From contig JAUZRX010000064.1 in NCBI GenBank assembly GCA_030949985.1, forward strand, positions 1 to 64,000: 64,000 nucleotides of DNA. Direction: 5' to 3'. The notes beneath the pieces are model-generated. The model worked only from the letters and a program-made list of their open reading frames with translations. It did not search any database and had not been told where the DNA came from. A program made the position numbers and the translations under genes. Shown here piece by piece: positions 1 to 64,000 of this stretch (position 1 is its first letter; each line of letters begins with the position of its first letter). Source of the stretch: Acidobacteriota bacterium (GTDB lineage Bacteria; Acidobacteriota; Polarisedimenticolia; J045).

Positions 1-2
1 GC

Positions 3-1241
3 GTGTACTTCCGGATGCTCCTGATTGGGTACTTCGAGCGGCTTGATTCGGAGCGTGGCATTTGCTGGCGCTGTGCCGATTCCCTCTCGTTGCGCAGCTT
101 TCTGGGGCTTGGCCTGGACGAGTCGATCCCCGATCATTCTTCGCTTTCCAGGATTCGCACTCGTCTTTCTCTGGAGGTCCACGATGCGGTGTTTCGTTGG
201 GTCCTTGGCGTTCTGGGAGCGCACGGCCTGATCGACGGCAAGACCCTCGGTGTCGATGCGACGACGCTGGAAGCGAATGCAGCGCTTCGAAGCATCGTGC
301 GTCGGGACACGGGCGAGACCTACGAAGAATATCTGAAGGATCTTGCCCGTGAGAGTGGAATCGGCACCCCGACGCGCTCAGATCTTGCGAAACTGGACAG
401 GAAGCGTCCGAAGAAGGGTTCCAACAAGGAGTGGGTCAATCCGCATGACCCGGATGCCGAGATCATGAAGATGAAGAATGGCGCCACGCATCTTTCGCAC
501 AAAGCAGAGCATGCAGTGGACATGAGCGGCGCTGGCGCGGTGTTGTCGGTGACGTTGCACGGCGGAGCAAAAGGTGACACGAAGAGCTTGCCCGACACGC
601 TCGAAGCCGCGCAGTCGAACCTTCATGAGCTTTCCGATGATCCCGAGACCCAAGACGAAATCCATGAGAAGCAGGTCGAAAAGTCGTGGCAGACAAGGGC
701 TGCCACGGAAACGAACGTTGTGCGCGCTGATCGACGAGGGTTACCGGGCCTACATTTCCGAGCCCGACCGAGGCACTCGAAAGTGGATCGGCAAGAAGGA
801 CGCCCAAGCCGCGACGTATGCGAATCGAAGACAGGTTCGTGGTGATCGAGGAAAACGACTCTTACGCAAACGGGGTGAGCTGCTCGAGCGGCCATTGGCT
901 CACTATCTCGAAGCAGGGGCATGCGGCGAACGCACCTACGCCACCATGGGAATATCCTCAAACGGTTACTCGTGCATATCGCCGGCTTCAATCCGGGAAT
1001 CCTGATGCGCGATCTCCTCGGTACGGGGACGCCAAAGGAGTACGCGGAGGGGGCGCGAAGCCTCATCGGAGCTTTTTCGCGCATTTTCGGCTATCTGTTC
1101 GCCTGTTTCACCCCTGGCCAACGCGCGCGGAGCACCTTTTTCACAGGGCGGTCAGTCGAAGACAACAACCCGGGCCGTGAATCACGGAATCCGAAGTTTG
1201 GCTCTCGGGCGAGAATTCTCGCTTTTTCAACGGGCTGCTAG
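3..1241 (+). pseudogene. Decayed IS1182-like DDE transposase
   Basis: Remnant of an IS5-superfamily, IS1182-like transposase whose 5' end lies outside the window. The first frame covers the helix-turn-helix/DUF772 part (LRSFLGLGLDESIPDHSSLS, then GVDATTLEANAALRS). The catalytic part is broken over three frames: VADKGCHGNE lies in one frame near 686, the stretch DEGYRAYISEPDRGTRKW follows in another near 730, and the C-terminal HLRHHGNILKRLLVHIAGF continues in the first frame from about 925. At least three frameshifts are needed, so the gene cannot make a working transposase. GC is visibly lower than in the genes to its right, which fits acquisition by transfer. No terminal inverted repeat could be assigned because the left end is missing. 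Confidence 0.85.
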
Positions 1242-1262
1242 GGTCGCGACCCCGCGAGGCCG

Positions 1263-1574
1263 TCAGCGGGTTCTGGGTGCCAGGGCGAGAATCCGCAGGG
1301 GCTTGTCGTGGAAGGCGTCGGCCTCCTGGGCCAGCAGGGCGAGATCGACGTTCTGGTGGCAACTGCGACAGGCGAATGCCATGTTGACCGCACCCTGGTC
1401 GCCGGCATCGAGTCTCACGAAGCCGCCCTCTTCGGTGAACATCTGCGCGTCCGCATCCGGATCGATGCGGAACAGGTGCGAGCGCACGCCACCCTTGTCC
1501 GCACCGAGGGCCTCGGCCGACTTGGCTGCAAAGGGCATGTGTAAGGCCCGGCCAGACAAACTACTCCCGCCCCA
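1263..1574 (-). pseudogene. C-terminal remnant of a multihaem cytochrome c
   Basis: About 100 codons that read as the tail of a longer c-type cytochrome: HMPFAAKSAE, GGVRSHLFRI, and a CxxCH haem site (FACRSCHQ) followed by a short C-terminus. The frame is closed upstream by a stop at 1575-1577, and the only available start is TTG at 1559. There is no signal peptide and the other haem sites are missing. It lies directly beside the decayed transposase, which suggests that an insertion or deletion removed the N-terminal part. An alternative is a small expressed protein, but without export it could not be haemylated. The family name is inferred from these motifs only. Confidence 0.55.
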
Positions 1575-1619
1575 TCAACCCGTCACGCGCCTTGCCCGGG
1601 AGTGCGCCGGGAGCCGGCT

Positions 1620-2078
1620 TCAGGGGACCGAGCCGGCCAGCAGCCGATCGAGGCGATTGGCGAAGGCCTGCCGGTCAGCCTGAGAAAGGGCGGGAGGGCC
1701 GCCGGTGTCGACGCCGGAGCCCCGCAGATCGTCCATGAAGTCCCGCAGGGCCAGCCGCTGGCGCACATTCTCTTCGGTATAGAGTTCGCCCCGCGGGGAG
1801 AGGGCCAGGCAGCCCTTGTCGACGACCTCGGCGGCCAGGGGAATGTCGGCCGTGATCACCAGGTCGCCGGCCCGGGCCTGCTGGACGATGAAACCGTCAG
1901 CCACGTCGAAACCCGCCGGCACCTGCTCGGAGCGGATGAAAGGTGAGACGGGAACGCGCAGGCGCCGATTGGCCACCAGGACCAGCGGCAGGCCCACGCG
2001 CTCCGCGGCGCGGTAGAGGATCTCCTTGATCACCTTCGGGCAGGCATCCGCGTCGACCCAGATCTTCCCCGGCTTCAT
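1620..2078 (-). CDS. yaiI: YaiI/YqxD family protein (UPF0178)
   Basis: A 152-residue protein of the YaiI/YqxD family, a PIN-like fold of unknown biochemical role. The family signature is clear: an N-terminal [15 protein letters not shown] with conserved aspartates, a central [20 protein letters not shown], and a C-terminal [17 protein letters not shown]. Length is normal for the family. The ATG at 2078 follows an AGGGGG-type ribosome site. It appears to be monocistronic, with a small zinc-ribbon gene upstream on the same strand. No specific substrate can be assigned. Confidence 0.9.
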
Positions 2079-2141
2079 CAGGCCCCCTGCGGGACGGTCG
2101 CGACCGCGCCCCGACGCGCCATTGTGAAGCGGCGCCGGAGG

Positions 2142-2333
2142 CTACGCCATCTTGCTCTGGGCCATGCCGAGGACCTTCAGGCAGTGGGGACAGAAGTAGA
2201 CCGCTGAACGGGGGAAGAAGAACCACCCCACTCCAGTAGCCTTGTAGTAGACCTCGGTGATGGGCTTCTCGCAGTGGGGGCAGAGGGGGTCGAGGTCCTT
2301 GCGGGTGGTGACGGTCAGGGTCGCCTCACTCAT
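2142..2333 (-). CDS. Small zinc-ribbon protein, function unknown
   Basis: A 63-residue protein with two CPHC knuckles (PLCPHCEKPITE and FCPHCLKVLG) about 30 residues apart, which should bind one zinc ion. Between them lies an aromatic stretch, VGWFFFPRSAVYF. The ATG at 2333 is chosen over a more distant upstream start because AAGGAG lies 8 bases before it. No enzymatic motif is seen. It may be an adaptor or a nucleic-acid-binding accessory protein, but the sequence does not say which. Confidence 0.65.
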   Translation of the reverse strand: MSEATLTVTTRKDLDPLCPHCEKPITEVYYKATGVGWFFFPRSAVYFCPHCLKVLGMAQSKMA

Positions 2334-2477
2334 GGTCGCTCTCCTTGGTGCCGGTGGGAGGGCCGGCTCGGGCCCGTTCCCGGAACCCGGATGCCGCATC
2401 AGCCTTACGGCCGCCGGCGCACTTTGTTCCGCAGCGGAGGCGATCTTCCGGAGAGGCCTCCCGTATCATCGGCTCCC

Positions 2478-3716
2478 ATGACCGTGCCTCCCTCCCCTTC
2501 CACCGTTACCGCGACCCGCCTGCGCCGCTTCGCCTGGGTCGGCGTCTTCGCCCTGGCGTCGGGAATCCCCTTCGGCGTGTTCAAGGACCTGGTGCCGGTG
2601 TGGCTTCGCTCAGAGGGCGTTCCGGTGGAGGCCATCGGCGCGCTGGGAGCCCTGGCCATGCCCTGGAGCCTGAAAGTGCTCTGGGCCCCACTGGTGGACC
2701 GGGTGGGCGGCCGCCGGACCTGGATCGCCGGCAGCCTGGCCCTGGCGGCCGCCGCCCTGGGAGCGATGGCCCTGGTACCACCGGAGGCGGCCACGGTGCT
2801 GGCCTGCTTTCTGGGCGGCTTCACCGTGGTGGCCGCCACCGCCGACGTCGCCATCGACGCCTATGCCATCGGCATCCTCGAAAAAGGCGAGGAGGGCTAC
2901 GCCAACGCCCTGCGGGTCGCCGGCTGGCGGGGGGGGGTGCTGCTCGCGGGAGGGCTGCTGGTGGTCTTCGCCTCGCGCTGGGGCTGGCCGGTGGCCATCG
3001 CCCTGGGAGCCGGCACGCTGTTCGCTCTCGGCCTGGCGGCCCCCCTGGCACCGCGACTGGAGATCGACCGCTCCGGCGCCAGGGAGCCCCTTTTCCGCGG
3101 CCTGGCCCGCTGGGCGGCCCGGCCGGGCGCGGCGTCTCTCGCCGCCCTGGTGCTCTTCTACAAGTGGCCGGACGCCGCCCTCGGGCCGATGGTGCGCACC
3201 TTCTGGGTCGACGGAGGACTCTCTCTTTCCCAGATCGGCGCCCTGGCCGTACCGGTGACCATCGTCGCCACCATCGGCGGCGCCTGGGTGGGGGGCTGGT
3301 TCGTGGCGCGATGGGGCCTTCTGGCCGGCCTTTTCTGGCTGGGCCTGGCCCAGGCCTGCTCCAACCTGGCCTACGCCGGGGCGGACCTGGCCGGCGGCGG
3401 GCGGGACGTGGTGCTCGCCGCCGCCACGGTGGAGAACTTCTGCGGCGGCCTGGGCACCGCCGCCTTTTTCGCCCTGCTGATGCGAGTCTGCGAGAAGGAA
3501 CGCGCGGCGGTGGAGTACGCTCTGCTCTCGGCCCTGTTCGCCTCGACCCGCGACCTGACCGGCGCCGTCAGCGGCTTCGGCGTCGCCGCCTTCGGCTACG
3601 CGGGCTGGTTCGCCGCCACCGCCTTCCTCGCGCTGCCGGGCCTGGCGCTGGTCTTCTCCCGCGCCCTGGCCCGCCGCGTCGACGAGCCGCCCCTCTGGGG
3701 GCGAAGCGACCGGTGA
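2478..3716 (+). CDS. MFS transporter, AmpG-like
   Basis: A 412-residue membrane protein with about 12 hydrophobic segments. The early loop GIPFGVFKDLVPVWLR and the following PWSLKVLWAPLVDRVG motif are typical of the AmpG/PAT group of the major facilitator superfamily. AmpG proteins import muropeptides (GlcNAc-anhydroMurNAc peptides) for cell-wall recycling; the related PAT group moves acetyl-CoA or other anions. The later motifs TADVAIDAYAIGILE and FASTRDLTGAVSGFG also fit this group. The ATG at 2478 gives a normal N-terminus; upstream in-frame sequence is not protein-like. No recycling enzymes are adjacent, so the substrate is unproven. Confidence 0.8.
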   Translation: MTVPPSPSTVTATRLRRFAWVGVFALASGIPFGVFKDLVPVWLRSEGVPVEAIGALGALAMPWSLKVLWAPLVDRVGGRRTWIAGSLALAAAALGAMALVPPEAATVLACFLGGFTVVAATADVAIDAYAIGILEKGEEGYANALRVAGWRGGVLLAGGLLVVFASRWGWPVAIALGAGTLFALGLAAPLAPRLEIDRSGAREPLFRGLARWAARPGAASLAALVLFYKWPDAALGPMVRTFWVDGGLSLSQIGALAVPVTIVATIGGAWVGGWFVARWGLLAGLFWLGLAQACSNLAYAGADLAGGGRDVVLAAATVENFCGGLGTAAFFALLMRVCEKERAAVEYALLSALFASTRDLTGAVSGFGVAAFGYAGWFAATAFLALPGLALVFSRALARRVDEPPLWGRSDR

Positions 3717-3832
3717 ACGGCGGCACTGTACCTCGTTCTGCTGCCGGGCGGTCACCGGTCTCCGTGAAACGCAAGCCGCGCGGGTGACGGAAAGCCGCCC
3801 GCGGGCGCTGGGATCGGGATCTCGTCTGGAGA

Positions 3833-3909
<77 letters not shown>

Positions 3910-3955
3910 TCACCGTTCGGACTGAAAGGCGCGTTCCGGCGTCGCGCCGACCGGG

Positions 3956-3984
3956 ATACTAGCCAAGGGCACGAGGGTTGTCAA
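3956..3984 (-). promoter_or_regulatory. Sigma-70-type promoter of tRNA-fMet
   Basis: On the minus strand, TTGACA, a 17-base spacer, then TAGTAT. It lies about 47 bases upstream of the tRNA 5' end. The -35 box is perfect and the spacing ideal, as expected for a strong stable-RNA promoter. Confidence 0.75.
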
Positions 3985-4000
3985 CAAAACAGCAATGAAT

Positions 4001-4022
4001 GGCGGGCCCCCGGCGGCCCGCC
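4001..4022 (-). terminator. Possible terminator after ftsB-like gene
   Basis: A perfect 8-bp inverted repeat (GGCGGGCC / GGCCCGCC) with a 6-base loop, 20 bases after the stop codon of the FtsB-like gene. On the minus strand it is followed by the T-rich run ATTCATTGCTGTTTTG. The T tract is broken, so efficiency is uncertain. The tRNA-fMet promoter starts immediately downstream. Confidence 0.45.
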
Positions 4023-4041
4023 GATCCAGTCCGAAGGGCTG

Positions 4042-4416
4042 TTAGCCCGGGGGGGGAGCCACAGCGGAGCCGGGGGCGGCAGGAGCCGGAACCAGGGGGT
4101 CGTCGCTGCCGACCACCAGCACGGTCTCACCGGGTCGCTGATAGTCCAGTTCCAGCCGAATGGCCCGCTCGAGGACGAAGTCGTCATGGGCCAGGCCTTC
4201 CACCTCGGCGGCCAGTGCCCGGTTGATGGCGGCCTCCCGGGCCACCCGCTCTTTGAGAACATCGAGCCGCTGGCGGCGGCGGCGCTGGGTGAGAATGCCC
4301 TCGTCGCCGAAAAGGGCGTAGGTCCAGGAAAGCACGATCAGCACCAGCAAGCCCCATCGCAGGGCCGAGCGGGCCGCCGGTGAAGGCGTGGTCTCTGTGC
4401 GGGGCGCGTGGCTCAC
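4042..4416 (-). CDS. ftsB: FtsB/DivIC-like septum formation protein
   Basis: A 124-residue bitopic membrane protein with a short cytoplasmic N-terminus, one TM segment at about residues 19-37 (WGLLVLIVLSWTYALFG), and then a coiled coil of about 45 residues (QRRRRQRLDVLKERVAREAA onward). It ends in the family-typical LELDYQRPGETVLVV and a Pro/Ala-rich tail. FtsB/DivIC joins FtsL and FtsQ/DivIB in the divisome and signals septal cell-wall synthesis. It sits just downstream of enolase on the same strand, the common eno-ftsB arrangement, which supports the call. Confidence 0.85.
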   Translation of the reverse strand: MSHAPRTETTPSPAARSALRWGLLVLIVLSWTYALFGDEGILTQRRRRQRLDVLKERVAREAAINRALAAEVEGLAHDDFVLERAIRLELDYQRPGETVLVVGSDDPLVPAPAAPGSAVAPPPG

Positions 4417-4501
4417 GAGCCTCGCCCCCTGCCCGCTCCTGCCTTCCGGGACCTGTCAGGACGATCCAATCGTGCTTCTCCCACAACCTCGACCGTAACG
4501 A

Positions 4502-5875
<1,374 letters not shown>

Positions 5876-5900
5876 TCAGGGCCCACGGGAGGTTTTCCCG

Positions 5901-6263
5901 ATGACTGCCCCCAAGACCCGTGACGAAGAGCTGATCGTCGTCTTTTGCACCGTGCCCGACGCCGCCCAGGGCCGCGCGCTGGGCCGCATGCTGGTCGAGC
6001 GCCGCCTGGCCGCCTGCGTCAACGTGATCGACGGCCTGACCTCGATCTACCGCTGGCAGGACGCGATCCACGAAGACCCCGAGTCTCTGCTGGTGATCAA
6101 GACGCGCCGCGCGGCCTTCGCCGAACTGGCCGAAGCCCTGGTCGCCGCCCACCCCTACCAGGTGCCGGAGGTGGTCGCGCTCCCGGCCGCCGCGGTCCAC
6201 GTTCCCTACCTGCACTGGGCTCTCGAGCAAACCCGGCCGTCCACCCCCGAACAGGGATCCTGA
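5901..6263 (+). CDS. cutA: CutA divalent-cation tolerance protein
   Basis: A 120-residue CutA1 protein, a small trimeric ferredoxin-like protein linked to copper and divalent-cation tolerance; its biochemical role is still debated. Motifs: FCTVPDAAQGRALGRMLVER, LAACVNVIDGLTSIYRWQ, PESLLVIKT and HPYQVPEVVALP. The ATG at 5901 is preceded by GGGAGG. Its stop overlaps the start of the next gene (TGATG), so the two are translationally coupled. Confidence 0.93.
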   Translation: MTAPKTRDEELIVVFCTVPDAAQGRALGRMLVERRLAACVNVIDGLTSIYRWQDAIHEDPESLLVIKTRRAAFAELAEALVAAHPYQVPEVVALPAAAVHVPYLHWALEQTRPSTPEQGS

Positions 6264-6817
6264 TGCATCCGCGCGTTCATCACGTGGGGATCGTCGCCGC
6301 CACCACGCGCCGCGCCCTGCCCGCCCTGCGCCAGCGCCTGGAAGGGGTGGAAGTCATCCTTCACGCGGGAGGCCTGGGGCCCGCCGACGTGATCGAAGCC
6401 CTGGGGGCCCTCGCGCCCCTGCGGGCCGTGGTCGACCAACAGGACTACCTGCTCTGGGGCGACCGGTTCCCCGAAATCGACACTCTTACCGTGGGACCGG
6501 CGCGCATCCTCCTGACCCACCTGGCGGGCCGGCCGCCGGAGTGGCTGCCCCCCGTCCGTACGCGAATCGCCGCCGATCCTCCGGATGTGATCGTCCATGG
6601 CCAGGGAGACCGGGCCGCCGCCGAGTGGATCGGGGGCATCCTCTACGTCACTCCGGGGCCGGCCGACCCCGGCCCCGGCCCCTTGCCCGCGACGGCCGTT
6701 CGCCTGGACATCGAATCCCGGGCCCGGATCACCGCCCACGTGCTGGATCTCTCTCCCTCCGCCCCGCCCCTCCCTCCTCCTGCGCCCCGCCCCGGCTCAG
6801 GATCGGCCCTATATTGA
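6263..6817 (+). CDS. YfcE/MJ0936-like metallophosphoesterase, catalytically degenerate
   Basis: A 184-residue protein with the frame of a YfcE-type phosphodiesterase: HHVGIVAATT, EVILHAGGLG, an RILLTHL strand, DVIVHGQGD and GILYVTPGPA. Nearly every metal ligand of the family is replaced. The usual SDTHG is AATTR (residues 12-16), the GD of HAGD is GG (36-37), GNND is DQQD (58-61), and GHTH is GQGD (113-116). Only His86 of the TH motif may remain. The fold is probably kept while two-metal catalysis is lost. It is translationally coupled to cutA, so it may act with CutA as a binding or regulatory protein (inference). A Pro-rich tail follows residue 160. Confidence 0.7.
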   Translation: MHPRVHHVGIVAATTRRALPALRQRLEGVEVILHAGGLGPADVIEALGALAPLRAVVDQQDYLLWGDRFPEIDTLTVGPARILLTHLAGRPPEWLPPVRTRIAADPPDVIVHGQGDRAAAEWIGGILYVTPGPADPGPGPLPATAVRLDIESRARITAHVLDLSPSAPPLPPPAPRPGSGSALY

Positions 6818-6845
6818 CCGGGTGAGATCGCGACGCCCCGGCTCG

Positions 6846-8465
6846 ATGCGGTGCCTCGGCCGGCCCCTGCTGGCCGCCGGTCTCGCCCTCGCACTGGCCG
6901 CCGCCCCTGCCCGCGGCCAGTCCTGCGACGGCAGCCAGGTGATACGCAGGCTGGAAATCTCCACCCTGCCGGTTTTCAACCCCGCGGAAACCGGCAAGGA
7001 CCGCAAAATCTTCCACCTGATCAATCGCCTGCACGCCCCGATGCAGACCCGCCACCGCACGATCCGCTCCCTGCTCACCCTCCGTGTGGGCGATCCCTGC
7101 CGGCCGGAGGACCTGGAGGAAGCCGAGCGTGAACTCCGGGCGCTGAGTTTCGTCCAGGACGCCTGGGTCGAGGCGATTGGCGAAGAGGACGGCGGTGTCG
7201 TGGTCCGGGTGCGCGTCCAGGACGCCTGGTCCACGAGACCGGGCTTTTCCATCAAGAGCGAGGGCGGCAAAACCACCACCCGCTTCCACCTCACCGAGGT
7301 CAACCTCCTGGGCACCGGCGCACGCCTGGAGTGGTCGGGCCGTCGCGACCAGGACCGCCGGGAACGCACACTCCGCTATCTCGACCCCTCGCTCAAGGGA
7401 ACCCACTGGCAAGCCGAAATCATCAACTCCGACAACTCCGATGGCCGGCGGCGCCTGCTCGCCCTGCGCCGCCCCTTCTGGAAGCTCGACGAGAAGTGGG
7501 CCTTGAGCCTCGAGGGAGGCGATGAAACCCGCGAAGACAAGGTCTACGCACAGGGAGCCGCCATCGATCGCTGGCGGGTGGACGCCCGCACCGCGAGCCT
7601 GGGCTATGCACGCTCTCCTCGCGGCCTCGAAGCGCAGGGCCGCCTGTTCCGCTGGGGCGTGGAAATAGTTGCCGACCGCCAGCGGTGGACCCGCGCCACG
7701 GCCCGTCCGGCTTTCCGTCCGGAGTGGCGCCCCTACGACCGCGACCTGCTGCTGGTCGGGGGCTCACTGCGCTGGCAGCGCATCGACTTCCGCCGCACCT
7801 GGCACCTGGAAACCGCGCGACGCGTGGAAGACCTGGACCTGAGCCTGGACACGGGCCTGGCCCTGGCTGTCAGCGCCCCGGGCTCTCCGGACACCGGTGG
7901 CCGCCTGCGGGCCTGGTGGCGACGAGGCTTCGGCCTGTCCGACCGGGCCTTCCTGCAGATCGGGGGCAGCCACCAGGGCACCCGTCTGCGGGGTGGCTGG
8001 GTCAACGTGGTCACCTCGGCCCAGGTTCGGCTCTTCCGCCGCCTGACACCCCACCAGACGATCCTGGTCCACGCGGCCCTGGACCTGGGGGAAAACCTCG
8101 ACGGCCCCTCCCGCTTCCTGCTGGGAGGCGAGACGGGGTTGCGGGGCTATCGCAGCCGGGCCTTCGACGGCAATCGCAGGCTGCTGATCGATCTGGAGCA
8201 CCGCTTCTTCACCCCCTGGGAAGTGCTCGAGACCTTTCGGGTCGGTTTCGTGGGTTTCGTCGAGTTCGGGGCCGCCTGGGACGAGAGCGAGAGCCTGACC
8301 CTCGGCCGCGTCCACCCCGACGTGGGCTTCGGCCTGCGCCTGCAAGCGATTCCCTCCTCCCAGGCGACCACCCTGCACCTGGACCTGGCCCTGCCCCTGG
8401 ATCCCAACGGCGAGCCCGGAGGAACCTCGCCGCGCTTCTCCTTCAGAACCGCGACCACCTTCTGA
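6846..8465 (+). CDS. Outer-membrane beta-barrel protein with POTRA domain (BamA/TamA-like)
   Basis: A 539-residue exported protein. Residues 1-24 form a signal peptide (LLAAGLALALAAAPARG). One POTRA-like domain lies at about 72-125 (LLTLRVGDPCRPEDLEEAER, then FVQDAWVEAIG). The rest is a beta-barrel with the bacterial surface antigen signature near 426-450 (LGGETGLRGYRSRAFDGNRR) and a family-type ending of alternating strands. Such proteins insert or translocate outer-membrane or secreted proteins. With one recognisable POTRA it is not the main BamA, so a TamA/TpsB-like or accessory role is more likely. An in-frame GTG at 6822 is an alternative start. Confidence 0.75.
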   Translation: MRCLGRPLLAAGLALALAAAPARGQSCDGSQVIRRLEISTLPVFNPAETGKDRKIFHLINRLHAPMQTRHRTIRSLLTLRVGDPCRPEDLEEAERELRALSFVQDAWVEAIGEEDGGVVVRVRVQDAWSTRPGFSIKSEGGKTTTRFHLTEVNLLGTGARLEWSGRRDQDRRERTLRYLDPSLKGTHWQAEIINSDNSDGRRRLLALRRPFWKLDEKWALSLEGGDETREDKVYAQGAAIDRWRVDARTASLGYARSPRGLEAQGRLFRWGVEIVADRQRWTRATARPAFRPEWRPYDRDLLLVGGSLRWQRIDFRRTWHLETARRVEDLDLSLDTGLALAVSAPGSPDTGGRLRAWWRRGFGLSDRAFLQIGGSHQGTRLRGGWVNVVTSAQVRLFRRLTPHQTILVHAALDLGENLDGPSRFLLGGETGLRGYRSRAFDGNRRLLIDLEHRFFTPWEVLETFRVGFVGFVEFGAAWDESESLTLGRVHPDVGFGLRLQAIPSSQATTLHLDLALPLDPNGEPGGTSPRFSFRTATTF

Positions 8466-8492
8466 GCGGCGGCGGAGCCGCCCCCCCCCGAG

Positions 8493-8522
8493 TTGACAAA
8501 GGCGCCGGAAAGGCCTTAGGAT
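8493..8522 (+). promoter_or_regulatory. Sigma-70-type promoter of rho
   Basis: TTGACA, an 18-base spacer, then TAGGAT, about 100 bases before the rho start codon. The leader of about 95 bases could carry rho autoregulation, but no attenuator structure was identified. Confidence 0.6.
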
Positions 8523-8622
8523 TCGCTCCCTTCCCTGAATCATCCCCTTTTACCCAAGTTCAGGCCCCTGGCGAGATCCCTGTCGGGGGATTTCCTGCGG
8601 CAGAATCCTGATCGAGGATCCG

Positions 8623-9927
8623 ATGGGTGACAAGGCTCGAGGCGGCTCGTCCGCGAAAGAGCACGAGAACACCTTCTCGATGAACCAGCTCGCACGCATG
8701 CGCGTCGACGAGGTGACCGCGCTCGCCGAAAAACTCCAACTCGAGGGCATTGCCGGCCTGCGCAAGCAGGAGTTGATCTGCCGCATTCTCCGGGCCCAGA
8801 CCGACCGCAAGGGAACGATCTACACCGAGGGTGTCCTCGAAGTGCTGCCGGAGGGCTACGGTTTCCTCCGCTCTCCCGAGTACAACTACCTGCCGAGCCC
8901 CGACGACGTCTACGTCTCGCCGAGCCAAATCGGTCGTTTCTCGCTGATGACCGGCGATACGATCACCGGCCAGGTGCGCCCCCCCAAGCAGGACGAAAAA
9001 TACTTCGCCCTGATCAAGCTCGATTCGGTGGGGGGCAGAGACCCGGAAAAATCCCGCGAGCGCATCCTCTTCGAGAACCTCACGCCACTGTACCCGATGG
9101 AGCAGATCCGCCTGGAGACCGGCCCCGAAAACCTCACGGGACGGGTGATGGACATGCTCACGCCCATCGGCAAGGGCCAGCGCGGCCTGATCGTCGCCGC
9201 TCCCCGCACCGGCAAGACCATGCTGCTGCAGAGCCTGGCCAACTCGATTCTCGTCAATCACCCGGAAACCTACCTCATCGTGCTGCTGATCGACGAGCGG
9301 CCCGAAGAGGTGACCGACATGAAACGCGAGGTGGCCGCCGAGGTGATCTCCTCGACCTTCGACGAGCCGGCCACGCGCCACGTCCAGGTGGCCGACATGG
9401 TGCTCGACCGGGCCAAGCGCCTGGTGGAGGCCGGTCGCGACGTGGTGATCCTCCTCGATTCGATCACCCGCATGGCCCGGGCTTACAACACCGTCCAGCC
9501 CTCTTCGGGCAAGGTGCTTTCCGGCGGTCTCGACGCCAACGCCCTCCAGCGCCCCAAGCGCTTTTTCGGTGCCGCCCGCAATCTCGAGAACGGCGGCTCG
9601 CTGACGATCATCGGCACGGCCCTGGTGGAGACCGGTTCGCGGATGGACGAAGTGATCTTCGAGGAGTTCAAGGGCACCGGCAACATGGAACTTCACCTGG
9701 ATCGGCGGCTGGCCGACCGCCGGGTCTTCCCCGCCATCGACCCCACCCGCTCGGGCACCCGCAAGGAAGAACTGCTCCTCCCGCCGGACACCCTCAACGC
9801 CGTGTGGATTCTGCGTAAGGTGCTCAGCCAGATGAACGGCATGGAAGCGATGGAGTTGCTGCTCGACAAGCTCCGGGCCACGAGCAGCAACCAGGAGTTC
9901 ATCGACATGATGCGGTCGGGAGGGTGA
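8623..9927 (+). CDS. rho: Transcription termination factor Rho
   Basis: A 434-residue hexameric RNA-dependent ATPase that terminates transcription. The N-terminal Rho-N domain (about residues 22-60: [20 protein letters not shown]) is followed by the cold-shock-like RNA-binding domain with [20 protein letters not shown] at about 84-104. The ATPase core has Walker [12 protein letters not shown], Walker [17 protein letters not shown], the Q-loop/R-loop region [20 protein letters not shown], and the motif [12 protein letters not shown]. Length is normal for Rho without inserts. It is followed closely by rpoZ. Confidence 0.97.
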
Positions 9928-9957
9928 TTGGCCTCCCCCTCCCCTCCCTGCTAGTAT
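9928..9957 (+). promoter_or_regulatory. Possible promoter of rpoZ
   Basis: TTGGCC, an 18-base spacer, then TAGTAT; it starts right after the rho stop codon and ends 31 bases before the rpoZ GTG. The -35 box is weak, so readthrough from rho is equally possible. Confidence 0.4.
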
Positions 9958-9988
9958 CCGCGCTGAAACGCCTACCGGGAGATTTGCC

Positions 9989-10303
9989 GTGAGCAAGCCC
10001 ATCGAAGCAGCCCTGAAGAAGATCCCCAACCGCTTCCTGCTGACCACCGTGGTCGCCCGCCGCTGGGAAAGCATCGTGGCCGGCTCGCCGCCGCTGGTGG
10101 ACTACGAGCCCGGCACGCCGCCGCTGAGGGTCGTCTTCAAGGAGATCCTGGAAGACAAGATCGAGCTCGATCACGAAGAGCGCCTGATCCTCCTCTCCGA
10201 TCTTCCCCACGAAGAGGAAAGCAACGAAACCCTCTTCTCTTCGGCCTTCTCCCCCGACGCGGCCAACGTCAAAGAAATCATGGGTTCGGGCGACGGGGAC
10301 TGA
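9989..10303 (+). CDS. rpoZ: RNA polymerase omega subunit
   Basis: A 104-residue protein with the omega signature: an N-terminal helix with PNRFLLTTVVARRWESIVAG (the family's RF.LV..AAKRARQ region), then a longer acidic C-terminal half. Omega helps fold the beta' subunit and stabilises core RNA polymerase. The start is GTG after a GGGAGA ribosome site. The alanine-rich helix is less conserved than in proteobacterial omega, but length, position after rho and motif agree. Confidence 0.85.
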   Translation: MSKPIEAALKKIPNRFLLTTVVARRWESIVAGSPPLVDYEPGTPPLRVVFKEILEDKIELDHEERLILLSDLPHEEESNETLFSSAFSPDAANVKEIMGSGDGD

Positions 10304-10327
10304 CCTTACGCCCCGGAGCCCGCGACC

Positions 10328-12412
10328 ATGGTTGCAGCGTGGCAAGACGACGAGGCGGCAAAGGCCGTCGAGCGCTGGGCTCCCCGCGGCGGTGAGGATC
10401 TCGCCACCCTGGTCTACGCCTCGCGGTTGATGGGCTCCGATCCGGCGCTGGTCTCCCACGGCGGCGGTAACACATCGATCAAGATCCGGCGGGACGATCT
10501 CTTCGGCGCTCCGACCGAGGTCCTGCTGATCAAGGCGTCGGGCCGGGACCTGGGCCAGATCGCGCCCGACGACTTCGTTCCCCTCGACCTCCAGCGGCTG
10601 CGCCGACTCTGCGCCCGTTCCGAGATGGACGCCGCCAAACTCGGGAAAGCCCTCCAGGCGGCGCGGATCGACCCCGAAGCCGGCTTCCCCTCCGTCGAGA
10701 CGCTGCTCCACGCCAGCGTCGCGGTCCCGGTGGTGCTCCACGTTCACGCCGAAGCGGTGCTGGTGCTCGCCGACCAGGCCGCAGGGGGCGAGGCGCTGGC
10801 CCGGGCCCTGGGGGAGCACTTCGCGGTGATCGACTACGCCATGCCCGGGCTGCCCCTCGCCCGGCGGGTGGCCGCGACCCTGGAGGCCGATCCGGATCTC
10901 CGGGGCGTGGCCGTGCGGCATCACGGCCTGTTCGCGTGGGGCGCCACCGCCCGGGAGGCCTACGACCGCCTGATCGGAGCCGTAAAGGCCTGCCGCCAGG
11001 CGATCGACCCGGACCTCCGTCCTCCCGCCCAGGCGCTGGAGGGCGCCGCCGCGGCGGAAGCCGAGCAGGCCGCCGGCCGCCTCGCCCCCCGGCTGCGCGG
11101 GCTGCTGACCCGGGCCGCGGCACACGAAGGCCTGCCGATCCGCCCGGTCCTCGAATTCCGCAGCAGCCCGGCCCTCCTCGAAGGTCTCGACCGCCCGGGA
11201 GTCGGGGAGTTGTGCCGCCGGGGCCTGATGACCCCCGACCACGTCCTGCATACGGGACTGATTCCCCTGTTCCTGGCGGGGCCAGGCGACGACCTGCCCG
11301 CCGCCCTCGAGGCTTTCCGTAACGACTACGACGCCTACATCGGCCGCAACGGCGGTCAGGCCGGCCAGCCAGGCTACGATCCCCGGCCCCGGGTGGTCTT
11401 CGTACCCGGAGTGGGCCTGTTCGGCTGCGGGGCGAACCGACGGGAGGCGCGGGCCGCGGCGAGCCTGGCCGAACGCACCCTTTTCGCGCGCTTGGCGGCC
11501 GAGGCCATCGGCCGCTTCGACCCGACCCCCGAGTCGGAAGTCTACGCGCTGGAGTTCTGGCCCCTCGAGCAGGCCAAGCGAGGTCGCCGGCGCTCCCTCG
11601 AAGGCCGCGTCGCCCTGGTCACCGGCGCCGCCGGCGCCATCGGCGCCGGCATCGCGGCCGCCCTGGCCCGCCTGGGCGCCACGGTCTTCCTCGCCGACCG
11701 TCCCGGCGCGGAGGACGAACGACGCCTGGCCCGGGCGGTGGCGCGGGTCCGGCGGGAGGCCGGGGAGGACCAGGCCCTGGCCCTTCCCTTCGACGTCAGC
11801 GTTCCCGGCGATGTCGACCGCGCCCTGGGCCGAGCCGCCCTGGCCTGTGGAGGCGTCGATCTGCTGGTGCTCTCCCACGGCATGGCAGAAGTGGCCGGCA
11901 TCGACAGCATCGATCCCCGGCGGCTGGAAACGGTCTTCAAGGTCAATGCCCTGGGCGCGTTTCACGTGCTTGGAGCCTACGTCCGCCAGGTGCGCGTCCA
12001 GGGTGCCGGCGGTGACGTGGTGCTGGTCTCCACCAAGAACGTACCGGATCCCGGGGCGAGTTTCTCGGCCTACTCGGCTTCCAAGGCCGCGGCCCACCAA
12101 CTCGCCCGGGTCGCCGCCATCGAACTGGCTCCCGATGACATCCGGGTCAACCTGGTCAGTCCGGACGCGGTTTTCGGGGACCGCGAGATACCCTCCAAGT
12201 TGTGGCAGGAGGTGGGTCCCGGCCGCGCGCGATCCAAGGGCCTCGACCCGGCCCAGTTGCCCGAACACTACCGGCGCCGCAACCTGCTGGAGACTCCCGT
12301 CCGGGTCGAAGACGTGGCACGAGCCGTGCTCTTCTTCGCCAGGCGCCAGACGCCCACCACCGGCGCCGTGATCCCCGTCGACGGTGGCCTCCCCGGCGCC
12401 TTTCCCCGCTGA
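10328..12412 (+). CDS. Bifunctional rhamnulose-1-phosphate aldolase / short-chain dehydrogenase (RhaEW-like)
   Basis: A 694-residue fusion. The N-terminal half (about 1-410) is a class II aldolase/adducin domain with HGGGNTSIK, the zinc-ligand pair in VLHVHAEAVLVL, and RHHGLFAWGATAREAYDR. The C-terminal half (about 425-690) is a short-chain dehydrogenase with VTGAAGAIGAGIAAALARLG, an active-site serine in VLVSTKN and catalytic YSASKAA. This is the architecture of RhaEW, which splits L-rhamnulose-1-phosphate and oxidises the L-lactaldehyde formed. No rhamnose isomerase, kinase or transporter is nearby, so the exact sugar phosphate is not proven. Confidence 0.85.
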   Translation: MVAAWQDDEAAKAVERWAPRGGEDLATLVYASRLMGSDPALVSHGGGNTSIKIRRDDLFGAPTEVLLIKASGRDLGQIAPDDFVPLDLQRLRRLCARSEMDAAKLGKALQAARIDPEAGFPSVETLLHASVAVPVVLHVHAEAVLVLADQAAGGEALARALGEHFAVIDYAMPGLPLARRVAATLEADPDLRGVAVRHHGLFAWGATAREAYDRLIGAVKACRQAIDPDLRPPAQALEGAAAAEAEQAAGRLAPRLRGLLTRAAAHEGLPIRPVLEFRSSPALLEGLDRPGVGELCRRGLMTPDHVLHTGLIPLFLAGPGDDLPAALEAFRNDYDAYIGRNGGQAGQPGYDPRPRVVFVPGVGLFGCGANRREARAAASLAERTLFARLAAEAIGRFDPTPESEVYALEFWPLEQAKRGRRRSLEGRVALVTGAAGAIGAGIAAALARLGATVFLADRPGAEDERRLARAVARVRREAGEDQALALPFDVSVPGDVDRALGRAALACGGVDLLVLSHGMAEVAGIDSIDPRRLETVFKVNALGAFHVLGAYVRQVRVQGAGGDVVLVSTKNVPDPGASFSAYSASKAAAHQLARVAAIELAPDDIRVNLVSPDAVFGDREIPSKLWQEVGPGRARSKGLDPAQLPEHYRRRNLLETPVRVEDVARAVLFFARRQTPTTGAVIPVDGGLPGAFPR

Positions 12413-12503
12413 CGCCCCGCGGGCGGAGCCGTTCCACAGTACAATCCCGCGATGCGTGTTCCGCTGCCTCCACTCTTGCGGCGCGATCGAAGGGAGACCG
12501 ACC

Positions 12504-13301
12504 ATGGACTGGGGTATGGCCAATCGACTCAACCGCATGATCGACCCCCGCACCGGGAAGATCGTGATGCTGGCCGTGGACCACGGCTACTTTCTCGGCC
12601 CCACCTCGGGGCTCGAGAACCTCGGCGAGACCATCGCTCCCCTGCTCGAACATGCCGACGCCCTGATGCTCACCCGTGGCGCCCTGCGCCACGGGGTCGA
12701 CCCCGCCCGGCGGGTGCCGGTGATGCTGCGCATGTCCGGAGGCACCTCCATCGTCTCCAACGACAACGGCGCCAGCGCCCTGTCCAACGAGAGCCTGGCG
12801 GTTTCCATCGAAGACGCCCTGCGCCTCAACGCCTCGGGAATCACCGCCTCGATCTTCGTCGGCACCGAGCATGAGCGGCAGACCCTCGAGAACCTCACCA
12901 GCCTGATCGACGCCGGCCAACGCTACGGCCTGCCCGTCATGGCGGTCACCGCGGTGGGGCGCGACATGGTGCGCGACCTGCGCTACCTGGGCCTGTGTAC
13001 CCGCATCGCCGCGGAACTCGGCGCCCACATGGTCAAGACCTACTACTGCGAGGGCTTCGAAAAACTGATCGAAGCCACCCCCGTACCGGTGGTGATCGCC
13101 GGCGGCAGGAAGATTCCCGAACGGGAAGCCCTGGAACTGGCCCATCGAGCCATCGCCGCGGGGGCTGCCGGGGTGGACATGGGACGCAACATTTTCCAGT
13201 CCCGGGCCCCGGTAGCGATGATCCGCGCCGTGCGGGCCATCGTGCACCAGGGAGCCACGGTGGACGACGCCTGGTCGCTGGTGGCCGGGGAACTGTCATG
13301 A
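12504..13301 (+). CDS. LsrF/DhnA-type class I aldolase family protein
   Basis: A 265-residue TIM-barrel protein of the LsrF/archaeal fructose-bisphosphate aldolase group. Key features are MLAVDHGYFLGPTSGLEN near the start, the Schiff-base lysine in MVKTYYCEGFEKLI, and the phosphate-binding VVIAGGRKIP and GVDMGRNIFQS motifs. LsrF acts on the phosphorylated AI-2 derivative; relatives are aldolases or transaldolase-like enzymes. AAGGGAG precedes the ATG at 12504. No lsrACDBK genes are present. It follows the RhaEW-like fusion and overlaps the next gene by ATGA, which suggests a sugar-phosphate aldolase role rather than quorum-signal processing. Confidence 0.8.
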   Translation: MDWGMANRLNRMIDPRTGKIVMLAVDHGYFLGPTSGLENLGETIAPLLEHADALMLTRGALRHGVDPARRVPVMLRMSGGTSIVSNDNGASALSNESLAVSIEDALRLNASGITASIFVGTEHERQTLENLTSLIDAGQRYGLPVMAVTAVGRDMVRDLRYLGLCTRIAAELGAHMVKTYYCEGFEKLIEATPVPVVIAGGRKIPEREALELAHRAIAAGAAGVDMGRNIFQSRAPVAMIRAVRAIVHQGATVDDAWSLVAGELS

Positions 13302-14707
13302 TGGGCCGCGGCCGGCTCACCCTGCGTCGATCTCTGCCCGCCAGGCCGGGCGCCCTGGTGGTGATGGAAGGCAGCGACCTGCCCGACCCCATCGCCCGTG
13401 AGGCGCGTCGCCAATTCGAGCGCAGCTCGGTGGCGGTGATCCCCAGCCTCGGACTGCATCCCGCCAACCTGCTGGTGGTCCTCAAACCACCCGCCGGTGA
13501 CGCCCCTGAAGCGCTGACACGCGCCTGGGGCGCGGCAGGGCGCAAGCTGGTGGCCGAGGGCGTCACCCGGGCCACCGCCGTCGTCCCCGAGAACGCCGCG
13601 CCGGACAACGCCCGCCCCCTGGTGCTGGGCCTCGGCCGGGCCCTCTACCGTTTCGAACGGTACCAGGAAAACCCGAGCCCCCTGCCCAAGGTCGGCCTGG
13701 TCTCCCCTTCGCCGGCGTGGAGCCGCCAGGCACGGGCGGCCTTCGCCGTGCTCGAAGGGGTCCTGCTCACCCGGGACCTGGTCAACACTCCCGCCGAAGA
13801 CATGGGCCCCGCGGAGCTGGAGGCCGCCGCCCGGGACGTGGCCCGGTCGACGGGGATGAAGATCCGCGTGCTGAGCGCCGCCCGCTGCCGGAAGATGGGT
13901 ATGGGAGCCCTGACGGCGGTGGGCCGGGCCAGCACCCGGGAGCCGAGGATGATCGTCCTCGAACACCGGGGCCGACCGCGGGAGAGGGGCTTTTTCGCCT
14001 TCGCCGGCAAGGGCATCGTCTTCGACACGGGCGGCCTCGACCTCAAACCGCCCGCGGGCATGCTTTTGATGAAAAAGGACATGGGCGGCGCCGCCACGGT
14101 GCTGGGGGCGGCCCTGGCCCTCGGCGGCCTCAAGGTGCGCCACAATCTGCGCTTCTACCTGGCCGTGGCGGAGAACGCGGTGGCGGGCAACGCCATCCGC
14201 CCCGGTGACGTGATCACCGCCCTCGACGGTACCACCATCGAGATCGCCAATACGGACGCGGAGGGCCGCCTGGTCCTGGCCGACGCCATCGCCCTGGCCG
14301 TGCGGGAGGGGGCCCACCACGTGCTGGACGCCGCCACCCTGACCGGCGCGGCGATGATCGCCCTGGGCCGGATCCGGGTACCGATGATGGCCAACCGGGA
14401 CGACTTCGCCGCCCGCCTCGAGGCCGCGGCGGACAGGGCGGGTGAACGGGTCTGGCGGCTGCCCATGGACCCGGAATACCGTGACCAGGTGCGCTCGAAG
14501 ATCGCCGTGCTCAAAAACGTGGGCAAGGGCCGGGAAGCGGGAACCATCGCCGCCGGCGTCTTTCTCGAACACTTCGCCGCCGGACGCCCCTGGGCCCACC
14601 TGGACATCTCTCCCGCGAGTTGGAGCGACAGCGCTGGTGACCTGGGACCGGAGGGAGCGACGGGCACCATGGTGCCCACTCTCACTTCGCTGATCGAGGC
14701 CCTCTGA
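13298..14707 (+). CDS. pepA: Leucyl aminopeptidase, M17 family
   Basis: A 469-residue cytosolic metalloaminopeptidase that removes N-terminal residues from peptides. The catalytic C-terminal domain keeps all two-metal ligands: the lysine and aspartate of GKGIVFDTGGLDLKPP, the aspartate of LMKKDMGGAATVLGA, and the NTDAEGRLVLADA signature. The N-terminal domain is shorter and diverged, as usual for M17. The ATG at 13298 overlaps the stop of the aldolase gene (ATGA). Its 3' end overlaps the convergent methyltransferase gene by 26 bases. Confidence 0.93.
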   Translation: MMGRGRLTLRRSLPARPGALVVMEGSDLPDPIAREARRQFERSSVAVIPSLGLHPANLLVVLKPPAGDAPEALTRAWGAAGRKLVAEGVTRATAVVPENAAPDNARPLVLGLGRALYRFERYQENPSPLPKVGLVSPSPAWSRQARAAFAVLEGVLLTRDLVNTPAEDMGPAELEAAARDVARSTGMKIRVLSAARCRKMGMGALTAVGRASTREPRMIVLEHRGRPRERGFFAFAGKGIVFDTGGLDLKPPAGMLLMKKDMGGAATVLGAALALGGLKVRHNLRFYLAVAENAVAGNAIRPGDVITALDGTTIEIANTDAEGRLVLADAIALAVREGAHHVLDAATLTGAAMIALGRIRVPMMANRDDFAARLEAAADRAGERVWRLPMDPEYRDQVRSKIAVLKNVGKGREAGTIAAGVFLEHFAAGRPWAHLDISPASWSDSAGDLGPEGATGTMVPTLTSLIEAL

Positions 14708-16040
14708 TTCTCCTTCTCTCGAGGAGCAGTACGGTCTCCAGGTGGCGGGTCTGGGGAAAGAGGTCACAGGGCCGGATGCGGGTCGGCCGGTAGCCGCCCT
14801 CGATCAGGGCCGGCAGATCCCGGGCCAGGCCCGCCAGCGAGCAGGAGACCAACACCAGCCGGCCGGGAGCGGCCGCCAGGAGAGGCCCGAGGGCCGCCCC
14901 CAGCCCCGAGCGGGGCGGGTCCGCCACGATCGTCTCCACACGGCCTCCGTCAGCGAGAAAAGCCTCCGCCCGCCGGACCTGCCGGCGCCAGGATCCCGCC
15001 CCGGGAGCGGGAAGCCGATCGGCGGCGGCCACGGAGCGGGCATCGGCCTCCACCGACACCACGTCCGCACCGGCCGCGGCCAGTCGCCAGCCGAGAAAAC
15101 CGCTGCCCGCGTAGAGCTCGACGATGCCCCCCCCCGCCCGCGCAGCACTGGCCTCCACGATCCATTGGGCCATCGCCTCGGCGGCCGCCAGGTGAGCCTG
15201 GACGAAGCCCCCCACCGCCGCCGCCACCGGTCCCCTTTCCGTACGACCCCACGCCCCGTCCGCCCCTTCCGGGCGCATTTTTCCCTGCACGTCCACGCCC
15301 GCAAAGCCGGCCTCCCCGATCAGCCGACGAGCCAGTGCGCGCCACCGGAATGGGGGCCGGTCCCGCGGATTGAGACGCGCGAGGGGGGCGCCGCCGCCGG
15401 GCAGGGCGATGATTTCCACACCGGTCAATCCCCTCTCGACCGGTTCCGCCCGTAGAACCTCCCGCAGGGCGCGATAAGCTCGATCCAGGTCGGGGGCCAT
15501 CAGGGGACAGCGGGGCACATCGACCACCTGCCGGCTTCCCGGCCCGTGAAATCCGACCGTGCCCTCCGGTCCCACCTGCACCCGCACCCGGCAGCGATAG
15601 CCCAGGGCCGGGGGCACCCACAAATCATCCTCCACGAGGCTGCCGGTGACGCCCGCCTGGTCGAGCAGTCTCAGCAGGCGATGGCGGCGCCAGCGGCGCT
15701 GCGTCGCCTCGTCCATGTGCTGCCAATGGCAGCCTCCACAACGATCGGCCAGCCGACACGGCGGCGGGCGCCGTCCCGGGGCGGCCCGCACCACGCCTTG
15801 CAGATCGGCCCAGCCCGGATCCCCAGGGCGGAGTGCGATCTCGATCCGTTCTCCGGGAACTCCACCGCGCACCTTGAGAAGCGGCCCCTCCCGACCGGCG
15901 GCCCGCAGGGGGAACCAGCTCCCCTCACCGGGGGGCAGAACTTCCCAAGGACCGGAGTCCCGGCACCCCGGCGGGTTGGAGTCGGCGGGAATCAGGCCTG
16001 CTCTTCGAGCCACCGCTCGGCATCGATGGCCGCCATGCAA
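14682..16040 (-). CDS. 23S rRNA (uracil-C5)-methyltransferase, RlmD/TrmA family
   Basis: A SAM-dependent RNA m5U methyltransferase of up to 452 residues. It keeps the iron-sulfur cysteines of the RlmD group: [10 protein letters not shown] near residues 95-104 and a later RCPL. The catalytic domain has the SAM motif [20 protein letters not shown], the nucleophilic cysteine in [14 protein letters not shown], and the general base in [10 protein letters not shown]. The start is uncertain. The open frame begins with TTG at 16040, inside the upstream trxB gene, and an internal start a little downstream is possible. RlmD, RlmC and TrmA cannot be told apart with certainty, but the Fe-S motif favours the rRNA enzymes. 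Confidence 0.85.
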
Positions 16041-16933
16041 CCCGTGCCGGCGGCGGTGACGGCCTGGCGATAGGTCCAGTCCTGCACGTCTCCGCAGGCG
16101 AAGACCCCCTCCACGGAGGTGTAGGTGGAATCCGGACGGGTGATGATGTAGCCGGAAGGGTTCAGCTCGAGCTGGCCCTGCAAGAGTTTCGTGTTCGGCA
16201 CGTGGCCGATGGCGACGAAAACCGCCGCACAGGAAAGCTCGCGGGTCTCACCGCTCTTGACGTCCTTGAGACGGATACCGGTGACCTTGTCGTCGCCGAG
16301 AATCTCTTCCACGACCGCGTTCCACTCGAAGGAGAGCTTCTCGTTGGCGAAGGCTCTTTCCTGCATCGCCTTCGAGGCGCGCAGCTGGTCGCGCCGGTGG
16401 ACCACCGTGACGCTCTTGCCGAAGCGGGTGAGGAAGGTCGCTTCCTCGATAGCCGTGTCCCCTCCCCCGACGACCACGATGTCTTCATCGCGGAAGAAAA
16501 AGCCGTCGCAGGTGGCACACATCGAGACCCCGTGGCCCAGCAAGCGTTGCTCGGAAGGCAGCCCCAGGTGCCGGGCGGAAGCTCCCGTGGAAATGATCAG
16601 GGCCTCGGTCTGCAGGGTGGGCTGGCCGTCGATCTCCAATTCGAACGGGCGCGTGCCCAGCCGCACCGCCGTCGCTTCGCCCTGGATGAAGCGGGTGCCG
16701 AAACGCTCGGCCTGCTTGCGGAAGCGGTCCATCATCTCCGGTCCCATCACACCATCGGGAAAGCCGGGATAGTTCTCCACGTCGGTGGTGATGGTCAACT
16801 GGCCACCGGGCTGCAGGCCCTCGACCAGCACCGGCTCGAGATTGGCGCGGGCGGCATAGATCGCCGCCGTCAGGCCCGCGGGCCCGGATCCGAGGATGAC
16901 TACCTTGTGCACACCTTCCGCCACCTGGTTCAC
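15992..16933 (-). CDS. trxB: Thioredoxin reductase
   Basis: A 313-residue NADPH- and FAD-dependent thioredoxin-disulfide reductase. Visible are the FAD-binding [18 protein letters not shown], the redox-active CATCDG with following [20 protein letters not shown] (NADPH site), and the terminal [19 protein letters not shown]. Length is normal. It reduces thioredoxin in the cytoplasm. No thioredoxin gene lies in the window. The downstream methyltransferase frame overlaps its 3' end. Confidence 0.96.
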
Positions 16934-17008
16934 GGGTCGTTCCTCCTCGCGTTGTCGGTACGGTTCGGGGGAGAGGCGATCGTAGCCGCCCCCCGCGCCG
17001 GGGGCAAC

Positions 17009-17698
17009 TCAGCCGCGGCGGCGCCCGCGGCGGGTCAGACGACGGGCCAGCGCCGCGAGATCGGCGGCTTCGATCTGGATCTCCACCTCGCCCGGTCCCC
17101 GCTCGTCCGAACGGTGCACCCAGGCATGGGCCACCCCCAGCCCTTCGGCGGGGAGCAGGTCCTCCATCGGCCGGGCGGAGACCTGCAAGACCCTGTCTTC
17201 GTCCACTTCCAACTCGTGGATCAGGGCCATCAGGTGATCCGGCTCGGGCAGGAAACAACCGACCCTGTCGGCACCCACCAGGTGCAGCGGACCGACGTCG
17301 AGACGCCGGGCCAACACCTCCAGCCGACGCTGATCGAGATTCGAGACCAGAGCCAGCCGGTAGGCGGGAGCCAGGGATGCGAGAGCAGGCACGACGTCGT
17401 CGAACAGGGGCCAGTCGGCCATCCGTGAAACGGCCGCCCGGGCCGTGCTCTCGTCGAGCTGCAGCCCCCTTTCACCGGCTGCGAGGCGCAGGGCCCGGAC
17501 CAGCAGGACCTCCCAGGGAACGAAGGCCTCGAGTTCTTCGATCAGCGGGCCCATCCGGTCGAGAGCCGCACCGCCCAGGGCCCGGGCCGCGTCCGGGGCG
17601 AGTCCCTGGGCCTCGAGCCCCCGGGCCAGGCCGCTCCGGTCGTCGACCAGGGTGCCCAGCACCGCCAGAGAAATGACCCGGTTTTTCCGGCTCGCCAC
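17009..17698 (-). CDS. HAD-superfamily-like protein lacking the catalytic aspartates
   Basis: A 229-residue protein with the layout of a haloacid dehalogenase hydrolase: a motif I region ISLAVLGTLVDDRSG at residues 9-23, an all-helical cap, motif II LALVSNLD, motif III region GCFLPEPDH and motif IV region LQVSARPMED. The nucleophile expected in FDxxGTL is Ala12. The motif III lysine (normally KPxP) is Leu. The motif IV GD is SA. It should therefore keep the Rossmann-like fold without phosphatase chemistry. The GTG at 17698 is chosen because AGGAGG lies 6 bases upstream. The neighbouring trxB gene lies downstream on the same strand. Confidence 0.65.
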   Translation of the reverse strand: MASRKNRVISLAVLGTLVDDRSGLARGLEAQGLAPDAARALGGAALDRMGPLIEELEAFVPWEVLLVRALRLAAGERGLQLDESTARAAVSRMADWPLFDDVVPALASLAPAYRLALVSNLDQRRLEVLARRLDVGPLHLVGADRVGCFLPEPDHLMALIHELEVDEDRVLQVSARPMEDLLPAEGLGVAHAWVHRSDERGPGEVEIQIEAADLAALARRLTRRGRRRG

Positions 17699-18160
17699 GA
17701 TCCGCCTCCTGCCCCGGCCCAAAATACCGTTGCCCGATCGCCCGCGCGACCCCTGGCTTGGCCCCATGGACAGAGGTCGCCGGGCCCATGCCACCCCCAA
17801 GGCCGTCCCGGCGCGCCGAGATGAGGCGCCTCGAGCCCGCGACCGGGTCGAACAGCCTCTCTGCAGCGAGGCCACGGGCCCCGGGTTCAGCGGGTGCTGG
17901 ACCGCCAGGCGCCTTGCGCGAAGGCCCCCGTCCACCGCCCCGGCACGACCTCTCCGTGACGCCCCTGGTCTTCGACCTGCCGGCGGCGCTCGGCGACGGT
18001 AGCCGCTACGGAGAAGGGCTCGACAGCGGCGACGTCACCGACCTGGAGATCGGCCATGTCATAACGCGACTGCAGGACGGGGGCGCGCTGACCTCGAAAA
18101 TGGAGTCTGCGCCGGACTGAACTCCGGCCCCCGCCGGGCCGTCGTGATAACGTGCGCCCC
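17699..18160 (+). other. Spacer without a recognisable gene
   Basis: This 462-base stretch lies between the divergent HAD-like and recG genes. The only plausible small frame is GTG at 17956 to TGA at 18120 on the plus strand (54 codons, GC-ending third positions), but its product (starting VTPLVFDLPAALG) matches nothing I recognise and it lacks a good ribosome site. I see no clear promoter, RNA or repeat. Confidence 0.4.
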
Positions 18161-20251
18161 ATGAGCGGCAAGGCACGGTACCGGCTCGAGGATCCGGTGG
18201 AAGTCCTGCGCGGCATCGGACCGCGCTGGACGGCGGACCTGGCCCGGAAGGGCGTGCGGCGGGTCGCCGATCTGCTCGATCACCTGCCTTTCCGCTGGGA
18301 GGACCGGCGGCACCTGCGCCCCCTCTCCCAGGCGCGGGAAGGCCGCGAAATGACCACTTGGGGCGTGATCCGCGAGGTCAGTACCTCACGCACCAAGAAT
18401 CGGGGACTGGAGATGTTCACCGTGCTGGTGGACGACTCCAGCGGATCGCTCCGCGTCGTCTTCTTCAACCGCAGCTACCTCGGAGAGATCTTGATCCCGG
18501 GCCGCCGCCTGCTGCTCCACGGCACCCCCCGCAGAATGCGTCGTGGCCTCGAACTCCACGGACCGGAATTCGAAGTGCTCCGGGAAGGCCAGCAGCCCGA
18601 AGCGTTGCTGGGCTGGATTCCCGTCTACGAGCGCCTTGGTCCGCTGACACCCCGGCGCCTGCGAGGAGTGATCACCGAGGCCCTCGATGGCCTCGAGCCG
18701 GTGGCCGACCCCCTGCCCGCGGAGTTGCTCGAGCGCCTGTCGCTGATCAGCCGGGACCTGGCCCTGCGCCAGGCTCATCGCCCTCCCCCCTCGACCCCGG
18801 CCGAACGGCTCGCGACCCGCCGCACGCCGGCCCACCGCCGACTGGCCTTCGACGAGTTCTTCTTCCTCGAACTCGGCCTGGCCATCAAGCGGCAACGACG
18901 GCGGGCCGAACGGCGCGTGGGCGGCTACACCATCTCGCCCCGGCTGCGCCGCAGGATGGCCGAGTGGTTGCCCTTCCGCCTGACCGACGCCCAGCAGCGG
19001 GTTCTGCAGGAGATCGGCGAAGACCTGCGAGCGGCCTGGCCGATGCACCGCCTGCTGCTGGGGGACGTGGGATCCGGCAAGACCGTCGTCGCGGCCCTGG
19101 CCATGGCCGTGGCGGTGGACAACGGCTTTCAGGCGGCCCTGATGGCACCGACGGAGATCCTCTGCCGCCAGCATGCTCGCAGCCTCGGCGATCTGCTGGC
19201 GCCGGCCGGAATCGAGGTGGAGATGCTCACCTCGAGCCTGCCGGCGGCCGAACAGCGACGCCTGCGCGAGCGCCTGGCGACGGGCTCGGCCAGGCTCACG
19301 GTCGGCACCCATGCGCTGATCTCCGAAAAAGTGGACTTCGCCCGTCTGGGTTTGGTGGTGATCGACGAGCAGCATCGCTTCGGTGTGGTCCAACGGGCCG
19401 ACCTGGTGGCCAAGGGAGAACACCCCGACGTGCTGGTCATGTCGGCCACGCCGATTCCGCGCACCCTGTCGATGGTGCTCTACGGCGACCTGGATGTCTC
19501 GGTGATCGACGAGAAGCCGCCGGGGCGCCAGCCGATCCGCACCCTTCTGCGAACCGCCGCACAGCGCGAACAGGTGCTGGCGGGCCTCGGCCAGGCCCTT
19601 GCCCAGGGCCACCAGGTCTACGTGGTCCACCCGGCGGTGGAAGGCGCCTCCGGCCTGCGCGCCGCCGAAGACGGCCTCGAGGAATACCGCCGACGCTTTC
19701 CCGGCGTCGGGGTGGTGATGGTTCACGGCCGGATGGACGCCGCCGAGCGGGAAGCGGCCCTCGGGGCCTTCGCGGCAGGTCGGGCCGCGATTCTGGTGGC
19801 CACGACGATCATCGAGGTCGGCATCGACGTGGCCCGGGCTTCGGTGATCATCGTCGAAGACGCCGACCGCTTCGGCCTGGCCCAGCTCCATCAGCTCCGC
19901 GGAAGGGTTGGCCGGGGCCAGCAGCGATCCTACTGCGTGCTGCTGGCCTCGCCCCGGGCCGAAGGCAAGGCCCTCGAGCGGCTGGAGGTCCTGGTCACGA
20001 CGGACGACGGCTTCGCCATCGCCGAAAAGGACCTCGAGTTCCGGGGGCCGGGCGAGTTGGCCGGCGCCGCCCAGACGGGTTTCCCGAGCTTCGCCGTCGC
20101 GGACCTGGTGCGGCACAAGGACCTGCTCCTCGATGCCCGGCGGGCGGCGTTCGAACTGGTGGAGTCGAAGCGTGGCGGCCTGACCCGCGCCCTGGTGGAT
20201 GAAACCCTACGGCGCCATGGCCAGCGGCTGCGCCTGGCCGAGATCGGTTGA
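18161..20251 (+). CDS. recG: ATP-dependent DNA helicase RecG
   Basis: A 696-residue superfamily 2 helicase that remodels stalled replication forks and Holliday junctions. The N-terminal wedge/OB domain (about 60-160) includes RWEDRRHLRPLSQAREG and FFNRSYLGEI. The motor has Walker A GDVGSGKTVVAALAMAVA, MAPTEILCRQH, DEQHRFGVVQRADL, MSATPIPRTLSM, and motif V/VI ATTIIEVGIDVARAS and HQLRGRVGRG. The C-terminal TFDGF-like wedge contact is present as FRGPGELAGAAQTG. The ATG at 18161 is preferred to a GTG nine bases upstream. Confidence 0.96.
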   Translation: MSGKARYRLEDPVEVLRGIGPRWTADLARKGVRRVADLLDHLPFRWEDRRHLRPLSQAREGREMTTWGVIREVSTSRTKNRGLEMFTVLVDDSSGSLRVVFFNRSYLGEILIPGRRLLLHGTPRRMRRGLELHGPEFEVLREGQQPEALLGWIPVYERLGPLTPRRLRGVITEALDGLEPVADPLPAELLERLSLISRDLALRQAHRPPPSTPAERLATRRTPAHRRLAFDEFFFLELGLAIKRQRRRAERRVGGYTISPRLRRRMAEWLPFRLTDAQQRVLQEIGEDLRAAWPMHRLLLGDVGSGKTVVAALAMAVAVDNGFQAALMAPTEILCRQHARSLGDLLAPAGIEVEMLTSSLPAAEQRRLRERLATGSARLTVGTHALISEKVDFARLGLVVIDEQHRFGVVQRADLVAKGEHPDVLVMSATPIPRTLSMVLYGDLDVSVIDEKPPGRQPIRTLLRTAAQREQVLAGLGQALAQGHQVYVVHPAVEGASGLRAAEDGLEEYRRRFPGVGVVMVHGRMDAAEREAALGAFAAGRAAILVATTIIEVGIDVARASVIIVEDADRFGLAQLHQLRGRVGRGQQRSYCVLLASPRAEGKALERLEVLVTTDDGFAIAEKDLEFRGPGELAGAAQTGFPSFAVADLVRHKDLLLDARRAAFELVESKRGGLTRALVDETLRRHGQRLRLAEIG

Positions 20252-20320
20252 GCCGCCGGCGCCCCGTGGGCCGCAAACGCCGACAGGCCCCCGCCGACGC
20301 TTCCCCGTACCCATGAACGG

Positions 20321-21082
20321 CTAGCGCCTGTTGCGGCGACCGGGGCGACCGCTGCTACGGCCAAAACCGCCCTGGTCCATTCGGCCGGGAGGCTGCTGCC
20401 CGGGTTGCTGCCCGGTGCCCATTCCCGGCCCCTTGCCCTGGGGCAACCCGGGGATGGCGCGCCCGGCGACTTCCTTGCGGTAGTCCTCGAGGGTGTAGTA
20501 CCAGCGGTCGTAGGTCTCCTCATCGCGCTTGAGGATGTTGTAGGCCCGCCCCTTGCTCTTGGAATGAACGCCGACGATGCCCTGGCCGGCCGCCAGGCCA
20601 CCGGCGCCCGGACGGTTCCGGGGAGCACGGCTCTGCTCGCCCAGCTTGAAACTCGAGCCCAACCCGAGCTGGCTGGGGTCGCCGCCGGCCGAACAACTCG
20701 AAACCACCCTCCCCGCCCCACCGAGCTTGAGCAGACACCAATCCTCGAGAGTCGCCCCGGGCGTCATGGGATCCACGTAAGGATGCCGCAGGTAGAGCCC
20801 CAAGGTGGCGTGCACCTCGTTGAGGGCGTCCAAATCCACCGGCAGATGGCCGTTGGCTTCCTGGTAGCGGAGGATCGCAGCGGCGTACTGCTCCTGGATG
20901 AAGATCAGTTGCGCCTCGCGCTCCCGCTGGAGGATGACGGACCATTCCTGCACCGCGGCACTGGCGAGGATGCTGCCCACGGTGATCACCGTCACCAGGC
21001 CGAGGAGCAGGAAGCCGCGATCGTCCGCCAACAGGCGGAACCCCCAGCCTCGAGGCCCCTGTCCCTTGTCGCCGGCAGTCAT
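20321..21082 (-). CDS. Pseudopilin-like protein without Glu5
   Basis: A 253-residue protein and the last gene of the pilus/secretion run. After 31 charged residues comes a prepilin-like segment, DDRGFLLLGLVTVITVGSIL, then an amphipathic helix (EREAQLIFIQEQYAAAILRY) and a GspG-like sequence (EANGHLPVDLDALNE, YLRHPYVDPMT). The glycine before the hydrophobic stretch could be a cleavage site, but position +5 is Gly rather than Glu. That is a trait of GspK/PilX-type tip subunits. The C-terminus is a basic, Gln/Gly/Arg-rich tail. AAGGAGGT precedes the ATG at 21082. Confidence 0.65.
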   Translation of the reverse strand: MTAGDKGQGPRGWGFRLLADDRGFLLLGLVTVITVGSILASAAVQEWSVILQREREAQLIFIQEQYAAAILRYQEANGHLPVDLDALNEVHATLGLYLRHPYVDPMTPGATLEDWCLLKLGGAGRVVSSCSAGGDPSQLGLGSSFKLGEQSRAPRNRPGAGGLAAGQGIVGVHSKSKGRAYNILKRDEETYDRWYYTLEDYRKEVAGRAIPGLPQGKGPGMGTGQQPGQQPPGRMDQGGFGRSSGRPGRRNRR

Positions 21083-21093
21083 CGACACCTCCT

Positions 21094-22131
21094 TCAGGGG
21101 GCCGGGTGACAGATCACGGTGGTCGTGTCCTGGTCGTTCTTCCGCGTCGGGCAGTCGTCGAGCGTGCCGATGTTCGGTGTGTTGCACTCCGGCGTCGATC
21201 CGTCACCGTTGTCGAAGACGGTCAGTGTCACCAGGGTACCGTTCTCATTGACCTCGAAGGGCCAATCGAACGTACAGGTATTGAAACGGGTTTCGTTGAT
21301 CGTCTGGAAGGTCCAGCGGTAGGCCACCAGGCGACCGTCGGGATCGGTGGACGAGCAGCCATTGAGCCGCACCGTGCACTTTCCGCTCAACCCGGCGGTT
21401 CCCTCCAAGGCGGGCCCGGCATCAGCGACGGGAGGCAGGTTGGCGAAAATATCGTACTGATCGCTGGTGGTGTCCCTCAGGCCGTCGTTGTCTTCCACGG
21501 TCAGCCCCACGTCGAGATGCTGGGGGTTGGTGTAGGTCCGGATGATCGCCTGGTTGGTGGTCTCCACGACCTCCGGATTGTCCTTGGTGGGATCCGGGTT
21601 GTTGGAGAGGATGGTCCAGACATACTTGACGATCTCCCCGTCGAAATCCTCACTCGAAGCCCCGGAAAAGGTGACGCCGGTACCGATCCGTGCCGCGCCA
21701 CTGGGATTGATCGAGATGCCCGCGGTCGGGGGTGCGAGATCGCCGATGCGCACGGTCACCTTGCCCTCGACCGAGCCGCTTTTGACCTTGACCTCGGCCT
21801 CCACATCGGAAGCCGCGAGAAACAGGGTATCGCGGGCTTCACCCCGCTGGTCGGTCTCGATCACGTCGCCACCACTGGCCATGCTCCCCGCGGTGGTGGA
21901 AAAACGCAGTCCCACTCCGGGCTGCAGGCGGCCGTTCTCGTCGAAGAGTACCGCTATCACCGTCGCCTGCCCCGTCTCACCGGGGCCCGCGCTGATCGTG
22001 GCCGGATTGGCCGTCACCTCGAGCACCCAGGTCGCCTTGGCGGTGGGCTCGGAGTCCTCGCAGCCGGTGGTCAGCAGGCCCACCAGGGCGAGTCCCAGGG
22101 CGAGGGATAGAGTCGAAAGACGCTTGTTCAT
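21094..22131 (-). CDS. Lipoprotein with bacterial Ig-like and PKD-like domains
   Basis: A 345-residue lipoprotein. The signal peptide ends in the lipobox LTTGC (Cys24). A Big_1-like Ig domain spans about 35-130 (VLEVTANPATISAGPGETGQ, then LRFSTTAGSM). Two PKD-like beta domains follow at about 140-225 and 230-330, each with a DxDG turn (SSEDFDGEIVKYVWTI and SSTDPDGRLVAYRWTF). Several cysteines in the last third could form disulfides. It lies 11 bases upstream of the pseudopilin-like gene and downstream of two pseudopilins, so it is probably an outer-membrane-attached accessory or adhesin of the pilus machine. Confidence 0.75.
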   Translation of the reverse strand: MNKRLSTLSLALGLALVGLLTTGCEDSEPTAKATWVLEVTANPATISAGPGETGQATVIAVLFDENGRLQPGVGLRFSTTAGSMASGGDVIETDQRGEARDTLFLAASDVEAEVKVKSGSVEGKVTVRIGDLAPPTAGISINPSGAARIGTGVTFSGASSEDFDGEIVKYVWTILSNNPDPTKDNPEVVETTNQAIIRTYTNPQHLDVGLTVEDNDGLRDTTSDQYDIFANLPPVADAGPALEGTAGLSGKCTVRLNGCSSTDPDGRLVAYRWTFQTINETRFNTCTFDWPFEVNENGTLVTLTVFDNGDGSTPECNTPNIGTLDDCPTRKNDQDTTTVICHPAP

Positions 22132-22203
22132 GGTTCCAACCTTCCTTGTTAAAGGCCCGACGGGCGGAACCCGTCCTGCCGCAATGCCCTTGCCGTAATC
22201 GCG

Positions 22204-22593
22204 CTACAACTCGTCATAACTCAGCCCCTCCACCGTCTCTCCCGAGGCCCGGCTCCTGACATCCCAGATTCCCGGCGGCTGGGTCGGATCGAGGCTGGTC
22301 TCGCTGTCGGCCGGGATTTCTTCCCAATCCTCGGAGTTGGTGATCGGATCGAGAGGGATACGCCTGAGGTAGTTCTCGTCCACCAGGACCTGCAAATCAC
22401 CGGGGTAGTACCCCTTGTCGGCGAAGTACTGGTCGATCGTCTGCCGAAGGATGAACAGATTCTCCTTGAGTACCGCCTCACGCGCCTTGCGCTGGGCGAT
22501 CTGGTAACGCGGGAGGGCGACACCCACCAGCAGGGCGATGATCGCGATGACGACCATCAGCTCGATCAGCGTGAATCCCCGTTCCTTGCGCAT
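22204..22593 (-). CDS. Type II/IV major pseudopilin, GspG-like
   Basis: A 129-residue prepilin. The N-terminus MRKERGFTLIELMVVIAIIA carries the class III signal (cleavage after Gly6; Phe+1, Glu+5), followed by the helical spine LRYQIAQRKAREAVLKENL-type region and the GspG tail (IDQYFADKGYYPGDLQ, LRRIPLDPITNS, W-D motif near the end). GspG-type subunits build the pseudopilus of secretion systems and bind calcium in the C-terminal loop. The ATG at 22593 leaves the normal 6-residue leader. It follows another pseudopilin on the same strand. Confidence 0.9.
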   Translation of the reverse strand: MRKERGFTLIELMVVIAIIALLVGVALPRYQIAQRKAREAVLKENLFILRQTIDQYFADKGYYPGDLQVLVDENYLRRIPLDPITNSEDWEEIPADSETSLDPTQPPGIWDVRSRASGETVEGLSYDEL

Positions 22594-22619
22594 GTTCACC
22601 TCCATGCCGATCCCGCGGC

Positions 22620-23102
22620 CTACCACGTCTTGTACTCGGTGCCGTCGAGCCCTTTACCTTCGGCAAGAGAGAAGACGTCGAAGACGTTGACCCCGTCCCA
22701 GGAATCGTCATCCGCGTCCTGCTTGTTCGAACGCTTGCCCCATTCGGCCTCGCCGGTCATCGGATCCCGCGGAATGCGGCGCAGAAACTTCACCTTGACC
22801 TCCTTGGCCAACCCCAGGTCGAGCCCCTCGACGAGGATCTCCAGTTCTTCCGGCCAGCCTTCCGCGGTGGCGTTTTCCTGCGCGCTGGGAACCGCCTTGA
22901 CGGTGAAGTGGTAGGCGTCGATCGCCCGTCGCATTTCCCGCAGGTGTTGCCGCAGCTCCAGTTCCCGGGCCCGCCGCTCCATGGTGTGGGCCACCGGCAG
23001 AGCGATGCCGGCCATGATCGCCAGCAGAAAGGTGCAGCACACCAGCTCCACCAGGGTGAATCCGCCCTCCCGCAAAACTTTCTGCCGAAGGGCGTCGCTC
23101 AT
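22620..23102 (-). CDS. Type II/IV pseudopilin, GspG/PilE-like
   Basis: A 160-residue prepilin with leader MSDALRQKVLREGG, then FTLVELVCCTFLLAIMAGIA (Phe+1, Glu+5). After the helical spine come the GspG-like elements ELEILVEGLDLG and FLRRIPRDPMTGEAEWGKR. Two cysteines lie unusually inside the transmembrane helix (VCCTF). Its ATG overlaps the stop of the secretin gene (ATGA), so it is translationally coupled to it. Confidence 0.88.
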   Translation of the reverse strand: MSDALRQKVLREGGFTLVELVCCTFLLAIMAGIALPVAHTMERRARELELRQHLREMRRAIDAYHFTVKAVPSAQENATAEGWPEELEILVEGLDLGLAKEVKVKFLRRIPRDPMTGEAEWGKRSNKQDADDDSWDGVNVFDVFSLAEGKGLDGTEYKTW

Positions 23103-25546
23103 GGCGTGACCTCCACCGAGGTGCGGCGGAAGGATGCCGGCTGGGCCCGACTGTCGGGGGATCGCACGCTGGCGGCGGAGATCGTGAAGCCCGCCTCACC
23201 GGGAGCCAGCGCGATGAAGTTCAGGCGCACCAGCCCTCCGCTGCCGGAAGCTCCCACGTCACCGGCCCGTGCCGCGGAAACCACGATCAGCCCACCCTCG
23301 GCGCTCTCCACGGCCTGCAGGTCGACTCGCACCCCACCCTGCTGGAGAAAAGAGCCGGGCTCGGCTGGCGGTACGAAACGCAATACAGCGGGGTCGTAGC
23401 GCAACTGGAAGTTCACCTGTCCCACGTTCTCCGCGCCGCTGACCACCATTTCGACGCCGAAGGCCTCTCCGGCGGCGACCCGGGTCCGGTCGGCGGCCAT
23501 CCTCACCTGGGCCACCGCCGGCCGCCGAGGCTGATCCTCGACCTCTTTCCGTGCCTCCGCCGTGGAGTCCGACTTGCCGCCCTCCAGGTCCACGTCGGGC
23601 TGATCGGCGTCGAACACGCCGTCGTCGGGCAGCGCCTCCGGCTCACTGCGCCGGCGCCGTTTACGGCGCGGAGCCGCCTCTTCGGCGCCCGCTTCGACCC
23701 GCCCGGACTCTTCCGCGTCCAGCTTGACCCGCGGGGCTCCCTCCTCGTACCCGGTGGGCTCCTCCCCGCTGAGCTCCTTTTCGATCTCGTCCCACGGACT
23801 CTTGCCCTCGAAGGGACTTTCGCCCAGGGCGTTACGCGCCACGCCACGCAATTGGAGACGTTCCTCGGTACCGACCCAGAGGGGTACCAGGTCGATCGGT
23901 TCGATATTCGGGACCCGAAGAATGTGGGGTGTCACCGCCATCACGATATCGGTGGTCTGGGAAGCGTCCTCGTTGGCCCCGAAAATCCTCCTCAGGAAGG
24001 GAATGTCCGACAGGCCGGGGATTCCCGACAGGGAAGAACGCTCGTCTTGCTTGATCAGGCCGGCGAGAAGGTTGGTCTCGCCGTCTTTGAGCCGAATCGT
24101 CGTCTCGATGGTCCGGGTGCCGATGATCGGCTGACTGACGCCGCCGGTACCTTCCACCGTTCCGGACAGGGAGGAGATCTCCAGCTTCAGCTCGAGAGTG
24201 ATTTCCTTGTTGTGGTGCACCCGCGGCTTGACGTCGACGATGATCCCCACGTTCTGGTAGGTGAAAGAGGTGATCGGCACCACGTTACCGCCGATCGTCT
24301 GGCTGGTATTGAAAGTCGTCGCCGGAATCGGCACCCGGTCACCGATGGTGATCTTGCCGTCCTCTCCCTCGAGAATCCGCAACTGGGGTTTGGCGATCGA
24401 TTTCGAATCCGAGTCGGTCTTGAGGAAGTTCAGCAACACGCTCGGCACCGGCCCCACCGCCCAGGCCGCCTTCGACTTCAGGGCATCCAGGGCGTTGAGG
24501 GTCAGCGATTCACTGCCGTCTCCGAAAACCAGTGAAAGACTCTTGGAACTCAGATCGAGACCGAGGCGTTGGAGCTTATTGCGATTGATCTCGAGCAATT
24601 CGAGGTCCACCACCACTTCGCCCTTGGCCTTGTCGTTGGCCTTGATCACCCGCTCGGCGATCTTGATCACCTCCGGAGTATCCTTGATCGTGATGGCGTT
24701 GAGGTCCTGGTTTTCGTGAATCCGCCGGGTTTCCAGCAGGGCCCGGACCAGGGTCTGTACCTGCTTGGTCTCGGCATTCGAAAGATAGAACGTCCGAATC
24801 ACCTGGTCGGCATACTCGGCCCGCTTCTGCCGGGTATCGTCGGCGATCAGAATGGTGTGAGCATCGATGACCTTGTAGAAGTGCTTGTTCTGGAGCATCA
24901 GGATGTCCATCGCCTTCTCGAAGGTGACGTTGGACAGCTCCACGCCGACTTTCTTTTTCTTGTCCAGTTTCTCGTCGTAAATGAAGTTGATTCCAGAACT
25001 CTTCGACAATGTCTCATAGACCTCGCCGATGGTGGAATCCGGGAAATTCAGCACGATCGGAATATTCGACGCGGCATCCAGCTTGGGTGGACCGTAGTCC
25101 TTCGCCCGCTTGGCCGCCTCCCGCCTGGCGAGGTCGTACTCCGACGGACCACGGCGCCGACGCTCCTGCTCCGTCAGGGCCTTTTCGAGTTCCACCGCCG
25201 CATACTGGTTCGACGGGTCGAGGATCACGGTTTCCTGCAACTCATCGATAGCCAGCTCGAGCTGCCCATTGGCCAGGTAGCGCTTGGCCCGGTCGAAGTG
25301 GGCGGCCGAAGCGCGCAGCTTGGCCCGGGCCAGGGCCACCTTGTAGCGGGAGTTGCCGGGATCGAGAGCCCTGGCCTTGGCGTAAGCCAGCACGGCATGG
25401 TCCCACAGCTCCCGCTGAGCGGCCTCTTCGCCACGAGCGTAGGAGGCCCTCGCCGCACCGCCCGAGCAGGCCGAAAGAAGCCCCAACGCCAGGGCCATGA
25501 GCAGCCCTGCGAGAATGGGAAAGATAGTCTGACGTCGCGTTTTCAT
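23099..25546 (-). CDS. Secretin (PilQ/GspD-like) with C-terminal cohesin domain
   Basis: An 815-residue outer-membrane channel subunit. A lipoprotein signal ends at LLSACSGG (Cys27). A TPR-like segment follows (about 35-130), then secretin N-domains (VLNFPDSTIGEVYETLSKSS, FYLSNAETKQVQTLVRALLE). The secretin core spans about 300-540, with GDRVPIPATTF and the signature TIRLKDGETNLLAGLIKQDE. An acidic and basic linker of about 100 residues leads to a cohesin-like beta-sandwich at about 690-812 (VSGAENVGQVNFQLRYDPAV, then FIALAPGEAGFTI). The cohesin is not part of ordinary PilQ or GspD. It could anchor dockerin-like surface partners. It lies between pilP-like and pseudopilin genes. Confidence 0.88.
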   Translation of the reverse strand: MKTRRQTIFPILAGLLMALALGLLSACSGGAARASYARGEEAAQRELWDHAVLAYAKARALDPGNSRYKVALARAKLRASAAHFDRAKRYLANGQLELAIDELQETVILDPSNQYAAVELEKALTEQERRRRGPSEYDLARREAAKRAKDYGPPKLDAASNIPIVLNFPDSTIGEVYETLSKSSGINFIYDEKLDKKKKVGVELSNVTFEKAMDILMLQNKHFYKVIDAHTILIADDTRQKRAEYADQVIRTFYLSNAETKQVQTLVRALLETRRIHENQDLNAITIKDTPEVIKIAERVIKANDKAKGEVVVDLELLEINRNKLQRLGLDLSSKSLSLVFGDGSESLTLNALDALKSKAAWAVGPVPSVLLNFLKTDSDSKSIAKPQLRILEGEDGKITIGDRVPIPATTFNTSQTIGGNVVPITSFTYQNVGIIVDVKPRVHHNKEITLELKLEISSLSGTVEGTGGVSQPIIGTRTIETTIRLKDGETNLLAGLIKQDERSSLSGIPGLSDIPFLRRIFGANEDASQTTDIVMAVTPHILRVPNIEPIDLVPLWVGTEERLQLRGVARNALGESPFEGKSPWDEIEKELSGEEPTGYEEGAPRVKLDAEESGRVEAGAEEAAPRRKRRRRSEPEALPDDGVFDADQPDVDLEGGKSDSTAEARKEVEDQPRRPAVAQVRMAADRTRVAAGEAFGVEMVVSGAENVGQVNFQLRYDPAVLRFVPPAEPGSFLQQGGVRVDLQAVESAEGGLIVVSAARAGDVGASGSGGLVRLNFIALAPGEAGFTISAASVRSPDSRAQPASFRRTSVEVTP

Positions 25547-25585
25547 ATTCACGGCCCTGGTTTCCCCTTGCATTGGAACTCGTTT

Positions 25586-26263
25586 TCAGCCGCGCCGCCC
25601 CTTGGACGCGGGGCCCTTGGGCAACACGAGCTTGACCGTCTTGGTCTTCTCGCGGAACTTTGGATCGGTATAGCCGATGGTCATCGAATCGATATCGATT
25701 TTCTTGACGACGAACTTGTTGTCGATGATTTCACCGACGCGCACGGTACGGATGTCGGCGCGCTTGATGTCCTTGGACGCTCCGGCACGGGTGAGAACCG
25801 CGAGAAATTCCATGGGTTCTGTGAAACGGCCGATGTAGGCCACGTACTGGTAGCGGAAATCCGGCGGCGGCGCGGCGCGGGGCGGGGCCGGCGGGCGGGG
25901 GTTGAGCGCAGCCTGCCGTTGACGCTGCTGGACCAGCTCTTTCTGCCGCTCTTGCTGCTTTTTGCGGGCGGCCTCCCGGGCGAGTTGTTGCAGCCTCCGC
26001 TCGCGCAGCACCTCCGGATTGGTCGAGTAGTCGAAGATGTTGCGTGACCCGGCGTAGTCGGCGGAAGTGGTCGGCCGGTCGACGAGTACCGGCGGCAAGT
26101 TGGCCAGGGCGTCGAGGCGCTCTCCGAGAGAGAGTTCTGCGGCACTCTTTTCAGCGCCGGCCTGGCGGGGAGCGAAAACTCCCGTCTTCCAGATGAAGAA
26201 AACCACGAGAAGCAGGAGGATCAGGAGAAGAACCTGCGGTCTGGAGGAGTTTGACTTCGCCAT
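25586..26263 (-). CDS. PilP/GspC-like inner-membrane protein
   Basis: A 225-residue bitopic protein with a TM at about 10-25 (VLLLILLLLVVFFIWKTG), a periplasmic linker rich in Arg/Gln that looks coiled-coil (LREAAR-type, KKQQERQKELVQQRQRQ), a Pro/Ala spacer and a C-terminal HR-like beta domain (YQYVAYIGRFTEPMEFLAVL, then VRVGEIIDNKFVVKKI). PilP and GspC link the inner-membrane assembly to secretin N0 domains. It sits between pilO-like and secretin genes, exactly where PilP is expected, although it lacks the PilP lipobox. Confidence 0.8.
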   Translation of the reverse strand: MAKSNSSRPQVLLLILLLLVVFFIWKTGVFAPRQAGAEKSAAELSLGERLDALANLPPVLVDRPTTSADYAGSRNIFDYSTNPEVLRERRLQQLAREAARKKQQERQKELVQQRQRQAALNPRPPAPPRAAPPPDFRYQYVAYIGRFTEPMEFLAVLTRAGASKDIKRADIRTVRVGEIIDNKFVVKKIDIDSMTIGYTDPKFREKTKTVKLVLPKGPASKGRRG

Positions 26264-26266
26264 GAT

Positions 26267-26956
26267 TCAGGGCCTCCTCCGGCGCCCGCTGCGGCGCCGC
26301 TGTTTGAGTTTCCACAGTCGTTCACGCTCGATCTCTTCCTTCATGTTCGGCGCGTTGAAGTAGGTCTCCACCGCGATATCGAGTTGCAGGTTACGCCCTC
26401 CCTCCCGAGCCTCCGAGCGCAAGCTGATCTCACGAACGATGAGAAATTGATCGAGTTGCTCGAGTCGCGCCAGGAAGCTGCGCAGGTTCTCGTAACCACC
26501 GTTGAGAGGAAAGGTGAAGGCGAAGACCTCGATCCCTTCCTGCTCGAGTTCCTGGCGCGTGATCGCCGCCCGGCGTGGCTGGACCTTGAACTCCCTCCCC
26601 ACCTCGTAGAGCGCTGTTTGAAAACGGACGAAGCGGCGCGAACGAACCGAGAGCATTTCATCGAAGAAGGTCCGCACATGCTGCTGCACCGCCAGGGCGT
26701 GATCGTGAACCCGCCGGATCTGCTCCAGGCGTTGGGCCGACGCCTGCTCGGTCTTGCGGGCCGTCGCCTTTTGCTCCTGCTTGATCTCGATCTGCTCCTG
26801 CAGGGGGCGGACGACGATCCACCAGAAGGCCAGATTGAGCACCAACAGTCCGGCGAGAACGACCATGATCCGGCCGCCATCACGCCGCAAGTCGAATCGC
26901 CCGGCCAGGCCCTTCCGGCCCCGCGGCGGTGACGGCGTGGTTGTCGAGGCGCTCAT
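26267..26956 (-). CDS. PilO-like alignment protein
   Basis: A 229-residue protein with a Pro/Arg-rich cytoplasmic N-terminus, one TM at about 30-50 (IMVVLAGLLVLNLAFWWIVV), a coiled coil of about 45 residues and a ferredoxin-like C-terminal domain (FAFTFPLNGGYENLRSFLAR, LDQFLIVREISLRSE). PilO dimerises with PilN in the inner-membrane alignment complex. A basic tail (KLKQRRRSGRRRRP) ends the protein. Its start overlaps the pilN-like stop by 4 bases. Confidence 0.85.
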   Translation of the reverse strand: MSASTTTPSPPRGRKGLAGRFDLRRDGGRIMVVLAGLLVLNLAFWWIVVRPLQEQIEIKQEQKATARKTEQASAQRLEQIRRVHDHALAVQQHVRTFFDEMLSVRSRRFVRFQTALYEVGREFKVQPRRAAITRQELEQEGIEVFAFTFPLNGGYENLRSFLARLEQLDQFLIVREISLRSEAREGGRNLQLDIAVETYFNAPNMKEEIERERLWKLKQRRRSGRRRRP

Positions 26957-28290
26957 GGCTGCCCTCCCCCGGAAGAGCCCGAGCCCGACCCTCCCGATCC
27001 CGAGGATCCTGAAGTCCCTCCCTCGGAGGAGGAACCGGAATCCGCGTTCCCGTTGTCGCCGCTGTCGCCCTTGGCCGGGTGTCCGTCAGGCAACCGGTCG
27101 CGGATTTCCTTGGGCAGCTTGGGCAGCGGCCCGCTCTTGATCTTCGGCGTGATCATCGGAACCCCGTTTTCGTAGACGACCTCGGCCTCGCGCTCGGCCT
27201 TGAGTTCCTCGGGGGTCAACCGGCGCCGTTTGGCGTCCTTGCCGTCGGGGCCTTGCGCCCCCTGGTTTTCAGAAGCTCGCTTCGGTTTCGATGCTCCCGC
27301 CTTGGGACGCTCTGCGAGAGCGGGCTCGACGATCCGCCGCGCTCCCCCGCTCCCGCCGGGAGGCAGCACCGCCGATCCGGCGAAATCGCCTTGCCCCCCG
27401 CTGCCGCTCGGGTCGGCGGCATTCCGCCGTTGGCGCCCTGCCTTCCGCTGACTCCGCGACCCCCTGGCCTTGCCCGCCCGTCCGGCGCGGGACTTCCCGG
27501 CTTTTTCCCGGCGCGGATCCGCGGAGCCGCTCTCCTCCGCCGCCAGGGCCGCCGGTTCGACCGTCTCCGGCACATCGACAGCCAGTACCTCTCGCCCGGA
27601 GCCCGCCCCGCCGTTTGCGGTCAGCCCCCGGTCCACAGCTGCGTCCCCGGCGCCCTCTTCCGGCACGACGATGGTCTCGACGCCCGCCTGCCGGCCGTCG
27701 TCTTCCCGGCTGGGAGCCGCCAACTCCACATCGGGGTCATAAGCGAATTCCAGCGAGAAGAAAATCCTGTTGTCGCTGCCTTTGCCCGTCTCGTAGCCCG
27801 TGGGCACCACCTGGTCGAAAAAAGGCGAATTCTGCAACGCCGTCTGAAAGTCGAGGAAGCTGTCGTAGTTCTGGGAGGTCGCTGTGAGGTCGATGATGAC
27901 CCGCCCCGCATCGAAACGCGGACGAATCGAAGACAGTTTCGTGTGCCACGGCAGCACCTGTTCGAGAGCGTTGAAAAAACGCGTCCAGGAGAAGTTCCGC
28001 TCGCGAAGCACGGCATTGGCGAATTCCGCCTGGGGGGCCAGCACATCCAGATCGATGGCCTCGAGTTCCTTCTGCAACCGATCCGCCTCCGACTGAATCT
28101 CCGCCATCCGCTGCTCGTGATCGGCCATCTCCCGATCGAGCGCCGCGAGCCGCGAGTCGGCTGTGATCCAGGTATAGGTGTTGTGGGCGGTCAACCCCAG
28201 CGCGGAGATCGCCAGCAGGGCGAGCAACACACCCAGCGGCAGATCGTTGCGAAAGGGCCTGGAGGCCAGGTTGAGCTCGATCGGTTTCAC
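26953..28290 (-). CDS. PilN-like alignment protein with long disordered tail
   Basis: A 445-residue protein, about twice the usual PilN length. The N-terminal IELNLASRPFRND is the PilM-binding motif, followed by a TM at about 19-37, a coiled coil and the ferredoxin-like domain (FFNALEQVLPWHTKLSSIRP, IIDLTATSQNYDSFLDFQTA). From about residue 190 the sequence becomes low-complexity: Glu/Ala/Gly, then Lys/Arg-rich, ending in a Ser/Gly run. Such a tail is not part of known PilN. It should extend in the periplasm. It overlaps both pilM-like and pilO-like genes. Confidence 0.83.
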   Translation of the reverse strand: MKPIELNLASRPFRNDLPLGVLLALLAISALGLTAHNTYTWITADSRLAALDREMADHEQRMAEIQSEADRLQKELEAIDLDVLAPQAEFANAVLRERNFSWTRFFNALEQVLPWHTKLSSIRPRFDAGRVIIDLTATSQNYDSFLDFQTALQNSPFFDQVVPTGYETGKGSDNRIFFSLEFAYDPDVELAAPSREDDGRQAGVETIVVPEEGAGDAAVDRGLTANGGAGSGREVLAVDVPETVEPAALAAEESGSADPRREKAGKSRAGRAGKARGSRSQRKAGRQRRNAADPSGSGGQGDFAGSAVLPPGGSGGARRIVEPALAERPKAGASKPKRASENQGAQGPDGKDAKRRRLTPEELKAEREAEVVYENGVPMITPKIKSGPLPKLPKEIRDRLPDGHPAKGDSGDNGNADSGSSSEGGTSGSSGSGGSGSGSSGGGQP

Positions 28291-29312
28291 GGCTCCCTCC
28301 TCAACGCCAGGCCCACGACGGGAAGCAGGTCGGGGACATCCTCGTCGGGAGCCGCCTGAAGTTCAGCGACGGCCCGCTGCATCGATGCCATCACGACCTC
28401 TCCGCAACCGGCATCCCGCGCCACCTGGAGAATTCCGGGAGCCTGAATCCCGACGACGCGCACCAGGGTACGGGCCAGCCCCTCTCCCAACAGGTGCTCC
28501 TCGTAGTAGCTCAGGCTGGAACGCAACTCGCGAGCCACCACCCTTAGACTCTCCTCGCCCTGGTAGGCTCCCTGGACATGATAACTGCGAGCGCGATAGA
28601 AAATCAGCTTGCCACGACGCAGGATGATCAGGCTGTAGTAGCTGGGTGTCGCGGAGAGCACAGCCGTATCGCCGCGTCGGCTATCGTCGAGTTGCCCGTC
28701 GACCCGCAACGCGTTGAAGGTCGAGAACGAGGAGAGGTCGATCAGCCCCACCCGCAAACCGATCGCACGGACCAGGTTCTCGATCACCGACAGGCCCTCG
28801 TCGGGGGCCAGTGCGACCAGGAGCTGGGCCCTGGAATCGTCCCCACGACCGAGTTGGACCCAGGAAAGACGCGCCTGTTCCAGCGGAAACGGAACCGACT
28901 TTTTCAGCCGCCAGCGAATCAGATTCTCGACCTCCCGGGGCGCCGAGGGCAGATCCTGGAAATCCACCACGAAGGCCCGCGCGACGGTATCCGGCAAGGC
29001 CACGGAGACCCGCGAGGCCCCTTCCGCACCGGCCCTGGTCAACGCCTCGCTGATGGCCTCTCCCAGCTCTTGGCTCGAGCCGACCTTGGAGCGCATCATC
29101 GAGGTCGAGAAGACCCCTTCCGGCAAAGAGCGGTGCCCATGTCCGAGCAGGTGATAAGTTCCATGTCGCCGCCCGAGGCGGGCAGCCACCACGGCGTCCT
29201 CCCTCAGCTCGAGGGCCACCAGCGGATAGCGCGGCCGGAACCATACCGACCGGCGAACCCGCTCGGGGACCAGGTGCTCGAGGTTGCCCAGCCCAAGTTG
29301 CATCGTTCCCAT
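28287..29312 (-). CDS. PilM-like actin-fold protein
   Basis: A 341-residue cytoplasmic protein of the PilM/FtsA actin-like group. Features: YPLVALELREDAVVAARLGR as the phosphate-1 region, VSVALPDTVARAFVVDFQDL, NLIRWRLKKSVPFPLEQARL, and a later GKLIFYRARSYHVQGAY before the final GLALRREP. PilM binds the PilN N-terminus and ATP. The glycine-rich phosphate-2 loop is weak, so nucleotide binding is uncertain. ATG at 29312 is chosen over a TTG at 29348; a second ATG lies at 29303. Its stop overlaps the pilN-like start (ATGA). Confidence 0.82.
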   Translation of the reverse strand: MGTMQLGLGNLEHLVPERVRRSVWFRPRYPLVALELREDAVVAARLGRRHGTYHLLGHGHRSLPEGVFSTSMMRSKVGSSQELGEAISEALTRAGAEGASRVSVALPDTVARAFVVDFQDLPSAPREVENLIRWRLKKSVPFPLEQARLSWVQLGRGDDSRAQLLVALAPDEGLSVIENLVRAIGLRVGLIDLSSFSTFNALRVDGQLDDSRRGDTAVLSATPSYYSLIILRRGKLIFYRARSYHVQGAYQGEESLRVVARELRSSLSYYEEHLLGEGLARTLVRVVGIQAPGILQVARDAGCGEVVMASMQRAVAELQAAPDEDVPDLLPVVGLALRREP

Positions 29313-29360
29313 CCTGTCAGCCCCTTCCAGCGGGGCTCGAAAACCCAAGGTGGCGACGGA

Positions 29361-30989
29361 TCATTCCACGAAGGTTACCTTGTTGATCTCCCGCAGCGTC
29401 GTTTTCCCGGCCATCGCCTTGAGCAGGGCGGACTGACGCAGCGGGCGCATCCCCTCGGCCTCCGCCTGGCGCCGGATCTGAGCCGCCGGACGACGATCGA
29501 GGATCAGCTCTCGGATCTGGTCCGAAAGGTCGAGAAGTTCGGAAATCGCCTCGCGGCCCCGATACCCCGTGCCGTGGCACTCGATACAGCCACGCCCCTC
29601 GTACCACGGCCGATCACGATACTGGGCCGGATCGAGGCCCGACTCCTCGAGGAGCTGGTCGGTGGGTTGCATCTGCACCCGGCAATTCGCACAAATCATA
29701 CGCACCAGGCGCTGAGCCAGCACGCAATTGAGGGCCGAGACGAAATTGTAGGGCTCGACGTTCATGTTGAGAAACCGGCCGAGCACGTCGATCACGTTGT
29801 TGGCGTGCACAGTGGTGAACACCAGGTGCCCGGTCAGCGCCGACTGGATGGCGATGTTGGCCGTCTCCTCGTCCCGGATCTCTCCGATCATCACCTTGTC
29901 CGGATCGTGTCGCAGAATCGAACGCAGTCCACGGGCGAAGGTCAGGCCCTTTTTCTCGTTGACCGGAATTTGGGTGATGCCTTGAAGCTGGTACTCCACC
30001 GGGTCTTCGATGGTGATGATCTTGTCCTCGGAATTGTAGATCTCCGAGAGAGCCGCGTAGAGCGTGGTCGTTTTTCCGGAACCGGTGGGCCCGGTCACGA
30101 GAAACATGCCGTAGGGCTCGCCGATGAACTTTCGGACCTTGGCCTTGACGTCGTCTTCGAAGCCGCAGACCTCGAGGCTGAGGGTCTTGAATTTCTCGCT
30201 GGCGGACTCCTTGTCGAGGATACGGATGACGCAATCCTCACCGTAGACCGCGGGAATGATGCTGACGCGGAAGTCGATCGTCTTCTCTTTGATCCGCAGC
30301 TTGAAGCGGCCGTCCTGGGGAATGCGCTTCTCCGAGATGTCGAGCTCCGACATCACCTTGATTCTCGAGATCACCGCCTGGTGGAAGCGTTTGTCGATCG
30401 GCTCCATCGCCTGGTAGAGCACGCCGTCGATGCGGTACTTGACGATCACTTCACGCTCACGAGTCTCGAAGTGGATGTCCGAGGCGCGCCGTTGCAGCGC
30501 GTTGAAGATCGTCGAATCCACGAGCTTGACGATCGGACTCTGGTCGGCGGTGATGCGGTCGATGGAAAGAACTTCCTCGCCGTCATCGGCCTCGCGCACG
30601 ACCTGGATCTTCAACTCTTCGGTGGCTTCGTCGAGGACCCGCTGAGACGACTCCGACCGCTTGAGAATCTCCTGGATCGCCGAACGGGTGCCGACCGACA
30701 CGTCCACCGGGTGCCCCAGCAGCAACTCCAGCTCGTCGATCATCAGCACGTCGGTCGGATCCGAAACGACGATCTGCAGACGCTCGTCCTGCATCCGGAA
30801 AGGGATGAAGTGATAGCGGAACATCAGCTCGACCGGCACCGACTCGAAAAGCTCGTGATCGATTTCGAAATCCTGCAGCTGGACGAAATCGAGCCCCAGG
30901 CGCTCGGCTCTCTGACGGGCTTCCACCTCCTCGTTGATCGTGTCGGTGGCGGCTGCGATGGGCTGCCCGGAATTGGTCGTATCGGTCAT
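29361..30989 (-). CDS. Pilus/secretion assembly ATPase (GspE/PilB)
   Basis: A 542-residue hexameric AAA-type ATPase that drives pilin polymerisation. The N-terminal N1E/MshEN-like domain (about 20-120, FEIDHELFESVPVELMFRYH) is followed by the motor with Walker A GPTGSGKTTTLYAALSE, the Asp box TIEDPVEYQL, Walker B RHDPDKVMIGEIRDEETA and the His box ALTGHLVFTTVHAN. A tetracysteine zinc motif is present (CANC and CIECHGTGYRGR). Only this assembly ATPase is seen; no PilT retraction ATPase lies in the window. Confidence 0.95.
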   Translation of the reverse strand: MTDTTNSGQPIAAATDTINEEVEARQRAERLGLDFVQLQDFEIDHELFESVPVELMFRYHFIPFRMQDERLQIVVSDPTDVLMIDELELLLGHPVDVSVGTRSAIQEILKRSESSQRVLDEATEELKIQVVREADDGEEVLSIDRITADQSPIVKLVDSTIFNALQRRASDIHFETREREVIVKYRIDGVLYQAMEPIDKRFHQAVISRIKVMSELDISEKRIPQDGRFKLRIKEKTIDFRVSIIPAVYGEDCVIRILDKESASEKFKTLSLEVCGFEDDVKAKVRKFIGEPYGMFLVTGPTGSGKTTTLYAALSEIYNSEDKIITIEDPVEYQLQGITQIPVNEKKGLTFARGLRSILRHDPDKVMIGEIRDEETANIAIQSALTGHLVFTTVHANNVIDVLGRFLNMNVEPYNFVSALNCVLAQRLVRMICANCRVQMQPTDQLLEESGLDPAQYRDRPWYEGRGCIECHGTGYRGREAISELLDLSDQIRELILDRRPAAQIRRQAEAEGMRPLRQSALLKAMAGKTTLREINKVTFVE

Positions 30990-31005
30990 CAGCTTCGTCC
31001 TCGTC

Positions 31006-32223
31006 TCAGAACTGCGAGCTGTTGGCGTAAGCGGAAAGCAGCGGGTAGTAGATCGCCAGCAGCATCACACCGACGACCACGGCCATCGCCACGAGCATCA
31101 ACGGCTCGACCAGCGACTCGGCCCGCTGAATCTGGACCGAAATTTCCTCGTCGTTGAATTCCGCCACGTGCTCGAGCATTTCGGCCAACGCTCCGGAAGA
31201 CTCGCCGACCTTCACCATCTCGACCATCATCTCGGGGAAGAGGCCGCTTTCCTCCATGCTGGCCCACAGGGCCGCGCCTTCACGCACCCGGCTGGTGATA
31301 CTCTCGATCGCCTCCCGGTAGATCGGCGTCTCCACGGCGCGGGCCACGATTTCGAGACACGTCACCAGCGGGATGCCGCCGGCGACCAGTGTACTCAGGG
31401 TGCGGGAGAAGCGCGCCATCACCAGCCGGCGGGCAATGCTCCCCGCCACGGGGGTGCGGTAGAGCAATCCCTCGAGCAGCCGGGCACCGGCGGGTGTTCG
31501 TTTCCACACCGTCACACCTGTCACGGAGAAGAAGAGGATCGTGATGATCGCCAACCAGTGCCCCCGCAACAAGTCCGAGGCGGCGATCACCATCCGGGTG
31601 ATCCAGGGCATTTCGGAGCCGATTTCCGCGAAGAAACCCTGGAAAGCCGGCAGAACATAGACCAGCAGAACGACGATGATCCCACAGAGCAGGGTCAACA
31701 AAATCGCCGGGTAGACCATCGCGCCGACCACTCGGCGGCGTACGCCCGAGACGGTCTGGGCGTAGTGGATGTAACGCCGGAGAACCGTGTCGATCTCGCC
31801 GCTCCGCTCACCGGAGGCCAGGGTGCTGGCATACAGGCCGGGAATCGCCTGCTGGGCGCCAAAGGCTTCCGAAAGGGACTCTCCCGTTCGTACCCGGTCC
31901 CGCACATCCTCGAGCACCTGGCGCAGCACGGGATTGCTCCGCCGCTCGATCAGCAGGCTCAGCGCCTCGGTGATCGGCAGGCCGGCACGGATGAGAGCCG
32001 CGAACTGCTGGTTGAAGATCAGAAAGTCCCCTACCTTGACCTTTTTCTTGCGCCGGAAAAGGTCACCCATGGCGGTGAGAACCGCCGACCGCCGCTGGAT
32101 CCCCAGAACCAGGAAGTCCTGGCGCTCGAGTTCCCGACGGAGGGTCTGGGGATCGCTGGCCGTGTAATCACGCTCGACGATCTCTCCCGAGGGGGTGCCG
32201 AGCCGACAGCGGTAGTCAGGCAT
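31006..32223 (-). CDS. Inner-membrane platform protein (GspF/PilC)
   Basis: A 405-residue polytopic protein with two T2SF repeats. The first repeat (about 65-190) has FNQQFAALIRAGLPITEALS and YASTLASGERSGEIDTVLRR; the second (about 270-395) has FSRTLSTLVAGGIPLVTCLE and EMVKVGESSGALAEMLEHVA. Three TM regions are visible (about 165-190, 215-240 and 372-395). It anchors and transmits motion from the assembly ATPase. AGGAGG lies 11 bases before the ATG. Length is normal for the family. Confidence 0.95.
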   Translation of the reverse strand: MPDYRCRLGTPSGEIVERDYTASDPQTLRRELERQDFLVLGIQRRSAVLTAMGDLFRRKKKVKVGDFLIFNQQFAALIRAGLPITEALSLLIERRSNPVLRQVLEDVRDRVRTGESLSEAFGAQQAIPGLYASTLASGERSGEIDTVLRRYIHYAQTVSGVRRRVVGAMVYPAILLTLLCGIIVVLLVYVLPAFQGFFAEIGSEMPWITRMVIAASDLLRGHWLAIITILFFSVTGVTVWKRTPAGARLLEGLLYRTPVAGSIARRLVMARFSRTLSTLVAGGIPLVTCLEIVARAVETPIYREAIESITSRVREGAALWASMEESGLFPEMMVEMVKVGESSGALAEMLEHVAEFNDEEISVQIQRAESLVEPLMLVAMAVVVGVMLLAIYYPLLSAYANSSQF

Positions 32224-32226
32224 CGC

Positions 32227-32991
32227 TCAGCGCTCCTCCTGCAGCAGGACTTCGGTGGCGGCCGGCGCCTTGTCATCGACCGACCAGGCGGTGAAGACCA
32301 GGAAGATAGCCCTTTGTCGTCCCCGTGAGGTGGCGCCCACCAGGTGTTGCCGGCCCTCTTCCAGATCCAGCTCTCCACTCCACAGCCTGCGCGGCCGGGG
32401 CTCGATGGAAGAGCCGCCGGCGGTGACGGGAGCCGGTAAACGATCGAGGCGGAAGGGTTCGACGAGGATGCGACGCCGTCCCTGGTCGACCCGCTTGATC
32501 TTCAACGAAACTCGGTAGCGCTCGGCGATCTCCGCCTGTCCCTCGCCCCCTTCCCGGAGCCGCAGGTTGGCGGTACCCAGAGAGCGGAAGCGGGTCCAGC
32601 GGGTCATCTCGGACAGGGTCCGGCTGATGTCACGCAGTTCGTCCGCCACTCCCGTGACCGGCGGCAGGTCACGAGTGGCGATCAGCAGGCTGACGCTGAC
32701 TTCCACCTCCCGGGGCGGTTCGTCCCACTCGGCGATCGCCCGGGCGATCTGTTCGAGGCGAGCCGGCTCGTCTTCGATGATGATCGCGTGCAGGGCGCGG
32801 GGCACCTTGTAGGCGCCACAATCGCCGATCATCTGGTCCGCGAGCTGGGCCGCGTCACCCACCTCGCGATAGTGGATCTCGATCACCCGCGTCGCGATCT
32901 CGACACCGGCGCAGGGATCGGTCTCGCCGACCGCCGGGGCGACCATGCCGAACGCGACCGCCAGGGCGGCGGCAAACAGGCGCACGCTCAC
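32227..32991 (-). CDS. Exported secretin-N-like domain protein
   Basis: A 254-residue exported protein with signal peptide VRLFAAALAVAFGMVAPAVG. Residues 25-105 resemble a secretin N-domain (NolW/N1): TRVIEIHYREVGDAAQLADQ, then ALHAIIIEDEPARLEQIARA and AIAEWDEPPREVEVSVSLLI. The second half is a beta-rich region resembling the outer part of secretins (RTLSEMTRWTRFRSLGTANL, then VGATSRGRQRAIFLVFTAW) but has no pore signature. GTG at 32991 overlaps the upstream anti-sigma-like stop (GTGA). It may pair with the secretin or act as a periplasmic sensor for the sigma/anti-sigma pair. Function is inferred. Confidence 0.6.
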   Translation of the reverse strand: MSVRLFAAALAVAFGMVAPAVGETDPCAGVEIATRVIEIHYREVGDAAQLADQMIGDCGAYKVPRALHAIIIEDEPARLEQIARAIAEWDEPPREVEVSVSLLIATRDLPPVTGVADELRDISRTLSEMTRWTRFRSLGTANLRLREGGEGQAEIAERYRVSLKIKRVDQGRRRILVEPFRLDRLPAPVTAGGSSIEPRPRRLWSGELDLEEGRQHLVGATSRGRQRAIFLVFTAWSVDDKAPAATEVLLQEER

Positions 32992-33446
32992 AGGTCCAGC
33001 TCCTCGTCGATGATCAGCGTCAGCGTGGGGCCCTGCGCGGTGGCTGGCACGATGGTGATCACCTGGGCGGTGGCCGAGTCGATTCGGCGCACCACCGGTT
33101 CGACACGCGCTGCAGCGAGTCGGGAAACCGGTTGTCCTGTCGGACCCGCCAGCCCCCACAGTGCGCCGGCGACCACGAGCGCGGCGGCGGCGGCCACCCC
33201 CCCCCGGCGCCAACTCCTGTCCGCGGCGGGCAACGGGCTGCGGTAGGCCGGCACGCCCTCCGCGGGCGGCAGACCGCCAAGGGGTGCGAAAACCGCCGTG
33301 GGATCGAGCGCCACCAGGCGGCGACGAACGGCGGAATCGGTCAGCAGCGCCAGGGCCTCGGCGGCATCCGGCCGGGCACCGGAGGCGATCTCGGCCAGGC
33401 GGCGATCGGTCGGCCCCGATCCATCGCTCCGGGAAGAACGGCTCAT
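32988..33446 (-). CDS. Single-TM protein, probable anti-sigma factor
   Basis: A 152-residue protein. The N-terminal cytoplasmic part (1-78) is helical and Ala/Arg-rich (RRLAEIASGARPDAAEALAL), then comes one TM at about 81-101 (GVAAAAALVVAGALWGLAG) and a short periplasmic tail ending ATAQGPTLTLIIDEELDL. The gene overlaps the ECF sigma gene by 4 bases, the usual position of a membrane anti-sigma factor. No zinc HxxxCxxC motif is seen, so it is not a classical ZAS protein. The assignment rests on position and topology, not on a recognised domain. Confidence 0.55.
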   Translation of the reverse strand: MSRSSRSDGSGPTDRRLAEIASGARPDAAEALALLTDSAVRRRLVALDPTAVFAPLGGLPPAEGVPAYRSPLPAADRSWRRGGVAAAAALVVAGALWGLAGPTGQPVSRLAAARVEPVVRRIDSATAQVITIVPATAQGPTLTLIIDEELDL

Positions 33447-34039
33447 GTCTGATCTCCAGGATCGATACCCAGCAGGCCCGGGTAATCCTGCCGGAGGCGC
33501 CGGGCGATCTGGGCCCGGAGCTGGAAGAGATGGTTGCGAACCGTGGACGGGGCCACGTCCAGAAGTCGAGCGGTTTCGGCGGCCGAAAAGCCCTCGATCC
33601 GGGTCAGCACGAAGACCGCCTTCTGCCGCGGAGGCAGGTCGGCGGTCACCGCCTCGAGGGCCCGCTCCAGTTCCCGCGCCAACACCCGCTGCTCGGGACC
33701 GGCAGCCTGGTCGACAGGCTCGGCGGGACGCTCGACGGTCCCCGACCCGATGGCCGAAAGCTCCGGGCGGGCCTTTTCGCGCCGCAGGGCGTCGATAGCC
33801 AGGTTTACGACCATGCGATAGATCCAGGCATCGAGGTCCTCACCGATCCGAAAGGATCCGAGCCTGTTCCAGAGTCGCAGGCAGGCCTGCTGCGCCACAT
33901 CCTCGGCTTCCTCCCGGTTTCCCGTGATCCGCAGGGCGATGCGGTAGATCCGCCCCCAGCGCGGCGCGATCAGCCCGTCGAAGGCAGCCCTCTCGCCCCG
34001 AACCGCCCGGATCACGAGTTCCCTGTCGCCGCCCGTCAT
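33443..34039 (-). CDS. ECF RNA polymerase sigma factor
   Basis: A 198-residue sigma-70 family protein with regions 2 and 4 only. Region 2 (about 10-80): [40 protein letters not shown] and [20 protein letters not shown]. Region 4 (about 125-180): [20 protein letters not shown] and [20 protein letters not shown]. It heads the pilus/secretion run and is followed by a TM anti-sigma-like gene. This suggests that it regulates the locus or is itself controlled by an envelope signal. Confidence 0.9.
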
Positions 34040-34168
34040 GGGACGGACTCCGACCCGTCACCCTGCCCTACGGAGCGGGTCCCGCATCTGTCTAGCCGGA
34101 AAAAGGCCTGGGGCTCGCGGACCGGGAAAAAGCCGCCCAGCCCCGGAGCAGCGCGCAACATGGCGCGC

Positions 34169-34197
34169 ATTGTGGGGGCCCGCCTTCCGTCAGGCAA
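34169..34197 (-). promoter_or_regulatory. Possible promoter of the ECF/pilus run
   Basis: On the minus strand TTGCCT, a 17-base spacer, then CACAAT (4 of 6 matches in each box), about 130 bases upstream of the sigma gene start. No clear ECF-type GGAAC/GTC pair was seen in the 200-base spacer 34040-34240. Confidence 0.3.
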
Positions 34198-34240
34198 GGG
34201 CAGCCGGCCCCCGACGCCGGACCCGGGGAGCCGACGTGGA

Positions 34241-36652
34241 TCAGCCGGACACCAGCGCCCGGTCCTCCCGGGCATCCACCCTCGATTCGGCGGCCGCCGG
34301 GGGCTCGGCGAGGACCACGGCCAGCACTTCTTCCATCGACTCGACGAAGACGAACTCCAGTTCCCGCCGGGCGACCCGGGGCAGGTCGTGGAGGTCCTTC
34401 TCGTTGGCCCGGGGAAGGATCACCGTCTTCGCCCCCGCCCGGCGGGCGGCGAGAACCTTCTCCTTGACGCCGCCGACGGGCAACACCCGGCCCCGCAGGG
34501 TGATCTCGCCGGTCATCGCCACATCCCGCCGCACCGGCCGGTCGGTGAGCACCGAGACCAGCACCGTGGCCATGGTGATTCCCGCCGAGGGACCATCCTT
34601 GGGAATCGCCCCCTCCGGAACGTGGACGTGGATGTCGTGACCCGAGAAATCGTCTTCTTCGAGCCCCAACTCTGCGGCCCGCGAGCGGGCCCAGCTCAAG
34701 GCCGCCTGTCCCGATTCTTTCATCACCGCGCCGAGTTGCCCCGTCAGATGGAGACGGCCCTTACCCTTCATCTTCAGCGCCTCGATGGAGAGCACGTCGC
34801 CCCCCGCGGCGGTCCAGGCCAGGCCCGTCGCGACGCCCACCAGGCTGCCTTCGAGCCGGTCCTCCGCCTGGGGAGGCGGCGGCCCCAGATAAGCCTCGAG
34901 GCTGGAGGCGGAAATGCGGGTCGGCGCCCGCCGCCCCTCGGCGACCTTCCTGGCCACCTTGCGGGCGATGGCCGCGATGCGTCGTTCGAGGTTCCGCAGC
35001 CCCGCTTCGCGGGTGTAGCGGTTGATCAGCTCGCGCACCGCCCCCTCGCTGAACCGCACGGTCTCCACGCTCAGGGCGTTCTCCTCGACCTGCTTGGGAA
35101 TCAGGTGGCGTTTGGCGATCTCGAGCTTCTCTTCCTCGGTGTAACCGGGGATGCGGATCACCTCCATCCGGTCCCGAAAGGCCGGGTGGATCGTGTCCAT
35201 CAGGTTGGCGGTGGCGATGAACATCACCTGGCTGAGATCGAAGCTCACCCCGAGGTAGTGATCGCGGAACGAGTTGTTCTGTTCCGGGTCGAGAACCTCC
35301 AGCAGCGCGGCCTGGGGGTCGCCGCGGAAGTCGTTGCCCAGCTTGTCGACTTCGTCGAGCATCATCACCGGGTTGCGCGATCCGGCCTGCCGGATCGACT
35401 GGATGATGCGCCCCGGCATCGAACCGATATACGTCCGCCGATGACCGCGAATCTCGGCCTCATCCCGAACTCCGCCAAGAGAGACTCGCACGAACTTGCG
35501 GCCCATGGCCCGAGCGATGGAACGCCCGAGGGAGGTCTTGCCCACTCCCGGAGGCCCGACGAAGCAGAGCAGGGGGCCCCGGTGGCGCTCCTTGAGCTTG
35601 CGCACGGCCAGGTACTCGATGATCCGCTCCTTGACCGGGTCCAGGCCGTAATGATCCTCGTCGAGGATCTCCTTGGCCGGACCGAGCTCCAGGTTGTCCT
35701 CGGTTTCCACGTCCCAGGGCAATTCCACCAGCCATTCCAGGTGGTGCCGGATCGTCGCGCTCTCGGCGGCGTCCGGGTGCATGCGCTCGAGTCGGCGGAG
35801 TTCGCGCTCGATCTCCTCCCGCACGGCCTCGGGCAGGTCGCGGTTCCCGATCTTCTCCCGGATCTCGTCGATCTCCTCCTCGAGTTCCGAGCCCTCACCC
35901 AGTTCGTTGCGAATCGCCTTCATCTGCTGGCGCAGGTAGTACTCGCGCTGGGAGCGGTCGATCTCGTCCCGGGCCAGGGAATCGATCTCATGCTGCATCG
36001 AGAGCAGGTCGAGTTCCCGCTTGAGCTGCTGGGCCACCGAGCGCAGGCGCTCGAGGGGGTCGATGATTTCCAGCACCTGCTGGGCCTGGGCGGCGTCCAG
36101 TTCCAGATTCGAGGCCACCAGGTCGGCCAACCGCCCCGGATCTTCCAGGTTATTGGCGATCACCTGCACTTCCGAGGGCAGGTTCTTGCCCAGGTTCACG
36201 CCGCGCTCGAGGGCCTTCTTGACCGTCCGCATCAGCGCCTCGCACTCCAGCGGGGTCTCGCTGCCACTGTCCGCCGGAGGCTCGAGCAGAGGCTCGACCC
36301 GGGCCACGAGGTGGGGGCCGCCGGTCTCGAGGCCCGTGAGCCGGGCCCGGCACACACCCTGGACCAGCACGCGGATGCGCTCGTCGGGCAGCTTGAGCAT
36401 CCGCATGATCACGGCGACCGTGCCCACCGGGTAGAGATCGTCCTGCCCCGGGGCATCCTCGTCCCGCTCTTTCTGGGTCACCAGCAGCACCATGCGGTTG
36501 CCCGACAGCGCGGTGTCCACGGCGCGGATACTGGCCACGCGGGCGATGGAGAGCGGGGCAATGATGAAGGGGTAGACCACCATGTCCCGAAGGGGCAACA
36601 CGGGCAGCGTCTTGGGGATCCTCACCGGATCGCGGGTCGTCATCTCGGACAT
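34241..36652 (-). CDS. lon: ATP-dependent protease Lon
   Basis: An 803-residue cytosolic AAA+ serine protease. The N-terminal LON domain starts at [20 protein letters not shown]; a long helical region follows ([20 protein letters not shown]). The ATPase has Walker [20 protein letters not shown], Walker [12 protein letters not shown] and the sensor [16 protein letters not shown]. The protease domain has the catalytic serine in [17 protein letters not shown] and lysine in [17 protein letters not shown] at 36652 starts a normal LON domain; the open frame upstream is an antisense-like extension over hsp20. It is the last gene of the stress operon. Confidence 0.96.
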
Positions 36653-36659
36653 GGCCTGT

Positions 36660-37118
36660 TCACCTCTTCCCGGTATCGATGGCGATGGACACAGCCTCGC
36701 CCCGTCGATTGGGCACCTTGGGAAGTTGGATGCGAAGCACGCCCCGGGCAAGGTCCGCCTTCGCACGATGGGTATTGACCGCTGTCGCCAGGGGAATCTC
36801 CACTTCGAACGGGCCGTATTCCCGCTCATCGTGGAGCACATGGGCCCCTGGGATCTTGCGCAACTGGCTGGAAGGGCGATCTCCCTGCACGAGCAGGCGC
36901 CCCCCGCGGGCTGAAACCTTCAACGACGAAGGCTCGACCCCGGGCAACTCGACCTCGACTCTCAATTCTTCGGCGGTCTCCGCCACGTCCACGGCAGGGG
37001 ACCAGGCTCCGACCGAGGCCCCCCCGTCCCGCAGGCGCAGCAAGGTCTCGAAGAGCCGATTGATCTCGCTCTGGATCCGGGCCACCTCGAGTTGGGCGCT
37101 TTGCAGCTTCTGCTTCAT
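36660..37118 (-). CDS. Small heat-shock protein, Hsp20 family
   Basis: A 152-residue ATP-independent holdase. The alpha-crystallin domain runs from about 40 to 145: [56 protein letters not shown] and [14 protein letters not shown]. It lacks the C-terminal IxI motif in standard form. The ATG at 37118 overlaps the nrdR stop, and the stop lies 7 bases before the lon start. Holdase and protease are therefore co-expressed, consistent with protein quality control. Confidence 0.92.
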
Positions 37119-37594
37119 GGCTCTTCCCGCTCTCTTCCCTTGCCGCGCCCCACCAGGCCGCGGATCTCGTCGAGAAACTCCTCGACGTCCTGGAACTCCC
37201 GGTAGACCGAGGCGAAGCGAACGTAGGCCACCTGGTCCAGCCGGCGTAACCCCTCGGCCACCTTCTGCCCGATCACCTCGGTGGCCAGTTCCCGGTCCGA
37301 GGCTTCCTGGACCAGGGCGCTGATATCCGCCACCAGGGACTCCAGGCTGCGGCGCGGCACGGCGCGCTTTTCGCAGGCCTTGAGCAGGCCCGCCAGCAGC
37401 TTCTGCGGGTCGAAGAGTTCCCGCCGGCCGTCCTTCTTGATCACCATCGCCGGCACCTCTTCGATGCGCTCGTAGGAGGTGAAGCGCCGCTGACAACCCA
37501 GGCATTCCCGGCGGCGGCGAATGACCTCCCCGTGGGCGGATTCCCTGGAATCCACCACTCGATCGTCGTTCGCATTGCAGAAGGGACACTTCAT
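37115..37594 (-). CDS. nrdR: Transcriptional repressor NrdR
   Basis: A 159-residue repressor of ribonucleotide reductase genes. The N-terminal zinc ribbon (MKCPFCNANDDRVVDS with CLGCQRRFTSYERIE) binds DNA; the ATP-cone at about 50-135 (MVIKKDGRRELFDPQKLLAG) senses ATP/dATP. Length is normal. No nrd genes or NrdR boxes were recognised in this window. It overlaps the genes on both sides by 4 bases. Confidence 0.96.
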   Translation of the reverse strand: MKCPFCNANDDRVVDSRESAHGEVIRRRRECLGCQRRFTSYERIEEVPAMVIKKDGRRELFDPQKLLAGLLKACEKRAVPRRSLESLVADISALVQEASDRELATEVIGQKVAEGLRRLDQVAYVRFASVYREFQDVEEFLDEIRGLVGRGKGREREEP

Positions 37595-38631
37595 GGGGCC
37601 ACCGCTCCAGAAGCATCGGCAGGCCCCCTGCCGCCGTCACGGCGGCCCAGGCCACCGGCCACGATGAACCCGCCTCCCATGGCGAGCACCGGCAGCCAGG
37701 TCACCGCGTGCACGACCACGCCGGCCCCCAGGGCCGCCGCCTCGTCCACTCCGAAGAGCTTCGACAGGCCGAGCATCATGGCCAGGTGGTAGGTGCCTGT
37801 GCCCCCCGGCGTGGGAATCCCGATACCGGCGGCCAGGATCGGCAACATCAGCAGAAACGCCCCCGGCGGCACGGCGACGCCGGTGGAGTGGATGCCCGCC
37901 TGGATGCCCACGCCGATCACCAGCCAGACCAGCAGCGTCTCCCAGGCCAGGCGCAGGGCGCCCCGCATGGTGGAAAAGGTCGCCAGCCCCGGAAGCAACG
38001 AAGCCAGCCAGCCGGTCACCAGGCGGGGCAGGCGGCCCATCGTCTGCCGTCTTGTCTCGAGCCAGGCCCCCACGCTTTCCCGGTGCCGGGCAAGGAGCAT
38101 CGTCAGCACCAGGGCCACCAGGGCCCCGGCCAGCACGGCGCCTCCGGCCACGCGCAGGCGAGCCAGCAACAGGGGATCAGCCCCCGCGCTGAGTCCCGAG
38201 ACGCCGGCGGGCAGCACGAGCGCCGCCGCTCCGAAGGCCAGCACAGCCAGCAGGTCGAGCACCGCCCGTTCCACGCCCACCGTCGCCAGCGCCGGCGGAA
38301 AGGGGAGGTCCGCACGGCGGGCCAGCAGCGCAGGCCGCAGGACCTCGCCCACCCGGCCGGGCAGCAGCGAGGCCATGTAACCGATGGAAGTGGCCGAAAG
38401 CAGCTCCCGGTAGGGGATCTTCGCCCGCACGGACCGCAGCAGGGTGCGCCAGCGCCAGGAGCGCAGGATCAGGTGGACGACGACCGTCAGGGCGGAGAAG
38501 GCCAGCCAGAGGGGATGGGCGCCGCGAACCTGGGTCCCCAGGTCGTGCAGGGACACGCCTCGCAGGCAGAGCCACAGAAAGAAGGCTGCCAGCAGCGGGC
38601 CCGACACCCAGGAGACGATTCGACGCCACAT
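37591..38631 (-). CDS. LPG synthase TM-region/flippase-like membrane protein (UPF0104)
   Basis: A 346-residue integral membrane protein with about eight TM segments. It shows the lysylphosphatidylglycerol synthase TM-region signature: RSWRWRTLLRSV, the SIGYMASLLPGRVGEVLRPA loop, and PGGTGTYHLAMMLGLSKLFG near the end. Such proteins lack the aminoacyl-transferase domain and are thought to act as lipid flippases or glycolipid transfer factors. ATG at 38631 follows GGGGGAG at good spacing. It is the first gene of the nrdR-hsp20-lon operon. Confidence 0.85.
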   Translation of the reverse strand: MWRRIVSWVSGPLLAAFFLWLCLRGVSLHDLGTQVRGAHPLWLAFSALTVVVHLILRSWRWRTLLRSVRAKIPYRELLSATSIGYMASLLPGRVGEVLRPALLARRADLPFPPALATVGVERAVLDLLAVLAFGAAALVLPAGVSGLSAGADPLLLARLRVAGGAVLAGALVALVLTMLLARHRESVGAWLETRRQTMGRLPRLVTGWLASLLPGLATFSTMRGALRLAWETLLVWLVIGVGIQAGIHSTGVAVPPGAFLLMLPILAAGIGIPTPGGTGTYHLAMMLGLSKLFGVDEAAALGAGVVVHAVTWLPVLAMGGGFIVAGGLGRRDGGRGPADASGAVAP

Positions 38632-38731
38632 CTTCACTCCCCCGGACCACGGTATGCCCCGTCGTCCTTGGCGATACTGCCCGCAGTGCCCGGCCGCGGA
38701 TCCGGCGTCTCCCCTCAGCCCTCGGAGCGAG

Positions 38732-38760
38732 ACGATAAGTTTCGGAACGCGAAAGGTCAA
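38732..38760 (-). promoter_or_regulatory. Sigma-70-type promoter of the flippase-nrdR-hsp20-lon operon
   Basis: On the minus strand TTGACC, a 17-base spacer, then TATCGT, about 100 bases before the first start codon. Heat-shock-type sigma-32 elements or CIRCE inverted repeats were not seen in this spacer. Confidence 0.55.
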
Positions 38761-38861
38761 TTCAGGCGCTCATGATACCCATTGAAAGCGGAATGGCCGC
38801 CTTTCCACCCCGGGATGAGGCCATCGGCGCCCCAAATCCGTCCGTCGAGGCGCCCAGGATC

Positions 38862-40415
38862 TCACTCGCTCCCGGGGGGCCGCTCGGCCGTGACCAGCAG
38901 GACCTGCCCCTTGCGCACCACCACCTGTCCGGGTCGGCCCCCCTTGGGGCGCCTGAGGTGCTTGCGCCGAGCGACGTGCACCTCGACCTTCTCGCCTCGC
39001 GGCGCCTGGCTCCAGGCCGCCGCCAGCCGGGCGGCGAAAAGGCGGTCCGCCTCGGCGATCTCCCGCCGGCCGCCGCACTGGAGCAGCACATGCGCCCCCG
39101 CATAGCCCCTGACGTGAAACCAGAGGTCCTCCGGCGCCGCCACGCGAAAGGTCAGGTGGTCGTTCTGCTCCCCGCTCCTCCCGGCCAGAATCCGCAGACC
39201 GCCCGGGCTGAAAAGCACCCGGGCCGCCGGCGCCCCCCCGCTCTTGCGGGCGGGACGCCCCCCGCCGCTCACCCGCTCTGCGGCCAGGGTGATGCCCAGG
39301 GCCTCGAGTCGCTGTTCGAGGGCCTCGATGTCTGCGCGCCCCGCGGCCCGCTCGAGAGCCGCGGCCAGCCGGGTCAGCGCTTCCACCTCGGCGCCCAGTT
39401 GCCGCCGGCGCTGCTCCCGGCGTTCCCGGCCGCGTTCCTGCTTGCGAGCCCGCTCGTAGAGGCGCTCGGCCGCCTGGGCGGGACGGGACACGCCCGGAGG
39501 CGGCTCGATGCGCAGGCTGCGCTCCGCGTTCCAGGGATCGGGCACGACCCATCCATCGGCGCCGGGAGGCCCCAGCCGCCCCGCGGCGGAAAGCAGGGCC
39601 AGGGCCCGGCGGCGCACCTGCTCGGGGTCGGCGGCCTTGCGCTCTTCCCGCTCGAGGGCCGCCAGTGCCCGGCGGTGGCGCCGGATGCGCGCCGCCACGG
39701 CGGCCGCCAGAGCCCGGCGATGCCGGAGGTCCGTCACCGACGCCGCTTGCAGGTGGTAGATCGCCTCGAGAGCCTCGGCCAACCGTCCCGAACCGCCGTC
39801 TTCGACCCAGGAGAGCCACCCATCCAGGCGGCGGGGATCCGCCGCCGCCACATCCGCCACCCGCCGGCTGCCCCGCCGACCCAGGGCCGGGACCAGCGCG
39901 AGAAGATCCTCGGCCGCAGCCGGCGCTCCGATCCGGGGCACCGATTCGGCCCAGCGGCGAAGGGTGCGGGCCAGCCGCCGGTGATCGACAGGGCACAGAT
40001 CGTCCTCGCTGATTCCCAGCCGGCGACTCTCGCCCGACGCGGCGGTCAGGACGATCGCCCCGCCGCGGCGATCGGCGACCAGGGCGATCCGACAGCCGCT
40101 TTCCAGTGCCAGCCCCACCCCGAAAGGCGTCAGGGACAGGTGCAGGGAGACGGCGACGGCGCCGGGAAGTTCCCGGTCGGCCCAGGCCGCCAGATCGGGC
40201 CAGGCCGAGCGCCCGCCTCGAACACGGGGCGGCGCCGAACGACAGAGCACAGCCGCACCGGGCAGGGGCTCGAGATCGAGCCGGAGACCGGGACCGGGGC
40301 CATCGAAGACGAGATGCAGGCCGTGGCGCTCGACGGGAAGGACCCGCTCGAGGCGGCGGGAGACCAGACCGCCGGACAGGAGCGGGAATCCGGCAAGCAG
40401 AGAGAGGGGCTCCAT
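38862..40415 (-). CDS. NFACT family protein, RqcH-like
   Basis: A 517-residue protein of the NFACT/RqcH group, which in bacteria binds stalled 50S subunits and adds C-terminal alanine tails. The N-terminal NFACT-N region (about 1-180) is diverged. The middle has a long Arg/Glu-rich coiled coil (ERARKQERGRERREQRRRQL). The C-terminal NFACT-R domain is clear at about 415-500: NDHLTFRVAAPEDLWFHVRG, then GAHVLLQCGG, and the basic RRKHLRRPKGGRPGQVVVRK. It is separated from the upstream flippase operon by its own spacer. Confidence 0.85.
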   Translation of the reverse strand: MEPLSLLAGFPLLSGGLVSRRLERVLPVERHGLHLVFDGPGPGLRLDLEPLPGAAVLCRSAPPRVRGGRSAWPDLAAWADRELPGAVAVSLHLSLTPFGVGLALESGCRIALVADRRGGAIVLTAASGESRRLGISEDDLCPVDHRRLARTLRRWAESVPRIGAPAAAEDLLALVPALGRRGSRRVADVAAADPRRLDGWLSWVEDGGSGRLAEALEAIYHLQAASVTDLRHRRALAAAVAARIRRHRRALAALEREERKAADPEQVRRRALALLSAAGRLGPPGADGWVVPDPWNAERSLRIEPPPGVSRPAQAAERLYERARKQERGRERREQRRRQLGAEVEALTRLAAALERAAGRADIEALEQRLEALGITLAAERVSGGGRPARKSGGAPAARVLFSPGGLRILAGRSGEQNDHLTFRVAAPEDLWFHVRGYAGAHVLLQCGGRREIAEADRLFAARLAAAWSQAPRGEKVEVHVARRKHLRRPKGGRPGQVVVRKGQVLLVTAERPPGSE

Positions 40416-40606
40416 CAGAACCTAGCAGTCCGTCGACAAGAAGGTCTTCTCGGTGCGGGGGGCCGGGCTACCGGCGGCCAGCCCCCATGTTTCACGACAC
40501 CGCCGGCCGAGACGCCGGGCAGGCGGACCGCTGCGGGAGCCTCCCCCGCGGGATGTCTTCCGCCCGGCGAACGGGATCATGCCGGCAGAACCGGCCACCA
40601 CCAGGG

Positions 40607-41119
40607 TCAGTGCTCGGAGACGGTACTGCCCGAAGCTTCGACGCCCATCGCTTCTTCGACGAGCTGTTCCATCGCGTCGAAGGGCTTCCGGCTGGCCTCG
40701 GAGAGTTCGCTGACCACCAGCGCCTTAGCCCGGTCGAGCATCTTGCGCTCGCGGTAGGAGAGCGTCTTGACCGTGTTGAGAAAAGTCAGGTTCTTGAGCA
40801 CCTCGGCCACCTGCTCAATATCTCCCGAGCGCATCTTGGCCTGGTTCTCCTGGTAGCGCCCCTTCCAGTCGGAGGGCACCTCCACCTCGGCGTCCCGGAG
40901 TTTGTCGAGGACCTTGCCCACCCGGGTCCGGGGCACGAGCTTGCGCAGGCCCACGGCCTTGCTGTTCTCCACCGGCACCATGACGATGCTGTCGCTCTGG
41001 ACGATCCGCAGACTGATATACGTGGCCCGGTTGCCGCCGTAGTTCAGATCGCGAATTTCGTTGACGATGCCCACGCCGTGGTTGGGATAGACGACCTTGT
41101 CACCGACCTTGAACTTCAA
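40607..41119 (-). CDS. carD: CarD family transcriptional regulator
   Basis: A 170-residue protein. The N-terminal RNAP-interaction Tudor-like domain is typical: KFKVGDKVVYPNHGVGIVNE and YISLRIVQSDSIVMVPVENS. The C-terminal helical DNA-binding part includes LSYRERKMLDRAKALVVSEL. CarD binds the beta subunit and stabilises open complexes at rRNA and other promoters. The start is TTG at 41119, placed 6 bases after a GGAGG; there is no ATG near the conserved N-terminus. Confidence 0.92.
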   Translation of the reverse strand: MKFKVGDKVVYPNHGVGIVNEIRDLNYGGNRATYISLRIVQSDSIVMVPVENSKAVGLRKLVPRTRVGKVLDKLRDAEVEVPSDWKGRYQENQAKMRSGDIEQVAEVLKNLTFLNTVKTLSYRERKMLDRAKALVVSELSEASRKPFDAMEQLVEEAMGVEASGSTVSEH

Positions 41120-41177
41120 AACGTGCCTCCTCCGGCCAGGGCTCACGCGCCTCCAGCCACAAGGCTGGATTTGGTTG

Positions 41178-41206
41178 ATAATAAAGGAGATTATCGCGAT
41201 TGGCAA
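41178..41206 (-). promoter_or_regulatory. Sigma-70-type promoter of carD
   Basis: On the minus strand TTGCCA, an exact 17-base spacer, then TATTAT. It lies about 60 bases before the TTG start, in an AT-rich island in otherwise GC-rich DNA. Confidence 0.65.
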
Positions 41207-41242
41207 GCCGCCCCTCCCATCAGGCAGAATGAACCGGTGCGA

Positions 41243-42568
41243 ATGCGGCCCAGAAAGCGACGATTGCCCACCGGCCCCTGGCTGGTGGCCGCCGATGGAG
41301 ACGGCAACGTCTTTGAAATCCCGGGGTTGCTGGCCCTGGGCCGCTCGGGCGGGTGCTGGATGCGCCCCCTGCCCCGCAAGTGGGCTCCCCTGCCCCAGGG
41401 CTCGCTGCTCTTTCGCCTGCCGGACCGACGGCCGGTGGGCTGGGATGCCACCGAGGGGCGTGCCGTGGTGCTCGACGAGTACGAGGGGCGCGAGGTCTTC
41501 GCGGCTTGCGCCTTTCTTCCGCCGGCCCATACCGCCCTCCACCTGGCCGCCTGGAAGAAAATGCCCCAGGCAGGGCCCCTGCCCCTTTACGCCTACTGCG
41601 CCCTCGGATTCCACAAGGACGGCTTCGTCGCTCCCGCCGTGCGCGTCGACCCGGACCGCCGGCAGGACCTGGTGGAGTTCGATGAGCAGGAGATCCGCGC
41701 GGGAGCGCGGGCGATGCTCGAGCGGCATCCGGACAACCGCCTCGCCGCCCACCTGGTGGAAAACTGCGCGCTGGACTACTGCTGCCCCGCGGCTCGCAAC
41801 TGGGTGCTCGGGCGCTGGGAAGCCCCCCTGCCCACCAGCCCGGCCTGCAACGCCGACTGCGTGGGCTGCCTCTCTTTCCAGCCGGGCAAGCAGGTGCCCG
41901 TGACCCAGCCCCGCCTGCGCCTGGTACCCGAGGTGCGGGAAATCGTCGAACTGGCCGTCGAGCACCTGGAATCCGCCCCCCGGGCGGTGGTCTCGTTCGG
42001 ACAGGGGTGCGAGGGCGAGCCCCTGCTCCAGGCCGACCGGATCGAGGCCGCGATCCGGGAAATTCGGCGCCATACCCAGCGGGGCACGATTCACCTCAAC
42101 TCCAACGCCTCGCGTCCCGAAGCCGTCGAACGCCTGGTCGCGGCGGGACTCGACAGCCTTCGGATCAGTCTCAACTCCTGCCGGGAGGACCTCTACGAGC
42201 GCTACTACCACCCCCGGGGCTACGGCCTGGACGCGCTGGTACGCTCAGCCCGCGCCGTCAGCCGTGCGGGAGGCCTGGTCAGCCTGAACTACTTCATCTT
42301 TCCCGGCGTGACCGATACCGACGAGGAGTTCGACGCCCTGGTCGACTTCATCCGTGACACCGGGGCCCGAGTGCTCCAGTGCCGCAACCTGAACATCGAT
42401 CCGGACCTCTACCTCGAGGCCCTCGGCATGGAGCCTCGCAAGGCCCCGGGCTTCGGCATCGACCGCTGGATGGACAGGGTACGCCAGGCCTTTCCCCACC
42501 TCTGTTTCGCCTATTTCAACCCGCCCCGGGAGGAGTGGCCGGCACCGTCCCCCCAGCCCGGGCGGTGA
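41243..42568 (+). CDS. Radical SAM protein of unknown substrate
   Basis: A 441-residue protein. The radical SAM cluster CNADCVGC (Cx3Cx2C) lies at about residue 198, preceded by a cysteine-rich region (ENCALDYCCPAARNWVLG) and followed by VVSFGQGCEGEPLL, the usual GGEP-like motif. A TIM-barrel half with HLNSNASRPEAVERLVAAGL, LRISLNSCREDLYERYYHPR and VSLNYFIFPGVTDTDEEF completes the core. The first 180 residues form a domain I do not recognise. A GTG six bases upstream is an alternative start. No peptide or tRNA substrate is suggested by the neighbours. Confidence 0.8.
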   Translation: MRPRKRRLPTGPWLVAADGDGNVFEIPGLLALGRSGGCWMRPLPRKWAPLPQGSLLFRLPDRRPVGWDATEGRAVVLDEYEGREVFAACAFLPPAHTALHLAAWKKMPQAGPLPLYAYCALGFHKDGFVAPAVRVDPDRRQDLVEFDEQEIRAGARAMLERHPDNRLAAHLVENCALDYCCPAARNWVLGRWEAPLPTSPACNADCVGCLSFQPGKQVPVTQPRLRLVPEVREIVELAVEHLESAPRAVVSFGQGCEGEPLLQADRIEAAIREIRRHTQRGTIHLNSNASRPEAVERLVAAGLDSLRISLNSCREDLYERYYHPRGYGLDALVRSARAVSRAGGLVSLNYFIFPGVTDTDEEFDALVDFIRDTGARVLQCRNLNIDPDLYLEALGMEPRKAPGFGIDRWMDRVRQAFPHLCFAYFNPPREEWPAPSPQPGR

Positions 42569-42658
42569 TATCATCGGGAGGTCGGGCGGCCCATCGGGCT
42601 GGCCCACCCGCGGCCGTCCACCAGGGTGGGAGCGCGACGACGAACAGGGAGGTCAGTG

Positions 42659-43129
42659 ATGCTTCCTGTCGAGCGTATTTTGTGCCCGACCGACTTCAGT
42701 GATCCCGCCCGCCATGCCCTCGACACCGCTGCGGAACTCGCCCGCCACTTTCAGGCCCAGCTCCTGGTCCTGACGGTGATCGATCCGCTGCCGGCGATGC
42801 ACGCGCCGGTGGAAGGGGCCGCCTTCGACCTGGCCGCTTTCGAGAAGGATCGGGAGGCGGCGGCCCGGCGGCGCCTGTCCGAGCTGGTGGAGACCGGCCT
42901 CGGCGAGGGCCTCGCGGCCCGGCCCCTGGTCACCCACGGCTGCGTCTACGCCCAGATCGTGGCCGCCGCCGAGGAGCACGACGCCGATCTGATCGTCATC
43001 GCCACCCACGGCTGGACCGGGTGGCGACGCCTGCTGTTCGGCAGCGTGGCCGAGAAGGTCGTCCGTACGGCCCACCGCCCGGTGCTGATCGTCCACCAGC
43101 CCGAACAGGAGCGGGCCGGGGCCGCCTGA
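42659..43129 (+). CDS. Universal stress protein, UspA family
   Basis: A 156-residue USP-fold protein: VERILCPTDFSDPARHALDT at the start, then the ATP-binding end DADLIVIATHGWTGWRRLLF with GSVAEKVVRTAHRPVLIVH. The G2xG9xG[ST]-type nucleotide loop is present in modified form (HGWTGWRRLLFGS), so ATP binding is likely. GGGAGG lies upstream of the ATG at 42659. Probably cytoplasmic. Confidence 0.93.
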   Translation: MLPVERILCPTDFSDPARHALDTAAELARHFQAQLLVLTVIDPLPAMHAPVEGAAFDLAAFEKDREAAARRRLSELVETGLGEGLAARPLVTHGCVYAQIVAAAEEHDADLIVIATHGWTGWRRLLFGSVAEKVVRTAHRPVLIVHQPEQERAGAA

Positions 43130-43147
43130 AGGCGCGGGCTGCCGGGC

Positions 43148-43235
43148 TGGTGCCGGAGGAGGGACTCGAACCCTCAAGGGCGCGGGGCCCGGCGGATTTT
43201 GAATCCGCTGCGTCTGCCAGTTCCGCCACTCCGGC
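43148..43235 (-). tRNA. tRNA-Leu (CAA)
   Basis: An 88-nt class II tRNA with encoded CCA and discriminator A73. The acceptor is GCCGGAG/CTCCGGC; the anticodon stem-loop GCGGA TTCAAAA TCCGC gives anticodon CAA; the long variable arm (GGGCCCCGCGCCC) is typical of Leu. Confidence 0.95.
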
Positions 43236-43725
43236 AACCCCTGGCCGGTGAACAAGTTGAGCCGCTGCCCGCGCCCCGGTCCCCGAGACGCTGACGGCGT
43301 CGGGGCGGCGGCTGGAACTTCCGCCATCCCCCAAAACCGTGCGGCGTGTCGGTCCGCGACAAAGGCAGCGCCTCTCGCTCGCCACGACCAGCCGGCTGCC
43401 CGCCCGCTTTCCGGACGGTAGCCGGCGAGACTCTACCATCCCAGGCGATTCGTGTCCCGCGCCGAGAGTGCGCCCGGCGCCTTTCCATCGGGCGACCGCC
43501 GAAGTTTCTCCGGGCTGTATCCCCCTTGAACACCGGGGGGGTGCCGCGCCGCGTCACCCCCCCGGGGGGTAAAAGCGCTCGAGACCCTTGGCGGGCGCCT
43601 GGAGTGTTCGAAATCCGACCCCACGAAACGAATCCGTCAACGGCGCCTTCCGCTCTGTCAGAGGCTTCCGGTTCACTTTCCGCCACCTCACACCGCCGCC
43701 GCTCGCCCTCGCCCGCTCGCTGAAC
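43236..43725 (+). other. Spacer upstream of the minor-pilin operon
   Basis: A 490-base stretch without a recognisable gene; the open frames here are GC-rich shadows. It holds a perfect inverted repeat at 43533-43565 and, at its right end, a sigma-54 promoter. Activator sites for a sigma-54 enhancer-binding protein would be expected here, but I could not identify a clear paired motif. It must also hold the tRNA-Leu promoter, which I could not locate. Confidence 0.5.
43533..43565. repeat. Perfect 11-bp inverted repeat hairpin
   Basis: CCGGGGGGGTG and CACCCCCCCGG flank an 11-base spacer (CCGCGCCGCGT). The stem is perfect and very GC-rich. No T tract follows on either strand, so it is not a standard intrinsic terminator. 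It sits about 160 bases before the sigma-54 promoter and could be an activator site or an RNA structure. Confidence 0.5.
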
Positions 43726-43739
43726 GGCACGACTCTTGC
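43726..43739 (+). promoter_or_regulatory. Sigma-54 (RpoN) promoter of the minor-pilin operon
   Basis: GGCACGACTCTTGC matches the -24/-12 consensus (GGCACG-N4-TTGC) exactly, with the invariant GG (43726-43727) and GC (43738-43739) separated by 10 bases. It lies about 115 bases before the first prepilin start. Pilin genes are known RpoN targets in other bacteria. Confidence 0.75.
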
Positions 43740-43852
43740 TTCTGAATGTCTGCCGGCTGCACCCGGAGCCGGCGCGCCAGGGAGCCGATGGTCAGTTCCA
43801 CGGGCGCGACCCATATTGGCAGCGGGGATCAATGGAAGGGTGAGGTGCATCT

Positions 43853-44479
43853 ATGAGCCGCCAGCCGGTGCCGAGCACGACTCCCAGCCGACTGCCGCCA
43901 TCAGAGAGGGGATTCTCCCTCGTTGAAATGCTGGCCGTTCTCGCCATCGTCGGCCTGACGGCGGCGATCGGCGTTTACACCATCGACCTGGCCGGCTGGA
44001 GAGCCTCTTCGGCCGCCTCGGACGTGGCCCGCCGGATCGAGTTGGCCCGTTCCCGGGCCGTCTTCGAGCAGAACGACTATCGGGTGATCTTCGACACCGC
44101 CTCCAACTCCTACCGGGTTCACGACGACGAGAACTCCAACGGCAGCATCGACGCCGACATCTCGGAAAGCGTGACGACCTATCACCTGTCCACCCAGGGG
44201 GCGGGAACGGTCTTCGGCTATCCCGCGGGCACGAAAGGCATCGACGGCGCGGACATCACCGCGGCGATCTCCTTTTCCGGATCCGCTCCCGTACTGACCT
44301 TCGATCCCCTGGGGTCCGCCAATGCGGGGGTGATCTACCTGATCCCCACCGCCGATCTCGACCGCGCCGACCCCGCCAACATGCGGGCGATCAGCATCAA
44401 CCAGGCAACGGGCCGGGTCCGCCGCTGGCGCTACGACCCGACGATATCCAACCCCGGACCATGGAGGCTCGAACAATGA
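43853..44479 (+). CDS. Minor prepilin, FimT/GspH-like
   Basis: A 208-residue prepilin and first gene of the sigma-54 operon. A 19-residue leader ends in SERG, followed by FSLVEMLAVLAIVGLTAAIG (Phe+1, Glu+5) and a GspH-type body (VARRIELARSRAVFEQNDYR). A calcium-loop-like DDENSNGSIDAD occurs near residues 99-110. Minor pilins of this type prime pilus assembly. The ATG at 43853 follows a weak GGTGAGGTG site. Its stop overlaps the next start. Confidence 0.87.
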   Translation: MSRQPVPSTTPSRLPPSERGFSLVEMLAVLAIVGLTAAIGVYTIDLAGWRASSAASDVARRIELARSRAVFEQNDYRVIFDTASNSYRVHDDENSNGSIDADISESVTTYHLSTQGAGTVFGYPAGTKGIDGADITAAISFSGSAPVLTFDPLGSANAGVIYLIPTADLDRADPANMRAISINQATGRVRRWRYDPTISNPGPWRLEQ

Positions 44480-45186
44480 GCAGCCACAGGATGCCCCTTC
44501 CCCGCGACGAGTCCGGCCTTTCCCTGGCCGAAACCATCGTCGCCATCGGCGTGTTCGCCATCGCGCTGCTGGGACTGAATACGCTCCTGATCAGCACGAT
44601 CAGGACCTCCGAAATGGCCCGGGATCACGCGACGGCGCGGTTCCTCGCCGCGCACCGCCTCGAGCAGATCAAGAGCGCGCGCTACCAGGACGGAAACCGC
44701 GACGCATGGAACGACACTTCCGACCCCTGCACCGACATCGACGAAGTGACCTACACCAATTTTCCGGACGAAGACTACGGGGAGGTCGACCTGCTCAATG
44801 GCACGCAGTTCAACTTTCGTTCCTGTGCGGGCACTCCCGACATCAAGAACGGGGCCGTACTCTTCGGCCGCAGCGACTATCCCAGCGACGCGCAGGGTGA
44901 TCACGATTACTGGGTCAATCACGGACAGTACGATCGCTTCCGGCGTGAGGTCTACATCATCGACAGTGCGGACTACGAGGACGTCATCCGCAACGTGACG
45001 CTCCAGGGCCTGAATCCTGATGCGCGGGACAGCGTGAGCGTCGAGACGACCACACCCTCCGAGACCGAGCCGGCGACGAACTTCGTCAAGTACGTGCTTG
45101 TACGCGTGAAGTGGAAGGACAGCCATGGACAGCCTCACGAGGTCACTCTCACCACTGAAAAAGCGTTCTACATCCCGGCCTTCTAG
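44476..45186 (+). CDS. Minor prepilin, PilV/GspI-like
   Basis: A 236-residue prepilin. The leader ends in DESG, then LSLAETIVAIGVFAIALLGL (Glu+5), and a PilV-type spine (HATARFLAAHRLEQIKSARY). The body is unusually long and acidic (DTSDPCTDIDEVTYTNFPDE), with two cysteines that may pair. ATG at 44476 overlaps the previous stop (ATGA); an in-frame ATG at 44461 is an alternative. It is larger than common PilV proteins and probably sits at the pilus tip. Confidence 0.85.
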   Translation: MSSHRMPLPRDESGLSLAETIVAIGVFAIALLGLNTLLISTIRTSEMARDHATARFLAAHRLEQIKSARYQDGNRDAWNDTSDPCTDIDEVTYTNFPDEDYGEVDLLNGTQFNFRSCAGTPDIKNGAVLFGRSDYPSDAQGDHDYWVNHGQYDRFRREVYIIDSADYEDVIRNVTLQGLNPDARDSVSVETTTPSETEPATNFVKYVLVRVKWKDSHGQPHEVTLTTEKAFYIPAF

Positions 45187-45205
45187 TCGGGCCAAGGAGG
45201 CGACC

Positions 45206-48200
45206 GTGGAAACGCTGCAGGGACACAAGCGCCCCCCCGCCGAGAGCGGTTTCTCCCTCGCCGAGGTCACGGTTGCGCTCGGCATCACGACCATTCTCTT
45301 CCTTGCCGCCCTGTCGATGCTGACCATGGACCACAGGCTGTACAACCGGGACGACGCGGTCCTCGAGGCGGCACGGGAAGGACGCTACGCCATCGACAAG
45401 CTGGAACGCGACATGTTGATGCTCGGCTACCAGGTGGATGTGCGCACGGTGGCGGATCCGGGCCCTGACGGCACGGAAAACACCGACGACGACCTCGTCG
45501 GCCAGCCGTCCATCGTCTACGCAGCCCCCTACGAGCTGGTCTTCAACGCCGATATCGACCCCACCATCGACGCGATCCAGGACGGAAAGACCGGAGACAG
45601 CGTGCCCTCGGGCTACGCCCCCGTGACCTTCCACACGGGAGCCGAAACGATCCGCTACACCCTGGATTCCAACGGCGACGGTGATGTCGACGCCAGCGAC
45701 CAGGGTGACGACGCCGACGAGGCGGTGATCGACAACGACGGCCTCTTTCTGCTGCAACGCGAGACCTACGGCTACAACGGCACCGACAATCAGAACCCCG
45801 CGGGCCCCGTGGCCCTCGTCCGCGGTCCGGTGGCCTACCCCAACGGTGCGCGGGCGATCCCTCTCTTCCTCTACTGGGGTCACTTCGACTCCGACCCGGC
45901 CGAAGACCTGTGGGGCGACGACGGCAGTGGAGGCGGGACCGCCGGCAACGGTATCCTCGAGCCGGGAGAACTGGCCGCCCTCGGCCCCGTCACCGACGAA
46001 GATGCCGACAACGATGCGGTTCTCGACACCGGCGAGGACCGGAACGGCAACGGGACTCTCGACCGTCGCATCTCGGACATCATCACGCGGGTCGAGATCC
46101 ACGTCACCTGCGAGACTTCTTACCCGGACATGACCTACGAGGACCCCAGGCGTTCCTCGAGCACCGAGCCCTTTCGTTACCGCTCGGTGACAATGAACAC
46201 CGAGATCAAGCCGCGGAACACCGATCTTCCGGGAGGCGCCTGCGGCGACGAGCCGGAGAAGACCAGTTCGCCGAGCATCGTCAACGCCTGTTCCGACCCC
46301 CTGGCCGACGGCAAGGTCACCTTGAGCTGGAGCCTGTCGGCGGACGACGGCAATTTCGAGGATGATATCGAGAAGTACCTGATCTGGCGTACCGACGTGA
46401 ACTCCGTGTTCGGACCGACGGCCTTCGACGAGGTCCTCGACGGCACGTCTTCCTGGGAAGACGACTGGATCGAGATGCGCACCTGGCCTCCCCGCCAGTA
46501 CTGGTACCGAGTCCGCGCGATGGACTGCACTCCCCAGCTCAGCCGCCTCGACCCGGTCGTCGGTCCCTACCCTTCGGCCACCGGGCCGTCATATCCGACG
46601 TCCTTCTCGGTATCCGATATCGCCGGTGACGACGGCACGACCCTGAGGGTCGACTGGCATGCTTCTCCGGACGATCCCGCCAACACCACAGGCTACGGCC
46701 AAGACGTCGCCAATTACCATGTCTATCGCTCGACCCAACCCGACTACCGCTGTGTCCCGCCCGTCAACAAAACCGCCATCGCCGCCGACGGGTCGACCCT
46801 GTACAGCTACCTGGACGACGCCACCAACTCGGATTCGGCCCCGGACTACGGCAAACTGTACTACTACTGGCTCCGCGCCGAGGACGACAGCGGAGTGCTC
46901 TCTCCCTACAGCCCCCGCGCCTGTGCGCGGTCCTACAAGGGCCCGAGTCTGCCGCTCTTCCCGCAGATACGCGTTGCCGTCCATGGCAGCAACGACCATC
47001 CGGTCGAGGCATGGTGCCTGCCCAATCCCGACAACGAAGCTGCCGGCTACGACCCCTACCTGATCCAATACAAGCTCTATACCTCGAGCGACCTCAACTC
47101 CGACGGCACTCTCGACAGCCTGGTGGACATTCCCGTCGGTTATACCGAAACGAACAACCTCGATCAAACCAAGTATTTCGACGGTATCTACTGGATCCTC
47201 GGTGACGCCACGAACAACACTCTGCTTCACGGAATCACGGCCGGTAACGCGCCCCGCGACATGGGACAGCCCGGCAACAATCTGCTGGATGTCGACTTCA
47301 TCAATCGCCTCGACGGCCTGGCCGTTGGTGACGCCGGCGAGATTCTCCAAACCAGCGACGGTGGTATCAACTGGACCGATGTTTCCGGCAGCGTGACATC
47401 CTCCGACCTCAAGGCGGTCGACCAGATGGACGAGCAAGTCGCAGTCGCCGTGGGCCTGGGCGGAACCATCGTTCGCAGTGCCGACGGCGGTGCGAGCTGG
47501 GCACTGATTTCATCCCCGGTGTCCAACGACCTGCGCGGCGTCAGCGGCTGGGACGGCTTCTTCGTCGCCGTCGGCGACGCGGGAACCGTGCTGACATCCT
47601 CCGATGGAGGAGTGACTTTCACGGAGAACCTCACCTACCCCGGTACGGACACTGTTTTCGACGTCTGCGCGACATCCACGGCCGGCGGTGGCACCTTGAT
47701 ATATGCCGCTACCCAAGACGCCATCTACGTTTCGGCGGACGGGGGTGGAACCTGGTCCCTGAAAGACTTTACCGGTGAAGGGCGAATCACCTCTATCGCT
47801 TGCGTGGAGACCGGATCCGCGATTGCGGCTTCCAGCGACACGGGCGCCGTGCTCCTGACGACCGACGAAGGCACGACATGGAGCTACCAGGGCGCCTCCG
47901 CCACAGAACCTGTCGACGTGGAAATGGTCACCTCGCGGCTGGTCTGGGTCGCCGATCGAACAGGAGAACTGCACTACCGGGATCATACGGGAACCTGGCA
48001 GACCCTCAACCTTCCGCCGGGCGTCGTTCCCATCAACCTTGCCGCACGCGACGAAATCGTCTTCGAGTTGAACAACACCGCGGATTGGCCCAGCGGAACG
48101 CCCTATTTCGGGGTAATCACGGCCGCCTACAACCAGGGCTCCACCCTGGACGGCGAGGCCGGGATGATTCCCGATCAGCCTTCCAGCATCGAGTCGCCCG

Positions 48201-48268
48201 ACGACTCGGATCCCCAGATCCGGGTCGATTCCTGCAACAGCTTCGAGCTTTCGGTCATCCAGCCGTGA
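45206..48268 (+). CDS. Giant PilW-like prepilin with C-terminal beta-propeller-like repeats
   Basis: A 1020-residue protein, about three times a normal PilW. The N-terminus is a true prepilin: a leader ending in ESG at residue 15, then FSLAEVTVALGITTILFLAA (Phe+1, Glu+5) and a spine (EAAREGRYAIDKLERDMLML). Acidic calcium-type loops follow at 154-165 (DSNGDGDVDASD) and 278-286 (DRNGNGTLD). The middle has two FN3-like beta segments (about 370-590). From about 690 to 940 lie Ycf48/BNR-type repeats, each with TSDGG-, SADGG- or SSDGG-like turns followed by W. GTG at 45206 follows AAGGAGG. It is likely a pilus-tip adhesin built into a pilin. Confidence 0.8.
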   Translation: METLQGHKRPPAESGFSLAEVTVALGITTILFLAALSMLTMDHRLYNRDDAVLEAAREGRYAIDKLERDMLMLGYQVDVRTVADPGPDGTENTDDDLVGQPSIVYAAPYELVFNADIDPTIDAIQDGKTGDSVPSGYAPVTFHTGAETIRYTLDSNGDGDVDASDQGDDADEAVIDNDGLFLLQRETYGYNGTDNQNPAGPVALVRGPVAYPNGARAIPLFLYWGHFDSDPAEDLWGDDGSGGGTAGNGILEPGELAALGPVTDEDADNDAVLDTGEDRNGNGTLDRRISDIITRVEIHVTCETSYPDMTYEDPRRSSSTEPFRYRSVTMNTEIKPRNTDLPGGACGDEPEKTSSPSIVNACSDPLADGKVTLSWSLSADDGNFEDDIEKYLIWRTDVNSVFGPTAFDEVLDGTSSWEDDWIEMRTWPPRQYWYRVRAMDCTPQLSRLDPVVGPYPSATGPSYPTSFSVSDIAGDDGTTLRVDWHASPDDPANTTGYGQDVANYHVYRSTQPDYRCVPPVNKTAIAADGSTLYSYLDDATNSDSAPDYGKLYYYWLRAEDDSGVLSPYSPRACARSYKGPSLPLFPQIRVAVHGSNDHPVEAWCLPNPDNEAAGYDPYLIQYKLYTSSDLNSDGTLDSLVDIPVGYTETNNLDQTKYFDGIYWILGDATNNTLLHGITAGNAPRDMGQPGNNLLDVDFINRLDGLAVGDAGEILQTSDGGINWTDVSGSVTSSDLKAVDQMDEQVAVAVGLGGTIVRSADGGASWALISSPVSNDLRGVSGWDGFFVAVGDAGTVLTSSDGGVTFTENLTYPGTDTVFDVCATSTAGGGTLIYAATQDAIYVSADGGGTWSLKDFTGEGRITSIACVETGSAIAASSDTGAVLLTTDEGTTWSYQGASATEPVDVEMVTSRLVWVADRTGELHYRDHTGTWQTLNLPPGVVPINLAARDEIVFELNNTADWPSGTPYFGVITAAYNQGSTLDGEAGMIPDQPSSIESPDDSDPQIRVDSCNSFELSVIQP

Positions 48269-48282
48269 GGAAGGAGCAGACG

Positions 48283-50493
48283 ATGATCACCCATGTCAAC
48301 GAAAAGGGATCGGCGCTGGTCGTCGTGCTCTTCGTCATCTCGGGCCTGACGCTGATCGGCTTGGCGATGCTCGGCTCGGCGACCTTGTCGCTCAAGTCGG
48401 CTTCCGTCGGGGCCGACGACGCCGAACTCTTCTACATCGCCGAAGCCGGTCTCGAGCGGATGATCGGCGACGTGACATGTTCGCTGGTCGGCCAGCCGGA
48501 CCTGGACCATATCTTCGACAACTATGTCATGCTTCACATGACCCATGGACGCTCGCGGGGTGCTGACGGAGAGGCCGGAACCTCGGACGACTCGGGGCGC
48601 GATTACGTGAACGTGCAGCACGGCCGCGGCACCTTTACCATCGACATCCTCTGCTACCCCTCGACCATCGCCGAGGCGCGGAACCTGGAATTCGTCGATA
48701 TGAACATTCGTTCAACCGCCACCATCGGCGACCAGACGAAGACCGTATCCAGCGTGATCCGGCTCAAGCTGATTCCCTCGCGGGTCTTCGACAACGCCTA
48801 TTTCATGAACAACTTCGGTTGGATGAGCGGCTGGTCCTGCGGCTCGCTCTACATGCACGGCAACCTGCGCGCCAACGGCGACATCAAGCTCTACAACTCC
48901 TGCGTGCGCGGCCGTGGCACTCCCTACTACGAGAAGATCGTGGTCAACGACCTGATCGGTCGTATCCACGACGGTGGCCTGATCGCGGGCGGCAGAATTC
49001 TCGGAGCCGACGACGTCCAAGGCGACTACGCCGATTCGGCCAATCAGCATGAATACCAGGACGTGATCCCGATGCCGAACCTCTCCGACCTTTCGATCTA
49101 CGTCAAGGCCGCGCGGGAGTGGAACGGTGGAACACCCGGAGACGACGGCATCTGGGGTACGCCGGACGATACCGGCGGCTCGACGCTGCAGGTCTGGGAC
49201 CGGGCCCTCGGACGTTACCGCACCTATCGTGGCTGCATCGGGTGCAACCTGGGGCCGGATGGCCTGTGGGGTACAGCCGACGACTTCTACGGCCGGGACG
49301 GCCTGCCCAACACCGACGACGACGAGTCCCCCTTCATGGTACTCGACGGACGCACCCAGCCGATCATCATCGACGGGCCGGTGGTCATCGGCTCCCCCGG
49401 TGCCGACGGCATCTGGAACACCGACGACGAGTGGGATGCCACCGGTCTGCGGCCGATGACCGGCGCGGTGATCATCGTCGGCCGCGTTTCCGGTCAGGGC
49501 AGCATCTACACTCCGGGCAACATCTACCTGCCCGATCAGCTCGTCTACGACAATCCGACGCGGCCTCATCTGCCGGGTGACGGCACGCCTCCGGGCACCG
49601 GATACGGCAATAGCGTCAGCACCAACTACGCTTCGATGGCGGAAGAAGACATCGAGGGCTGGCGACAGCTCACCACAGCCACCAGCCCGGCGGGGACCTA
49701 CCAGGTTCGGGACGCCGACATGCTCGGCCTCTTCGCCCGGGAGAACATCATCATCGGCCGTTTCACCAATGGGGCTTACTGGGGGTCTGTGGATGGATGG
49801 CTGGCTGATCCGGACAACGAATCCAAAGAAGATCTCGGGCTGGACAATTTGCCCAATACCGGTGACACGAACGAGGGTAACGGCACATGGGATGTCCGGA
49901 CCTACGCTTCCAACGGGGCCAATCAGTGTGGATCGGGCCTGATCCCGGCGGGCTACAGCCCGGGCGACGTGATTCCCGGCTCCGGCGAGGACCTGGACGG
50001 GGACGGGCGCTACGACGCGACCATCGTCCGCGGTTCGCTCAACGCCCAGGGTATACCGTCTTCGGGATCGTCGAGCTTTGCCTTCCCCGAAGACATCAAC
50101 GACCGCCTCGACTCCAGCGCCAGCGACCCCAACACGGCCACGCCGATCGACACCGACGGCGACGGGCTGATCTGGCGGGGTAGCCCCTTCTGGACCGACA
50201 GCGCCACCAACCACAGCTGGGCCGAGATCGCGCCGTACCTGCCGCAGACCGACTCGGTGCACGCCGTGCTCTACACCAACCACGCCATCGCCGGCGTGCA
50301 GATTCGGGGGCCCTCGGGTTTCCACGAATACTTCGGCGCCTTCGTCGCCCGGGTCGAGGCCACCGTCGGCTCGGCGATCTCTGTCTTCAGCCACGACCCG
50401 CGCCTGCTGGGAGGCGCCAAGGACTTCGGGCTGTACCTGCCCCGCGAAAAGGCGATCGAGGTGCGGGCCTGGAAGGAGGAGATCGTCGAGTGA
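48283..50493 (+). CDS. Giant PilX-like minor pilin with acidic repeats
   Basis: A 736-residue protein. The N-terminus KGSALVVVLFVISGLTLIGL and the downstream FYIAEAGLERMIGDV match PilX/GspK-type pilins, which lack Glu+5. Normal PilX is below 200 residues. The long body has repeated acidic turns of the form G-x-D-G-x3-T-x-D-D at 93-103, 286-296, 324-334, 337-347 and 373-382, and Ca-loop-like segments such as DLDGDGRYDA and DTDGDGLIW. Between them are beta-rich segments with many GG turns. AAGGAG precedes the ATG at 48283. It probably forms part of the pilus tip with the giant PilW-like protein. Confidence 0.75.
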   Translation: MITHVNEKGSALVVVLFVISGLTLIGLAMLGSATLSLKSASVGADDAELFYIAEAGLERMIGDVTCSLVGQPDLDHIFDNYVMLHMTHGRSRGADGEAGTSDDSGRDYVNVQHGRGTFTIDILCYPSTIAEARNLEFVDMNIRSTATIGDQTKTVSSVIRLKLIPSRVFDNAYFMNNFGWMSGWSCGSLYMHGNLRANGDIKLYNSCVRGRGTPYYEKIVVNDLIGRIHDGGLIAGGRILGADDVQGDYADSANQHEYQDVIPMPNLSDLSIYVKAAREWNGGTPGDDGIWGTPDDTGGSTLQVWDRALGRYRTYRGCIGCNLGPDGLWGTADDFYGRDGLPNTDDDESPFMVLDGRTQPIIIDGPVVIGSPGADGIWNTDDEWDATGLRPMTGAVIIVGRVSGQGSIYTPGNIYLPDQLVYDNPTRPHLPGDGTPPGTGYGNSVSTNYASMAEEDIEGWRQLTTATSPAGTYQVRDADMLGLFARENIIIGRFTNGAYWGSVDGWLADPDNESKEDLGLDNLPNTGDTNEGNGTWDVRTYASNGANQCGSGLIPAGYSPGDVIPGSGEDLDGDGRYDATIVRGSLNAQGIPSSGSSSFAFPEDINDRLDSSASDPNTATPIDTDGDGLIWRGSPFWTDSATNHSWAEIAPYLPQTDSVHAVLYTNHAIAGVQIRGPSGFHEYFGAFVARVEATVGSAISVFSHDPRLLGGAKDFGLYLPREKAIEVRAWKEEIVE

Positions 50494-51425
50494 AACCGGT
50501 CTCCCTGCTCAGCCTCGGGGCCCCGCCCCTCGCCGCCATCGCCGCGGCCATGGCGGCACCATGGCTGACGGGTGCCGCCGCCACGACAGCCCTGGCCGCG
50601 GCGGCGGCCGTCTGCCTGGCTGCAGCGGCCCACGCGCTCGGGCGGCAGGATGGCTCCTCCCCCGCCCTGCGGGTGCTCGCCGGCGGCCTGGCCGCGCTGG
50701 CTTTCGCCGGTGCCGCAGGCATCCTTTTCGAAGCGCCCCTCCGCCTGCTGATCACCTTCGTCCTGCTCGGCGCCGCCGCCTGCAGCGTGGGGGCGACCCT
50801 CGTCAGCCGGGCCTGGCAACGACGGGAAGTCGAACTCGCCCGCCTGCGCTCTCAGCTCGTTCGCCGCGAGGGTGATGTGCGGGCCCAGGCCGACCGCATT
50901 CGACGGCTCGACCTGATCGACCCCGTCACGGGGCTCCTCAACCACCGGGGGCTGCTCAGGGCCATCGAGGTAGCCACCGCCGAAAGCGCGAGCCGCCATG
51001 AGCCGTTGGCCCTGATCGTGATGGAACTACCCGACGACCTGCCCCGCCCCGGCGAACCCACGGCGGGGGGCCAGCGCCTCCGCCTGGGACGGGCGCTGGG
51101 TAGCGCCGTCCGCGGGTCGGACGCCCTGGGCCGATGGAGTGATCGCCGCCTGGCGCTGGTGCTCTCCTGCTGCCATAACCCACGCCCCGCAACCGAGCGC
51201 CTGCAGCACGCGCTCGAGACCGTCGGTCTCTCCCGGCAGACGACCCCGCTCGCAGGGGTCACCATCGGGCCCAACGGCCCCTGGCCCGCGGCTCCCGATT
51301 TGCTGGCCGCCGCGGAGGCTGCCCTCGATGCCTCCCGCCAGGCGCCGGAAAACGCGGAGACCGCCCTCTGGCCGGTGGAACTGGGCCTCAGCGCCCGCGC
51401 CGAAAGCCCCGCCCCCGTCCATTGA
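50490..51425 (+). CDS. Membrane protein with degenerate GGDEF domain
   Basis: A 311-residue protein. The N-terminal 110 residues hold about four TM segments (Ala/Leu-rich). A short linker helix leads to a GGDEF-like domain that keeps DLIDPVTGLLNHRGLLRAIE at about 141-160, the typical start. The signature expected at about 217-221 is SDRRL instead of GGDEF, and the region before the end (LAAAEAALDASRQA) still resembles the family. It cannot make cyclic-di-GMP by the known mechanism. GTG at 50490 overlaps the upstream stop (GTGA), so it is the last gene of the sigma-54 pilin operon and may be a receptor or scaffold there. Confidence 0.65.
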   Translation: MKPVSLLSLGAPPLAAIAAAMAAPWLTGAAATTALAAAAAVCLAAAAHALGRQDGSSPALRVLAGGLAALAFAGAAGILFEAPLRLLITFVLLGAAACSVGATLVSRAWQRREVELARLRSQLVRREGDVRAQADRIRRLDLIDPVTGLLNHRGLLRAIEVATAESASRHEPLALIVMELPDDLPRPGEPTAGGQRLRLGRALGSAVRGSDALGRWSDRRLALVLSCCHNPRPATERLQHALETVGLSRQTTPLAGVTIGPNGPWPAAPDLLAAAEAALDASRQAPENAETALWPVELGLSARAESPAPVH

Positions 51426-51762
51426 CCCCACGCCGTGGACCGAAACATGCCCTTCCCGGCCTCTCCCGCGACGCGGACGGGAAACGCTGGAGCGCGCAGT
51501 GGCGGGATCGGGCGATCCGGCCCCGATCCCTGCCCCCTCGAAAAGCGCGAACGGAGTCCATGCGCGGTCGACGCTCGAGCGTGGAATCCGAAGCCCGCAG
51601 CGCCCCCATGCGGACAGACATTGCGGACACCGCCCGCCCTTCCGGGAGAGGCCGGCTTTTCAGCGCCCGGGGCGGGAAGGAGCTTCTTCGCGCCAGGGCG
51701 GAAAAGCCGAGGGCGCCCCGCGGGGCGCCCATCGCGTCAAGCTTCTACCGGCCGCGAAAGAC
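51426..51762 (+). other. Spacer without a gene
   Basis: A 337-base region between the convergent GGDEF-like and erpA genes. The open frames are not protein-like. It contains a perfect palindrome at 51711-51730, listed separately. Confidence 0.6.
51711..51730 (-). terminator. Possible terminator after erpA
   Basis: A perfect 20-base palindrome (GGGCGCCCCG/CGGGGCGCCC) 33 bases after the erpA stop codon. On the minus strand it is followed by TCGGCTTTTCC, a weak T tract. Confidence 0.4.
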
Positions 51763-52110
51763 TCAGGCCTGGAAGCTGTGCCCACAGCCGCAAGAGCTCG
51801 AGGCGTTGGGGTTCTGCACGGTGAACCCGGAGCCACTGAGACTCTCGACGTAGTCCACCGTGGCGCCGCGGAGGTAGTTCATGGACAGGGGATCGACAGC
51901 CACTTTGACACCGTGGACCTCGCCGCGGAAGTCGTTCTCCTGCGGCTCATCGAAAACGAAAGCATAGCGAAAACCGGCGCAGCCGCCGCCCTCGACGAAG
52001 ACCCGGAAGGCCTTGCCCGAGAACTCTTCGTTACCGTTCGCATAAGTCCGGATCTTCCCGGCTGCGACCTCCGTCAACTGAACAGGGAATTCGTTGGTCG
52101 TCGCACTCAT
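51763..52110 (-). CDS. erpA: Iron-sulfur cluster insertion protein, ErpA/IscA family
   Basis: A 115-residue A-type carrier for Fe-S clusters. It has all three cluster cysteines: GGGCAGFRYAF near residue 44 and the terminal SSCGCGHSF. The N-terminus (FPVQLTEVAAGKIRTYA) and the middle (VDPLSMNYLRGATVDYVESL) fit the family. No other isc or suf genes are in the window. Confidence 0.95.
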   Translation of the reverse strand: MSATTNEFPVQLTEVAAGKIRTYANGNEEFSGKAFRVFVEGGGCAGFRYAFVFDEPQENDFRGEVHGVKVAVDPLSMNYLRGATVDYVESLSGSGFTVQNPNASSSCGCGHSFQA

Positions 52111-52303
52111 CGGATCGTCTCCTCGGTCGTGCCGGTTGCGGGGAGAAGCACCCCGCCCCGCACGGCTGACAATGACAAGTCTTACAGGACTAGCTTAGTC
52201 GCTTTTCCGCCTCGGATCAAACCGGGCCGCCCGCGAGCGCACTGCGGCTCCATGGCCATCTTCCGGTATCATGCCCCCACGAGGCCCCCAAGGCGGAGCG
52301 GAA

Positions 52304-53548
52304 ATGTACAGCAGGCGCGTGGTGATCACAGGCATGGGTGGAGTTTCCTCCATCGGCACCGGCCTACCGGCCATCACCGAGGCCCTCAAGCAGGGACGCT
52401 CGGGCATCGGACACGTGGCGGACTGGGCCGAACGCGGCATCGCCTCCCGGGTCGGCGGGCTTCCCGAAGCCGAACCCGACTCCCCCATCACCACCCGCAA
52501 GACCGCCAAGACGTCGAGTTCCTGTGGCCTGATGGCCATGCGGGCGTCCACCGAGGCCCTCGATCAGGCGGCCCTGCCCCTCGAGGAAGTCCAGGGAAGC
52601 GACCTGCCGGTGCTGATCGGGTCGGGCACCGGCTCGTCGATCGAGAACTACCGCATCGCGGCGACGGTGGAAAAGCACCACTCCACCCGGCGGGTCAGCC
52701 CCTTCGGCGTACCCCGGGTGATGGGCTCGACCGCATCGGCCAACGTCTCGGTGGCCCTGGGCGTCCGTGGCGAGAGCTGGTCGGTCTCCTCGGCCTGCTC
52801 CACCGGCGCCCATGCGCTGGGCCTGGCCGCGATGATGATCCGCTGGGGCCGCTACGATCGCATCCTCGCCGGCGCCGCCGACGAGATCGACTGGTCCCGG
52901 GCCGGCGCCTTCGATGCCATGCGTGCGCTCTCGCGGGGCTACAACGACCGTCCGGAACAGGCGTCCCGGCCTTTCGATCGAGACCGGGACGGCTTCGTCA
53001 TCAGCGGAGGAGCCGGCGTGCTGGTCCTCGAAAGCCTCGACTCGGCCCTCGGTCGCGGCGCGCCGATCCAGGCCGAGATCCTCGGCTTCGGCGCCAATTC
53101 CGACGGCCGGGACATGGTCGCCCCGGATCCCGCGGGAGCTGCCGGCGTCATGCGCCTGGCTCTCGACGAAGCGGGAGTCGCCCCCGGAGACGTGGACTAC
53201 GTCAACGCCCATGGCACATCCACGCCCCAAGGCGACCCCTCCGAGGCCCGAGCCATGGAGCAGGTCTTCGGTGACAGGCAACCCTGGATCTCGTCCACCA
53301 AGTCCATCACGGGACACGCGATCGGCGCCGCCGGCGCGCTGGAAGCGATCTACTCGGTGATCATGCTCCAGGAGGGCTTCATCGCGCCGAGCCGCAACGT
53401 GGAAAACATCGACGAGAGCTGCGCCCACCTCAATCTGGTCACCGAGATCAACACGCTGGCCCCGCGCCTGGCCCTTTCCAACAGCTTCGGGTTCGGCGGG
53501 ACCAACGCCTGCCTGGTTCTCCGACGCTGGGAGGACGGCTGCGCCTGA
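52304..53548 (+). CDS. fabB: 3-oxoacyl-ACP synthase I (FabB-like)
   Basis: A 414-residue condensing enzyme of fatty-acid synthesis. The Cys-His-His triad is visible: VSSACSTGAHALG, VNAHGTSTPQGD and STKSITGHAIGAAGAL. The segment FDAMRALSRGYNDRPEQASR and the ending NSFGFGGTNACLVLR are closer to FabB than to FabF. No fabA or other fab genes are adjacent. GGAG lies before the ATG at 52304. It overlaps lnt (TGATG), which suggests coupling of lipid synthesis and lipoprotein maturation. Confidence 0.92.
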   Translation: MYSRRVVITGMGGVSSIGTGLPAITEALKQGRSGIGHVADWAERGIASRVGGLPEAEPDSPITTRKTAKTSSSCGLMAMRASTEALDQAALPLEEVQGSDLPVLIGSGTGSSIENYRIAATVEKHHSTRRVSPFGVPRVMGSTASANVSVALGVRGESWSVSSACSTGAHALGLAAMMIRWGRYDRILAGAADEIDWSRAGAFDAMRALSRGYNDRPEQASRPFDRDRDGFVISGGAGVLVLESLDSALGRGAPIQAEILGFGANSDGRDMVAPDPAGAAGVMRLALDEAGVAPGDVDYVNAHGTSTPQGDPSEARAMEQVFGDRQPWISSTKSITGHAIGAAGALEAIYSVIMLQEGFIAPSRNVENIDESCAHLNLVTEINTLAPRLALSNSFGFGGTNACLVLRRWEDGCA

Positions 53549-55191
53549 TGCGCTCGGCTGACGTAGATCCGCAAACCCGGGCGGCGGCACCGAAGCCTTG
53601 GCGTCGGCGACTGGAAGCCTGCGCCATCAGCCTCGTCGGGGGAGTGCTGTGGTACCTGTCCGCACGCTGGACAGCGGCGGGTCCCCTGCTCGCCCTGGCC
53701 ATGGTGCTGCTGGTCACCCCCGCGGCCGTGGAACGCTGGCGGGCCCCCTTGTGGGGCTACCTGCCCGGCCAGCTGCTTTACGCCGTCGTCGGCCATCTTC
53801 CGGCCTACCGCTACGGCCTGGTGGGCCTGATCGTCTTTCCCCTGGCCATCACCTGGAGCTATGCCACTCAGGCCGTGGCCACCGGGATCCTGCGCCGCAC
53901 CACCCGCCTGCCGGCCTGGGTGACCGTTCCCCTCGGGCTGGGCGCCGGCGAGTGGCTTCGCCCCTGGCTGAATCCCGGCAACTTCAACATGTACCAGATC
54001 GGTTCTTTTCTCTTCGACTGGCCGATCTGGATCCAGTCGGCCGAACTGATCGGCGCACCGGCTCTCTCGGTTCTCGCGGCCCTTCCGTTCGCGGTAGGAG
54101 TCGAGGCCGTCCGCGCCGCCACGGGCACTTCGACCTGGCGTTCGGTGCGACGCGGCGCCGGACTGGCCCTGACGATCCTGGTACTGCTGGGATGTTATGG
54201 GGCCGTGCGCATCGGCCAGGTGTCCGGCGAGCCGGGCCCGCGACTGGCGGTGATCCAGCCCAGTCTGGATCACGGCCGCGACCTGACCGCAGGCGTCGTC
54301 ATCGCGCAGCAGCAGTTGACCGCCCAGTGGGTCGAACCCGGCGAGGTGGACATGGTGGTCTGGCCGGAGAACGCCATCCTCTCCGCCTACGACGTCCAGG
54401 CGGAGTACCACGGCGCCGTGGAATGGACGGCGGCGTCCCGACAGGCTCCGCTGCTCTTCGGCGCCCAGGGCATGGACCCGGTCGAACACCGTCGGCCGAC
54501 CAACACGGCCTACCTGGTCGCCCCCGACGGGGCCCTCCTCGGACGCTACGACAAGGTGGTCCTCTTTCCGTTCACCGAACGCCGCGTCTTCCCCGCTCTC
54601 GAGCGGGTCTGGCCCTGGATGTCGAAGCAGATCATCCGCCTGACCCTCGCGACCTGGCGCGACGCGCCCAACGGATGGGCGGCTCCCGCGCCGATTCCCA
54701 TGAGCGCGGAGGTGGGCGGCCGAACCTGGACGTTCTGGACGCCGATCTGCTACGAAACCTGCTACACCGATCCCGCCCGTGCGGCCCGCCGACGGGGGGC
54801 GCGGTTCTTCGTCAACCTCACTTCCGAAGGGTGGCTCGGCTGGGGACCGACCCACAACATGCTCGCCGTCAGTGTCCTGCGCGCGGTGGAGAACCGGGTC
54901 GGTGTCGTGCGCGGAGCCAACGCGGGGATTTCGGCGTTCATCCTGCCCTCGGGTCGTATCGATACTTACCTCCGGGGCCACAAGACGGGACGCCTGCTGC
55001 TGGAACCGGGCGTGGCCATACGAAGGGTCACGGCCGGTCCCCCTGAGCCGACCGTCTATGCCAGAATCGGTTTCTGGATCGACCAGCTCTGGATGATACT
55101 GGCGGTGGTCGCGGTCGCCCTCTCCCTCTGGCGACGGCGGCGAGAGCGGCGCCGGAAACGCCCCATGCGACTCGACCCGGAGGGGATGTGA
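53548..55191 (+). CDS. lnt: Apolipoprotein N-acyltransferase
   Basis: A 547-residue inner-membrane enzyme that adds the third acyl chain to lipoproteins. About six N-terminal TM segments (20-215) precede a nitrilase-like domain (230-480) with the catalytic triad: Glu in VVWPENAILS, Lys in GRYDKVVLFPFTE and Cys in PICYETCYTD. A final TM lies at about 510-530. Many lipoproteins in the window (secretin, Ig/PKD protein, M49-like peptidase) would be its substrates. Confidence 0.92.
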   Translation: MRSADVDPQTRAAAPKPWRRRLEACAISLVGGVLWYLSARWTAAGPLLALAMVLLVTPAAVERWRAPLWGYLPGQLLYAVVGHLPAYRYGLVGLIVFPLAITWSYATQAVATGILRRTTRLPAWVTVPLGLGAGEWLRPWLNPGNFNMYQIGSFLFDWPIWIQSAELIGAPALSVLAALPFAVGVEAVRAATGTSTWRSVRRGAGLALTILVLLGCYGAVRIGQVSGEPGPRLAVIQPSLDHGRDLTAGVVIAQQQLTAQWVEPGEVDMVVWPENAILSAYDVQAEYHGAVEWTAASRQAPLLFGAQGMDPVEHRRPTNTAYLVAPDGALLGRYDKVVLFPFTERRVFPALERVWPWMSKQIIRLTLATWRDAPNGWAAPAPIPMSAEVGGRTWTFWTPICYETCYTDPARAARRRGARFFVNLTSEGWLGWGPTHNMLAVSVLRAVENRVGVVRGANAGISAFILPSGRIDTYLRGHKTGRLLLEPGVAIRRVTAGPPEPTVYARIGFWIDQLWMILAVVAVALSLWRRRRERRRKRPMRLDPEGM

Positions 55192-56108
55192 ACTCTCAGC
55201 CGCTGGAAGCCGACCCCGCCCTCACCCCGGGGCCGCCCTCCGCCGAGCCGCCCGACAGCTACGTGCGGCGGGTGACCCGTTCGTCGGGCACGAGCTTCTA
55301 CTACGCCTTTCTCACCCTGCCGCGCCCCCGTCGCGAAGCGATCTTCGCCGTCTACGCCTTCTGCAAGGCAGTGGACTCCGCCGTGGACGAAGCGCCGGAC
55401 ATCGACAGCGCCCGGCGGGAACTCGACCACTGGCGCGGGCAACTGGAGGCCGCCTTCACGGGCCGGGCCAAAGACCCCATCGCCATCGAGGTCGGTCGGG
55501 TCTCCCGGGCCTTCACGCTGCCGCGAGCCCTGTTCGAAGCCGTGATCGCCGGTGTCGCCCTCGACCTCGAGCCACTGCGCTTCGACACATGGGAACGGCT
55601 CGGCAGCTACTGCGACCTGGTGGCCGGGGCGGTGGGCCAACTCTGTGTCCGTATCTTCGGTTGCGGCGATCCCTGGGCGGACGACTACGCGATCAAGCTC
55701 GGCCGAGCCCTGCAACTGACCAACATCCTGCGAGACCTGGGCCCCGACGCCCGCCGGGGCCGCTTCTACCTTCCCCTCGAGGACCTGCGCCGTTTCGATG
55801 TGGACGAGGCCGCTGTCATCGGCACAGCGGCCAACGACCAGCAGCGCCGGGGCCTGTTGCGCTTCGAGGCCGAGCGGGCCCGGCGCTACTTCGACGCCGC
55901 CCGGCAGGCGGGCCGGCGAGGCGGGCGGGATTTCTGCGCCGCCGAGGTGATGGGGGCGGTCTACCGGCGCCTGCTCGACCGCATCGTAGCGGCGGACTTC
56001 CCGACCTCCGGACCGGTGGTCCATGTTCCCCGCAGAGAGAAGCTGGCGCTGGCCGCCGCCACCTGGCTGCGGGTACGCCTGGCCCGCCGGCAAACCAGCC
56101 CCGATTGA
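55188..56108 (+). CDS. Squalene/phytoene synthase family, HpnD-like
   Basis: A 306-residue trans-isoprenyl diphosphate head-to-head synthase. Two aspartate motifs are present: AFCKAVDSAVDEA (about 59-71) and LQLTNILRDLGPDARRGRFY (about 178-197). The latter, with the basic ARRGR and following LPLEDL, resembles HpnD (presqualene diphosphate synthase of the hopanoid route); HpnC, HpnE or squalene-hopene cyclase are not in this window. The start GTG at 55188 overlaps the lnt stop (GTGA). Function could equally be in carotenoid synthesis. Confidence 0.82.
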   Translation: MNSQPLEADPALTPGPPSAEPPDSYVRRVTRSSGTSFYYAFLTLPRPRREAIFAVYAFCKAVDSAVDEAPDIDSARRELDHWRGQLEAAFTGRAKDPIAIEVGRVSRAFTLPRALFEAVIAGVALDLEPLRFDTWERLGSYCDLVAGAVGQLCVRIFGCGDPWADDYAIKLGRALQLTNILRDLGPDARRGRFYLPLEDLRRFDVDEAAVIGTAANDQQRRGLLRFEAERARRYFDAARQAGRRGGRDFCAAEVMGAVYRRLLDRIVAADFPTSGPVVHVPRREKLALAAATWLRVRLARRQTSPD

Positions 56109-56189
56109 TCGAAGCGCCCCGGGTTTGATATGGTCTGCCCACTTGGGCCTGCATCGCAGCCACCGCACTGGATTTCAAGGAGTCGACCG

Positions 56190-56558
56190 ATGGCGCTCTG
56201 TCCGGAATGCGGGGGGAGGCTAGGACCTTGGACCATGGCTCGCCCTACCCCGGGGCGACCGATCATCTGCCGCTGGTGCCGTTCGCACCTGGGTCTGGCT
56301 CGTTGGGCCCGCTGGCTGCGAGACGGCCTGCTGGCCGTCGGCGGCGCTTTCCTGGTCACCCGCCAGGTGGCGCTCTACCTGGACACGGGTGACCCGGTGG
56401 AACTCTTCTATCTCCTCGTGGCGGCGATTCCGCTCGTCGCCCTCGCAACCCTGGTGGAGTTTGCCGCTCCCCTGCGGACACGGGTACCGCGGGACTACCG
56501 CAAGTGGGAAACCGACCCCCAACCCGCGGCCCGGGTGCTACCCGCCGAGGAACGCTGA
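56190..56558 (+). CDS. Small zinc-ribbon membrane protein, function unknown
   Basis: A 122-residue protein. An N-terminal zinc ribbon is formed by CPECGGRLG and CRWCRSHLG. Two hydrophobic segments follow at about 45-60 and 73-92 (LFYLLVAAIPLVALATLVEF). A charged tail ends the protein. AAGGAG precedes the ATG at 56190. It stands between the prenyl synthase and FAH-family genes and has no recognised relatives. Confidence 0.6.
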   Translation: MALCPECGGRLGPWTMARPTPGRPIICRWCRSHLGLARWARWLRDGLLAVGGAFLVTRQVALYLDTGDPVELFYLLVAAIPLVALATLVEFAAPLRTRVPRDYRKWETDPQPAARVLPAEER

Positions 56559-56561
56559 TCG

Positions 56562-57212
56562 ATGCACCTGCCGGGCCGGGATGGCCCCTCGCGAGAGGTG
56601 GGCACGATCTATGGCCTGGGCCGTAACTTTGCGGCCCATGCCGCGGAGATGCGCGCGACCACCGAACCGGTCGTCTTCATCATGCCGCGCTCGGCCCTGC
56701 TTCCCGGCGGGGGCCGGGTGCGGCTTCCCGAGGGCTCGACGGAACTGCACCACGAGGTGGAACTGGTGCTCGCCCTGGGCCGGGGAGGCGCCAACCTGGG
56801 GCCCGAGGCGGCCGACGCGGCGATCGAGAGCCTGGCTCTCGGCCTCGACCTGACAGCCCGGGACCTGCAGGCCGAAGCCAAGAAGAAGGGCGCGCCCTGG
56901 GCCCGCAGCAAGGGGTTCGCCGGCGCCGCCCCCATCAGCCCGCTCCAGGACGCGACGGCCTTCCGGGGACGCTGGGGTGAAATCGACCTGCGCTGCACCG
57001 TCGAGGGCACCCTGCGCCAACAGGCCACCTGCGCCGAGATGATCCACGATCCTCCCGCCGTGGTGGCCCTGCTCTCGCGCTGGTTCCTGCTGGAACCGGG
57101 CGACCTGATCTTCACCGGCACTCCCGCCGGCGTCGGTCCCATCCGACCGGGGCAACGGGCCACCGCCGTCTCCCGTGCCCTGGGCGAGGAGCTGAGGGTC
57201 GAAGTCACCTGA
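56562..57212 (+). CDS. Fumarylacetoacetate hydrolase family protein
   Basis: A 216-residue FAH-fold enzyme. The metal site is visible in ELHHEVELVLALGRGG (two Glu) and GLDLTARDLQAEAKKKGAPW (Asp and the catalytic lysine region), with WARSKGFAGAAPISP and LLEPGDLIFTGTPAGVGPI. Members hydrolyse or decarboxylate 2-keto acids such as acylpyruvate or oxaloacetate. The substrate cannot be told from sequence. It starts 4 bases after the zinc-ribbon gene. Confidence 0.88.
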   Translation: MHLPGRDGPSREVGTIYGLGRNFAAHAAEMRATTEPVVFIMPRSALLPGGGRVRLPEGSTELHHEVELVLALGRGGANLGPEAADAAIESLALGLDLTARDLQAEAKKKGAPWARSKGFAGAAPISPLQDATAFRGRWGEIDLRCTVEGTLRQQATCAEMIHDPPAVVALLSRWFLLEPGDLIFTGTPAGVGPIRPGQRATAVSRALGEELRVEVT

Positions 57213-57236
57213 AGGCTCTTTTCGCACGCTCCCGCC

Positions 57237-57265
57237 ATGACAGGCTGCGCCCTCTCCGCTACCAT
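57237..57265 (+). promoter_or_regulatory. Possible promoter of tRNA-Ser
   Basis: ATGACA, a 17-base spacer, then TACCAT, with the -10 box about 47 bases before the tRNA 5' end. This is the same spacing as for tRNA-fMet. Confidence 0.5.
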
Positions 57266-57311
57266 CAGCACCCACCCCGCCGGCGCCCCGACCGGGCGCC
57301 GGCGGCCATGC

Positions 57312-57401
57312 GGAAGGGTGGCCGAGTGGACGAAGGCGGCGGTCTCGAAAACCGCTGTGCAGGCAACTGTACCGTGGGTTCGAATCCCACCCCTTCCGCC
57401 A
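57312..57401 (+). tRNA. tRNA-Ser (CGA)
   Basis: A 90-nt class II tRNA with encoded CCA and discriminator G73. The acceptor is GGAAGGG/CCCTTCC. The anticodon stem-loop GCGGT CTCGAAA ACCGC gives CGA, reading UCG. The long variable arm and GTGGGTTCGAATCCCAC T arm confirm it. Confidence 0.96.
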
Positions 57402-57473
57402 AATCGCGATGCTCCCTGCTGCCTCCCCAGGGCAGGCACCCCGGAGAGGCGGTGCTGAGCCCCCCGCGTCAGC

Positions 57474-57502
57474 TTGTTCGGAAAGTTTCGTCGTTTTATG
57501 CT
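57474..57502 (+). promoter_or_regulatory. Sigma-70-type promoter of the small Cys-rich gene and HD-GYP-like gene
   Basis: TTGTTC, an exact 17-base spacer, then TATGCT, about 85 bases before the GTG at 57587. It lies in an AT-rich patch after tRNA-Ser. Confidence 0.5.
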
Positions 57503-57586
57503 AAAGACCGGGATGGGCCGCGCCGGGCGACGGGATGCCCGGGGCAGGTCCGGCATCGGGTCCCGGCGGGCCGCCGGGAGCAGAGC

Positions 57587-57850
57587 GTGAGTCGTACCCC
57601 CAACGACACGGAGCCGACAGAGGGCGCGGGCGGCGAGAGCACCATTTTCGACCTGCTCACGGCCTACCACCGCAGCCTCGAGAACATGGCGGCCTGGCTC
57701 GACGAGGCCGGCTTCGAGGAGGTGGAACGCATGGGGATCGTCGATGCCTGGCAGGCGGAGATGACCGAGTGGTTTCGCTCCAAGGGGTACTGCTTTGCCT
57801 GCAACCGACGCCTGGAACTCTGCCACTGCGACGAGGGAGAGTCGCCTTAG
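57587..57850 (+). CDS. Small protein with C-terminal cysteine cluster
   Basis: An 87-residue protein, not recognised. A hydrophilic N-terminus leads to a helical part (LLTAYHRSLENMAAWLDEAG, then MGIVDAWQAEMTEWFRSKGY) and a compact C-terminal cluster CFACNRRLELCHC, likely a zinc-binding knuckle. The GTG at 57587 is supported by GGGAG 6 bases upstream. It precedes the HD-GYP-like gene by 24 bases and probably shares its promoter. Confidence 0.55.
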   Translation: MSRTPNDTEPTEGAGGESTIFDLLTAYHRSLENMAAWLDEAGFEEVERMGIVDAWQAEMTEWFRSKGYCFACNRRLELCHCDEGESP

Positions 57851-57874
57851 CGAGCCCCTCCCCGCGGCGGGGCG

Positions 57875-58852
57875 ATGGCACGACTGGCAGTGCTGGGTGG
57901 CGAGCGGGGCGACCAGCGCCCGTGGCGCCGCCGGCTCGAGGAGGCCGGCCACCAGCTGGAATCGGCCGCCAGCGTCGAGCTCCTGGCCCGCCGCTGGCCG
58001 GACACGGCCTACGACCTGCTGCTGCTCGATGGCCCCCACCCCCTGCTCACCCTGCACCGCCTCCAGCGACGGCTCTCGACGCTGGCCGTGCCCTGGTCCC
58101 GGCTTCCCGTGCTGCACCTTGGCGAGGCGTCGGAGATCGCCCAAGGGGATTTCCTCCTCTGCCACACCGGGCCTCCCGAGCCCTCGACCGTCTTCGCCGC
58201 CGTCGAAGTGCTGCTCCGCCTGGCCGCCTGCCTGGGCCATCCGGCCCGCCTCCCGGAGGTCGGGAGGCGTCGGCCGGGAGCGCTCGAACATGCCGCCCGG
58301 CACCTTCGCCGGCAACTGCTGGCCACCGTCGAGCAACGGGACGCCGGCATGCCCGGGCACGCTCAGCGGGTCGCAACACTGGCCTCCGCCCTCGGCCGGC
58401 GGCTGGGATTCGATTCCGAGAGCCTGACTCGAATCACCGAGGCCGCCCTGTGGCACGACATCGGCAAGCTGGCTCTTGGACCGGGCCTTTTGACCCACAC
58501 CCGGCGACTGGACCGGGAAGAGCGCAGGCGCGTGCGGCGCCATGCGCCCTGGGGCCATGCGCTGGTCGCGGCCTTGACCGGAGACCTGCGCCTGGCCCGG
58601 GTGGTCGCCCAGCATCACGAACGCCGGGACGGCGGCGGCTACCTCGGGCTGGCCGGCCGGCAGATCCTCCCCGAAGCGCGGGTGATCGCCATCGCCGAGG
58701 TTTGGGACTCCCTGACTTCCCCCCAGCTCTATCGGCCCGCCCTGGCACCGGCCCGGGCCTTCGAGGAGATTCGCCGGGAGACCTGGGGCGAAGAACTGGC
58801 CGCCCTCGAGGAGGAGGTCGCCCGCCCCGGGCGACTCACGCACCAGGGCTGA
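57875..58852 (+). CDS. HD-GYP-like domain protein with receiver-like N-terminus
   Basis: A 325-residue protein. The N-terminal 120 residues have a receiver-like alternation (ARLAVLGGERGD, YDLLLLDGPHP) but no convincing phospho-acceptor set. The HD domain (about 140-290) keeps ALWHDIGKLAL and the second histidine motif QHHERRDGGGYLGLAGRQIL. The signature GYP is GYL here. HD-GYP proteins hydrolyse cyclic-di-GMP; the metal-binding histidines are present, so activity is possible. It converges with the histidine kinase gene and overlaps it by 17 bases. Confidence 0.75.
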   Translation: MARLAVLGGERGDQRPWRRRLEEAGHQLESAASVELLARRWPDTAYDLLLLDGPHPLLTLHRLQRRLSTLAVPWSRLPVLHLGEASEIAQGDFLLCHTGPPEPSTVFAAVEVLLRLAACLGHPARLPEVGRRRPGALEHAARHLRRQLLATVEQRDAGMPGHAQRVATLASALGRRLGFDSESLTRITEAALWHDIGKLALGPGLLTHTRRLDREERRRVRRHAPWGHALVAALTGDLRLARVVAQHHERRDGGGYLGLAGRQILPEARVIAIAEVWDSLTSPQLYRPALAPARAFEEIRRETWGEELAALEEEVARPGRLTHQG

Positions 58853-60824
58853 GGCTGACGGACTGGCGCGCGGGCTGGGCGGGAGGCAAGAAGACCTGGA
58901 AGGTGGTCCCCTTCCCTTCCTCGCTGACGAAAGTCAGGATGCCACCGGCCTCTTCGACCATCATGCGACAGATCGACAACCCGAGACCCGAGCCGCCCGA
59001 GCGGGTCGTGAAATGGAAATCAAAGATCTTGTCCTGCACTTCCCGGGGAATGCCGGCACCCGTGTCCTCCACCTCGAAGGCCACCCGCTCGGCTCCCACG
59101 CGGGCCCGCAGAACGAGCCGGCCTCCGTCGGGCATGGCCTGCAAGGCGTTGAGCGCAAGGTTGAGCAGCACCTGCCGCAACCGTGCCGACGACAGGGCCA
59201 CCCGGCAATCCTCGCCGAAGAGCTCGGTGACCAGTTCCACCCCCTGGTGCCGGGCTTCCACCCGCAACAAGCGCCCCACCGAATCGAGCACCTGCACCAC
59301 AGGCGCCCGCGCCTCGCCCCGTTCTTCGGGGGCCGTGAGCTGCAACCATTCGGAGAGGATTTCCCGCAGGCGCGAGATTTCCTCGCGGACCACGTCCACC
59401 CGCTCACCGAGGCGCGATTCACCGGCCGGATCGGCCCGCACCACCTTGCGGCGCAACTGTTCGAGATGAACCGTGATCGCTCCCAGGGGGTTCTTCACCT
59501 CGTGGGCCACGCTGCCGGTCAGGCGCACGATGGTCTGCAGGCGGGAGGCTTCCCGCAGGTTACGCTCGAGACTCTCGATGGAGGCCCGGTCCTTGAGCAC
59601 CAGCATCAGCCCGGCTGTCCGATCACCGTCCCGCAGCACATAGGACGTGACCTGCACCGCAACCGGGCCGACCCAGGGAATACGCAATTGCAGCGGGTGC
59701 TCGCGCACCGCCCGCCCCCGGGTGAGGCCCGCGTCCAGCAGCTCTTTGAGGGAGAGGTTGCGCTCGACCACCGCAGCCACGCGCGCCAGACGGTCCTCGC
59801 CCTCCCCCCGACCGAGCTGGAACATCTCTTCGATTTGACGGTTGGCGATCACCGGTCGACCGTCGGGATCGACCAGGATCACCCCTTCCCGGAGCGCGTC
59901 GGAGAGCGAAGCCACCAGCAGGTCGTCCCGCCGCACCGACTCGCTGAGAGACTCGAGACGTTCCTCGATCATCGACAGGGCCTTGGCTCCGGCGCCCCGG
60001 GCGGGGGGCAGGCGCAGACCGCGAGCCATCGCCTCCAGCCGCCGCTGCAACGAGAAGACCCGGTTGGTGGCCCAGATGCCGAAGCCCAGACCCAGGATCG
60101 CCACCAGCCCCGCCAGGGCCGGCCCCCACAACCGCGGCTGATCGGGAACCACGAGGGTCGGGGGTTGGGGTGGGCGACCCACCACCCCGCCCACGTAGCG
60201 CAGGCGCACCACCCCGATGGGTTCACCCCGGGAGTTGGGCACCGCCAGGGAGAGTTCCACCACCGAACGCCCATCGCCTCGCTCACCGTCGATGCGGCGC
60301 ACCTGGGGCTCGACGATAGCCCGATCGAGACGGGCGATTTCTTCCGGGTCCGTGAAGGTGCGATCGACCACCATCGGATCGGAAGCGGCGACGATGCGAT
60401 GGTGCCGATCGACGATCAGCACGGACTCGAGCGGCCCTACCGGCGAGTCGTGCCAGGCGGGTTCCCGGTCCTTGCCGTAGACGAATTGCCACATCCGGCG
60501 CTGGAGGTGACGGAAGGCGGGGGTGCCTTCGGCCAATCCCTCGAGGCTCTCCACGTTCCACAGGAAAGGCGCGGCGATCTGCCGGGCGTGCTCCTGGACC
60601 ACCTGCAGGTACCACTCGTCGATGGCGCGGGTGAACGCGTCGTTCTGGCGCTCGAGATCCTGCTGAACGCGGGCCGCCATCTGCCGCGCATCGAGCAGGC
60701 TGAGGTAGACCACTCCCGCGAATACCGCGCCGAGCAAGACGAGAACGGTCGCCAGGGACAGACCCAGCGTAAAGCGCTGTGCGCGGGGCAAGACCCACCT
60801 CCACGTCAACCGGGAAAGCCGCAT
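58836..60824 (-). CDS. Sensor histidine kinase (NtrB/AtoS-like)
   Basis: A 662-residue membrane kinase. A TM at about 18-40 (FTLGLSLATVLVLLGAVFAG) and another near 235-255 (LAGLVAILGLGFGIWATNRV) bracket a periplasmic sensor domain. A PAS domain (DALREGVILVDPDGRPVIAN) precedes the phospho-acceptor HEVKNPLGAI and the ATPase motifs NLALNALQAM, DTGAGIP and GGSGLGLSI. The HEVKNPL type is shared by kinases that partner NtrC-type, sigma-54-activating regulators. No response regulator is adjacent. ATG at 60824 or 60830 is the likely start. Confidence 0.9.
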   Translation of the reverse strand: MRLSRLTWRWVLPRAQRFTLGLSLATVLVLLGAVFAGVVYLSLLDARQMAARVQQDLERQNDAFTRAIDEWYLQVVQEHARQIAAPFLWNVESLEGLAEGTPAFRHLQRRMWQFVYGKDREPAWHDSPVGPLESVLIVDRHHRIVAASDPMVVDRTFTDPEEIARLDRAIVEPQVRRIDGERGDGRSVVELSLAVPNSRGEPIGVVRLRYVGGVVGRPPQPPTLVVPDQPRLWGPALAGLVAILGLGFGIWATNRVFSLQRRLEAMARGLRLPPARGAGAKALSMIEERLESLSESVRRDDLLVASLSDALREGVILVDPDGRPVIANRQIEEMFQLGRGEGEDRLARVAAVVERNLSLKELLDAGLTRGRAVREHPLQLRIPWVGPVAVQVTSYVLRDGDRTAGLMLVLKDRASIESLERNLREASRLQTIVRLTGSVAHEVKNPLGAITVHLEQLRRKVVRADPAGESRLGERVDVVREEISRLREILSEWLQLTAPEERGEARAPVVQVLDSVGRLLRVEARHQGVELVTELFGEDCRVALSSARLRQVLLNLALNALQAMPDGGRLVLRARVGAERVAFEVEDTGAGIPREVQDKIFDFHFTTRSGGSGLGLSICRMMVEEAGGILTFVSEEGKGTTFQVFLPPAQPARQSVSLSPGA

Positions 60825-60975
60825 AACCATCTTCCCGGCGGGTGCATAACAAGCTGCGTCAACCCGCGACCCCGATCCGGCGCCCCTTCCGGCTCCAAAG
60901 ACTAGCACGAGCGCATCGGACTCGCGCTTGTGGCCCACCGGAAAGCTCCGTTATGCTGCGCCGCCCGAGGAGAGC

Positions 60976-62667
60976 ATGCGCCGATTCCCTCCCTCCATTC
61001 TCGCTGCCGCGGCCCTGACCCTGACCAGCGGCTGCTCCACGCCGCCTCCCGCCCCCGGGGAGGAGGCCCCGCAACTCGAACTCGTCGAAGGATTCGAAAG
61101 AGGTCTCGCGGATTTCGTTCCGGTGATCCTGGACGCGGATCTTTCGGCGCTGGACGAAACAGAACGAAAAGTCCTGGATCTGCTGATCACCGCCGCCCGG
61201 GCCATCGAGCCGGTCTACCGGCTCCAGGCGGATCGGGCCAATCCGCGCTATCGGCGGTGGCTCGAATCGATTCCCGGACGAAAAGGGCGCCAGGCGCTCG
61301 ACTACTTTGCGGTCCAGGCGGGAGTCTACCAGCGCCAGCTCGGCTGGAAGAGCTTCGTCCGCGGCGTCCCACCCCGCCCTCCGGGAGCGGGCTTCTACCC
61401 TCCGGACCTGGAGGAGGAGGCATTTCGCGCTTTCATCCGTGAACATCCCGACCGGGAGGCGGAGTTGATCTCCCAGACCACTGTCGTCCGGCACGGCGAG
61501 GAGGGGCTCGAAGGCGTGCCGTACTCCCGCGCCTTCCAGCAGGAGCTGGCCCCCGCCGCCACCGCCCTGCGGGAAGCCGCCCGCCTGACCGCCAGCGACG
61601 GACTCCGGCTCTACCTGGCGCGCCTGGCCGAAGCGCTGGAAAACGACCGTTGGCAACAGGCCGACCTGGCCTGGATGGACGTCGACGCCCCCGTGGAACT
61701 GGCCCTGGGCCCCTTCGAGGTCGCCGACGACCGGCTCTTCGGCTACAAGGCCGCTTTCGAGGCCTTCGTCACCGTGACCGACCGCGCCGCCACGGCTCGC
61801 CTGGCCCGACTCTCCGATCGACTCGACGATTTCGAAGGAGCGCTGCCCAAGCCTGCCGGCGGAATCCCGGAATCGCTGGGCCGAGCCCGGGATTCGCCGA
61901 TCCGGATCGCCGACCTGGTCTTTTCCGCCGGCCAGGCCCGTGCCGGCATCCAACCCGGCGCTTTCAACCTGCCCAACGACGACCTGGTGCGACAGATCAA
62001 GGGCTCGCGCAAGGTGATCCTGCGCAACGTGATCCAGGCCAAGTATCGCCGGACCCTGGTCCCCCTCGCCGAGCAACTGTTGGCCGAGGAGTTCAGCGTC
62101 GACGAAAACACCTTCATCGACCTGATCTTCTTCCATGAGCTGGCCCACAGCCTGGGTCCGGGTCGAGCCCGGACCCCGGGCCGGCCGGTCCTCGTGCACG
62201 AAGCCCTGCTCGAAACCTACGCCCCCATCGAAGAGGCCAAGGCCGAAGTGCTCGGCGCCTGGTGTCTGCTGGAACTGGACCGTCGGGGTGAGCAAAAAGT
62301 CGACCCGGCCACCCTGGCCGCCACGTGGGTCGCCGGCCTGTTACGCGCGTCACGCTTTGCCGGCGACTCGGCTCATGCCCGGGCGGCGACTCTCAGTCTG
62401 GGCCTGCTGGGCGAGGCCGGCATGCTGGTCCACGACCCCGCCCGCCGGAAGCTCGTGGTCCGCCCGGGTCGCCTGCGACCGGCCGTCGAAGGCATCGCCC
62501 GGCGGCTGCTGGAAATCCAGGCCGAGGGTGACCGGGAAGCCGCGCTGGAACTGCTCGAGCGTTATCCCCGCTTGCCCGGTGAGTTGGCCCTGGCTCTGAC
62601 CGAGCTGAAGGAGATTCCCGTGGACCTCAGGCCCGTCTATCCCATCGCCGGCGAGGCCCTCCCATGA
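60976..62667 (+). CDS. Lipoprotein peptidase, M49 (dipeptidyl-peptidase III)-like
   Basis: A 563-residue lipoprotein. The signal ends in the lipobox LTSGC (Cys20). The zinc motif HELAH lies at residues 387-391, followed by SLGPG. The second ligand motif IEEAKAE is at 418-424, giving the two-part site of the M49 group. M49 proper has HEXXGH, so this is the five-residue HEXXH variant. Family members release dipeptides or remain uncharacterised zinc hydrolases. AGGAG precedes the ATG at 60976. It overlaps the downstream transporter (ATGA), consistent with peptide breakdown outside and uptake. Confidence 0.75.
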   Translation: MRRFPPSILAAAALTLTSGCSTPPPAPGEEAPQLELVEGFERGLADFVPVILDADLSALDETERKVLDLLITAARAIEPVYRLQADRANPRYRRWLESIPGRKGRQALDYFAVQAGVYQRQLGWKSFVRGVPPRPPGAGFYPPDLEEEAFRAFIREHPDREAELISQTTVVRHGEEGLEGVPYSRAFQQELAPAATALREAARLTASDGLRLYLARLAEALENDRWQQADLAWMDVDAPVELALGPFEVADDRLFGYKAAFEAFVTVTDRAATARLARLSDRLDDFEGALPKPAGGIPESLGRARDSPIRIADLVFSAGQARAGIQPGAFNLPNDDLVRQIKGSRKVILRNVIQAKYRRTLVPLAEQLLAEEFSVDENTFIDLIFFHELAHSLGPGRARTPGRPVLVHEALLETYAPIEEAKAEVLGAWCLLELDRRGEQKVDPATLAATWVAGLLRASRFAGDSAHARAATLSLGLLGEAGMLVHDPARRKLVVRPGRLRPAVEGIARRLLEIQAEGDREAALELLERYPRLPGELALALTELKEIPVDLRPVYPIAGEALP

Positions 62668-64000
62668 GCGCGACGCCCGGCGGAGAGGTCCCCCCCTTCA
62701 AGCCCTACGTCCCGGATCAGACCGCCTACCGGGACTTCCACCCGGCGCCGATCCTCCTCGGCGTGGTGGCCGGTGCGGTGCTGGGAGCGGCCAACGCCTA
62801 CCTGGGTCTGCGGGTGGGACTGACCATCAGCACCTCGATCCCCCTGGCCGTGATCATGGTGGTGCTGCTCGGCGCCCTGAGCTTGCTCTTCGGCAAGTCC
62901 AACATCCTCTACGCCAACCTGGGTCAAACCGCCGGGTCGGCTTCGTCTTCCCTGGCCTCGGGGGTCATCTTCACCATCCCGGCCCTCTTCATGTGGGGCC
63001 TGGCGCCGCCCCTCGGCACCGGCCTGCTGCAGGTGGCCTTCCTCGCCGCCTGCGGTGGCTGCCTGGGCATCCTGTTCATGATTCCCCTCCGGCCCTTTCT
63101 CATCGTACGCGAGCATCTCACCTTGCCCTACCCCGAGGGCACGGCCTCGGCGGCGGTGCTGATCGCCGCCGACGCGGGAGGCGCCCGCGCTCGCAACGTG
63201 CTGCTGGGACTCGGCGCCGGGGCCCTGCACAAGGCCGGCGTGGCCATCGGCCGGCTCTGGCCCGGTGAAGTCGGCATGGCCCTGCCGGTGATTCCCAAGG
63301 CTCAGCTCGGCATCGAGCCCTCCCCCGCCCTGCTGGGGGTGGGCTATGTGCTGGGCTACCGCATCGGCGCGATCATGGTCGCCGGCGGCCTGCTCTCGTG
63401 GCTGGTGTTGATTCCCACCATCGCCCATTTCGGCGCGGCGGCCTCCACTCCCCTGTTTCCGGAGACGAACCTGCCGCTGGCCGAAATGTCCCCCGACGCG
63501 ATCTGGAATCGCTACATCCGTTACATCGGCGCCGGCGCCGTGGCCATGGCGGGGCTGCTGGCAGTGCTGCGCTCGCTACCGGTGATGGTCGACTCCCTGC
63601 GCTCGGGGCTGGCCGGCCTGCGCGCCCGGGCCGAAGCGGCTCCCCTCCGCACCCAGCGGGATCTGCCGATGATCGTCGTGCTGGTCGGCGCCGGGGCGAT
63701 CGTCCTGGCACTGGCTCTCAATCCGCTGGGCCTGGGAGTCGGCGCGCCCTTCGCCCTGCGGACCGTGGCGGCGATCGCCGTGACGGTCTTCTCCTTCGTC
63801 TTCGTCACCGTCTCCTCCCGCATCGTCGGCCTGGTGGGGGTGACTTCCAACCCCACCTCGGGCATGGCTATCGTCACGCTGCTGGGCACGTCGGTGATCT
63901 TCGCCCTGCTGGGCTGGACCGACGACTTCGGCAAGGTCACCGTGCTGACCATCGGCACGGTGGTCTGCGTGGCCGCCTCCATCGCCGGGGACATCTCCCA
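62664..64000 (+). CDS. OPT family oligopeptide transporter (partial)
   Basis: The first 445 codons of a larger membrane protein that leaves the window. Motifs NAYLGLRVGLTISTSIPLAV and QTAGSASSSLASGVIFTIPA identify the oligopeptide transporter (OPT) family, which imports peptides or metal-chelate complexes. The later REHLTLPYPEGTASAAVLIA is also typical. The canonical NNIVQT motif region reads YANLGQT. About nine TM segments are seen before the edge. ATGA overlap couples it to the M49-like peptidase. Confidence 0.92.
   Translation, partial: MSATPGGEVPPFKPYVPDQTAYRDFHPAPILLGVVAGAVLGAANAYLGLRVGLTISTSIPLAVIMVVLLGALSLLFGKSNILYANLGQTAGSASSSLASGVIFTIPALFMWGLAPPLGTGLLQVAFLAACGGCLGILFMIPLRPFLIVREHLTLPYPEGTASAAVLIAADAGGARARNVLLGLGAGALHKAGVAIGRLWPGEVGMALPVIPKAQLGIEPSPALLGVGYVLGYRIGAIMVAGGLLSWLVLIPTIAHFGAAASTPLFPETNLPLAEMSPDAIWNRYIRYIGAGAVAMAGLLAVLRSLPVMVDSLRSGLAGLRARAEAAPLRTQRDLPMIVVLVGAGAIVLALALNPLGLGVGAPFALRTVAAIAVTVFSFVFVTVSSRIVGLVGVTSNPTSGMAIVTLLGTSVIFALLGWTDDFGKVTVLTIGTVVCVAASIAGDIS

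Follow-up and report, generated by a model that had tools for sequence, protein, structure and literature searches.

A giant PilW-type minor pilin with a predicted Ycf48-like propeller, a candidate modular tip pilin of an Acidobacteriota bacterium

The 64,000-nucleotide stretch of DNA analysed here (the window) encodes a giant PilW-type (J) minor pilin of 1020 aa (45206-48268, + strand), with the frame, domain matches, homologues and AlphaFold models pointing to a chain in which a class III prepilin N-terminus is joined to FN3 domains and a seven-bladed Ycf48/BNR propeller. The propeller fold is a confident prediction from modelling. The reading we favour, with moderate confidence, is that of a modular tip pilin whose distal module acts as an effector or adhesin in place of PilY1.

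The frame is intact and opens with a GTG at 45206, with the Shine-Dalgarno sequence AAGGAGG (45194-45200, +) lying five bases before it; an alternative in-frame ATG at 45125 falls inside pilV and is hence a less likely start. Residues 1-15 (45206-45250, +) form the prepilin leader, recognised in the sequence and by N_methyl, which reads METLQGHKRPPAESG up to the predicted cleavage after Gly15 and FSLAEVTVALGI beyond it, with Gly at -1, Phe at +1, Glu at +5 and then a hydrophobic helix (the cleavage context being PAESG/FSLAEVTVALGI). N_methyl scores 22.7 bits in the genome search, above cut-off, and 17.0 bits in the protein scan, under cut-off. The first-pass annotation had read a true class III signal in the ESG before Phe+1 with its Glu+5, and this is borne out (ESG/FSLAE). 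The same chain bears a domain that is not pilus-specific (PSII_BNR, propeller model), as is typical of a modular type IV pilin. Curated PilW/GspJ models give no match in Pfam/NCBIfam-type protein scans, and the model of the pilin module is not confident; assignment to the PilW/J core minor pilins stems from the position of the gene, third in FimT-PilV-PilW-PilX, from the presence of Glu+5, and from relatives with identical order. The protein is also unusually long for a PilW, as had been claimed, with those of PilY1-bearing relatives extending to ~360 aa counted from the cleavage site.

The propeller spans about residues 653-945 (47162-48040, +). PSII_BNR matches the C-terminal third of the giant PilW at E = 5e-11, above cut-off, with Ycf48 chains in the PDB matching the same third at 4e-4. 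Exact matches to the Asp box (S/T-x-D-x-G-x-x-W/F) lie at five places (residues 716, 758, 798, 843, and 885), 40-45 residues apart, compared with 0.11 boxes expected in shuffled sequence, and seven repeats are readable, the outermost two having degenerate boxes in the window copy, in agreement with the earlier claim of at least five Ycf48/BNR repeats and a propeller. Modelling and Foldseek searches of the C-terminal part, proposed with that claim, lead to the same fold: AlphaFold2, supplied with seven sequences only, places the propeller at about residues 660-950 with pLDDT 70-93, and a second AlphaFold run on residues 571-1020 returns it again (71-96 in ten-residue blocks), with the flanking halves of a proposed third FN3 domain mostly at 30-60. 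The top Foldseek match is Ycf48 (E 3-5e-12), and the designed seven-bladed propeller 7bid is matched with a TM(target) of 0.79-0.80. Cys821 and Cys866 occur together in seven homologues and are both missing in one, the pattern expected for a disulfide between adjacent blades. Ycf48, a photosystem II assembly factor, is the nearest likeness to this propeller in both sequence and fold, however it is a free protein without a pilin part that acts on photosystem II, which is irrelevant to the giant PilW. A Ycf48 function was rejected, with the full-length Ycf48 model NF010237 giving 47 bits against a cut-off of 326; the giant PilW is not a Ycf48 equivalog. PF05567, the model for the C-terminal propeller of PilY1, does not match the giant PilW.

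Ahead of the propeller lies the pilin module (residues 16-344; 45251-46237, +), with 66% mean pairwise identity in the family, followed by FN3 a (about residues 345-460; 46238-46585, +) and FN3 b (about residues 461-578; 46586-46939, +). AlphaFold2, run on the same seven sequences, gives pLDDT <50 for the pilin module and FN3 a, and models residues 460-578 as a beta-sandwich-like, FN3-like unit of six strands with pLDDT mostly 70-88. Residues 387-572 match the FN3 domains of other giant PilWs in a collinear HMM alignment (5e-13), so that the FN3-like segments of the first-pass annotation are recovered; Pfam fn3 matches 12 of 16 homologous giant PilWs, but not the window copy. A conserved C-terminal tail closes the chain (residues 993-1020; 48182-48265, +). 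The pilin module also carries an EF-hand/dockerin-like calcium loop, DSNGDGDVDASD (residues 154-165; 45665-45700, +), kept in all family members covering the region.

Sequence comparison indicates that the propeller is probably inserted within a third FN3 domain, the proposed halves of which are residues 582-652 (46949-47161, +), modelled with low confidence, and 946-992 (48041-48181, +). The regions containing these flanks are better kept (49% and 57% mean pairwise identity, respectively) than the propeller (37%). When joined, the halves can be aligned with the profile of the third FN3 domain from other giant PilWs at 28.9 bits, compared with 23.2 bits for swapped halves and 17.7 bits for a control join. 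A Pfam fn3 scan of the joined domain gives no match, the support being of the profile-profile kind only.

The giant pilW gene is part of an operon ordered FimT-PilV-PilW-PilX, with a GGDEF-like gene last. The FimT/GspH-type minor pilin (H subunit, 208 aa; 43853-44479, +) matches Pfam GspH (3e-7) and N_methyl, both over cut-off, and contains a loop, DENSNGSIDAD, similar to that of the giant PilW pilin module. The PilV/GspI-type minor pilin (I subunit, 241 aa; 44461-45186, +) matches NCBIfam PilV at 9e-8, below cut-off, and N_methyl weakly, with the motif SG/LSLAE. The PilX/K-type minor pilin (48283-50493, +) matches PilX_N at 2.5e-5, just below cut-off, and has a prepilin-like site, KG/SALVV, without Glu+5, as does the subunit capping the tip complex (PMC10191384); M. 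xanthus models order the tip complex FimT-PilW-PilV-PilX (PMC13190605). This PilX is enlarged (736 aa), with no Pfam match besides PilX_N, the PilX-like proteins in other families of the class being about 610 aa long. The GGDEF-like membrane protein (50490-51425, +; Pfam GGDEF 1.5e-7) overlaps pilX by 4 bases; with a degenerate signature motif (RWSDRR), it is unlikely to be an active cyclase, and its membership of the pilus system is uncertain. At locus L071, a different gene stands in its place. Domain searches place a pilus machinery cluster at 22207-33213 (-), comprising two prepilins, a secretin, PilO/PilN/PilM-like genes, a PilB-type ATPase, and a PilC-type platform protein, and three PilT-family genes score above cut-off in the source genome. 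The secretin (23102-25573, -) carries at its C-terminus a cohesin domain (Pfam; residues 695-799, E 4e-6), a conceivable partner for the dockerin-like loops of the minor pilins, and a PKD-domain protein of 345 aa (21097-22131, -) follows the two prepilins of the cluster.

The giant pilW gene is found in 10 of the 12 genomes of its family, either full length or ended by contig ends. A search for the same prepilin and propeller architecture elsewhere, as suggested at the outset, found a recognisable prepilin N-terminus in none of the 13 other large BNR proteins inspected in the phylum sample, and the propeller-pilin fusion is thus confined to one family in this sample. Giant PilWs of other families of the same class occupy the same operon position, share the pilin module and the collinear FN3 domains, and almost always occur without PilY1, however they carry C-terminal Ig-like domains where the window copy has the propeller, give no match to BNR, and have one extra FN3 near the pilin module. 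As read from these sequences, the enlarged PilW carrier is class-wide and the propeller is a family-level module. One relative (G003 contig 34, L039/L051) has a second FimT-PilV-PilW set, in which Ig-like domains replace the propeller in a giant PilW open frame of 1199 aa. Within the family, mean identity is 66% for the pilin module, 65% for FN3 a, 57% for FN3 b, 49% for the first half of the third FN3, 37% for the propeller, and 57% for the C-terminal tail. Between the two congeneric genomes, dN/dS is lowest in FN3 a (0.020), higher in the pilin module (0.057), and highest in the propeller (0.163). At the level of the coding sequence, the giant PilW is under purifying selection throughout, weakest in the distal parts. 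The divergence of the propeller may reflect relaxed constraint rather than a change of ligand, and no concentration of variability in the surface loops of the propeller is seen (36% identity in loops, 39% in strands). In-gene contig breaks in several relatives were rejected as a sign of hypervariability, being expected given such short contigs.

PilY1, which has its own C-terminal propeller, is regarded as the usual tip effector of type IVa pili in diderms and performs an adhesive task in other diderm bacteria. Its reported absence from the window holds genome-wide, with PF05567 finding no PilY1 in the source genome (100% complete), although the same model, as a positive control, finds PilY1 in 57 of 199 phylum genomes; a PilY1 in the source genome may have diverged beyond recognition. 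A more sensitive profile built from acidobacterial PilY1s detects the protein in the class only once among 41 genomes. Searched with a profile of its N-terminus, PilW turns out to be usually giant in this class, with open frames of about 700-1370 aa, some ending at contig ends; some of the short matches to the profile are probably not PilW. PilY1 is found in none of the 17 listed phylum genomes in which the PilW match lies in a frame of at least 700 aa, whereas in the 25 listed genomes where a PilW match accompanies PilY1 the longest frames are 365-523 aa (Fisher p = 0.01, kinship ignored; the genomes are related, so this is not a tally of independent events). In a further 63 tabulated genomes, PilY1 and a giant PilW are both lacking, and a missing PilY1 thus need not be compensated. 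Many PilY1-negative Acidobacteriota have PilW-like genes of normal size only, and one class member, G046, assembled as a single contig, has PilW-like frames of only 301-335 aa. In G212, the sole PilY1-bearing class member, PilY1 lies about 2.1 kb from a PilW frame of 415 aa, with a giant PilW (822-aa frame) on a separate contig and an estimated contamination of 6%. As other giant PilWs carry FN3 and Ig-like domains and no propeller, it is the large PilW ectodomain, not the propeller, that tracks the lack of PilY1. The earlier suggestion that the propeller pilin could replace PilY1 therefore stands in part: PilY1 is absent here and rare in the class, but the link is not propeller-specific and replacement is correlative.

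In the proposed mechanism, the gene would encode a J-type (PilW) core minor pilin of a type IV pilus that has grown into a modular tip effector. By analogy with known pilus biology, prepilin peptidase would cut after Gly15, and the PilW helix would then pack against FimT, PilV, and PilX, which lacks Glu5, in a priming and tip complex. The FN3 domains would form a stalk holding the seven-bladed, non-enzymatic propeller beyond the tip, where it may bind a putative ligand on a surface, polymer, or partner cell. The giant PilW would thereby take on the adhesive task of PilY1. A more tentative scenario, plausible rather than probable, is that the class lost PilY1 and its task moved into an enlarged PilW, with the distal module swapped family by family and, here, a whole propeller inserted into a stalk FN3.

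The chief rival to an adhesin is a protein-docking or assembly platform, in which the propeller would recruit another secreted effector or steady the tip with the enlarged PilX, adhesion lying elsewhere. That the nearest fold is an assembly factor and that PilX is likewise enlarged are in keeping with docking, as is CofB, cited in PMC8179133 as a tip minor pilin that is an adapter for a secreted adhesin. The rapid divergence of the propeller, however, does not point to a conserved partner, and the operons compared have no other gene in common; we regard docking as unlikely, albeit a serious competitor. It is less likely still that the operon encodes T2SS pseudopilins, with the giant J subunit handling secreted substrates. 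Whilst FimT, PilV, PilW, and PilX are homologous to GspH, GspI, GspJ, and GspK, and T2SS lack PilY1 (PMC10191384), the PilM/PilN/PilO-like genes in the window, the PilT family in the genome, and the match to PilX_N, not GspK, make a type IV pilus the more likely system, and PilY1-bearing relatives have the identical operon order. A pilus-displayed enzyme, such as a sialidase or glycoside hydrolase, is very improbable. Sialidases and GH74 enzymes contain BNR/Asp boxes, and the NCBIfam glycosylhydrolase model NF045728 matches weakly (52 bits against a cut-off of 175), however the propeller has seven blades rather than the six of a sialidase, and no conserved set equivalent to the sialidase Arg triad and Glu/Tyr, or other catalytic set, is found in it. 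The only conserved charged residues beyond the Asp-box-type aspartates are R701 and R757; conserved propeller residues in the family alignment are nearly all structural, and catalysis is therefore unlikely. Finally, the possibility that two genes were joined by an assembly error or, as raised in the first-pass annotation, a sequencing error is negligible, for although the relatives are metagenome-derived and several homologues end at contig ends, four other genomes have the same continuous full-length frame (52-84% identity), a fifth has the gene from residue 81 on, and others cover one or other half.

The favoured reading, a tip pilin with an adhesive module, has precedents in tip pilins onto which adhesive modules have been grafted (PMC8179133, PMC12206443), with modular pilins known to be diverse (PMC8179133). 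Streptococcus sanguinis PilB (vWA module) and PilC (lectin module) similarly combine a class III N-terminus with a large non-pilin module, and are minor pilins thought to lie at the tip (PMC8179133). In contrast to these, the giant PilW, a putative adhesin, belongs to a diderm FimT-PilV-PilW-PilX operon and carries an FN3 stalk and BNR propeller. Saccharibacteria PilX2 is likewise a pilin that ends in a seven-bladed propeller and has been proposed as a tip adhesin replacing PilY1, however it is an X subunit, its repeats are of the RCC1 type, and no PilD signal is predicted for it (PMC12206443), compared with the W subunit, BNR/Ycf48 repeats, FN3 domains, and canonical signal of the giant PilW. 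PilY1/PilC, a large tip protein from the minor-pilin operon with a propeller at its end, would do the same job as that proposed for the giant PilW, but is not a pilin. A search of openly licensed papers brought up no account of a PilW with a BNR/Ycf48 propeller, although the PMC8179133 dataset may list one, nor of the pattern of giant PilW without PilY1 in Acidobacteriota.

As the giant PilW and PilY1 seemingly replace each other in this class, they offer a natural comparison in which the same four-pilin tip has its effector as a separate cap in one case and as part of PilW in the other. This makes it testable whether a pilin stalk with a distal module suffices for adhesion and priming, with the fast-diverging module giving a handle for a ligand search.
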